Source: Muricea muricata
Taxonomy: Eukaryota; Cnidaria; Anthozoa; Malacalcyonacea; Plexauridae
Length of the DNA: 64,000 bases
Assembly (NCBI GenBank): GCA_963855995.1
Contig: OY979717.1
Span: 37,157,497 to 37,221,496, forward strand
Direction of reading: 5' to 3'
A program made the translations under genes and the position numbers. Shown piece by piece: positions 1 to 64,000 of this stretch (positions are counted from its first letter, which is position 1; each line of letters begins with the position of its first letter). The notes under the pieces are model-generated. The model saw nothing but the letters and a program-made list of their open reading frames with translations. It did no database searches and was not told where the DNA came from.

Positions 1-2944
1 AACTTCCCTTTAAATGTGAATTTTTCCTCGCAATTTCCTTGTGAAATTTATTTCCTTGCATTTTCCTTGCAAGAGCTAGTATTTCCCACTGAGCTTTACT
101 AATATATCTGGAGGAGCGGCTCGGCATGAAAAAGTGTCGCCAAAAACATGGCGGATTTTGGCCTTTGCTGACGCCATATGGTTCCTCAGCCTACAGGTAT
201 TTACCACTGACCAACCGCGATCCCGAGCTTTTAAGAAGACCTTCGCCCCCCTGGTTTTTGCAAAAAACTTTATGGCTTGGTTGTTTTCAGGGAAAAAATC
301 AAAGAAAAAAAAGGGTTTTTTCGCTCGTGGACGCAAGTATTTGTAAAAATAATGTGGAAATGTTCCTTCTAGAAGGTAAGAATCTCGAAACTTTCAATTT
401 TATATCGTTTTACTGGCTAAGTTTGCATTTTGATCCTCAAAGTTTACAGAAATGCGTAAAAAAATTTTTTGTGAAACGCTGATGCAAAGTCTGTTTATTT
501 ATTGGGTATTTCCGTATAAACAGTTCTGTCTTCAGCATCAGAATCTGACTTTTACTTTAATAGAGCTGTTTTTGATGTTATTTATATAAATGGACAACAA
601 GTTTTCCTTGATGAATGCTTATAGGCATGTATCCATGATTTAATGTTTGCCCATTTGCAGTTTGATACTGAAGTTAATTATATCACTTGACAGTGTGGAA
701 CAATCTCTCTGTGCCTGATAAAAACATCTATGCCTCTGTGACCTCTGTTGGCATAGTAATTGTAGATTGAAGTGTAGAGAAACAGACAATTAATTCAGCT
801 TATTTTTGAAATGCAATGTAGTGTCAGTGGTGCATAACATAACATTTTAGGTCATGTCTATAAATCCCATAAAATTTACATTGTGCAGTTTTTTCCCTTT
901 TTTGAGTAATGTGTTGGGTAAGATGCATTATGGATCTCATTTCTTATTTTGCTGTCTAACACCTGATGGTTATTCATCATGGGGAGTGCTGGACACTCAG
1001 TGGTTTTAATTATTAATAGCCTTGCATGTTTCTATACATTAATTGAACACAAACAAGGTAGTAAATTTGTTTTTCATTTTATTGCAGATTTTAATGTGAT
1101 GTACCAAGAACTAGAGCAAAACACTCCCACTCTAACTTATTATGTATTCTAATATGTAGCTACAGTCAACATGGATATTTGTCATATATGTGTAATATTT
1201 TGTGCAGTACAACTGTTTTCTTCAAATGTTGCACTAATAATCTGTTATCACTACCACATCAAAATTGAGAAGAGATCAGAAAAGCCCATTTGGACAACAC
1301 AATGATAGTTATGTCATAGTCATAGTCATAATAGTATACAATGTAGTTTTAGGCATTATTGTAATTTCAGAGAACATCTGCACCACAAATGCAGAGATGG
1401 GAGATTCATGTCATCCTCAACCTTCAGATGATGTAGCATTTTTACCATAGTATCAGCATGATATGATATCCTCATCCCACTCAGGGAGCATACATTGCTC
1501 AAGTGGAGTTAGGATTACTCTTGCTAAATGTGTAGTTGGTGTTTTTCTTCAATGACTCATTAGTTTAAATTACTTAACTTTGAATTTTTTCACTTTAAAT
1601 AATATAACTAAGAATTGTATCACTGTGGATTGGTTTTGTAGTAAACAAAAATACATTTTTTAAAGAGTTGTTCAAAAAAGCCAAAAGCAGTAGAATAATA
1701 AGGAGAAAAGGAGGGGGGTGCACAAGATGGATAATGGAGAGATGAGAGCTTCATTGGGGATTAGGCATCTTAATACTGTACTTTTATTGACAGCAGTCAA
1801 TTCCCCTAATCCATATCATATTATATTTTTGTGTGGAGTATTTATCTCTGTGGAGTATTGGTAGTGAAAAATTATATCTTACCTATTTAAGTAATTAAAC
1901 AAATAATACATCTCAGCAGTATTGTTGCGGAATAGTTCTGAGGTGAACAAGAATGGTAGTCAGATTATATACTGGCTATTTAAACAAGCATAAATATTAA
2001 GCTTAAACATAGGGGGAAATGAGAGAGAAAGCTTGTCTCAAGCAAGCATGCTTGAACTATGCTTGAACTTCGTGAGCAAAATTATACACAATATAATTTG
2101 CAAAAAATACTTTACGAGACGCAAAAACTTGCATGTAAAATGCAAAACATTTTGTGAAATGCACGACTTTTCTACCATCTATAGTAAACTATAAATGTTC
2201 AAGACAGTTAAGAAACAAAAAGCCTTGATTTATGGTCACAAGATGGCATTCAATAAAAACATTAAAGCATGATTGTAAAAAACGGGTAAAAACATAGCCA
2301 TATAACAAATGCTGATGTACAACAAAGCGGCTTTAAAGACAAAAACACTCGTTTCAAAAGCTCGTTGGGAAATTTTACATTTTACCGTATCCTAGTAATT
2401 ACAAAGTACATGCGCCATCAAAATCGCCTACTGACGTTATTCGGGTACGGTAAAGTGTAAAGTACCCGCTCGTTGTTAAAAATAAATTTTACTCAACAAT
2501 TTTAGCTGGAAATATTTTGTTTTTTCCTCGTGAATATAAACTGCAAAATTCTTCGGTTTTATACCAATCCAATTGTCCCTTGAAATGTTGTTTTTGCCAA
2601 TATATTTCGAGGTTTTTTGTCCTTTCCTGGCCGAGATAACTTGTAAAACTTGCAAATATGTTTTTCAAAAGTTCGTGAAGCGTCCAGCAAACATGAAAAA
2701 AGCTTTTAAAACCCCCAAAATTTACAGCGAAAACTAAAAGACAAAACAAAATTTTGCAAAAAAATAAAAGGGGGGTGTGAAAGATGAGCCTGCTTTACAA
2801 TTGAGCCCAATCAGTGGCAAATACCTTTAGGCTGAGGAACCATATGGCGTTGATCTGGCGTCAGCAGAGGCCGAAATCCGCCATGTTTTTGGCGACACTG
2901 CGATTACTGAAGCAAGTATAGGAGCCGCTCCTCCAGATATAATA

Positions 2945-4681
2945 GGGAGCTTTAGATTTGATTACGGCTACAGTGAACTCTAATACAACTGGAACGATAA
3001 CTTGGCCGCCATCTTTGAAGCCAAATTGAAGGCCGCCATGTACGTCACGCCGCGAAAATATGACCTATTTTCAAAAGCTCTTTTCGACCCTTTAACTTCG
3101 TGTTTTAGAGCCAGTTAGGTGCTAAATATTTTCTAGATAGATTGAAATTTCATGTACCTCAACTTTCTAGGACGTCCAGTAAGGTTTTAAAATATTTTTT
3201 GGCTGCTAAAAATGAAAAACAGTTCCGGCGAAAACTTTGTCACGAAATATCTTTTTTAAAAAAATGTTACCTCTCGAGTTTTAACAGTTAGATGGAAGAG
3301 GCTACCAAGAACTATCCGTAACCGAAGTTTAAAGCTTTAAAACTAATGCTATCTGACGAAAAATGTAAGTTTTATACATATTTTTGAATTAACCATACAA
3401 ATACACCACTTCGAAAACCTCAATTTACTCACGTATTAGAAGGGCTACAGCAAAGACTAAAAGCTCAAAATAGACAACGATACCTGGACTTTAGCACAAG
3501 AGACGTTTTGGAAGTGTTGAAATGTTTTAAAGCAATATATTTTTCAATTGAAGAGCGTCGTTTGCCTCGTAGTTTGCTTCGGCACGTTGAAACTTTCGTC
3601 ATTTTCCAGAGTAAAAAAGTGATAGCCCTCAATTTTTGCCGTAACAAAGTGTAGAACAGTCAGGACTATCCAGAAAACCAGGGTCGAATCTTTAAAATTG
3701 AAGTCTTGTGATGAAAATTCTCATTTTTCAAGCATATTTTCGCTCAAAAACAAACTTTTCACTCCTCGTAACTTTCCCCAGTCCTTTCGAACAAGCCATT
3801 TTCCCAGCGCGGTTCCCGCCAAGTTCCCGCCTTTTGCTTCAAATTTGGCTTCATCCAATCATAGGACGAAAACATAGGAGTTATCGTTCCAGTTGTATTA
3901 GAGTTCACTGTACGGCTACGGCTACGACTACGAGATTTGATGGCGTGCGCAGAAGTCGTAGTCGTTCTCGTTTCTGTTCGAACTATATTTAGAAGAAAAA
4001 CAGGCAACGAGAAATGAAGTTTCCGTAAATTAATTTTTATTTAGTCCATAAGGCTCTCTCTAGCTCTTTATGCAAAGAACAGTGCACGAACTAAGTGCAA
4101 GTAAGTGTAGAACAAAAAAACAAACAAGTAAGTGTTGAATAAAAAAAACAAACCAGATAATATTAATAACGAGGTTGCAACTACAATTATATTTCAAAGT
4201 TTTAGGACTACTAGGACTATATATTCAAGAATATATCGTTAAGAACATAAAAAATCACAGATATATATATGACACATAAGTACAAAAATTGCTAGCTAGA
4301 ATTTCGCGGTGTAGTTCGCTTATGTTTGTTTATGGTTTGTTCATATATCCTTGATAGCTAGTTAAGCAACAAAGTGCACCTCAAAATTTCCCGTTATAAT
4401 TACGCTACTGCTTGAAAAAAGACTTCGCATAAACGCTAAGAATATGTCAAATATTTCTACCGATAATTTTCGAAGAAAAGCAAACGTAAACTAACTTTCA
4501 ATAGTATTTAAAAAGTCGTAGTGAGGACTACGAGATTTCGGCAAAATGTCGTACTCAGATGAGCGACGGCTACGACTTTTTCTCGTTAGTACGAGATGGC
4601 GTCAGCATATGGCGTGCGCTTGGCGCAAAAATGACGAATCTCGTAGTCGTTGCCGTAGCCGTAGTCAAATCTAAAGCTCCC
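2945..4681. mobile_element. Element B inserted in the right arm of element A
   Basis: Inverted ends GGGAGCTTTAGATTTG (2945 on) and CAAATCTAAAGCTCCC (ending 4681), continuing inward as a GACTACGGCTACGG-type repeat for about 50 bases. TAATA flanks both sides (2940-2944 and 4682-4686). Removing B plus one TAATA rejoins the right arm of element A with one mismatch to its left arm. Interior rich in CGTAGTCG/CTACGACT motifs. No protein frame is seen. Confidence 0.75.
2971..3910. mobile_element. Tc1/mariner-like MITE (C) nested in element B
   Basis: Thirty-two-base inverted ends, CAGTGAACTCTAATACAACT at 2971 and its complement ending 3910, flanked by TA on both sides (2969-2970, 3911-3912). It splits the left end of element B. 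TA target plus CAGTG ends is the Tc1/mariner pattern. No transposase frame. Confidence 0.75.
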
Positions 4682-4699
4682 TAATAGTAAAGCTCAGTG

Positions 4700-4897
4700 C
4701 GGCAAACGAAGTATATTCTGAAACTGATCTTTGTATATTGAATGGAGTGTTAAAGTGGCGTGTAAAATTGGCGTCAAACCGGAAGTCTGATGCGTTTCCT
4801 GCACTGGTAGGGATATATTTAATAGACTGAATTCGCTTGTGAAGAAAGGGTGAAATATTAGTAAATTTTGGCCCTCAATTCGCCGTTGGGAACGGCA
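4700..4897 (+). promoter_or_regulatory. Presumed MYO10 promoter and 5' UTR
   Basis: Short non-repetitive gap between the end of a transposable element (4699) and the start codon. It holds an ETS-type site CCGGAAGT at 4779-4786 and an AT-rich gatatatttaatag stretch around 4811-4824. Transcription start and any upstream non-coding exon cannot be placed from sequence alone. Confidence 0.4.
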
Positions 4898-4918
4898 ATG
4901 GAATCTTTCTTTGAACAG
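4898..4918 (+). CDS. MYO10: MYO10 exon 1 (start codon)
   Basis: Encodes residues 1-7, MESFFEQ, matching the short acidic/aromatic start of myosin-X. The ATG has G at -3 and +4. The exon ends CAG and is followed by a GT donor at 4919; the next exon continues in phase 0. This start is chosen because exon 2 continues the N-terminal domain without a gap and no upstream in-frame alternative is needed. Confidence 0.85.
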
Positions 4919-7900
4919 GTGTGATTTATTGAGAACAATTTTCAGTAACTTATAGCATTTGAAGTAACATTTGTCTGGCCGCTAGCAATGATTCGGTATC
5001 GTTTGCTCAACTCAACCTAGACCCTATATAAAATCTTTTCTCCGGCCTATTCTAAAATAGCTTTATTACTTTTGTCCGATCATTTAGGGGAACCGAGTAT
5101 GGATTTTAGACAACAAGGAATGGTTCCCCTCAGTAGTGGAAATAGTTCAAGACGGCAAAGTGACATTTCGAACCGAATATGGCAAGGTGTGTATATAAAA
5201 TGTATATACGACTGTGTAGTATTTTAAGTGTCAATTAGAACGCAAGTGTCATTTTACATTTCAGCTCTCATGCTATCATTGTTATGGGGATAAAACGTGC
5301 TTGCTCATATTTGTACCTCCTACTTAACGTGCTATATAATTTCTTGGGCCCCGAACGAATTTTTTCTTTTTGCGTGTGGAGCAAAAGAATTAAATAAAAC
5401 GATATGCCTGATCGTGTCGGAAGAGCCCTTAACAGGTGGTGGCCTTTTGTGTTTACGTTTTGAAATTGTATTTGCACGTTTTGTTTTCACAATGAGCACG
5501 TTGACTGAAGGGAATGCACTTCCGCGTATTAAATAAAGCAAGTTCATTATTGGCCTCTCGTAGTATTGCTGGGCTTTCCTTGAGCAGTTTGAGGTAGTGA
5601 CATCATGTAGAGTATAACTGGAATTTTATTTTAGAGAAAATGGGTTATTATCGTGAAGGTGTCACTAGAGCTGTGTCCATTCACGGACATATTGACATTT
5701 TCAAAATTTACATCAGGAAATATTTGGGAGTGGTTAGGCAAATAACTAAATAACTAAATACACATGCTCTGAGCTTTCATTGATACTGATTTTCATGCCA
5801 GAATATTAAGATGATATTACATAGAATTGTCTTTGTAGGTAGAGTAAAAAAAAAATAAAGATTCAGGGCAATTGAATAGCAAAGTACTTGCAGCAGACAT
5901 GTTAGGCATATAAATGTTTTACCTTTAGTATGTACTGTTTAGACTTGCACCTTTTTTGCCTCAGCACTGCCCAAAGACATTTAGGGTCCCACAAGGGGGG
6001 AACTTTTGGTCTTGAGAGCCTCAAAGCTTATTTATGAACTGGTGCACAGAAAATATTAAATGTTAACTGGCCTCCTCCTGAGAACTTTTAAAATTAATTT
6101 ATAGAAATCTAGGAATTTATTTCATTTGGCCCAACGTTGGTTTTGCTGTCTCTGGGACTCCAGCAAAATTGCAAAATTTTCTCAGAAAAATAAAGAGTCC
6201 TTCCCCTAACAGACTATGTCATAATTTATGATAAGGACAGAAGGTCTTGAAAGCTGTCATGGTGTGATAACATTGAAGTGCCATTCAGAATTTTGCCAAT
6301 GTCATACAAACTTATTATTTTGTAGTAAAGTGTGAGGTTAGTACTGTGTACTCACTTACTAAGTTACTCACAAACTCTTTCTTCATCATTAGGTTTTATG
6401 CGTGCCCTGTGGTTGTGTTTGTACTTTTAATACCTGTGCTGTCTTATCTTGAACACTGTGTCCCAGGCTGATTTTAAATTTGCTCATATGCTCAAGTACC
6501 GTGCAAGATAAAAATCTTATAATGAGCATGACTTTGAGTGGGACTTTAGAAATTGTTATAATGTGGTCCTGCTGTGTAAATTAGTATCATTATATATTCA
6601 TTATAGTAGAAATTGGTTGTTTTCATAGTCAGTGAACTACTTTGACTGCAAATGCAAATTCAGCTGATCACAACATTTGTTGAGAATTGAGTCTACATTT
6701 TCTTTTTGAGAAAAATAACGCTTGTGCGTGACATTAGCAAAATCCCAAATGTCCTCGTAAAACTCCAAGTCTCCTACAACAACAACAAAGTGTTTTTCCA
6801 CTCTTCTTAACAAGAGGTTTTGTTACAATTCCATTGAAAATATTACCCTAGGTAGCCCAATAATTGTTGGTAAATATATTTTTTGTTCAGTAAATATGGG
6901 TATTTATTTGGAATTTATATATATTTGTGTAATGATTATTACTCATTGCTCAATTGTAAAGTCTACAATTGTATTGATTATGCATGGTCGCAGCTTGTGA
7001 TGTGTCATGTTTACATCATCTACATAATTATATTTTTCTAAGGTTGGCAAGTGAATACCTAAACTGTGCGCCTAGTCCCGAAGAAATACCAGTCTTAGGA
7101 AAATATATGCACAGTGCAATCAACACTGTTCTAGACTGAGTAATAATCATTAGACAATTAGCATACAGGTACATCTTCAAAAAGCATAAACTGTGAACTA
7201 TGAGCCTGCAAGGGATGATGCATTATTGTTTATTTAGGCCCTTATTTCAACAAATTTACCTTTGTAGCAAGTAAATTTGATTCATTACTAAAATAGTGCA
7301 ATGAATGAACGAGGAAAGTTTTTTGGTATTCTATCAAAATGCATGTATTCTAACCTCGGTGTGGTCACCACTTGCTTCAGAGCCTCAACTATCGGTATCT
7401 CAAGACTAGTCTCAGGTGATGCATGTAACTGTTGGGGTACTGTAGGTGGTAATTTAAATGTGCTTGTACCTACGGAAAATGATAGGCGTCACTGACAGCA
7501 CATATTCGCTGAAGATACTATTGGTTCAAAACTTGGGAGGGTTGCAGAAAAACTTTTAACAGAACTGGATACCACGATTTGTTCCTCTGTAGGTCAGGGA
7601 TGCATTCTTTGGTGTTCTGGGATTAGATTGCTAAATCTAAATCCAGTGACCTCCTTAAGCTTGGTGTTAATTGCAAGCCTTTGGTGCTCACTTCACGCTC
7701 TATGCAATGACGCAGACAAACTCATCCGTTCCCCTTGCTGAACAGGTGCATTGTTCAGTTGTTCATGCATTTCTTTCTCACTTCTTAGATCTAAATCGTC
7801 TAACTCCCGCTCCCTCTCTTTTTTGAAAACTTGTTCACGAACATTAACACTGGCCATAGCTTCCTCTTTCTGCATTTGAGCCTCCAACAACTCACTTTCG

Positions 7901-10900
7901 TTTTGTTAATCCACTACCATTTGCAATCAACCGTTAACCGTGACCAATCAAACGCTTTGTTTCACGTTTATTTCCGTTGACGTTTGGGCGCGTAAACGTC
8001 ATGTTTTGTAATAACAATTGTAGACGTTTGCTCACCCAAATAGTTGAAGTTTACACTAGGATATTGCGATTTACAAGATAATTCGATTTAGTAGTACAGG
8101 TGTATGATAAAAACTTTTAACAAGGATAATCTTGAACATGTAGGTACACTTCTTACTGACACAATCGAGCAAGACAGATGATCCTTATTTATACTTCGAT
8201 TCATATTTTAATATCGCAGTCAAATTCGATCTTCCTTCGTATCTGCTCCTCGTACCGGTACACGCTATACACAATATCACATTTTGTATTTTCTCTTCAC
8301 CGTCTACAGCATCTAATAATTTCTCAATTCTCATGCGTACATGTACTTACAAAAGTGTCCATACTTGGCTGCCCCGGCACAAATGTCCTCCACTATTAAA
8401 AAGGCAAACGGTAGCTACAAGCCTACTACATGTGCACTAAATAATTTTTTTCTACTGTAGATAAAATAGTTTGTTGCTTCAAAGATACTGTAAGCCCTAT
8501 TTAGGACAACAAAAAAGATCTATTCATATTAGCGCCATATGTGTATATTTTTCAACAAATACAGCAACAACAGTCAGTCAACAGTATTTGTTTTTAAATA
8601 TCATTAGGCATGCTATTCTTACCTTATAAATAAACAGCCGAGTTCGGGACAGGACGACTTTCAGTGATTTTGATTTTATTCTCAGAGTATAACCAAGGAT
8701 CAAAGTTCACTGTCTCGAGAAAATGCATCCGCCATGCACAACAGCAGTCTGCAAGGTGTGGAGGACATGGCTCACTTGGAAGACCTTCACGAGGCTGGGA
8801 TATTACATAATCTTCATGTCAGATACAAGAAGGACCAGATATATGTGAGAATACCATACCTGATGAATTTTTTATCGGCTACAGGGTGTCCCAAAAAAAA
8901 CTGGAACCATTAAGAAAATTATTATGTAATATACTTTTGCCAAATTCCATATTACTTTGAATGGAATACTGTATAAGTATGCATGTAATTATAGGTTAAT
9001 AGTTCCGGGTTTTTTGAATTAGGACACCCTGTATAGTGGTATTTTTAGAGTTATGGTGTGGCCAAACTAGGTAACGTTCTTGCTAAAACTATATTTTACT
9101 CCTTGGAAAGAAAAAATGTTTTAAAACAAACTCACAAGCTTTTTTGTTACGGAAACAATGTTTCATTGTTTGCCCTGTGTCGAATGTGTGGGATGTTTCC
9201 AGCACGAGAAACATTGACTTCCCGATTAAGCATGCGCAAAACTGCAAGTCGGCAACAAACAAAGCGTGCGAGCCAATTTTGCTCACAAAAATGTTTCCTA
9301 CCTTTAATTTGCCCACATTGTATGGGGAACATGGAGAAACATTGGGAAGAGACAATGTTTCCGCAACAGTTTTTCCTATTTCGGCCAAGGCTTTGCTAAG
9401 TGTTTTACAGTATACAGTACAGTTCTGATGAAACCTGACATCGCGCATCGAGCGCGTAACGCGTCCACGCGAGTATCGAGCGAGCGTCGAGTGTCGAGTG
9501 TTACGAGCAAGATCACTCGAAACTATCGAGTGCTTCGAGCATCGCGCGGTTATAACACGATTAGATGTCTGCATTAATTTTGTTGACATTACTCACCGTG
9601 AAGACCATTTTCCATTCCACTGTTGTCAGCTCGACTTATATTAGTATCTAGATTTATAACCTGCTGCATTCTAGTTTTGTGAAATCACGTAATATGAAGT
9701 TCTTGCGACATGATCAATTCACCCTGGACAAATTCACCTGGTGTTAAAAATGAGTTGGCGTTAAAACACTTGAGTCTGTAGCTGACGTGCTGCTCCCAAC
9801 GTACACAAGCAGACGAGAGTTTTTCCTATGTGTTTGTTTCCAGTGAGATTTTTCTTTTGATCTTTAACCCATAAGTGCATGGCAAACCCAGTCCTAATCA
9901 GTGTTGTTTCACTATCAGAGTCTTAAGAGACCGTTTGCCATGATTTCCCGTGCATCACTAACAAAGGGTAAAACAACGGTTTTTAGGGCGACTTTGCGAC
10001 GAGCTTGAGGCATTTACTTCTGCTTTGCCGCGGTGGATATCCGTGCGCTCAGAGGTTTGGCCTGCACTAGGTGGCGTGGCGTGCGGCAGCTTGTGATGAG
10101 ACTTTTCACAAACTAGCTGCATTGGCAGCGCGCTTATACCATCGTTGCCAACACCGAAAACAGCCCCCCCCCCTTTTGATTGAACTAGGCCCCACCGTTG
10201 ATTAAAATCGGCAGCTAAAAATACTGGGCAACCCCCCTCTTTATGCTGTATCGCACAAAGCACATTTTCCAGCTTGTGTTTTTGCAAACCAGCTGTACGC
10301 ATAGGGGCATGGTACGCAACGCATGCTTATAATCTGGCTTATCTAAGGAAAATAATGCTGCTTTTAGGACATCTGCAAATCACTCAAATCCCTCGCGATC
10401 CTTTTCCTTAATATTTTGCCAGTCGGTGATGCGGTGCAAATGCTCGTCTACAACTTCACTGGGGTCCCCACACCTGTGACTAAGTAACTTAACTGCCTTC
10501 TGGTAGTACACAGGCTTCCCGGTAAGACAAGCACTGACTTCTCTCACTTTAGTGTTGACAGTGTTATTTAAATTGGCCAGTTTAATTGCATCAATCAGAG
10601 ACTTATTACAGTCCACAAGTGAACTAATTATGCCCCAGAAGTATGACCATTTGCTTGCACTCCTGTGACAACATGTACACTTGATTTCCGGTTTAAATTA
10701 ATTAAGTTGATATCACGTGACGTTATGGCGTGATCTTTTGGACTTTGAGTTATGGGACGAGGAGAAATTTGATCGGAGTTATATTCTGAGAATTTTGTAT
10801 TATGAAATAAAAACCATTTTATACTAGAAACGGAAACTTGAGACATGGTGTCAGGAGTGGGATTCCAAACTGCGCGATTCATAATATGGGAAATTACCGT

Positions 10901-13900
10901 TTTACTATTATTGTCTCGTAGCAAACAAACTTCCAGATTGTTCGAATAATAGTCTACGCATACTAGGTAGTTCTTGCCTTTGAAGTAAAATAAATCCATG
11001 CTAACTTTATGCCATTGTTCCGAGGGGGCTTTGTGGTTTATCAGGGGCTGACGTTAAAGAGACGACCGGTTTTCGATACATGCGCTGCAATTTGATACCA
11101 ATTCAGTTAGCTCCGCGTTTATTCCAGGCCAGTAGTGCAGAACATAATTTGTCGGGCACGCGCCCTGCATCTCTCGATCCCTGGGTGTCCGTGGTGTAAC
11201 TTGGTTTTCATTTCTGGACGAAAAGTAATATAGTAAATGGTATCACGAGGCGTTCTCCTTTGAAGATCAAATTTTCAATGATAGTTAATTCTGATTTGAA
11301 TTGAAAGTGAAGCCCTACTTCCAGCGGAATTTCTTTCTTGTTGTCTGGCCATCCATTCAAATAAACTCTTTAACCTCTTTTAACACACCATCTGTTGCGG
11401 TGAAAGTACGTATTTCTTGCAACTAGTTTTTAGAAACTTGCAGGTTGCTCATCAGAAGATGAACTTGATAGTCGAGCATTGAGCTTGACGTATATTTTAG
11501 GCTTGCTCGTGACAAGGCGTCAGCTGTTGGAATGTTCGTTCCAGGTGTGAATTGTAACTCAATGTCGTATTTTTGCAGGTGCAATAACATGCGCTGGATA
11601 CGTGCTGGTGCTTTATTAATGATGCTTTGTGGGTTGATGTGTCCCACACACTTAATCTTTTTAACTCCAAAAACGCATTTGACGCGATTGAGCTTCAAAC
11701 CGCATGACTTTATTCTATCAAGGACTAGTTTTAATCTATTATCATGCTGTTCCTTTCCATCTCTCCATATTATTATATCATCTTGTATGTGTGCTGCTCC
11801 TTCTAAACCATTTAGAAGTTCTGAAATCCGTTTGCTAAATATTTCACTGACACAATGCACGCAAAAGGGCAGTCGTTTGAACTTGTATCGCCCAAACGGT
11901 GTGTTGAATGCAAGCAGATCAAATGAGCGCTCATCTAATTTCATCTGCCAGTAACTGGCACTGACATTTAATTTGCTAAAAAGTTTGGCGCCAGCCATTC
12001 GTCATGTTATTTATTTACTGGTTGGCATTTGGGAAAATTCACGTTTAATTGTTCGGTTTAAATCCGTGGGATCTAATCAACAACCACTATACTATTTACC
12101 CAATCTGTGGGTTTCTCAACTTTTTCAATGATCCCCAACGATGTCATTCGATCTAATTCAGAATTAAGTTTGACAACACATTTTCCACATTGCCGTTTAT
12201 AAGCTGGATATGATCTGCCTTGAAAATGCTCTTCTCCATAATATGTACAGTTTTTGATCATTGCTCTTGGTCGCGTTTCATTAGTACTTCCTTGTGCACT
12301 TTTGTTGACCGCATCAACCAGTGATTCAGACGTTTTAGTATCTCCTTTCATTTCCTTCGATTGCAGTTTTACTTCCTCAGCGGCCCGACAATTTTTTTAA
12401 TAGCTTGCTCTAGCGACGAGTCCGGTTCCCTTAGCAATCGTTCTTGCACTTCTTTGTCATGCACTCCAATTACAATTTTATCTCGAATTAAACTCGATTT
12501 GAGGTCGCCAAAACTACAATGCTCTGCCCGAGATTTAAGCTCTGTTACGTATTCATCTGTTGATTGCTCATCCCTTTGGTTATACGAAAAATTCGATGTC
12601 TCATGTATGTTATATTTTTCTTCAGGGACATGTATGAATCAAATTTTTCGAGCACTTTATCAAGCTTCATTTCATCGCCCTCAGACTCAAATGTAAACGT
12701 GTTATATATATCTCTTGCTCGCTCACCTACTGCCGTTAACAATCGGGATATTTTCACTTCGTCGCTTAATTTTTCATCTGACTCGGTCGTGCCCGTGGCT
12801 TATTTAGAAACCGTAGACGGTCGGTAGCATCTTTAATGGTCGGTAGCATCATTGATCTCGTTCCCAGATTCCTCTCGTCTCGATTAGACGAAGTTTTATT
12901 ATAAATTGGAAATTGTTGTGACGGTTTTCAGCTAGCTCGTTGTTAACTCAGTCGTTTAGGCGTATGATGTCTAATAGAATAGGCAGAAGTTCGAATTCCA
13001 CCCGAGGCTTTTTTATTTTTAAAGTTCGTCAAACTTTTTTTCTTATATTATTTCCCTTTTATACGATTTTTGTAAGGGTTAGGTTTAGGGTTTGGGTCAG
13101 GGATTGGATTATTTAAAATTTTAAAAAGAAGGATCTATTAGTTTTATCAGACATATAGGCTTGAGATCGAGATCAATGATGCTACCGACCATTAAAAATG
13201 CTACCGACCGTCTACGGTTTCTAAATTTGCGTCGCCGTGAGATAAAACTTGAATTCTCGTTTCTATTTTCTCCAATTTTCGCTCAAATTACCCGTAAATT
13301 TCAATTCTTTCAGTGGTGCAAACTTTCCAACCATCACTTTATGATTATTATTATGATACTACACTCCTGACACCATCGAATACTGGAATATTTACCCCTG
13401 TAAGACTACTAGGATGACTGTGTTCTTTGCCTCCTGCGGGGGTTTCACTTGCTCCTTGAGACGACTGTTCCTCAGTATTTATAGAGGAACTTTGGAGTTA
13501 ATAATTCCGTGTTCTCATAGACATCTTAATCCAAGCCCAAACCCTAATCCTAACCAGCGTTTTATTTGTCATGTTTTTGATTAGATTTAGGGCTTGGATT
13601 AAAAATTAATTTCGTGTACTGAGAACACGGAATTAGTGCCACTTTTGGGCTCTGTTTGGCTCGATTCTATCAAATAATCAGCTACTTCGCCTAAGGCTTG
13701 ATTATAATTCAAATTATAATTTACGCAACAACTGTACCGACTTTGTGCTAAAGAAACCAAAAACTAATTTTATGAAGAAAAACATTAGTTTACTTATTCT
13801 CCCGCTTCAGTTTGAAACAAATTACCAAAAAGTGCAAAAACAAAAGGAATCGGCCGATTGGTGAAGTAAAATTCAAGTCTTGACCGTCAATGAGCTCTTA

Positions 13901-16900
13901 AAAAATTTGTAAATATTTTATATTATAATACTTTTTTAATACCCCTTGTAAAACAGAAAATAAGTGTGTGAAACTTATTGCCGAAGGTTTATCGTTTTGA
14001 AATATTTTGAATAATAATGCTTGAGACGCGCATGAAAATTTTGCGAGAGAAATGTTAAGTTTCATTTGGGCTGTACTGTATTCACACCGGACACGCTCAT
14101 AAATATGCCACATCACGAATGGAATTAAACGAAAAAGATTTTAATGCTTGTTTAAAATTGTCTTTTTTTAATGTAAACACAGGTTACACAAAATCAATGT
14201 CCTGAGACACGCTTCGAAACATCCATTAAAGAGGTTCAGATTTGGCTTTTAATGGCTCTACCACTACCTTAATCTATCTCCCAGCCAATCAGATGTGCCG
14301 CACCTACCCGATTAACCAATCAAATTGTTTAAAAATCGGTAAAATGTAGCGGTGATGGTAGAGCAAGTCAATTGAATCTGAATCTATCTACTGTTCGAAA
14401 ACGAACAATTTCTCAAGGCTGATGCGAAGGTGTTAACTAATCATGAAAGCAATGATGTAGGCTATTTTGGGCGAAGAACTCCCACAATGTACATTTTATT
14501 TATTTCCTTGTTTCAGACATACATCGGATCAATCCTCGCGGCTGTTAACCCGTATCGCGAGATCAAGGGGTTTTACAGAACTGAAATTATGACCGAATAT
14601 AGTAAATGCCATTTGGGAGAGAAGCCGCCTCATATCTTTGCTATCGCTAACGAATGTTATTATTCTATGGTTAAAAAAGGACATAGCCAATGTGTTCTTA
14701 TCAGGTAAGTATTTTCCATACACAATTTATGGACTGTGCATGTGTTTATTTCAAAGAAGAATGCTTTACCATGCAGCTGTTTAGTTTGACTTGCCACAAG
14801 TCTTTTGCTTATATTACGCAGCAAAAAAAGGCGTGCTTGAGAAATCGGTGAGCGGCGACTTGTGCCAATTGCGAGCGCGCCGAATTTTGATCCAATTATT
14901 GTATTAATTGGTCATTTTGATGTAATTTTCTAAATTCTTAAAGCCATTTCGTTAAAAAATCGTCCCGATTTTGCTGCGTATACAGTAAGTCAATGTACAA
15001 TCCAATTTCGCTCAAAAACCCCATAGATTTTGCCGTGCTTTCTCTCAGTGAAAAAACTTTCAAATCTTGTGAAACAAAAGACGTCGTCCCTGTCTTTTTG
15101 CTAGTCAAATGGATACATTTAAATGTTACAAAATTACTATCTCGAAAAGGCCTTGGTCGCGTATGAAGCTGGGGCACATTAGATTAATTTAGCTGTTAAG
15201 TATTTGTATTGTCGTAAACGAGATCCCTCAACTTAACGGCATATATAATGTTTTCTTTTTAGTTCATTAAAAAGTTTAATATCTCTATAGTTTAATTTAA
15301 GATATATGTACAATTGAGAAAAGCGCTTGCTGCTTTAGCAAACATAATTTGTTTTTAAAACCTCTAAAGTTTTACATACGAGCAAAACTTTTAAAAGACT
15401 TAAGCCTTTTAACTTTCTGGATATGAAGATAGCACTGTAGCTACTAGCCTTTTGCGCTTTAAACTGTATCGTCACAGGCACACTCACGCATGTCATTAGT
15501 AATCAAACGAGCTTTTAATTTCTTTGATTTTGTGTTACAGTGGAGAATCCGGCGCTGGGAAGACCGAGTCGACAAAATTCATGTTAAACTATCTATCCCA
15601 TTTAAGTTCATCTGTACAGGGTGGTGCGGAGGCAGATAATGTTTTGAATGTAGAGGATGCAATTCTCAAGAGCAGGTATTTCTCACAGATTTCATCACAA
15701 GGAAACTGTAGACGGCACGAATTAACATCTCCGTATACAGTCTACGAGATCAACAGTCTACGAGCTGTTAATAATATGCCATGTTTTCCACACATTCAAG
15801 TTCTCTTCCAATACAACCATTAGGCAACCTCTCTAAAAACGATTTCGTATGAAGCTTCATTGCATTTATTTGCCATGTTCATTTTCAGTCCCATTTTGGA
15901 AGCCTTCGGGAATGCGAAGACAGTTTACAATAACAATTCGAGTCGATTTGGGAAATTTGTGCAACTATTTTTCAATGAGAGAGGGAGAATTGTTGGTGGC
16001 CAAATATCTGACTGTATCCTTTTTATTACCATTTTTGCACTGTAGCTTTATGAACTAGTGTATGCGTGCAGTTAGAGGAAAAATTACTATGACATTTTGT
16101 AGTGCAAAGTTGACATTGCACTGTTGTAGTGGGGCAAAATGCAAAACCATAATGTAGAAAACGTCGGTCCGTAACGTGTGAGTGAATATTAGTCTTTTCT
16201 GATTTGTTGAAATTAAAGTGACTCTATTATTATGAATGATTGTCTGTCGATATATATACTGTGCATATATTAAGCGAATTGCGTAGAAGTTCTCTTTATT
16301 CTTTTGTTCAAGGCTAAACTTGTTCTGGGTGGTATATGTACTGTAGTTTTGCGAGAAAATGTACATTTCCTTGACGCATTACCTCTCTTTACTGAACATA
16401 CAGTTCTTCTCGAAAAGGTATGTTTGACTATTATGGTCGAGCACGCAAGCGTATTGAAAGATAACAGACAGAAGTGCAGATAGGAATTGTAGCAAAAAGC
16501 TATTCAGTTGATTATCTTAATGTTGTCATTTTTCTTTATGTAGAATCGTTTAGCGAGACAAAATCCAGATGAGAGAAATTATCACATATTCTACGGGCTG
16601 CTTGCCGGAGTAACGGAAAATGAAAAAAGTATGTCACGGTGAAGCGGTTTACTACGGGTTTTATCCGTATATCAAATCCTGTTCACCCTCGTAACAGTCG
16701 ATAAACTACAGGGAAGTATTACGGTATGTATATTCAACAATCTATGAAACTGTTTTTCAGACGAGCTTCGTTTATTACAACCTGAAAAGTATCATTACCT
16801 CAACCAAAGTGGATGCATTAGTGATCCTTCTATTGACGACAAGAATGACTTCTTCCGGGTCCTGGTAAGTACAATACATGTATTGTCTTTCAACTATACG

Positions 16901-19900
16901 TAGGAACAAGCACTGACTCTTAAAGCCAATTTTATTAAGCTGTAAGCTATTAATAAAATGAAGTTAATGAGGAAACGTTCTGATCAGATTACGGTTTATA
17001 ATGTCTTGGTTTTGGCAAAACCAGACATGCATCCTGCATGCGGCACAATTAGGTTGTCATCATGTCAGATATACGCCAGACTCGTTCCAAGGTGCATGAT
17101 TTAGAGCATGCAAATGAGTGATGCACGTGAATAACAAATAATTCTCCTCTAGCCAATGAAAACTGTGACTTTGTCAAGCGCGAAACAATAACCAATCGCA
17201 AGCGAAGCTTAACTGAATACAAAGCGAAACGCGCACTGAATTTCATTATATTGCATTTGGGCTCGCTCAAGCCGGTACGCGGCTAAAAGTTTCAACAAAA
17301 ATCGTTTTTCGTAAAAACGCCAAACGGATTTCTAACCGCAATAATCGATCTCGATCAACGGCGGCAATAGTGATACGGAGAGTTTACGACGCCAATGTAC
17401 TGAGAGAGGACTACCTAACCATGGACCAAAGAATGCTTTAGTCTCTCGGCTACAACAGCGCGCAACCAGTTCGTCTTCGATGCCAACGGTAGATGCCGCA
17501 GGGAACGAAAATTTGCCCTCTACGTCGACATTTGCTTAACGTGACAACCCACAATCTTCGTTATTTACCGAGGACCACTTGGCGCATATAAGATATGATC
17601 AATTGTTTCTCGTAGCGTGGAAGAATCGGTAGCCGTTATAGCAACCAGTGCGGCCCGTGCCGCTGTCGAAGCCATGTCTACGAATCACGATGTCTCAACA
17701 AGGTTGTTACAACAGCCGTTCTAGACGAGATCGCGGTCAACACGTACGGCAGATTCTTGTCCAAACCCAACGTCGAGCGTCGCGTCTCAGTCCTGTAGAA
17801 GAGCTTGTATAGTGTCTCCAGCATCGTTTCAAGCATACGTGTATACTAGCTGTTGACGCAGTTTCTTCCCTGCGCTCTGGCGAGTACGGTACAGCAGATA
17901 TTGCAACAACACCAACGTCTGAAGGGGATTGTGGCACCTAGTTCAGTGTCGCATCTGATATTACATTTATCATGATGTGCGCTAGCTGTATATGGTATCG
18001 TAAGTATTCAGGGCATTCCAAAATTTTTGTTGCATATTTTGTTTAAAATCTAATCAAAATGCACACAATTTGTCATTTGTGGTAGAACACGAGCATAAAT
18101 AAGGCTTGCCAAGAGAGATTATTGTGTAATCTTACCTGATCTAATCAGCTGAATATATTTTAATGCGTTTTAGACATGCGATACAAATATGATTGCTTTC
18201 CTAGATGAGATATCTTGAGAAATATTGAGCACAAGATCTGTATTTGACACATATCAAGAAATTCTATCCCATTATTAAGACCAGTGGAAAAAAAAAAATT
18301 TTTTCTGCTTTCACAAAGGAAAATCTATTTCTTCAAACTATACTTAAATTTCAATGTTTACTTCCAAAATTAATATTAATTCTAGCGGCATTCGGCATCT
18401 TATTGGTATGGTAATGGTAATGGTTTTAATAACATATGACAATAGCTATATACAGCTAAACTATCACATGTTTACAAGTAATATTAGAACAATAATTACC
18501 GTTCCGAACTTATATATATATATATTTACATTTTCAATTTTAAATTAGAGTTAAATTTTGACACAGTTTATTTATTTCAAATTTGTTTCTGCTAAAGTTG
18601 CATAACCAAACACTATACTGACTCGTGAGGCATATAGCGGCTTGCACAGTGAGTTAAGCATCGCTAGCTGTAAGTCTGCGCGCGCCGCTCGGAATTGCAA
18701 AGTACAAGCTTCAGTTTATCGATTAAGGCGCAGTCGATTTGTAAAACTAACGATAAAAGTTTCCAAAAATATCGAAAATGAAGACCACAGCAAAACAATG
18801 TTTTGAATATGCCAAGTTAATTTTATTCTTGCCATAAAACACAAGCATGCTGAACTGATTAAATAGTGATGAACAAATATTTCAAAAAGGCTAGAATGGT
18901 CAGCTCTGTTTTCCGTATTACCAGTGGTTTCATCATTAAGTTGTAATATAGGAGCTTTATGGGGAAGCTGCTGGATTTGTCTGGCCCCATCCAGGTTTCC
19001 TGTATCCAGGTTTTTCCCGGCCACCCTGATGATCCAGCTGTAATAAAACCAGTGGTAATGCCTAAACAGCAAGTCTTACCATTTCCTAGCAAAAGCTGTC
19101 TTCTATATGACTACAGCTGTTGTGGGAGTTGGTTGTTCGTCTATGGGGAATACACATTCTGTGTATTTGTGGGGATGAAACGCTCCTGATTGTCACGTTC
19201 AAGCCCATAGACTCACGCTTATTTATTGTAATGATAGATCAGTTGAATCTGAAGAACTGTCCAACTGTGTATAAAGTTGGTCTGATAGGTATTGAGAGTA
19301 TAGCTATCTCCTTGGTATGCGCGTGTGCGCATATTTAACGTTCTGTCGCGTGTGCGCTTAACGGAAGGAACTGTGTGTACAGTTGCATAGCTATCTCCTT
19401 TGATATATAACAATCTAATGAACAATCTAGTATAATGTAACATGAGTCTTTGGGATGACGTTTTTGACCATATTTTGTAACCAAGACCAAGAGTGTTTCA
19501 CCCCGAAACCCCTTCTCCCACAAAAGCTTGCGTGTGTGTATTTCTTATGTTATCGCGCATCATTGCGAGCCTTGACCACAGAACAGCTTTAATCATTAAA
19601 GCCAATTTTATTAAGCTGTAAGCTATTAATAAAATGAAGTTAATGAGGAAACGTTCTGATCAGATTACGGTTTATAATGTCTTGGTTTTGGCAAAACCAG
19701 ACATGCATCCTGCATGCGGCACAATTAGGTTGTCATCATGTCAGATATACGCCAGACTCGTTCCAAGGTGCATGATTTAGAGCATGCAAATGAGTGATGC
19801 ACGTGAATAACAAATAATTCTCCTCTAGCCAATGAAAACTGTGACTTTGTCAAGCGCGAAACAATAACCAATCGCAAGCGAAGCTTAACTGAATACAAAG

Positions 19901-22900
19901 CGAAACGCGCACTGAATTTCATTATATTGCATTTGGGCTCGCTCAAGCCGGTACGCGGCTAAAAGTTTCAACAAAAATCGTTTTTCCCGCCCACCCAACC
20001 CATGCACATATCCTAAATGAGTTTCACAAACCATGGTGTATATGTGGCTTGAAAGACGACAACTACGCTCAATAGATGTTCAAGCACCGAAGGGTAACGT
20101 ACGAACTATCAACACTGGCTCATAACCTTAGCACAAATCACTACAGGACTTCATGGTTTATAGACGACCTTGGCTTCATCTACAGGGTCGGAATGGACGT
20201 ACGCGATTAACGCGTCACTAGCTATAACTTGAATGTATACATATGTTACAATGTAATATTTAAAGAATTATACAAGTTTGGGTTCGGGGATGAAACGCTC
20301 CTGATTGTCACGTTCAAGCCCATAGACTCACGCTTATTTATTGTAATGATAGATCAGTTGAATCTGAAGAACTGTCCAACTGTGTATAAAGTTGGTCTGA
20401 TAGGTATTGAGAGTATAGCTATCTCCTTGGTATGCGCGTGTGCGCATATTTAACGTTCTGTCGCGTGTGCGCTTAACGGAAGGAACTGTGTGTACAGTTG
20501 CATAGCTATCTCCTTTGATATATAACAATCTAATGAACAATCTAGTATAATGTAACATGAGTCTTTGGGATGACGTTTTTGACCATATTTTGTAACCAAG
20601 ACCAAGAGTGTTTCACCCCGAAACCCCTTCTCCCACAAAAGCTTGCGTGTGTGTATTTCTTATGTTATCGCGCATCATTGCGAGCCTTGACCACAGAACA
20701 GCTTTAATCATTAATTCTGACTACAACTAATTTTCATTTACTGAGTATCTCAAAAAAGTACTCTGGTACTTTTTTAATAATTTTAAACGAGGGTAATTTA
20801 TGGATAATATGGGTAGAAATTGGCCAGAAGCTCATTAATATGCAAATTTGTGGCTAACTACGGCGAAAGGAGATTGGGGAAATGAGAATCGAGCCGAAAC
20901 CTATAGTCGCCGGGCACAGTGCCCCAGCGACTAATAACCCACAAACTAGTACTAGTGAAGCTATTGCATCACTTGCATTACTTAGAGGGGGGTCGAACTT
21001 AAATTTTGATATATTACAATTATTTTTTACTTAAACTTTTAAAATTCACGGAGATATTGATGTTCAAAATCGGTGATATGTTTTTGAATGTTTCGAAGGT
21101 AGCGAAAATTGGCTTATCAAATATTAATCGAGCTGTGCTCTGGCTAAAGTCATATCAGGCTAACTTATACTTCAATAAATTGTTGCAAATGTTTGCTGGA
21201 AACAAGGGTGTTTTGAATGTCACGTGGACACTGCGATTTAGCATTCCACTACAGTTAACTATTAGAATTGTATAGAATACAATTGTAATGCGGATTAATG
21301 ACATTCAAAAGTGAAAGCAGTGCACCAACTTCTACTGTTACAATGTATTGTATATCGTATGTGTACTGTAGCAGACCTAATATTACAAGCTCTTAAACTA
21401 TTTCTGTGAAATACATTTATTGTATCAAGCTGTGCGCATTATATAAGAAATATCTAATGCTGGAATTTTTTAAACGGTAATGCTATAGCCAGCTTTTTGA
21501 AAATACAAGAAGACATCAAGGATCACAATCAGTATAGCATATCAACTCCCGAGACCTGTCAATATGCGAACTTTTTCTGTGGAGATACTTTTAGCAGCAA
21601 ATTTTTAATATATCACACGACCAGCAACCACAAATTTGAGAAGCGAGCTTTGCAACTTTTGCATGCGTTGTGGCAGTATCCGTCATTTAGATTGAATGAT
21701 CCATGAGCCTTTGTACTAAAAGAGACGCTATTCCAAACGATTTTTGATAACTCGTTTCATAACCAAGTATTTGTCAAGTTTCATTTATTTACTGTAATTA
21801 GTACGTTTTTCGGTTGAGGAAAGTTTGTTTAATTTACATGTTTTAAACACGTACACAAATATGCTATTGATTTGCATCCCTGACGTCTAATAAACTACAA
21901 CTATAATACACGAAAATCTATATTGAATTAGACTTCCTACTATCTACAAGTTATTTCAGTTCAATAGCTTCACTTGTTGGGGCTTGGGAAGTTATTAGGA
22001 ATCAAACTGGAGTACTTTTTTGGACACGTAGTACTTTATCTACTTCTTTATACTTCTACTTCCAATTCTCATTTGTCGTATGAAAGCATTGGCTGTAAGT
22101 TTTTCGAAGATTCCAGGGCTATCAGATTAAGTGTTTTTAGATGAAGAAGTTGCTAAAAAGTGTTATTATTTCCCGTGCATAACAACAATGCCATACAACA
22201 GTACCCCAACAGTATAATTTATTAAATTGTTTGGTGATATTTTCGTCGTTATAGGAAGCGATGAGGGTGATGAGATTTAAAGAAGAAAGTATATCCGATG
22301 TTTTGCATGTTTTAGCTGGTATTCTTAGCTTGGGAAACGCCACTTTTATTGCTGGAAACGGGGCTCAGATTAACGAGAAATTTGGTACGTTTTACAAAAA
22401 GAGATAATAATTAATAATTACTTAAATAATGCATTATCTGCCTACTCACGACAGAATGTACCAGCGACATAGCTGTTAGCTTGCTTGTAATCTTTTAGTA
22501 TTGTTTTACTTTGCCATTCTACACGTTTGCCTCGAACAATTTCTGGTCGTCAGTTGACCTGTGAGGTTATCAACGGCTGAAAATGTAGTAAAGCAGTTAA
22601 GTCTCTACCAGAGAAATAATACTCCATTTGGGCGGGCATTCTAATCCGTAGCGTAGCCAGCCCGACGATTTCGTCCTGCTAATTCAAATTTTTTAGAGTT
22701 CAATGACTGTTGAAACAATCAATTTCTTGAAAAAAATGGATAGTAAGAGTTGATGTACCGAGAACACAAGGGATGTAACCGATCTATTTAATTTTTGAAG
22801 AGGTTTCCTAACAATATTTACATTCGTATTGGGAGCATTTAGCCAAGGTACTGTGTATATATATGTATATACACAATCCTTGAAAGAGAGATCGTGAGAT

Positions 22901-25900
22901 TAATCCTATTTAACAATTTCCTCATACACAACTGTTACATAGTTACATTACATTTTCCTCTCTGCAATGTCTTGATTTTGATGAGGGTGAAAAATCGAGT
23001 ACTCGGAGAAAATCCCTGGAAGCACGTACAGGAGAGATCACTACGTCTTGTACACCACAAGACAAGTATAGATACAGATATCTCAGCAGCTAGATTCTGT
23101 TGCAAGACTTGATGCTCTCGAACCGATTTGATTTTGTAGTTTAGTTGGTAGAGCAAAGGTCGAGCATTCGATTCCCACAGAGTTGAAGCAGTTTTTTCAA
23201 TTTGCACTCAGCTCCCATCACCGTACATAATACATAACTGGCCAATGTTTCTCTTCATCATTTAGTGCTCGAAGACATTGCAGCCTTACTGCAAGTAGAT
23301 ATTTACGATCTGGAAGATGTACTCACGCAAAAGTCAATGGTTTTAAGAGGAGAAGAGATCAAGTCGCCATTATCTGTGGCACAGGTACGAAACTCCAATC
23401 TTATCATTTTCATTGAGGTTTGAAAGCCAAAATATGACACGTTCTGGTTTTATATTGCTCACTACATAACTTTAGCACAGTTACGTAAAGGTATAAAAAA
23501 CTAGTTTCATACATTATTATTAAGAAATCTGGTAAAGATATCTAAAATTAATGCAACTTAGAATCCCGTTCGAGAAAACGATTATTTGTTTGTAATAGAC
23601 AGTGCTAAGCTGGCACGGAAGTAGTTGATCAATAATTACATTTACCTATTTACGATTTTATGGTTTTGGCATAGACTTTGTTAAGAAGTCATGACTTTCA
23701 CCAATTTGATGCAACCAGACAGACCAAACAATAATTTGTTAATTGCTGTGACAAAATACACCCACCCCTGCCCAATGTTATTTACGTTTCGATAATAAGG
23801 ACAGATATTAAGAAAATAGTGGGGTCATAAGGCAATGTATTTCTCTTTTGCTTATCCATAAAAACCTTTGAAGTAATTGTAATATCGGTCGTTAGATTTT
23901 TCTAGCCTGCTGAGTTTCGGAAATATTGTAGGCCAAATGACACTAGCCGCCCGCCATCTTGCTTCATAATAAGGTCTATTTCAATGACGTCACAACAGGG
24001 CTGACTGTATAAAACTTACATGATTCAAGGTTTCCATGGTGTAATCAAATATTTCAAACAATTTGTGGTTTTCACCATGTATTTATTCATTTATTCTGAG
24101 CTTTCCATCCGTAAGCCCGGGTCATTTTCAGTGAAAGTATAATAAATCGTCAACAATACGAATATAGCAGTCAAATTTGCTTGCGTGCGTAATTACGCGC
24201 AACGATTTCCAACTGTTCTTAAACAATTCTTAATGACTTTTGGTAATTATAATTTAAGTTGAACAATTTTAATATTGAGGTAAAGATTAATGAAGAAGGC
24301 ACGTCCAAATGTTTTTAAAGGCTTTCCTTCTTTTGGTATTGTTCGATATTTTGAGACTTGAATCGACCTTCTTGTTTTCAGTGCAAAATATTTGTCCACT
24401 GGAGCCAGAAGAGCAGACTTGTCCCAATTTATAAAACTTACCTTGATAACACATGGCAAATTTACGTAAGATATGTATGCATAAAAATCATACACCATGG
24501 CGATCACTAGTATCTTCATCCTTCAGTATTTCAGCATGTGATCAAAATTCGTATTCGTATTGATAAACCAAAATAAAAATATATTGCCATCTCCCTTAAA
24601 CTTCAATGCGGCTTAACTGTACGAATTAAGATTTGCCGTTACCCAACACAAGAAATAACTTGCACTTTTCGTATTATATGGTGTGAAATCGCTTATATTT
24701 AGCTGTCGCGTACTGCAGTTGCCTTTTCCCTTGTAGGTTTTTATGTACAGATCATGGACAAAACATTAATTTTAACACTGATCGTACAATAATTTCTGTT
24801 TCTCAGGCCGAAGATTCCAGAGACGCATTGTCAATGGCGTTATATGCATGCACCTTCAGATGGATTATACAACGAATAAACGCTCGCATCAAAGGGAACA
24901 GTAATTACGCGTCTGTTGGAATTCTTGATATATTCGGTTTTGAAAATTTTGAGGTGGGTTTCGCGACAACTTTCGACTGCATATCAATCTGGTGCATTGC
25001 TAATTTTACAAAGACTCGTTGGGAAATTCACTACATGTACTTCATAGTTTATGCAGTCTCCATTAATAAACCAGTTTACGACGGTGTCATTTGATTTGTT
25101 TTATAACAAACTTAATTTTGTAAAATTGTTGAAGGAACTTTTCTGAAGTGATAGAACACTGTCTCTGAAGTGATTGTCACTGGCCAGTCACTATAGCTTT
25201 TTGCATTTTGCTGGGGTTTTTTTATACAGTAATAAATTTGAACTGAATTTTTAAATCGTTTAGTTAATTTTTATTTGTAAACACCTGAAAATTTGTACTA
25301 AAACAATTACCCGCCGCGCTCGGTGATTCGAAGCCTGTATTCACTTCGGCTCAGTGGTCTAGTTTAATTGGTTGATTATGGTGAAGTGATATTGAATAGA
25401 AAGTCCCATTTGCTAAGCGTGCATTTGAACACACACTATTGCATTCTCTGGAATGCAATACGTTTTCATAACTACTACAATACTTTTTTTCCTGTTGCAC
25501 TCTTTTGAAAGGCAATAGCCTATTTTGGCAATAATGTATGAAACAAATGATGAATTTTTTTATTCGTAAAACGGTAAGAAATGAAGTGTTCCATCCCACC
25601 GAATGAAACTACACTCTCATTTGTATAAGAAAGATTCTGCGAACAGGCGCTACAGTATACATTTTGATGTATTTTAGACCAATCGATTCGAACAGTTTAA
25701 CATCAACTATGCTAATGAGAAACTGCAACAGTTCTTTAACAAGCATATATTTTCCCTGGAGCAGCATGAATACAACAGGTAAAGCTAAACGTTACCATGC
25801 ATTTTCAATTTTAGTTTATAGGAATCAGTGACCCTAGCAGCCTAATACCTTGAATAACGTTTGCTACAAGAGTCGCTAATGTTATTAAGAACCTATATAA

Positions 25901-28900
25901 TAATAAAATGATTTCAGAATTTACAAGAACTTAATAATTTCTTACTGGCACCAAAAAATGAAGTAAAAGAAATAAAAAATAACTAAAATAAAAATAAAGT
26001 TAGTTTAATTAACATGGTGTTGTTTTACAAGTTGTCCATAAACTAAGAAATATGTTTTATAGTATAATTAGAATACTTGAAAGTTGCTTTGTCAATTCAC
26101 GTAGTCAAAAGTAGTTTGCATAGAATTATATACATTCATAGAAACTCAATTAGTGCTAGCACGCTAGGATATATTTATGATTAACTTACCGTAATTTATC
26201 GCAGAGAGGGTCTAGAATGGGCTGATATTGATTGGGTCGACAACGGCGAATGTCTGGATTTGATTGAAAAGGTAAGCGTGGGCCATTACAGGCTCAGCTC
26301 TAAAGTACCCTTTATTTTTGCTGGAATCGTTGATCTACTCTTCTGCCATAATCCTGCTAGAATAATTCTAAATATTTCTTGAGTGTATGTCATCTAGTAA
26401 TTTCTTTCGTAGAAAGTTGGTGTTTTATCGTTATTTGATGAAGAAAGCCGTTTTCCTAAAGGAACTGATGCATCCCTCTTGGAGAAATTGCATTCCAGTC
26501 ATGGGGTGAGTGCATGACGTTCACTATTTTAAAATAAACAGCATTTCAAACTAACAAGCTATTATTGCTGAATGCTTAAGGTGGTCGTTTCCCTTTAGAA
26601 CTTTTCTTCAATTTGACCTATATCATTTTTAGAAAAATTTTGACAATAGAAAATGAATCATGAAAAAAAAATTTGACGAAGTACTATTAGCCTTATTGGA
26701 AAATATACCTTATTGGATAACCTTATTGGAAAATATACCTTATTGGATAACCTTATTGGAAAATATAAACGTCCGAGAAGCAACTGGCCTTGACGTGGTT
26801 AAAAACAAACTATTGAAATTTGCGGCTCACATAATAGCCCCTTCACTCACTGAGTCCGAGATTTTACTGCGTCCTACGGGGATATTTCCAAGCGAATGGA
26901 AAATCGCCAGGGTAACTTCAATTTTTAAAGAAGGCAAGAATAATGATCTGAATAATTATAGACCGATCTCAGTAATTTCGAGTGTTGCAAAAATGTTTAA
27001 AAAATTGCCTATGTACAGTTATTTTCATATTTTAACGATAACAATCTTTGGCGTCTTGTCGGTCTGGACTCAGATCATTTCACAGTACGCTCGCTGCCCT
27101 AGCCGAGGCAGCGAATAGTGGTCAGTTAATATTGATAACGGGCTATTAAATGCAGTTGTATTTCTTGACCTCAAAAAAGCTTTCGATACCATTGACCACA
27201 GCATGATTTTACCAAAACTTCAATTCTATGGTATGGAATAAGAGACACTCAAATGGTTTCAGTCGTATCTTGATGATCGAAAACAAGTGTGCTGTGTCAA
27301 TGGATACATGTCGAATTCGCGATCAGTTTCATGTGGGGTTCCTCAAGGTAGCAATCTTGGTCCGTTGCTCTTTCTTATGTACATAAAAGGACCTACCAAA
27401 TTGTCTCAGTATGGCGGAAAGTTGTTGAACCAACAGCAGCGAAAGTTGTTGAACCAACCTGAATTATGTCGGGAATATGATGAAACTATTCGTGACCAAG
27501 AAAAAGCTGGAATTGTCGAGCAGATTCCTGACGCCGATGCACATGCCTCTAAGGATTGCAATGTCCATTCCTGCCGCATCACGCTGTCATTCGGTCAGAT
27601 CATGACACGACTAAATTACGGGTTGTTTACGACGGTTCCGCCAAGACACCCGATCAGAATATTCCATGAATGATTGCTTAGAAACAGGTCCAAACTGTAC
27701 GCCACAGCTGATTGATATCTCTTTGAGGTTCAGATAATACAATGTTGGTTTGACAGGAATCAGGAAAGCCTTTCTGCAGATCGGCATAACCGAATCCGAC
27801 CGAGATACGCTGCGTGTTGAAAGGACTCTTCGTACTTGAACTCAGAAACAGTACAATTCCGTTTCACAAGATTAGTATTTGGATTATGACCATTTCCAGC
27901 TGTTGTAGGGTCAACTGCACGTCACCATCTTGACATTCAGAAAGACGCCAGCCCCGCTCGGATCGAAGTCTTGATGAAATCTTTTTAGGTGGACGATTTT
28001 ATTTCGGGAGCAAACGACGACGAAGAGTCAGAGTACACAGAAAGGCTCGTTCAATCTCCGAAAGTGGAATACTTCCTCCAGTTTGCAACAAAACCTTCCG
28101 CAACCTAGCAAGGAATCGGTTTCGGCGAGGCTATAAAGCTATTACAAGAAACTGCCGCCGAAGTATCCATGCAGGCAAGTGAAACGACAACTGGTATACA
28201 AACGCAGATGCAAGCAAGTCTACAGTACATTCGAATGATATTAACACAGAAGACTTGACCCAAGCTGACGTTCCAAAAACTGATGTTCCGAGCAAGGAAG
28301 TGGTTTCGGCGTCGTCAAACTCTACCAACAGAAAATTTATTGAAGATGATCAGTCGTATTCAGGGTGGGTGACAGGAAATTGCGTAAAAGCCGACGAAAG
28401 TAGTGTTAACGTGTTAGATTCTACTTGGAACAAGTCTACTGACAAACTACAATTCGATTTAAATGATTTACCTGTGCAAATGAAATCGTTAACCGCTACA
28501 AAGAGGTTATTATTAACGGTCAACGGGAATATTCGATCCACTTGAAACAAAACTTTCCATCGTGTAACAAATAGACTTAAAAATCCAAGTACTTTGTACC
28601 GACAATGTCGACTGGAATTGTGAGCTAAATTAAGAGCAACTGCAATTACGGAACACGCTGACATTCGAATTAGAGCATTTGAGCCGTGTGTGCGTTCCTC
28701 GATGTCACTTTCTTAAATATGTTGCGTTTGCTTTTAAGAAATGTACTACTACACTCATAGGCGTTGCCGAAGAACAATACCATAATACGTCCTTAATGCA
28801 CCTAATTTAACTGCTTGCAATGATTTAATGTACTGTTTTCTCGTAGGTTGATAAGTTTTACTTGAAGCCAAAAGTAGCGAATAAGAAATTTGGCATTAGA

Positions 28901-31900
28901 CATTATGCCGGAAATGTAAGTGTTTTCCATTGTCGTATATAGCACACTAGATTGATCAAACCAAACCTGTATTCTTGTGTTACTTTTTGTTCCTAGGTTT
29001 ACTATACAACTACAGGATTTCTTGAGAAAAACAGGTATAATTTAGATTTTTACTTTTTAAGGTTAATAAAGATTGGTCCAAAATCCTTTTCCCGCAGACA
29101 ATTTTATCAAATATAAGGAGTCTGTTTCGTCTTATATAAGGATGATAAAAGTATACTTGAAAAAGTATTACTGTACTCATTTGTGCACAGTTGGATCAAA
29201 GAATGGTATGTCCCATTCTATTAAAATAACACTCACTCGCCTCTTGTAATCCTGTCATATTTGGAAAGGACTTCACTACGCAGTAAATGAATTAAGGAGC
29301 CAAACTCTGAAGGACCAAAAATTAGGTTATTTTGTTCACACAAGGGGCAATTTGACGCTTTTGGCATGGTTTAAAGAAGGTGCCAGTTTAATAAGGTCAA
29401 AAAGCCCATTACGAAGTAGGCTGTCTTGGGCAAAATTTTACTCCTATTTTGAGGGCCAATTTGTTGCCTTAAGGTGTAGGTGTTGGTAGCAAAAACATGG
29501 AATAAAAATTTTCCATTTCCACTAATTACATGTGGAGAGACATTCTCATGATCACAAAGTATTTTGATTTTTAGATGAAGAATATATCTAGGAAAAATAT
29601 TTTTTCTTGTGTTTTTGCAGGGATACTTTCAGAGACGATCTCTTGAACTTACTTCAAAACAGCAGGTAGGCCATAATTTGAATGGTTGCCTTTTACCAAA
29701 GGTTTTGAGTGCCATTGCTTTGTATGCGCTGTACTAATAAGCTAAATAATTAGCTTTACTTTGCAATATCAATCATGAATAGTGGCGAAGTCCCAGAACG
29801 AATATCATATGCACTGTTAGCCACTTTGGAGAAGTCAATCTCGCGACCGGTTTGATTACGTTTTGGTTCATTTGGTGACAGGGTTTCCGCTGAAACTAGT
29901 ATTGTAGCACTGTTCTATAGCACTGCCTTCTGTATTTCAAAAAGAGTTTCTTCAAAGTTTGCCTGAACATAGAAATAATTTTATCCATCCATGACAATAA
30001 TGACAATGATCTTTAAAACTTTGCCAATTATGAAGACAACCTGTAGAGCTAGACAATGACCTAAACTAAACTTTAAACGTACATTATTAAAGATTCTATG
30101 GCGAAAGTACAATGTGTCATGATTTAGACTATCGAGCCACCTTTAGGCATGTGGGCTCAATAGCACTTGACAGTCGAAAAACTGCGCCAGGCTTTAGCCT
30201 GTACCAAAAATTCTTAATCCTTCAGTTCGATGAATATTCATTGTTAGATTATTATTTTTTGTTTATTTTCTCAGCTCAATAAATATTATTTACTTAATTA
30301 TTTCTAATTTACCACCAACAATAGAGGAAGTCATCATTCACATGAGCGCAATACAGTGCGTATAAAATAAAAGAAGATTTAGTTGCATATAAGTTTTGTA
30401 TTTCAGATCCGACTTCGTTTACGACCTGGTTGAACACATGAAACCAACACCTGGAGCGAACAGCAAGTCTGCAAAGAAACGACCAACAGTCAGTTCTCAA
30501 TTCCGGGTAAGTTCGTCAGTTTTTCTTTTGTTTTGTTCGTTGTCACGCAAGGATGCATACATGCTTATCGCTAAAGTGATGTTTGTAAGAATTTAATCAT
30601 TAATATCTAATTGAGTCTGTCCAGTCAATTGCCCTTGTTTATGTTTCACCGTGTACGGTACCTCGAAATCGCAAAAAATATTTTATCTATAAAATACTTA
30701 ATTTATCATTTAAGCGTAGCTGGGATTTTGGCTTCAATGGCTGGAATTCCTCTTGTTCCTATTTTGCCCTCCCACCGGCCCCGCGTTATAGCTACGTAAT
30801 ATAAAAAACACCAAATAAAAACACCTAGTTGGAGCAAATTTAATTTGATCGCAGCATCGGATAATTTCACGCTCATGCCAACTCTTCATTCTGGTCTTCC
30901 TTGGACGCTAACCCTGAAACTGTCTATTACCTTTTCAGACCTCACTAACATCATTGATGACAACTCTCAGCCAAGCACATCCTTACTTCGTAAGATGTAT
31001 CAAACCTAATGGATCCAAGGTTTGCTACTGGTTTATTCTTGAATATGACAGAGATCTCTGCGTGTTTATTGTGTATAGGAAGCAGTTCTCAGGTTTTCAT
31101 CATGCTATGTAAAATGCAATATGCAATAAATTTTTTTTCAATGTGCATAATCCGAAAAAATATCATTTTGAAAGTTTATATATTTTGGTTCATGGTTTGT
31201 GTATGCATTCGTTGGCTTAAAAGTCGTGTTTGATTTGTCCTTTTTGAAGTGCATATGACATAATACTATGTCTTGTCTTACACGTCAGAACACTTTAAAG
31301 CCGTGTAAAGTGAATTCTGTGTTTCGTTGTTACATTTCATTAGAAAGTGATGCAATAACTTGAGGACATGCATTTAAAATGAACTAGCGATTTTCTGGGA
31401 AATAAATTTGGAACAAGCCTGCAGTACGGTCTTTCGGTATTTCATGCATTTTTCTTTATATGCCTATACATTATAAAGTAGGCAAATGACATCAAAATGA
31501 CGCGATGTTGTTTGCATTGCCTTTTTTAAGAAAGTAGAATTATATTTGAATGGTGAAGCATTAAACAAAAGTCTGTAAAAGAAGTTACTACAGTTTTGCA
31601 TGCATATTGCAGTTAACAGTTTTGTGTCGTATGCTTTTCCCCTCAGGTTTTTGGCGTTCTTGTCGTGCGATATTGAATGCTTTAGTGGATGTAGGTATTC
31701 ATGTTTTTAAGCTGGATTCAATCCCTTTTGGTAGATGGCAGATAAGTTTGATCCAAAACTGGTTCTCGATCAGCTGCGGTATTCGGGAATGTTGGAAACA
31801 GTGAGAATAAGACGGGCTGGATTTCCTGTTCGTATTCTCTATGCTGACTTTGCCTTCAGGTGTGTAGAATAGGCTGCTGTGTGTAATAATGGATAGTTTT

Positions 31901-34900
31901 ATGATCAACAGTGTGTGCAAATCAGACTCTTGTTTCCTGTGCGTTACTCTTATGCATTGTCTTCTATCAACTGTCCGTGAAGGGGCACGACTTAGTTTCC
32001 TTTAAGTAAACTTCTTCCAAGTAATTATAATAGTATGTGGTCTTTATTCATTTTATATAATTATAGTAATTACAAAGTATATAAATACGTAGTATATCAT
32101 ACATAAAAATACCTCCAATTACCTATATTACAATTGTAAGAAATGTTACTAGACTGTCATTTTGCAACAGAAATATACAGTCTTTTACGAAGCAAATAAT
32201 GTCCTGGTCGAAATGATGATTCCTTATTCTACAACCTTAGGGAGGTCAATCTGTCTATGATATGTTGACTGTGTACCTTTTTTTTTAGTTACAAAGTGTT
32301 GCTGAGAGGGAAGCCGGTCAGCGGCGATCCAAGACAAGATGGTTCTCTCTTGCTGGACGAGATTGAACCGACCAGGAAAAAGTGGAAACTGGGAAAGACA
32401 AAGGTGCAATATAATTCATTTTCTATTTCTTTAATAGAACTTATAAATGCGAGTTTTCTTGCTTTATTTTAGTCGTACTGTCGTAGTCTAACTCGAAACA
32501 ATATATGTATACTATGATAACTCGTCTTAAGAATAGACACACTTGTGAAAGCACAATTAGACGGTCCAAAGCAACTTTGATGGCCGGTAAAGTTACTGTC
32601 AAATTTCAAAAAATTAAAAAGCCACGTGTTTGTTTAGAAGCGCCGGTATTTCGATGCGTTTTCGCATGCTGTTCGCCCTAATGCGTTCAAATATATAGGC
32701 TTACAAATAATTTTTTATTGGACCATGCCCAAGAGGAAGTGTGCAAACGGGACTTCAAGTCCCATTCAAGAAACTCTCCCGTTTTCAATAAAATTTACAA
32801 TATTTACACAAGCATGCAAATTGCTAGATTGAAATCTATAATTTTAGAATAGGCTTTTTAGGGGGGGGGAGGGGTTTAAAGGGGTTTTTCATACATTATC
32901 ACTTCGAATTTCTTGGTTGAATTATCAAATATTTTTCAACAAGCTCTCAGCCAAATTCCGAGATAGAGTTGAATTATAATGTACAAGCTGAGAAGGCTCA
33001 TTGAGATGCACACAATTGAATTTGCGTGGTGCTACTGGTAACCTCTTGTCTCTTCGACATGACATATGAAGAACACCAAATAGTCCGTGTTACGAAAGGA
33101 ATTGGAAGTGCAATACATTACACCCGTTTTCGAAACTACGCGACCCTTCACGAAAAATAATCTTCGCCCAAAACAAATCTTTTTCGTGAATGATTTTCAA
33201 ACTTAAAAAATAACAGTTTATATGATTTATCATCAAATTAAACTGCATATCATAAACACTTGCGGTAGACTATATAGCGCTATTGTTATCATTCCAGTTT
33301 TGATATAATATTGTAAAAAATATCACAGAAATTTCTTGAAATATATTCTGAGCAATCTTATATGAAGCACAAAAAGGATATAAATCGATAACAAATCACT
33401 GAACTTAAAGTTTTAAACAATTATAACTTCGCGATAAACTTGAAATTTCACTCGGGATATTTCTGACCTGGTCGCGTAATTTTGAAAACGGGAGCAACTG
33501 AAACAATCAAGCAATGTGCATGTGCGAAATTTAAGCTTATATCTATGGCATGAACAACTTCGGTGTAGTGACCAAGTGCATTCAGGATGAAGTATATTAA
33601 GTATCAGAGAAGGGTGTCCGCAATTTCGAATACGTCCATGACTGAAGCTATAAGTTTACACGTGCAATTTTTTCCATGCACCGGCAACGCAACGGGTCGA
33701 ATTTCATTCGTTTCTGGCGCGAGTCTTATTTTCATAAGTTAATCTCTTCGGCAACTTAAAGTCCAATCATTTTAACTTTCAGCAACGATTGCAGTAAATG
33801 TCATATTACACGTGTTACTTGCTCAAACCATCAGCCAGTGACATTCGAGAACTCAAATAGTGCAGGCTAAAAACTGTTCTTCGCGAAGTGTGTCGCGTGT
33901 TTTTTGCGTTTTCACAACATTATTTCAGACATCACAAAAAGAGTGTTCGCAGTCGCTGGGAAAATAATGCCTGAAGATTTGAATTTTTAATCTCACTCTA
34001 CCAAAAGAATCCTGAATCAATCTCATCCACAATACAGAAACCATGTCGTAACCAGAGTTTGCCAGGCGGAAAACGGATTGTTATAATAAATGTTGAAGCC
34101 CAACATATAACTTTTAGTAAAGCCATCAAAGCATATACTATTATAGGATCTTAAAATAATTTTATTTGTAACGTTTCGTCTTTAACTTAAGATGTCTCCA
34201 GACTAACAATATAGAGTTACATTTTGACATGGCGTCATATTACAAAGCGTTAAGGATAATGAAGGATAAGAGAGTAAAGAATAGTACACAATAGGACGAT
34301 AGAAACAGGGAGACAGAGCAAAGACGAAAAAAGTGAATTATAGAAGGTTAAGCGGAATTGAGCTGGAATTAAGAGGGTTTGAGCTTGGATATAAAAAGGC
34401 TTTCGTGAATCATTAATTCACAAGTGTCGGATCAAGAGGAGAGAGTTTCGAAATCGTCAAAGTTGGCAGAGTGGCTGGTAGAATTTAAATGAGAGAAAAT
34501 GCTAGACATGACTGGACTGGATGTCGGTTTTCCTGTTATGGATGAAATTGCCAAGTGTTCTGATACTCTGGTGTGTAAATGGCGCGAGGTTTGACAGACA
34601 TACGACGCGGAACAGTTTTCAAGCTTTCATAGCTGGAACAGAGGATAAAAAATCGATGTAATAAACATGAAACTAAAGAGCGCTTGTAGGCAAGAGGAAT
34701 GAAGCTGTGGAAATTAGTGAAAAGACCAGTGAAAGTGGGTTTACGATAAACAGAGGTAGAAAATGTAAAAGAGACGTTAGGATGTTGACGTTTAAGATAG
34801 TTAGCAACGTAACGTCGATACAGGAGAAGTATGCAGACACGAGTTTTGATGGATAGACGTGGAGAGAAGAGGGCCAAGAAGACTACCCATAGCCACGCCA

Positions 34901-37900
34901 TCAATTTGTTGATAAATACGATCATTAAAAGTAAAGTGGAAGTTTTTGGCAGACAGAGATAGACATCTGATAAACTGTGAGTGATCAAAGCCTTCGAAGT
35001 ACACGGAGTTGCAGCGTCTTGTTCGTCGCTTCCTTAACAATATCGAATATACCGAACCCAAAGCCACTGTTCACATAGTTCCTAAGAGAATTGTCTATTT
35101 CTGCCTTCCCTACACTAGCTCACACTCTCTTCAAATTGGCAATCAAATCACCCGACATTACAATGCTGCTAATCTACATCTCAACATTCGATTTGTCTTT
35201 CGCTCCTCTACACGCGTCTCCTCTTTCATCCTCTTTAAGAATAAAGTCTCCAAGTTTATGAGATCTGTTGTTGTATACTTATTTAAGTGTCGATGCTGTT
35301 CCGCGTCGTAGGTGGGTCAAACCACACGGAATTTTGCACACGAGAGTATCAGAGCACTTGGGAATTTCTCCTATAATCGGAAAACCGTCATCCAGTCCAC
35401 TCTTGCCTAGCATTTTCTCTCATTCAAATTCCACCAGCCGCTCTGCCAACTTTAACGATTTCGAAATCCTCTCCTCTTGCTTCGACACTTGCGAACTAAT
35501 GATTCACGATAGCCTTCTCATATCCAAGCTCAAACCCTCTCTTAAACGTGCAGGGCAGCTCAATTCCGCTCAACCTTCTATGATTCACTGTATTTGTGTT
35601 TTTTCTGTCCCCCTATTTGTATCGTCTTTACTCTCTTATCCTTCATCATCCTTAAAGCTGTGTAAGATGACACCATGTAATTAGATAATGACTAGCTTAT
35701 GTATATAATTCTATATCATTAACATAATACGAAACTTTACAAGTAAAATTATTTTTAAATCCTAATAGTGTGGAAAGTATACAAAAAGTTATATGTTAGG
35801 CTTTAATATTTATTACAAGAAAGAGAAAAACTCCCAATAAAGGCACTTGGCCAGAAATATAACAGGCTCTTTCTTGTCTTTTTTGCGTGCTTAAGTTACG
35901 TCAGCAGATTTCCATTAAAATCCAACCAGGAATGTCATCAGGGTCTATTGCCTTAAATAGATTCAAATTAGACAAGTATATGACAACTTCTTCGGTAGCG
36001 GTGATCTCGCACAATTGGGTTGGAATTACTTGCCAAGAGATGCATGTTTCAGTGAATGTTTCACTTCAAGCTGCAGGACAAAAGACAGAACAGAAATAGT
36101 CATTGAAAAGTTCTGCCTTTTCTTTTCGGGACTTTCTTGCACGGTTGTTGAGAGTTAGTAATATCAGGATTATGAGAGCAAAGCGATGATTAAGGATTGC
36201 TTTACGGTAGCTCCAGATTATTTTGGGATTGTCTGTAAACGAGGCTTCTATCTTATCAAAATACAATGTATGTTTTTCTCCTGATCGCATACTTGACCAG
36301 GATCACGTTGTTTGAGTTCACGCCCCTAAGTTTTGTTGTCTCTATAATAATACAATAAAACTAAGGGACGTAAACGCTTGGCCTACTCATCGATAACGAC
36401 TCAATTTGAAAACGCTGTAGAAAACGAAGCCAAATAAAAAACCATCTTAGTTCCAGCTGGCGAAGATGTATCGTTTTGAAAAAGATGACGTCGCAAAGCA
36501 TGGAAAGCATAAATATAGTTATTGATCACAGGAATTATATTCTTGCTTGAAACTATCAATATTATTGCCATTTTTGTTTCCAATTGATTTCAAAACACTT
36601 TCGAAAGAGTTTTGGTTTTGTTTGCGTGGAAGATAAACTAGCCAAATTGGATGGGAGCCACAGGGAACTGTTTACACGTTTCAGATTCAATATAAACATT
36701 ATTTTTCTAGAAAATTCCATGCACTCGACATCTTGTGAAGCATCACATCAAGTATACCGTTTTCCAAATTTTTAGTGTCAAAGGACGAAAATCGCAGTGA
36801 TGACGTGGATCGATCGTAATCTATGATAAGCACATTGCCATCTGACGTTAAAAGCATTTTATATTAGTCATTAAAAAATCATTGATAAATCATCAGCAAA
36901 ACACAAAGAAAATGATAGCCGTTAAGGAGTCTTTATATGTGGAAACGCACACGTATAGACTATTGCGAAACTTTTGCCTCGATTTTCTCGGCTCATACAA
37001 CATGTTCAGCATATCGAAAATCGTTTTGTGAACAAACTGACAAGTTGCGTATAAAATACATCGTTATGCAGATCGTTTTTACTCGAAACTCGTATTTATC
37101 TGATAAAAACCTGGTAAAGCACTACTACACAACAAATAATGCTAACAACCATTAAAGATGCTACCGATGGTACACGGTTTCGAAATAAGCCAAGTTAAAG
37201 TGCCCATGACACGAAAATTTTTATGGCATAATGAGAAAGAGTATTTAAAACTGTGATACAAGCCCTTTTGTACTTTTGCGCTGCAACGTTTTGTTGATGA
37301 GATATTTCAGTTTGAATATTTTGTTTTGTCGGCTAATTACGTCACACTTTGCATAATGAGGCATCAGAAAGTAGATTACAAAGTTGTTTTCCTATAAAGA
37401 GACGACGTGCAACATTAATGGGATGCTTATGTTTGTCCTTAATCTACATATCCTTTCAATATTACGAGAATTTTGCTCATTGAAGACATAGATAACTGGT
37501 ATTCAACAGTAACTCATTATGCAAAGTGTGACGTAAATTAGCCGGCAAAACAAAAAATTCAAACTGAAATATCTCATCATGCAACAAAACGTTGCATCGC
37601 AAAAGTTGAAAAGAACTTGTGTTACAGTTTTAAATACTCTTTCACATCATGTAATAAAAGTTTTGGTGTCATGGACTCTTTAAACAAACGTCGACCTTCA
37701 ACCCCTAAAATATTTTTGCCTTGCTAAAATTTAGAATTTTCGCTAACTTGAGCTTTTGAAATTCCTCGGTTTTAATAAGTACGCGACAAAAATCAATAAC
37801 AACTGCTAGTATTAAAAATCTTCGAAAAAATCTCTCCAATATTTTAATTACGGTAGTTCTTTGTCTCAAATTATATACCTGTGAGATCAGTATGTAAAGT

Positions 37901-40900
37901 GTAAAATTTCCTATATATGCTACGATGCTATCATCTTTTTATTCAGATGTTTATGAAAGACGAGCTCGAGATTTTGCTGGACAAAAGACGAGATAAAGAA
38001 CTGAGAGAGGTCGCAAAAGTTATTAAAAGATGTATCATTGGTTACCTTGCTCGAAAGCGGTTCTTGGAAAAACGGGCTGCTATTATGCTTATACAAAAAG
38101 TTTACAAGGTATGTACAGGTACAGTTCTTCCTGCTAGGAGGACACACGAGCACTGTGTCTGTAGTTGACTGTTTTACAATATTTATTTTCAGGGCCATTT
38201 CTACCATCTTAAGTTCTTAAAGATGAGAAAAGCGGCCATTGTACTTCAAAAGGTACGTGCCCGTTTTTGAACAAAAAACTCCGATCAATACTGCCGCGTG
38301 TTGTTTTGTATTGTAGGCCTGTTTCAGACGGCGAGCTTTTCCCCTGCTGAATCCAATGCAAGTGAACTAAAATCGTTGTTTTAGCTCATTTACAATCGAC
38401 AAATGAAAAGTTCGATGTCCGAAACAGGCCTAAAGTAAGGTAAGATAAGATAATTTGCATTGTTAAAGAAACTAATTGCAGTAATTATAAAACTAGCTGG
38501 ATGTGGTATGGTGTGGGAGTCATGTTCATGTGGGAGTCACATTTAATTCCCTCGATGACCTGCATTATGTTTTCGTAATAGAAAGAGCGTGAGAACCAAT
38601 TGCTATGTGAGTCATAAGAAAGCTGCTTTATACAAAGTTCTTTGTAGCTTGCAATTGGTTATGGCTGGATTCCTAAATTACATTATAAAAACAAACAAAA
38701 ATAGGAGCTCTTTGTAGTTCCTATCAAAATCGTGATTCTCATTATTATATAATCCGATTCCCCCAAATCTTTACGGGTGAGCACCAAGGCTTCCTGATCG
38801 AAACCTTCTTGTTGCTGCATGTATCATCGTCTTATGTAGATACATTGCTAGCGCATGTGAACAGTTAGATTGCTGTTAAGCGTCCGGTTAGACTAGATAG
38901 ACATACTGTAAGCGGTTGTTACAAGTACATATAACAGACCGAGTCAGAAATCCTGCTGTCAAATCGACAACTATAGCACTTTAATTAAGGGGAGGGGGAT
39001 AAGGTGGGTAATATTTGCTTGCGACATTGTAGCTTTATGTCATTTTACCAGATCGAACGTTTTTTCCAAAAAATCATAAAAGAGAAGAATGTCAGTGATA
39101 TAGTGGTATTTGATATTCTTAGCTTTTTGGTCACAGCTAATCTTGTCTTATTTCACCGGATAAAAATACCGCTCCGATGAATACTACTGTGAACAAATCT
39201 CTTTATGCTGACCACCTGTCTGGTTGTTGAGAAAACTCGTCATAATAAATGCATATATTATTCACCCCCACGCGGACCCTAAAGAATTTGCATGCGTTAC
39301 GTTGATTCAGGCTGCAATATTACACACAAGAGTTGTGTTAAGGGCTATCAAATCAAATTGACTATGTGTTCTGTTGCTCCACAGTATGAACGCGGCCGGG
39401 CCGCCCGTGGATTACTGAAGAAATTATTGGAGGAGAAGAGAATAGAGGAAGAAAGGATACGAGAGGAACAGAGAAGAAGAGAAGAGGAGCAGAGAAGGTA
39501 AAACTTTATGAATAAATATTTGGATGTTTAAGTGGGGCGCTTGTCGTGTCATACAAGTGGATTCAATGTACAGTCCTGTGCGTAGTCAGTTTGCTGTACA
39601 GTTTTTGTTCAGTGTGCGTGATTCATAACGGGAAAAGGCCTTTCGATGCGTGCGGTTGACGGCTAATGTTATCCTCCTTTCATTCTAGTCATAAAAACGA
39701 GGTTATCGCAAAATCAAACACTTATACATATATTAGCTTTTTAGAATCATCACGATCATTGCACATTTTTTGCCGTAAGTCGTAACTCAGGGTATCTACT
39801 GGAAAACAATGTACTGAATTAAAGTTGTGGCCAGGTTGTATTTGATGCTAGGTTCTTTTTTGCATTTGTACATACACAGCTCAACGTATTATCAGGGGTT
39901 TTATAGAAAAGATTGTGTTTTTTGTTTATATATACATATGCGAGTGATATAAATCCAATTTAATATATCTTAATGCCAAATTTCTTACATACGATATTTT
40001 CAGAATTCCCCTCAAGAAATTTGACCATAAATGTCAACCAGGTCACTATCTCAATTTACTATATCGTAATGCTCGTAAACTGGAACATTTATTGCTCATG
40101 AACTATATTCACCAAACTAATTATCATTTTCATGGAGGTAGGGATGTTCGACTAGTCTATAACATTTGAACATAAATGAACGTATACATGTAGGTATCTG
40201 AGTTAATTGAAAGCTCGACATCTGTGACATGCAGTTACCGTAGCCTTAGCTTTTACAATATGACAAGTTGCATGTATTTAGAATGCAGATTAGATATAAT
40301 TAAGGCAATCTGCATTTATGAACTTTTATAAGTGTGAACATCCGCTTGGCGAACTTGTTTCAAAAGTGGAAGTAGGAAACATAATGTCCATCCATATACA
40401 GCTTTCAAAAAATATTGTCTTGCAATTAAGGCAACTATACACTTTATACCTGCCTACTGCATGTGGGGGAGAAGATTCAAGATCTTACTCTATGCGCGTC
40501 TAAATATTAGATTCGATTTGGTTGAATGCCTTTACCAGAATTGTTGGCTTTGTGACTTTGTTTTGCTCAATCGTTCAGTTAATTCATGCAATGACCCACG
40601 TTTTTGCGACAAAGAAGCAAAGAAAGAAAGAATATATCTTGCATTCTGGGCTATATAGCCCGTTATGTTTGGCACAGTTCCTTAATTCCCATGCGGGGTT
40701 GTATTTAGGCATTTAAATTGCGTACATATAATTTTCTGTTTTTGTTAAACCAATTTTTGTACCATGAATTTCAATGTTGTTAAAGTGAATTGATCACATA
40801 TTTCTAACATGCATTTTCAACAAGATAGTGCAAATAGTTTTATTGAGATTATGAATCAAATAAACCAGCATGCCTTCTGTTTATAGTAATATTGTATCTT

Positions 40901-43900
40901 GTCTTGTACTTTACGCTCACGTATTACGCAAACATTAACTAGAAGTTGGAATAAACCGATATTTTGAGACATTTTTTGCTGTCATTCTACACTGTGAAAT
41001 CAGGTAACTTCCTTCTCAAAGTCTCGCTATTTTGCACTAAATAGCGCCTCAGTGACGGCACTTCACTTAACTATAAGGATCATCATCATTATGGTAAATT
41101 GGGAACTTTTATTCATACATTTAGCAATGAATTAAGTGATATTGTAGCTGATACTAATATTAGGTATTCTTTGTGTGTATACCTTACTGTGTTTCTTTGT
41201 TTGTATAACATTCTCAGCTAAGTTTTTGCATCCGTTGAGAAAATTATAGCCCACATGTCATGTAAATCTTATTTTATCGATTTAGAAGGGAGGGTGTTGG
41301 TGGGTTCAGGTCCCATGTGGAGTTCAACCCCGCATGCTACGTATATGATGATGTTATTATGACTTATTATATATGTATAAATGTGTGCAAATAGTTTGAA
41401 CTACTTCTATTTTATATGCAAGATGTTTGTAATCTCGAATGTTACTTACAAGAGTTAGTTTTGGTTTTTGATATGCAAAAGAATGCTCCTTGACGTATAC
41501 ATAGACCGGGCGAAACGTATGATTGCAAAGTAGCTTGAAAGGTATTTTCACATGCAGTCTTTATATTTGTGATAAAGGTAATCAATTGATGTTTGTAACG
41601 AGTTTTATGTTGCATAAGCCTGCAACTTTTGACAATATTTTCGGCATATATACCATATCACCCGATCCGAACGTTGTAACCCAGTAAGATTAGTGGGGCC
41701 GATTGTCATAGTTGGGGCTTGGGTCAGAGTTCATTTTATATACATAAAATGACTATTCCAATAAGTATAGGAATTATGAAACGTTGTAGCCAGTAATTCT
41801 ATTGGGTTACAACGTTCGGAACGGTTGACTATATATTTGCCGAATTCCCTGATATGGAAATTTACAATTATCACGGAAAATCGAACTCCAGTCTGCTTCC
41901 TAGAAATGTCCATAGATTTTAAATTTTTTCATTGTCTTCCCTAATCCTCTAAGTCTGTTGTATTGCACGTACTGTGCTGGAGCAATGTATAATAATATTG
42001 GACAAGCAGCTCCCTATGGTGATAAGGTATAATTTTGCAGGTATTCTGTGAAGTATATTGCACGTTACGTCATTAGCACAGGTATAGTAGCTCGCATACG
42101 ATAATTATAAAAGCAACACTGTCAAAAACCATCATCAGTTCTCTTCTTCATATTATCAATCGAAGAAATTAATTATTAGAAAATGGCGTCTCCGGTATCT
42201 TATGCTGAAATCGTAATACCAAGTAATATTTCTGCACTCATGTTTGTTAAATGCTTAAACAGGTAGGTTGATCGCATCTTTTGTAGTCCTTTACGACTGT
42301 GATTCCTAGCATAATTAAAGAACTGTCATGAGCTAAGACTGCGGCGGCCGGCGCTGTTTGAAATAATGTAGGCCTATAACTGGGATTCAGATTATTTGCT
42401 ATTTTAACTGTTTCTTGATTACTTTTCTTTCAAGGCATTATTTGCCGTTAGTGATGTAAACTCGGTCCAATGTTGCTGTGCAACCAATGAGGCATTAAAA
42501 ATCTGCTGTACTGGTGACAAAATAATTGTAATTTTTAAATAGCAAAATGCAGCATTTTATCTCATTTTATTGCGGTATTCTAACTTGTAAATGTTAAACT
42601 TATATTTTCTAATTGCCCTACTTATCTTTATTGTTATTTTATACTAACATCTAATCAGTAGTATGTATAGCGCCTAGACAATTTGCCCAGCTACGATATA
42701 AATTTTTATTTGACCTTACACATGCAGTTGATTTTAAGTTTAAATTTTCTCTGATCAATGTACCAATTGATTCCTTGGTTTCTTTCCGACAAATTGTCGA
42801 GCCGGTATAATTATATACGAATTACAGTGCTGTAACACTTTTACTATTTAATGCATCGTCATGTAAAGCACTACAATCGAACTGAAGTAACTAAAGTAGA
42901 GAGAGGTATGTGTTTAATTGGAGGCCTTAATTTCAGGCACAAGTAGAGTGTTAAATTATACGTGACGCGGTGCCGAAGGGCATATATTATGTAGTAGTCT
43001 TCATCACGTGCGGTTCATTCATGACGGTAAACTGTCAGTTTGCTTGCGTAATAGTATATTATACTATCTTCCAAAATGTCTTTAAGTACGTGTATGTGTA
43101 TCTCCATTAATTGCCTATAAAGGTGTGGGAATTTTATCATATGTATATCCTTGCTATATCATGCATGTATGCTATACCATATGTTATTGCTCATTCATCC
43201 TGTTGGTCCCCACCCGAAGAGGCTTTGTTTTGTTTTAGTTTTATAGGGATGCACTATACCGGAGAATGAGAGAAGAATGCGTCAGAAGGTTATGAGAAAA
43301 TAAGCGGGTTCTGTAATCGCTCTGGTTAGTGCATCCATAATAATAAAACAAGCAAAGCTGTAAGCCTTTGCGGAGGAGATTGATAATTTCTGCAGGGTTA
43401 TTTCGAGGGTAAAACCGGGAACGTTTGAGTTCTGCGACAGGAATCGAAGATATACCCCATTTGCGTGTCGTGCAGTGCTCTGGCCACTAAGCTACGGGGA
43501 CAGCGGACAAGATCAAGCGTAATCCATGTGTATTTTGTGTGGTAATGTCCTTGTGTGGTAAGGTAAAGAGAACATGGATGCACTTGTACATGTATAGTGT
43601 TCCCTTAATTGTTTCTTCAGACTTGGATTTATGAGGACTATGATAAAAATGTGTAATTTTTGTAAATTTGGGAAGTTCCTTGGAATCAAATTCGAAAGTA
43701 TAGGTGTGTATGTATATGTAAGGAACGTAAAGAAAACTGGATGTATTCCAATTTTCGTTATTTTATAAAAACGTTGTTAATAAGCTTTAATTAGTTGATT
43801 GCTTTTAATGAGCTCTCTGTTTTTAATCAACAGACATGGCACAATATCAGTTGCACTTAAGTCTGTATTTTGTTAATATATTACCTTACTGCGCGAATTT

Positions 43901-46900
43901 AAATTGCAACACAATTTTCAGTATCGTATTAATTGCTGCTATATCGTCTCTAGCCGTAGTATAATAAAAATAACTGTTATAATAATTATATATAATATTT
44001 CCAAATTCCATGCACATAGAGCGGCATCCTTTGACGCGTTTAAAGATAATTTGTGTCCTTATAATTGAAAGAGCTGTATATGAAAGTTCTTAAATATGAT
44101 TATATTTATGTAGTAATCACGTATTGGACTTTCGCACTAAGTCAAAGGTTTTGTATGAAAACAAAGTTGTAGCCGAAAAATCGAATGCGTGTTTGCATGC
44201 ATGCATAAATGTATAAATGTATAAGTATAAGTATGAGACAGCGTACAGCACGCAGCTATAAAAACTTCATGCCTCGCTATCATTTCAAATTATCAAATTC
44301 TATTACGAGGGGACTCAGAATGGATTCAATAAAATTACGCCTGTGACTTTTTAACCATGCACTGTAGCAATACATGCGAGACACGCAATATTCCATGGTT
44401 ATATAAAGTAAACTTAAAATGCGAGTAAGTATAACACGACAAACACAACTAATAATGTATGAAAATATAATCTTGTTTCTGTGAATACATATGTTTAATT
44501 GCAAGATGTTTCAATATTCCTCTGAATTTGTTTTGTGACACAACACATGCTACAAGCTCTGTACTATAGCTTTACTCAGTTAAAAGGATATGGCAATATA
44601 TTTTTTAGCTTATCGATAAGAAACTTTGAAGTAACTAAAATATATGTTGTTAAATTTTTGATAACACGCTTTCAGAAGCATTGAGGGACAAAAAAGGACA
44701 TACAGATGTCGCAAAAGGGATTCTTGTCTTAAAGAAGCAATTACCAGACATATTTAGTGTTAAAATCTATACGATTTTGTATGTATATACTTCTTATACG
44801 TAAATGAAGAGGTGTTTAAAAAAATTTCCTTGAGATTTACCCCACTAACAGTAAGTTTTGTACAATGTACCTCATGCGACTTCATTATATAAAACAGGCG
44901 ACTATAGTTTCATTTGTCCTTTAATCTTTCTGAAACTGAGCTTGCTACGAAAAGTTTAACAACCGATATATTACAATTGCCTCAAAGTCCATATCAATAA
45001 GCCAAGAAAGAAATACATTGCCATATTCCTTTAAGGAATAAATGCAAACCAGGTTTCATCAAAAATCAATATGGTTGATACCAAAAGCACCAGAAAGACT
45101 ATGATATTTAATGTCGCTTTGTAACTTGGTTCATTTTACCACATAACGTTTCCAAATTTTGTGATAATATCGAATACAAAGTCTTCCAGTGTAGAAGTAT
45201 TCCTCCGATGTAGAAGTATTATAACCCTGCTGTAAAAAGGGAACTGTCTTCCGGACATTTTGGATCCTGCATGCTGAGCGTTTTATGTAACTATACATTT
45301 CGACTATACAAATTCGCGGGTTTCATAATGGATTATAATATATCTGTATTGGCACGCGGTGACAGTTTAGAAATTTCTCATCTTACAGAATGACCCTGAT
45401 TTTTTCATATCCATCTTGGATTAGTTCTTCAGTTATGGTTTTCATTAAGTGCAAGATCGACAAAATTCTCCTTCGTATCGTCAAGTGTGAAGTAAATCAA
45501 TTTATTTATGTAATACAACTTAATATTTCAAGATAGTGGCCAGATAATATGCATGACAGAGAAAAATCGGTGACACTTCCATCACACGCAATAAATACAG
45601 TCATGAAATAAAAATGACCAATTATTACGTGTCTTGGAAGTATAACTAAATCTTGCATGTTTGTAAAAAGCATATTAATATGATTCTCACTTCGGGTAGC
45701 ATAGGTCGATCCTTTTCAGGTATACCACAGCATTAAGAAGCACTGCAGCAACACTTAACCTGGCCGATGAGTACTACAAAACCCCTGTCAACCTGACTAA
45801 AAGTAATAGATCTTATATGTACATGCCAGTCTTTCTCATGATGGTTATAAATGATTGATTAATTGAGTTATTATATACTCCACTTATGTCAATAACATGC
45901 AAATAATATTCAAATCAGAACTTTTAAAGGCCAGCTAAAAACCATTTTCCACGAGTTACTGAGCGCTCAGAAATTAAATAAAAATGCGCTGCTACAACAA
46001 GATGATTTTTACGAACTTTTTTCCGCGTTAGATTTTGGACAGGCGTATTTAATTCCGCTTGTCTCATTCTTATAAACAGTGCTAATTAATAATGTTTATG
46101 TTATATGTATTTTGCTTAATTTTTGTCTCTCTGGAATAGTGTAGTTGCATGTCAGTACCTTACTACCGTTGCTTTTAATTTTCAGAGAGATGGAGAGGTT
46201 GGAACAAGAAAGGCGGATGCAGGAATTGGAGGAGTTAAAGAGAAAGGTATTTAATGAACATGTATATATGTATATATATATGTGTGTGTGCAATATGTAA
46301 AGAAGGCTGTTCTTCATAAAATTATAAATCTTGAGTATTGAGCGCATGCAAGGGACGTTGAATACTAGTTGAATTGCAACCATAGACAGGTTATTATCTT
46401 AGGAAGTCAATTTAGGAAGGCATTTTATTGCAAAAAGTTCTGAAGCAAAAAAATGCCCATTACGGAGAAAATGGTGATTGGTGATTGTAATCTTCTATTA
46501 TATTAGAGTACATGAATTACGGCAAAGAGGTGAAAAATGTCTTGCATCATCAGAAACCTAATGAAAAGCTACACATTATCAGACTTTTAATTTTTTTTCA
46601 AATAGTTGAGATTGGTGTTTTAAATGCAAAATTGCACAAACTGTTTTTAGACTTAACGCAAATTCTTACACAAAGACCTCATAAAGAATAGTATTATTTT
46701 AGTATTATATTGAGATTTTTGCCCATCCGAGGTACCTACGATTTTATTGCTGAATGTAATGCTACGATCTTATTGCTGAATGATTCCAATATAAAGGTAG
46801 AACTTTAAAACCATGAGTATAGAAATATAAGAGGCTTGAACCGGGTGTCCGAATTTCATCTTGACAATTGTCATAACATTGACTGAAATATTTTTTTTAA

Positions 46901-49900
46901 ATCTCTTTGGGGTGATAAATAATATTTTTTATTTAAATCATTAAAATATTTTTCACGTTCAAAGATTTAAAGAGGCACTAGCGATTGTTTCTTTCACTTG
47001 TTTTTTTCAAAGGCCAATAAAATTGGCAGACATTCCATGAATAATACAATCCTTCTTAGCGACCTTGGCTACTATATATACGGTTGCGAAAGCTACTGCA
47101 CAACATTACAAGAATATATAGTATTATATGTACGCAATATTGCGTATTTAAAGACCTTTGACTGCACTTTGGATGCAATGCCTTATTTGTACGATTGACA
47201 GTGCCTAGAAATGCACAAAAATATTTATAGTCCGTTGGTCGTTCTTCCGCGTTGACATAGTTACTGCTGCGTTTTTCACAAATCCTTGTATGCTAGATAA
47301 AATGGAATGGACTGGACTGGAGTCACAACTAGGCAAATCCCACCAACAATTAATACAAACACTATATACTAAACATACAACGCAATGTTACACGAAACAA
47401 CCCCGGCAGCAAAACGCAACGCAATAAATTGTTGTTAAAGAGTAGAAACGAAAACAAGATTTTGTAGAAACATGTTAAAAGTTTGCAATCTAACCTCACG
47501 GATTTTAGAAATGAAAAAAGGGAGACGGTTAGAATCGGCCGAGGAAATTAAAACGGTATAGCGTTTTTGTTTTAAAATTGGTTCCTAAGTCCGAACATAT
47601 AACCGAACATATGTAAGATGACCAACGTATGCACTTGACAAAATTAATATGACTGTACTTGATCTTCTCGGTCGAAGAATATTTTTTTTCGGGGGGGGAG
47701 GGGAGTTTGTCCTTCCGATTTGACTGCCGGTAGCGCATGTACCACAACGGTTAACATGTTTGTGATTTGTGGCGTAGGCCGAAGAAGAAGCCCAAAGAAA
47801 GCGAGAAGAAGAAGAAGAAAGGTTGCGAAAGGAAGAAGAACAAAGACAAGCCATGATGGCAAAAGCACGAGAAATTGAAGAAGCAAGAAGAATTGAAGAG
47901 GCGAAGAAAGCTCGAGAAGAAGAAAAACGTAGACAGGTTTGTGCAATTCAAAAATATTTACTGCTACAATAAGAGCCGCAGTTTTTTTATTTATATAAAA
48001 AATAACTCCGAATAATCACTCCAACTTGTGAATTTAAGGTACGTGTTGCATAACACAACCCCCATTAGTTTATAGTAGTGCCAAAGGTTCTTTGAATATA
48101 TCTAATATTTAGTTAATTTAAGACTACTATTCGATTGCTTTTCCTTATATATTTATTAAAATTGTTCGCTATTAAAGGTTCTGATTTTTTATACACAGTA
48201 TTTACATAACTTATTTATGTTTTTATTCTTGTAATTATCCTTCCATGCCATGGCATGCAATGTCATGCACGACCGGAAGATGTTGGGGACGCTTTGGCAA
48301 TTGCTAAACAGCTCTTAACAGCTCATGAATAGTAATTATGTGTGATACTCCATCGCATTACTTCTGGAAAACAAAGCGTATCTTAGCAATACATGCTACT
48401 TGTTCTTGTTTTACTTGGTTTTGACTCAAAGAAACTGTGAATTTTGTATTTTTGCACAACTAAATTTTATTCATTAGTCATCACTTATTATATGCGTATA
48501 ATTTTGTGAAAAGTGAAGTGATGGCAACAATAGACTAAGCGAGACGGATGACCTTCTGAGAAGTATCAAATAAGACGGGATAACGATCATGAACATTGGT
48601 GAATGCAATAAAGATAAATGCCTCATAACTGCATGGTTTTGTACCCAAGCATGGTTTTGTGTGAGATTATAAATGATACTGGATTCAAGTACAAGTTTCG
48701 AGAATTTTGGTACAAAAAATGATTAAATGATTAATAGTAATAAAAAATAATAATACTTGACATGCCTTGCAGGGTTTAGCAAGCATTAAAAAATTGAAAT
48801 TGCAAAGTTAAGCCCTAGTTGTTGCACAATTCTCTGTTGCTCTGGGGCTGTTTATGTATATATTTGCTTAATTCTTTGTCCATATTGGTGCTTGTCATGA
48901 TGCGCATGGGTAAATTTCATTTTGGGTGAGTGGTCACAGTTGTAATGAAACTCTACTACCTGTAGTGCGTCATCCAAACTTTTATTTGTTTTTCAGGAAG
49001 AAGAAGAGCGCTTAAGAATTGAAGAGGAGGAAAGGTAAGGCTTGAAAAGCGGTTCAAAGAATCAATTACGTGCAAAGAACAGAAAAAGAAAGCGTTCATT
49101 TGAGCATTTTTTACCTTTATGCACAATTTAAAGATCTTCTACCAATTTAAACTGCTAGTACACACGTTTTGCAAAGATAAGATAACATTGGTAAACATTG
49201 CTCATGATCAACATGAGTAAAACTGAGCAAAAACAGTCTTTGGTTTACGATGTTGATTTCTCTCTTGAAAATACGCAATTCGATATTTTACAGAATCAAT
49301 TTTATTTTAAAGACAGCGAAATCTGGATCGTGGTACCAATTATTGTGTAAAACTGCTCCTCAAACATATTTAGACTAAAAGCTGAGGAAGAAGAAAGACG
49401 TCGTCAAGAGGAAGCCGAAGAAGACGCGATATCACAGCTAGATAACGCACTGAAGGTACAATGAACGTGTAGTTCAGTTAATATTTATTCATCGCAGGTT
49501 ATTTGTTTTTATTGTCTTCTAGCAAAGAACGTTCGTTGCTAACAAGCCGAGTCTTGAACAATTACATTGCCGTGACCTCGACTTCAGTCTTTTCTTCTTT
49601 TTTCGCTTTTAGTTATGATTTCGTTACTCTCCCTAGGATGTTGTGCATGTGATTACCTACCACGACTATACCAATATAATCTCCAAACTCCTGCCCCCAT
49701 GTGTTCTGTTTTGTTCCATATCCATTTTAAATTTAGCTCTAACGTCATTGTAAGTGACACAAGTGTATACAGGGTATTATATTTCCGTTGTTTTGAGTTA
49801 ATTAAAACTCTAAGTACCTGTACTGAAACGTGCATTGAAAGGATCACCAGTTATACTTTGTTCTATAAGAGGGTTTGCAAGATGTACTTATTATTCTCTG

Positions 49901-52900
49901 TAAAAAATCATAATTTTCCATATGAGCGGATTTTGTTGAAGTTTTTGTGAACGTACACAAATGAGAGCTTTGCTCGACGTACGCATGCTATCTCGAAAAT
50001 TCCATCACAACGGTGTCTTTAAAGGGTATTTGAATTTAGCCTGTATAGAATAATTTAAAATTAAATCGAACTTTTACAAGGAGGGTGCTTCTGTAACCTT
50101 CAATCTTGTATATTTATGGCAACATTGAGAGTTTACAATACATAATGTACTTTTATATATAAAGGGTTGCCCATCGCTGTTATTCATGAATCACAATCAC
50201 TTAAATTTGTAGTATCGTTTTGTTTGTCTAAAGTGGTCAAACTACCAGAATATTCTGGTAAATATTCTGGTGACAACGAAGCTGAAATTTTACGGTTGAG
50301 GAGAAGCTGAGGGCAGAAGGAAGTGTGTTTTAACAGCTGGGTTGACATTGCAATTGTTTTATTAATCTAGCAAACTGAGGAATATAGTGATGATGAAGAA
50401 GAAGATGATGAAGCATTTATTGAACGTTCACCAAGTATCGTTGATAAATCATTGGAGTTACCTTACAAAGAAAGTTATCTCACCATGAAAGAAGGTATTG
50501 TACAGTGTTTGTATTTTTATGCATAGCGTTGGTTGTTTGTAAAATTTTGAATGTGGGTACGTATGAACAAAATATTAAATTCACTATTTTCACTAAATCT
50601 TACAATGCTGTGCACGCTTTGTTTGGGTTACCAAATCCCGCCAAAATCAAAACAAAATGTCGTTTCTTTGAAGCTTTAAAAAAACTCTTTTTATTTTGTT
50701 TCTTAAAGTCTTGAGAGCTTTTGATAGTTCCAAAGCCGTGACATTTTGTTTTGAGTTTGGCGGGATTTGGTACCCGACACCGCAAAAATTGTGCGCGCAC
50801 GGCATTGTGGAATTGAGTAAAAATAGTGAATAGACAATGGCATTTAATCCGCAATCAAGTGCTATCCGATAACAATGGGAAAAATAGATTACCGTTTATT
50901 AATTGTACTCAATTCTTTTCGGTTAATCGTAACCAATTTTAAAGGGAAATGGCAACAAAAATCTTTATCGTCTTATTTGAAAGAGACTCCAAAACAATAT
51001 ATAGAAGTCTATTACTGAATTGTTATATCTGCCTTATTTGGTGAGATATTTTGACTTGAAATCATTAGTTGTCCGCCATCTTGGATATTTGTAGATATGC
51101 ATGATACGTCACAACTTGAGTCACGCAATTTTTTTTTCTTACGACACAATAGGGCCATTTATACGAGCGAAAATAAGCCACGGCTTAAATAGGCCGCGAC
51201 TTAAATAAGTCGAGAACACAGCCTTTTATACACCAGTTTTACTAAATTTATTAAAATAGCCCAAAACACTCGTATAAATGGACCATAACGAGGTCACCGA
51301 AGTTTTAAATACCCATTACCATGACAACAAAAGGAAAATGGCTCGCGTTAAAAAAAAGCTACACGAAATTACTTTGGACTTGCCTTGGTCGCGAACGAAG
51401 CGTTTTTACGAGGTTTTCTCGCCTAAAATTGGCCGCGGCCAATTTAAGACGAGGCCCGAACCCTGGGCTAAAATTAGCCGCGGCTTATTTTAGTCGCAAA
51501 GAAATTGTACGTTTATACAGACGTTCTCGACTTATTTAAGCCGCGGCCTGTTTAAGCCGCGGCTTATTTTCGCTCGTATAAATGGCCCTAATGATTGCCA
51601 TTTCCCTTTAAAGTGAAGGATGGAAACGCTCAATAGATTGAAGTACAGCTTTCCGAATATACTGTATATGGTTTGAGATATTTAGAGGAATTTCTATCCA
51701 CTTTAGGGGGTATCTTAAATCTTTGGAAGAGACATTGGTGTATTTTACGAGATGAGACTCTCATGTGGTTCCGCGGGAAATTGGTAATGCCAACATTACT
51801 TGCGTTTTCATATATAGTTTGCGTATGCTGTACTTTACATGAGTAACTCCGGGTTGTGGGCGATGTTAAAGTTCCACTTATAATTTATTCACTTTAGGAA
51901 GCTTTAAAAGCTGGATGGCTCCTGAAAAAAGGCGGTGGAACTGGAACATTATCAAGGTTAGCTATGTTAAAATCTCATTCGGCAGGTACTTTTGAATCCA
52001 TTTTTAATAACTTAAAATAAATAAAGGGAAATTTGATTGCATACACATTTCCATTTGTATTTTTGGTTTGCGTCAATACGGTTGTTCTTTGCCCGTGCAA
52101 CATAATACTTTAGGTAGAGGCATTTACAGATTTACGTGGAAAAAATATCCGCTGCGACGCTTTGAGCAAAGATTTGAATAAATTCCAGAAGTATTTAAAA
52201 ATGGGTTGAACAAAGCATATCCGCTGTTAATCCACGTGGTCTTTATGAATCCTTCGTTGTTTCCTCACTTTGCACAACTTCTTTCTTTTTAGGCGTAATT
52301 GGAAGAGAAGATGGTTTGTACTGAAAGACACAATTTTAACTTATCATGAAAATGACGCTGAAGGAGCGAAATCTTTGGGTAGTGTCGACCTGAAAAATTG
52401 TCAGTAAGTATTAGAAATAAAATATCACTGATAGGTGATTATATGTATATAATAGGGTTCTATAAAAATCATTCTCGTTCTTCATAAGCTCTGAACTAAA
52501 CCATCGCCTTTTAGAAGTCTAATTTGTGTAACAATACCACCTATTTGTATTTCAGGAGGATTCTGGACAGCGGAGAAAAAGAAAATGCTTTCAGTATTGT
52601 AACGGAAGGAAGAACGTATCACGTTATCGCCGAGTCTGCGCATGACTGGAAGTAAGTAGCACACAACCCCGGGGTTTGGACTTACAACGATGCGATGTCT
52701 GAGCTACAAAAATAAAGTTTGGTCAGGTTTGATGAATATGAATGCGGGCCAACTTGGTTCTATTCAGCTGAAACTAAGATGCATTGTTTCTGACCGGTAA
52801 ATGATAGTAAAAGACCAGTAAAGATATTTTTCCTGAAGCTAAAAAATCTTGTCAGCGTTGGAAGTGGAACTTGCGATGAGTTTGCTAGTAGGGTAAACCA

Positions 52901-55900
52901 CTGCAAGTGGTACTGGTATTTAATTCTGATTTGTCTTCTTGCTTTCTTATTTAGCCAATGGTTTAATATCCTCAACCGAGTACACAGAGCGTCCGAGCAC
53001 GAACTTCGTGATATGAAGGAAGAGGCAGCCAACATTAAACATGCTATTGTAAGTCGTTTTTTCCAAACATCATGTGTACTATTAATCCAGAATTGTACGA
53101 GCAATATCGGATGATTGTTTGTTTATTATTACCTTGACAAAATTGTACACCTAAATGCCTCAACGCATGAAAAGCTTTTGAAGCACTTTATCCAGTTCTT
53201 GGTCTTGTGGAAGGCAATTTTCAAGTTCATCGTCATATTTTCTCTTTAAACAAAAATTTTAGAATTTTTCTTTGTATTTCATCCAGTGCTTTTTTCCTAG
53301 GTCCTCGTGTTCAGTTTTGTTTGTTGAAATACCTTTCCGCCATTCAATTTATTTTGAAAGTTATTTGTTTATGCCATACATATAAAGAGATTATTTTGAC
53401 ACTTGAAGCCTGTCAAACGCGAACAATGTAGAAACAAAATATCGAATCTCAAAACAGCTTCATGCTGTTTCTTCTTTATTTGGCCTAAATAGTGAGTCAA
53501 AGCTTTTCTTCTTTCTGTTTCATGTTTTTTTGGAAAAACTCTTCTTCTTTTTGACATAAAAGCCAAATAACCCTTTCGCGCCTTCCCAAACACGGCGGCC
53601 ATGCTTGGAGCAAAATGACAATACGATTTTCTTCACTAGTGAGAAAACCGTACAGCCAATCAAAATGCTTATACGACAATTTTTCACAAGCGAAAAAAAT
53701 CGTACGGCCAATGAAAACACTTATTCGCTTCTCCATAGTGAAAATACGATTTTTATTACATCCGATTACCTCGCGTAAATCTTTATGTGTATGGCATGAT
53801 TGTAATCAACAACGTCCAAAAATTTTTTCATGATAATAATCATCGTTGTAATGATTTGACATGAGTTGCTATATTTTCCATATTTTAGGGCACTATTGAT
53901 GTTCCACTCATCGAATCCTGTACACTTGGAGGTGTTCCAGGAAAGTAAGTTTTGTACTAGGTACAATCTGCAGTTCTCATACAGAAGATATAAAACCCAA
54001 TGTGGACAGTTGTAAACAATGATGCTGTTTTATGAAAAACTAGATTCATATTAATCTGACACTGCAGAGAACAACGAAAAATTCGTTGTCTCGAGCGGGA
54101 TTTACCAATTGAGCTATCGAGTCAACTGGGATTGGTAGCGAGTCTTATCCAATTTAAGTGCACGAAATATTTTCGTGACGACTTACGCTTGTCTTTGAGG
54201 ACGCTTGTCTTTTCGCGACGACTTAACGCTTGTCTTTTTCGTGCTCTTAAACTGGATACGACTCGCTTCCAATCCCAGTTGACTCGATAGCTCAATTGGT
54301 AGAGCGGCGGTTTAAAAACCCGAAGATGCGAGTTCGAATCCCGCTCGAGACAACGAATTTTTCGTTGTTCTCTGCAATGTCAGATTAATATGAATCTAGT
54401 TTTTCATATCTCTGAGGATGGTCCTGAAATGTTTTTTTATATCAAGGCTATTAATTCAAGATCTGAATTTTTTTCTGATTTACTGCAATGTTATATATAA
54501 CATATTGTCTCCGAGACGTGAATATACATCCACGTGTACACCCGAATATTTGAAAAATTTTCAAATTTTTTTGTATACAAAGACTTGTTTACAATTGAGT
54601 GCTTTGGTATTGTTACAACAACATGATATTTACTACTTACTGGAAACACAGGGAATATGTTTTGTGATCCTTAGATCGTAGATGGTGCACGAGATGTATG
54701 CCTCGGTTTTATTGTTGACCGGTCATCAAAAATCATGTTGCCCTCGCAACTATAGCAACGTGGACGTTAAAGTCATATTATTCCTTTATTTTCTGTTTCA
54801 GACCCAATTCATTCACTATAATAACAGCAAATCGTTTACTCAGCTTCTGTACTGATACCGTGGAAGAAGCAAATAGCTGGGTCGACGGTACGTTATTAGA
54901 ACAATTTTGTAAGAAGACCTGCGCTCTACTAAAACCTTGAAGTTTATCACGGGCATGATGGTTTAATTGGACGAATGCATAATCTCCTTTTTCTTTGAGG
55001 TTTTTCTTTAAGGATGTCTGACCATTCGTATATTGGACTGTTCCATTTGTCGAATATTTTAATTTTGACAGTAAAGAACTGCTTTTCCCGTAATGTACAT
55101 GTATTTTGACTTTATAATGATTCATACGCATACTGTATATTATGCTGTCCTTGCATCGTTTCGAGTGTGTTCAATAATACAGGGTGTATAAAAAAAAAGG
55201 TAATCGAACTTTGCAGTGCTCTAGCGCGTTCATTATGCAATCTACAGAAATCATTCTTTCGCAGGCGGAAAGACCAGGCTTTTAGCTTTCGATTGCCATC
55301 ATTTTTGTGAAATTTGAAGAAAGATTGGGCAAATACGAATCAAATGAAAATAGCCGGTCGAAATCACATATTTTCACCTCTGAGCATTACTAGGGCAGCG
55401 AATAAGAAACGAAAATTTCATTAATCATTTATCTGTCGCGAGAAACAATTAACAGCACTAAAAAAATGCCAGAAGTTTACTACCTAAGCTAAAATTGGTC
55501 AATTAATTTTGTAATTTAATTCCCTAATGGATTTAAATTTCAACAGATTTTCAATAAACTCCCAACGGTGAAAATAGGCGATTTCGACCGGCTATTTTCA
55601 TTTGATTCGTATTTGCCCAATCTTTCTTCAAATTTCACAAAAATTTAATGCCAAGCTAAAAGCCTGGTCTTTCGCCTGCGGAAGAATGATTTCTGTAGAT
55701 TGTATAATGAACGCGCTAGAGCACTGCAAAGTTCGATTACCTTTTTTTTATACACCCTGTATAGAAATGGCATTTGTAACATGGCAACCATTTTTTTCCA
55801 TCATTTTGAGTGTCTTCTGTTACATACATATTGTAACAGCTAGGTGTGTCGATAGTTCAGCACCATTGTATTATTATCCATGAATCGTCATATGGAATGT

Positions 55901-58900
55901 TTTTCTTCGTGAATCTTGAAATTTCCACTCTTGCTCAAAACACGTTATCGATGTACGCCTTCAGCACCCCTCTACAAAATGTTTTGTACCGGTTAACTGT
56001 AGCAATCCAAAAGACGAAGGAAAAAGAAGCGGAAGAAGGATTGGCGGATGTTGTTGAACAGGGATGGCTGATCAAAGAGGGACCAAATGAATCAAGAAGA
56101 AAAAGGTATAGTTTTTTAAATGTCTTTAGAATTTAAAATTCTTGGGGTTTTTTGGAGAAGGTGGTTAAGTTAAGTTTTTATATGCTATAAATTTTTAAAA
56201 TTCGACCTAGGTATTTACAAATCATGCAATAAAAATAATATTTGTAATACTTCAACATTCGTTTTCGCAGATGGTTTGTACTCACTGGAAGCTCTTTGGA
56301 CTATTTCAAGTCCTTTGCGAAAGGTAGTCCCAGATTTGGATCAATCATATTGAACAGGTAAACACTGTTAACCTTGCTGTGGTGTGGTGTGTGGTGTGTG
56401 GTGTGTGGTGTGTGGTGTGGTGTGGTGTGGTGTGGTGTGGTGTGGTGTGGTGTGGTGTGGTGTGGTGTGGTGTGGTGTGGTGTGGTGTGGTGTGGTGTGG
56501 TGTGGTGTGGTGTGGTGTGGTGTGGTGTGGTGTGGTGTGGTGTGGTGTGGTATGGTATGGTTTGGTATGGGTGCGCTGCACTGTGGTCTGCTCTTCTCTG
56601 CTATGATGTGATGTGGTGTGGTGTGTCTAGCCGAGCGCTTGTATGGTAATATAAATCACTTTCGTAGGGGTATGTCGTGCTCAAGGCGACGTTAACTTGC
56701 ACTGCACTTGTGCACCACTATACAAAGATAGTGGTATGATTTATAGCATTTTTGTTTTCTAGCCTTTGTTCTGTAATTCCACCAAGTTCCCAGGAAGACA
56801 CAAAGGAAGGTTGGTTTTAAAATGTAATAACAATGCTTTGAATTTCGTGACATTTGTTTTCATCTTTTCACACAGTAACATCGCCCTTTGCATGCTAAAT
56901 TTGCAAGGCGATGCGACAACAAATATATTGGATTGTTTACTATGAAGACCTTCAGTTGCTAATTATCCATCAGTCATAATAAAGTTCAATAAACCGTGAA
57001 TTAAATCAACAGGACATTAAGTTTCCCCAAAGTTACCTTTCAAGTCAAGTAGACGTTTTTTGAACAGCAATTTTTAGATGAAAATTGTTCTTATTTATTT
57101 TAGGAGACTATGTATTTACTGTGAATGGAAGGAAACGATCCTATGTTATTCATGCTAAGACATACGACGAAGCCACTAGATGGACATCGGCAATACAGGA
57201 TGTAAGTTATGAGAACTGGGATGTGACTTAGTCATCGTCAAAACTTTTATATAGCTGTACAATATATGGCTGATAAGGGACTCGTTGTTTAAAGCAATGT
57301 TAGTTTTCCTACCTGATACATAACTAGTCGAAAAAAGTGATTGTTTTTACTTTGCATTGTCCTTAAATATGTTTCCCTTAATTATGCACTTTCCTGCATT
57401 GCAGGTGATTGACTCCAAACCTACGATCGATACTCCATTTGCTAAACTTTTGATTGAAGTGAAGGTATTGTATTTTGTAATTATTTTCCATGACTGGGTC
57501 CGAATGCCAAAATATTATTCATTTTCACAGTACTGTCCAAACATGCGACAACTCCTCGCTCTTTTGATACTCGTATATCAATACAAAAAAATCCATAACC
57601 GTCTCCCCAAATATTTCCTAGTTGATCATTGCCGCCGTGGTCACAAGAATAAGGAGCTTCAAAACAATATAATTGCTGTGATTGTAGAACATATCGTTAA
57701 TAAATTAGTGCCCTAAAAAGTCCAATTTTAGGTTGGTAAATAGAAATTTTAACTTGGCCATACGTTTTCCTCCACGCTAGATTTGTATGAATTATTTGTT
57801 TGTAAGATGCGCAATGAACTCATTCATCGAAGTGCTTTTGTTAAAAGGTGCAAATTCACTTCTGCTACATGGCTGAATTGTGTTGCTACTTATGATGTAA
57901 TGCGGGATTTTTGCATCGGTTTTATTTGCAGTGCATGAAATTACTGTTAATGCCGATTTTTATTTCTGCAATCATTACTTTTCAGAATGCCCACGACAAT
58001 GAAGAAGTGGACAAGCTGTATGAAAGAAACCCAATATTGCGTTATACAAAACTGGCTTTGCGAGCACCACTGCTTGCTTTACCCTATGGACTTTCAACAT
58101 CAATACGTAAGCTTACTCATTGTTTGTCTTTTAAAAAAATGAGCCATTTTCTTTTGTTCTTATTCGGTTTTGCATTTTCTCCGAAGACCTGATTCTGAAA
58201 GCAGGGGGCGGTTTTGATTTCTGCTGGAGAGAGCGGGGCTGAGAAAACACTCACTCGAGGTTTTGAATTCAAAATTCAAGACCCTGACTGTCTCTGACAA
58301 CAAATATTGACGCGCTCGTATTAAGTTATTTCAAAACAAAATTAAACGTTATGTTTATCGTAGCTTTTGACACAATTTCTTGATCTATATTCTGTGTCTG
58401 GATTTATTCTGTTCCGTAGTCGTCGGACCCCAGCCTGCTTCTTATTTTGATTTTGGTTAACACTCTCTATCTCCACCGTTTCCTCCTGTGCATACATGTA
58501 CTTCTCATTTTCGCAACTTTCTTCTTTCGCTTTCTTTCATACATTTACACCATACAGAATATCAGAGACTCTCATATCTTGCTCTGTTGAAGTTCGTTCA
58601 TATGCCCTGACAGCGAAGCTTAGGTGACCTTCAAATTTAAAATAATCACTGAGTTAGCTCATGCACGGTCACTTTTCATGTTACTTCAGTTCGCTCACCC
58701 GTTTTCTCGCAAATAAGCTGTTCATCAATTCCCATGTCATACATTCTTGTTGCAGCAGTTGCTCGCAGTGAATGATTTGTCCGATAGCCAGAAATTCCAG
58801 CTTGTTCGCGCAATCCTTTCACCGTTGAAGCCAGTTTGTTATGTCCAACGTGCACATTGCTATACCAGCACGAAGACCTTGGGCATTTTATGGCACTTCG

Positions 58901-61900
58901 ATAAAATGCGTTTGTCCCTCCAGGTTCTAAGCTTGGGCTAGAGAAGTATAAAGTTAACGGAATTAAAATAGGGTATATACGCTAGAAACAATAATCGTAC
59001 TGTTTTATTTGACGTAAGACCATAAATTTATGTACTTTTCGTACAGACGAACAATGCATATCCTCTCTTGTCCGCTATATTCCCATATGCACGCGTGATC
59101 TTTCCTTGTGTCTTTCTGTCTTTTAGCCCGCCAACATTCGTTTTAGATACATCTTCGCGATATTCCAAATACTCTAAGCCAGTTCGTTTAGCCAGTCCCT
59201 TTAACAATTTGTGAATTTTCTGACCGCAGTCTTCGATGCTCGCTACTGCCTCTTAAAGCAAAGTGAATTCCAAACAGATAAACAATGGTATTAAGCAATT
59301 GTTGAGGGTTCGAATCACCGAGAAGCTCTTTAATCCAGAGCTGCTCTTCTTCATCTAACGTGATAACCTCGCCTTGCTTCTTCGTCAGTCCAAGACCATC
59401 GGAAGCACTTTCTTCATCATCGCATCTAAAGCATCCCTCACAAAACAAAATTTATCGTCGTTGAACAGTCTGACAATCCTTTTCTTTCCTTTCAAGCAAT
59501 GCTGAATTGAGGCAACCATACCATGGAGGGTGTTTGGCGAATATTTGCTTCCATTGGCTTTTCGTACTTCACAAACAAACAATGCTAACAAGCGATTTAA
59601 TTCTTCATCAGGCACAACTTGTAAGCTATTGTGCAGAATGTTTACATCAGTAATACCGCCAGTATTACTCACGTTCTCATTTATTTGCTGTTTCCAGTTC
59701 TCGAACAAGTTAGCAGCCCATTTTTCTTTATACTTAAGTACGATTTAGGAACCGCATTATCAATCATAGCTTGAATTTCGACCTCGGAAATTGGGTTTGC
59801 AAAGCGGTTTTCTGTCGTGGTTTTGTCCTTCTTCGCGTTATTATTTAACACCTGTCCACCTGTCGGCAATTCATCTTGAAACCGTCCTACATCGTCCAAA
59901 TTTCATTCCTGGCGAAACGTCGACCCAGTAATATAAACTTCCTCATCCGAGTTTTCTGACCACATGTTCAAAATGCTAACAAAAAAAAGCGTGCAAACCA
60001 GGGTTGCTAGTACTATGAATAATTAAGCGAAACTATATTATTAGCACAGTCAAGAAAACAAAGAAAACAAAAGGCCTTTACAAAGGAAAACAAGGAGTAT
60101 TTCAAAAGTTTGGCCTGATTATTCATCAATACTACCTACTCTGCTGCAAACCACGGTTGGTAGATTTATGAATAAATATTAAGCTAAACCGTAATTAGTG
60201 TCTTTAACAAAACAAAGAGGACAAAAGGCCAGCACAAAGAAAAACAAAGAGCATTGTTAAAAATTGGATTTTTAATTTATTTATTTATAAAATCTACCAA
60301 CCCTGCTGCAAACTGCACCAAAAGGCCAAGTCGTCATAAATAGGCCAAACTTGCCATTAACGGCGTCAACAATAACTTGGAGAAAACTGTGGGGTTACTC
60401 CTAATATCACTCAATTAACCAAAACGTCTTGAAAACAAAAGAAAACGGGTGTGGTAATAGTGTGATCGGGCTTGTATTAAAACAAGCAAGACCTCCCACT
60501 CGGTTGTTGTCCTATTGTTATAGGCTTTAGAGTAGTCTTTGTTTCATAATTCACTTTTTGTTTCCTCCGAAGGTCCTATTTTTTTGCTTTTGCGCTGTGG
60601 CACTGTCTTGAAATGAGGGTCACTGTATTTTCAAATCCCGAACTTTTCTGACAAAGATGTCTGGAATTGCTTGAACGTTTTGGGATTGCTTGTCTGATAT
60701 TTTGGTCGCAAATTATTGATACGCTGTCGTTAAATTTTCTAGGAGCTAAAGATAAAGGTTATGGAACATTCCATGAAGAAGCTATCAGGATATTCTCTTC
60801 TTTGCAAGAGCAAGAATCCGTTGCTGACCCGATACCAGTCATACAGGTATTAGGCTACTTTTAGGCTAGTTAATGTTCACTAACCTTTTTGTTGTTTTAA
60901 TAGCAAGCCAGGGTGTGAAACGATCTATCTGTCCTTAATTAATACGATAATTACGTATTTACGCTCATGTTTCAAACTTGCAGAAATTCTTATTCCGTTC
61001 AATCATTGCATGAAATCTCGTGTTAAATTCTTATCAAGATGTTTGAAAAGTTATGCCGTTTTTGGATTCGAGAATATCTTTTAGTGTTGAGGTTTTCGCT
61101 GTAGTCGTTCACATTGATAAGAAGACGAAAACTGCACATGAAATCGTAGCCACTCGTACCTTATTTAAACGGAAGCCTCACAACAACATCATCAGCTACT
61201 GTGGAGTGAAGAAAATAAAAGCGAGCGGATGAATTATTGTACAGGGGCCGGTTGTTCGAAGCCCGTTTAGCTTAAACGGTGGTTATGCTCAAAATAGAAA
61301 CCAAGTTTATTGATTCATTCAACAACCAAACTGAAAGTTTTGAACCTTAATAGAATGATTATGCTTACAACTACATATCTACTGCAAAATATTTAATTGA
61401 TCTGTTTAATGAGCGATGTAAGAGTGTTATTTAATTTTGACTTATCCACCGTTTACGCTAAACGAGCCTCGAACAACCGGCCCCTGTACGACGGTTAGAA
61501 GAGGACATTTGTCAGTCTTCGTCATCAAGAAAATGTGCTGCATGTCAATATTGTACTGATAGACGCGACCCAGTATAAATGCGCACTTATAAACATGGCT
61601 AAATTTGTGACTTTATTTAGGAGTGTTTGTTTCTATTGGAATGTTGAAATAATATTTTGAAATCGCATTTATTCAAGACGGCCTGCAATTTTTTAGGGAA
61701 TCTTACAGACGTGTCATGACTTGAAGCCCTTGCGAGATGAGGTACGTTCATTATTCATGTTCTGTATTCCTGTGCATGTTCTGCTCTAGACAACCTTCAA
61801 GACGACCAGGTTGTTTTTCAGGGTCTATCCCGTTCACACTGTACCGAATCGACATGGTCACGACATCCAGTTGGGTCAGTTTGCGGTCATATTTATTCCT

Positions 61901-63873: not shown

Positions 63874-64000
63874 GTAGGTTATTAACACATTTTTTGATAA
63901 TTTACCATAACAAACAGTATACAAGCTCAGCACTGAGGTGCAACATGATTTTGCACAGAATTTATGACGACGAGTAGTCTTGTAGGCTTGTCGATACCAG

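Follow-up and report, generated by a model that had tools for sequence, protein, structure and literature searches.

Layout of the element

The window analysed is a stretch of 64,000 nucleotides of Muricea muricata (contig OY979717.1). It contains two long direct repeats, R1 and R2, each present twice, and two segments, U1 and U2, that lie between them. When the window is compared with itself by blastn, the two copies of R1 (16920-17310 and 19596-19986) are identical at 391/391 positions and those of R2 (19171-19599 and 20286-20714) at 429/429 positions. No similarity is detected between U1 (17311-19170) and U2 (19987-20285), and no inverted match is found within the region at E<=1e-5. The identical ends of 391 and 429 bases and the unrelated interiors that a sequence-only reading had described are thereby confirmed, and the simple deletion linking U1 and U2, which that reading had held against itself, is ruled out by the lack of homology. 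The features are as follows, A being R1 without its TTAA and B being R2; a slash marks the junction between B1 and A2.

16920..16923, + strand: TTAA of the left flank, host DNA outside the element; chance match to the R2 end
16924..17310, + strand: A1, 5' copy of the A repeat; 100% identical to 19600-19986
16929..16959, + strand: terminal hairpin just inside the 5' end; second copy at 19605-19635
17311..19170, + strand: U1, non-coding internal region; occupies the place of gag-RT-YR
17384..17593, + strand: degenerate gag start with SAP motif (SAP E 1.4e-6); internal stop, start codon lost
19171..19599, + strand: B1, internal copy of the B repeat; ends in CATTAA; 100% identical to 20286-20714
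19594..19605, + strand: B1/A2 junction CATTAA/AGCCAA, predicted copy of the circle junction
19600..19986, + strand: A2, internal copy of the A repeat; identical to A1
19986..20001, + strand: C-rich tract CCCGCCCACCCAACCC at the A2 end
19987..20285, + strand: U2, spacer between A2 and B2; 299 bp
20286..20714, + strand: B2, 3' copy of the B repeat; the right flank begins at 20715

The termini of the element are AGCC and CATTAA, and its final four bases, TTAA, belong to R2. The left flanks vary among the copies, and the AGCC end is constant; 25 copies are classed as A1. The TTAA that had been taken for a target site bounding two transposons is thus the 3' end of R2 and, on the left, flanking DNA. 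The terminal hairpins at 16929..16959 and 19605-19635 have DNA folding z values of -3.2 and -3.6 respectively, and the 71-nt B1/A2 junction region has one of -4.4. The junction CATTAA/AGCCAA is unchanged across the tandem copies. The form (C/T)ATTAA/AGC.AATTT is also present in L051 and in a second family with unrelated ends (family II), and the junction of L052 deviates from it (GATAAA/GGAATT).

Coding relatives and change of the paired repeats

The complete coding copy L049, the one such copy with these ends among the loci read, has the order R1-gag (409 aa)-RT/RH (634 aa)-YR (358 aa)-R2-R1-U2-R2, in which the coding part replaces U1. Its split direct repeats, of which the internal copies follow the YR gene, are located as follows in reverse-complement coordinates.

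1349-1741: A1
5630-6060: B1
6057-6451: A2
6795-7225: B2

The reverse transcriptase of L049 is matched by the Pfam model RVT_1 at E 7.8e-12, and its RNase H-type matches (E 8e-4 and 2e-3) are below the cut-off. The sole Pfam match of its YR is Phage_int_SAM_1 at 0.061, below the curated cut-off. The YR of L047 matches Phage_integrase at E 8.2e-5, likewise below the curated Pfam cut-off, and matches no PDB sequence at E<=1. When the YR of L049 is aligned with two others (66% and 30% identical to it), R186, K226/K229, H303, R306, W329 and Y337, which we take to be the catalytic positions of YR, are invariant in all three proteins. Comparison of the three ORFs of L049 with Pfam gives no methyltransferase domain at E<=1. 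The U2 of L049 is homologous to that of the window, but is only 83% identical to it, indicating that L049 is a relative and not the direct parent. A full-length relative elsewhere in the genome most likely supplies the window copy with its enzymes for copying and integration. The split-direct-repeat plan is also complete in family II (L056, non-coding) and in L052, which has RT and YR; in L051 it is visible in the 3' half, with no recognisable A1 within the stretch examined.

Between subfamilies, A1 changes along with A2, and B1 along with B2. R1 of the window differs from that of L049 at 20/388 positions (A1 against A1) and 22/390 positions (A2 against A2), whereas the two R1 copies inside each element differ at 0/391 positions in the window and 2/393 in L049. 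When young tandems alone are considered, the concerted change is significant for R2 (n=9, 0.0002) and not significant for R1 (n=7, fraction 0.14). In 2/8 elements, the A2 of the same element is strictly nearer to A1 than any other A1 is, and in 4/11 elements B1 is strictly nearest to its own partner, many ties being expected at such identity. No position is seen at which A1 and A2 differ in a fixed manner; the differences seen are subfamily markers only.

Insertion sites and forms of the copies

At least four clear empty sites (those of L049, L032, the L020 group and L043) show that no base is gained or lost upon insertion; a fifth, that of L039, is weaker (79% identity, gaps in the left flank). 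The empty site of L043, a short form, is represented within the window itself.

55388..55616, + strand: empty-site copy of the repeat that L043 entered; 91% identical to the joined L043 flanks, no junction gap

Further tests were done with 28 independent sites, drawn from 36 loci with both ends found by leaving out eight (L017, L037 and L047, of which the 5' end is lost, and L021 and L026-L029, which share the L020 site). The summed length of apparent target-site duplications is 20 over the 28 sites and 18.3 when shuffled, which is no difference. The left flank carries an exact TTAA at 3/28 sites. Its last four bases nevertheless resemble TTAA, with a score of 0.545 against a maximum of 0.446 over 144 background offsets; the right flanks have no resemblance to AGCC.

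These results bear on the proposal that two TTAA-specific cut-and-paste transposons of the piggyBac or Kolobok kind lie here, the short one inside the duplicated TTAA of the long one. The window copy does have TTAA at its left flank, junction and right end, and a TTAA habit is known for both families. However, insertion without duplication or loss at the empty sites excludes a TTAA-duplicating transposase, only 3/28 left flanks end in TTAA, inverted matches are lacking in the self-comparison at the threshold given above, all 12 tandems share one order and orientation, and the coding relative encodes RT and YR, not a DDE transposase. The proposal is therefore extremely improbable, and neither the landing of a second copy in a duplicated TTAA nor the piggyBac/Kolobok kinship can be upheld. 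A rolling-circle, Helitron-like family, in which tandems arise through read-through of the 3' end, would account for the lack of target-site duplication, the AT-rich targets, the terminal hairpin and the varied interiors. It is very improbable all the same: RT-RNase H and YR are present in both coding copies read with these ends (L047 and L049), and gag in L049 as well, Rep-helicase is not among the L049 ORFs, and the joint change of A1/A2 and of B1/B2 fits split direct repeats and not Helitrons. A LINE or SINE is ruled out, because there is neither a duplication nor a tail.

The region 16924-20714 is thus read, with a probability of about 0.93, as one non-autonomous Ngaro-like YR retrotransposon with the order A1-U1-B1-A2-U2-B2, made by the RNA/circle cycle proposed below. 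U1 is its internal region and U2 its A2-B2 spacer, and not alternative cargos of one end pair. In this cycle, an RNA spanning roughly interior-B1-A2-spacer would be reverse transcribed by the RT of the relative, and A1 and B2, which are absent from the RNA, would be rebuilt from A2 and B1. The cDNA ends would then be brought together into a circle with the junction CATTAA/AGCC, because the two ends already stand joined in the B1-A2 stretch. The YR of the relative would recombine this junction with AT-rich, TTAA-like DNA. To our knowledge, the restoration of ends by split direct repeats in YR retrotransposons has been modelled, but not demonstrated so far.

The 43 loci read comprise 12 tandem, 16 long-only (11 independent sites) and 12 short-only copies, one long-only copy with another interior and two fragments. 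Every tandem (12/12) has the long unit followed by the short unit in direct orientation. U2 is matched at 35 places in the genome, 10 of them outside the loci read, and at 18 places the identity is >=98% over the whole length. In one locus, L036, the last R2 is missing and an additional piece of R2 is present in inverted orientation. The arrangement recurs with different flanks elsewhere in the 453-Mb genome, far beyond chance, so that an assembly artefact is rejected; R1 and R2 are likewise paired elsewhere, and neither of these doubts raised by the sequence-only reading applies. Its view of a non-autonomous family that has recently been active, has long conserved ends and exchanges its interior DNA is retained.

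R1-U1-R2 and R1-U2-R2 are also found alone, and these single forms probably arise through recombination between the paired repeats or through YR acting at the B/A junctions. There is an even chance that homologous recombination has deleted part of the tandem after insertion, as for solo LTRs. The direct repeats of 391 and 429 bp are near-identical, and recombination has been suggested for the isolated AB repeats of Ngaro in PMC8547959. However, the copies of which every piece is >=98% identical to the window comprise 15 singles (9 independent long-only, 6 short-only) and 8 tandems, so that deletion would have to be fast. It is also quite conceivable, at somewhat under even odds, that YR resolves long and short circles at the two B/A junctions before they integrate separately. 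The termini of both single forms coincide exactly with those of the element, insertion without any change is seen for long (L032, L020 group) and short (L043) forms, and family II also has tandem and long-only forms (its short-only form is indicated from coordinates alone), but homologous recombination would be expected to give identical products.

Exchange of interiors and the C-rich tract

The longest stop-to-stop frame of U1 is about 119 aa. Its gag remnant (17384..17593) is 34% identical to the L049 gag over 70 columns (E 5e-6). U1 has at least 63 matched stretches in the genome, with 40 of 423 candidates scored. The end set of the window (family I) bears at least four interiors, and U1 is also enclosed by the unrelated end set of family II, indicating that interiors are exchanged. 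The interiors known in the family, namely the gag leader of L049, the gag remnant U1, an antisense Copia fragment (L011) and a YR 3' fragment (L055), all start at the same A boundary to within about 3 bases. This would be expected if A1 is added anew in each cycle, because its junction with different interiors could then fall at nearly the same base.

In family I (window and L049), family II (L056) and L052, a CCCNCCC motif lies no more than 1 base from the A boundary, against a background of 0.156 per kb on the + strand of the window; A2 thus ends at a C-rich tract in all three families with a placeable boundary. L058, a 3' part alone from another family, has a C-rich stretch in A2, about 344 bp from its beginning, and L051, a 3' half alone, has a C-rich tract at position 6051. 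The tract may mark where the 5' repeat is re-added in reverse transcription. It is tentatively proposed, with less than even confidence, that the A repeat is a detachable 5' end, for which the C-rich tract at the end of A2 serves as the landing site of strand transfer (or as a stop), and that A1 is joined afresh to whatever 5' end the cDNA has reached. If so, the nearly common start of the varied interiors and the presence of U1 between the ends of two families would be explained, and split-direct-repeat elements would be modular end-donors. None of the literature matches listed links C-rich, quadruplex or polypurine features with Ngaro or DIRS; these are open-licence papers only, which is weak evidence of absence.

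Relation to known systems and implications

By structure, the family is placed as Ngaro-like. In PMC8547959, PMC4157794, PMC9210276 and PMC8969392, Ngaro-like YR retrotransposons (DIRS order) are described with A1-internal-B1-A2-B2 split direct repeats, and isolated AB repeats are reported. L049 shares this plan, as A1-[gag, RT/RH, YR]-B1-A2-B2 with the repeats downstream of YR, and this family likewise has no methyltransferase domain found and no target-site duplication. It differs in that the window copy encodes no proteins, A2 and B2 are set apart by a spacer of 299 bp, the interior is common to a second, unrelated end set, and the long half also occurs alone. PAT-like elements are similar in their split direct repeats, RT and YR, but DIRS-group elements, PAT included, have a putative methyltransferase domain according to PMC4157794, and none is found in L049. 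SIRE, the short form of VIPER in Trypanosoma cruzi, consists of A2, about 30 bp of exclusive sequence and B2 of VIPER, as given in PMC6681497. The short form R1-U2-R2 has the same plan, but with a 299-bp spacer, and a separate long non-autonomous form (A1-U1-B1) and a tandem exist here. No mention of non-autonomous Ngaro/DIRS elements is found in the literature searched, again open-licence papers only and weak evidence of absence.

The split-repeat architecture is already known, and the mosaic interiors and the C-rich tract are the newer points. For annotation, a split-direct-repeat element can mimic two tandem DNA transposons. Several families of this kind are present in the genome; their young non-autonomous copies take three forms, and one interior is found under two end sets. 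These forms, the shared interior and the C-rich boundary tract lead to testable predictions on RNA ends, template switching and circle resolution.

Organization of the unit

The two copies of R1 and the two copies of R2 in the element at 16924-20714 of the window are identical (391/391 and 429/429 bases respectively), and U1 and U2 have nothing in common in a comparison within the window, as the sequence-only reading had stated. The genome compared (453 Mb, 74 contigs) includes the window. R1 and R2 give at least 40 scored matches each (the best 40 of 69 and 121 candidates respectively), and U1 gives at least 63 matched stretches (the best 40 of 423 candidates scored). U2 gives 35 places (35/35 candidates scored), of which 18 match at ≥98% over the whole length, 14 match at 79-86%, and 3 are short pieces with 93-97% identity.

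Forty-three loci with window-type ends were read (the window, L009-L049 and L055). They comprise the highest-ranking matches of R1 and R2, together with six U2 places of older age and a single place taken from the tyrosine recombinase (YR) matches; 25 of the 35 U2 places are covered. Tandems are either non-autonomous (10 loci: the window, L009-L012, L016-L018, L036 and L037) or equipped with a coding interior (L047 and L049). The 5' end is missing in L017, L037 and L047, most of U1 is replaced in L011, and L036 is without the last R2 and has an additional inverted R2 piece. The long unit (R1-U1-R2) alone is present at 16 loci, which represent 11 independent sites, because L020, L021 and L026-L029 have common flanks in a satellite and are counted once; part of R1 is missing in one of the 16 (L041). 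L055 is of the long-only form with a different interior. The short unit (R1-U2-R2) alone is present at 12 loci, 8 young and 4 older (L044-L046 and L048), with R1 incomplete in L044 and L045. L035 and L040 are fragments. All 12 tandems consist of a long unit followed by a short unit in direct orientation, and the short-long, long-long and short-short orders are not found among the 43 loci read. The proposal that two TTAA-bounded transposons lie side by side is not borne out by this constant order; R1-U1-R2-R1-U2-R2 is one unit.

The coding relative L049 is complete, with R1, gag, reverse transcriptase (RT)-RNase H, YR, R2, R1, U2 and R2 in this order. In L047, RT-RNase H and YR ORFs lie upstream of an older R2-R1-U2-R2. 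The L049 gag contains SAP and CCCH-like motifs, both under the curated Pfam cut-off (SAP barely so), and the L049 ORFs give no Pfam match to a methyltransferase domain. The YR proteins match Pfam weakly (Phage_integrase, E 8.2e-5, for L047; only Phage_int_SAM_1, E 0.061, for L049). Three divergent YR proteins, when aligned, retain R, K, HxxR, GRW and Y, which we take to be the catalytic positions. At least 144 YR stretches are matched in the genome. L052, whose YR is ~33% identical in this search, shows every part of the repeat plan, its spacer being 77 bp long, plus a GDSL-lipase/SGNH-type ORF.

R1 differs between the window and L049 at 20/388 positions (5' copies, A1) and 22/390 positions (internal copies, A2), as compared with 0/391 and 2/393 between A1 and A2 within the respective elements. 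R2 differs at 6/428 positions in both comparisons (B1, internal; B2, 3') and at none within either element. This contrast between subfamilies is the outcome that would be expected if A1 were rebuilt from A2, and B2 from B1. The within-element distance of R2 is low relative to shuffled partners (0/5,000 shuffles as low for 11 tandems; fraction 0.0002 for the nine young tandems). That of R1 is low for 8 tandems (fraction 0.018), and not low for the seven young tandems (fraction 0.14). When counted more strictly, A1 is closer to its own A2 than to every other A1 in 2/8 tandems, and B1 is closer to its own B2 in 4/11. The concerted signal within subfamilies is modest.

Insertion sites and other features of the window

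The termini of the element are constant (AGCC...CATTAA), and the flanks vary between copies. At four independent insertions (L049, L032, the L020 group and L043), the joined flanks correspond to an uninterrupted sequence, and the junction shows neither gain nor loss of a base. The evidence is weaker for a fifth empty site (L039), which has a 79% match and gaps in the left flank. At 28 independent sites, left and right flanks match no better than in shuffled pairing (20 versus 18.3, fraction 0.38). The last four bases of the left flank agree with TTAA at 54.5% of positions, which exceeds all 144 background offsets, and the right flanks do not resemble AGCC. A transposase that duplicates TTAA does not fit the empty sites without gain or loss, the matching at 28 sites or the flank composition. 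The insertion data fit a mechanism in which a circle junction, CATTAA|AGCC, would recombine with a target partly similar to TTAA.

YR elements of different families (L020, L021, L026-L029, L049 and L052) are located in one ~323-bp satellite, and L032 is located within a 127-bp satellite. Targeting of, or tolerance by, the satellite is possible.

Other features of the window are as follows.

10628-12001, minus strand: retroelement pieces (RVT_1, E 4.6e-14), with a weak integrase core match under the cut-off (E 0.0012)
24687-25094, plus strand: myosin head match (E 3.9e-12), probably a myosin gene exon
34084-35815: long inverted repeat, 79% identity, perhaps a fold-back element
54031-54408: tRNA-Phe(AAA)-like gene in an inverted repeat (arm identity 94-99%), which may be a tRNA-derived fold-back repeat
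55177-55762: long inverted repeat, 93% identity, perhaps a fold-back element; it overlaps the empty-site copy of the L043 target
62288-63030: pentanucleotide arrays (ACTGC, ~90 copies; CTCTA, ~46 copies), because of which the long ORFs here are spurious

Exchange of interiors and the A boundary

U1 starts with a degenerate gag and is found at 92-97% inside quite different ends (family II) in L053, L054, L056 and L057. R1 and R2 give no match to L053 and L054 at E 1e-5; by eye, agreement with ends of this type is confined to nine bases at the beginning, the ATTAA at the terminus and ~50 bases at the R2 start. All parts of the split-repeat plan are present in L056, where A is 390 bp long, B is 489 bp and the spacer is 207 bp. 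Coordinates suggest that tandem, long-only and short-only forms are all present in family II, and long-only and tandem copies are confirmed by reading. The L053 interior begins at the gag ATG, with the frame broken after 17 codons; the window interior meets the A boundary downstream of this ATG, which is lost. We infer from these sequences that U1 was transferred from family II ends to L049-family ends. In L011, the interior consists of a Copia-type gag-pol fragment in antisense orientation joined to the final 350 bp of U1, and the L055 interior is a 271-bp YR 3' fragment. The four interiors read under window-type ends (those of L049, the window, L011 and L055) all begin at the A boundary; three of them share the same starting base, and that of L055 is ~3 bases short.

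The spacer opens with a C-rich tract at the point where A1 and A2 diverge:

Window: CCCGCCCACCC
L049: CCCACCCACCCACCCC
L056: CCCACCCACCCACC
L052: ACCCTCCCTCCTCCCC

CCCNCCC is offset from the boundary by -1, 0, 0 and +1 respectively, at a background of 0.156 per kb on the plus strand of the window. The tract is present in 3/3 families in which both A1 and A2 were read; L051 and L058 contain similar tracts that may lie at the A boundary. The tract was noticed post hoc, and it may mark the point at which the 5' repeat would be added back during reverse transcription. In L058, of a further YR family, an AATAAA signal lies immediately 5' of B2 (~1241-1268, reverse complement), a position that would be expected for an RNA ending close to where the spacer meets B2. 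No canonical AATAAA is seen by eye in the window U2.

Relation to described elements

A standard account of split-direct-repeat elements in the DIRS order gives them the A1-internal-B1-A2-B2 plan without target site duplication (PMC8969392), and the same plan, in the absence of a methyltransferase, defines Ngaro (PMC4157794, PMC9210276). Isolated AB repeats are in print (PMC8547959), SIRE is the A2-spacer-B2 form of VIPER (PMC6681497), published discussion of DIRS-1 and DIRS1-like elements includes circular intermediates (PMC5633606, PMC3266345), and the split repeats of a Ngaro-like element in amphioxus are noted as unusually arranged (PMC2632668). No description of mosaic interiors, of a long-only form or of a boundary tract was found in the passages cited or in the literature searched, which did not include the main mechanistic reviews. 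Because the plan, isolated AB repeats and SIRE have been published, the window element is a new non-autonomous example of an already-described plan.
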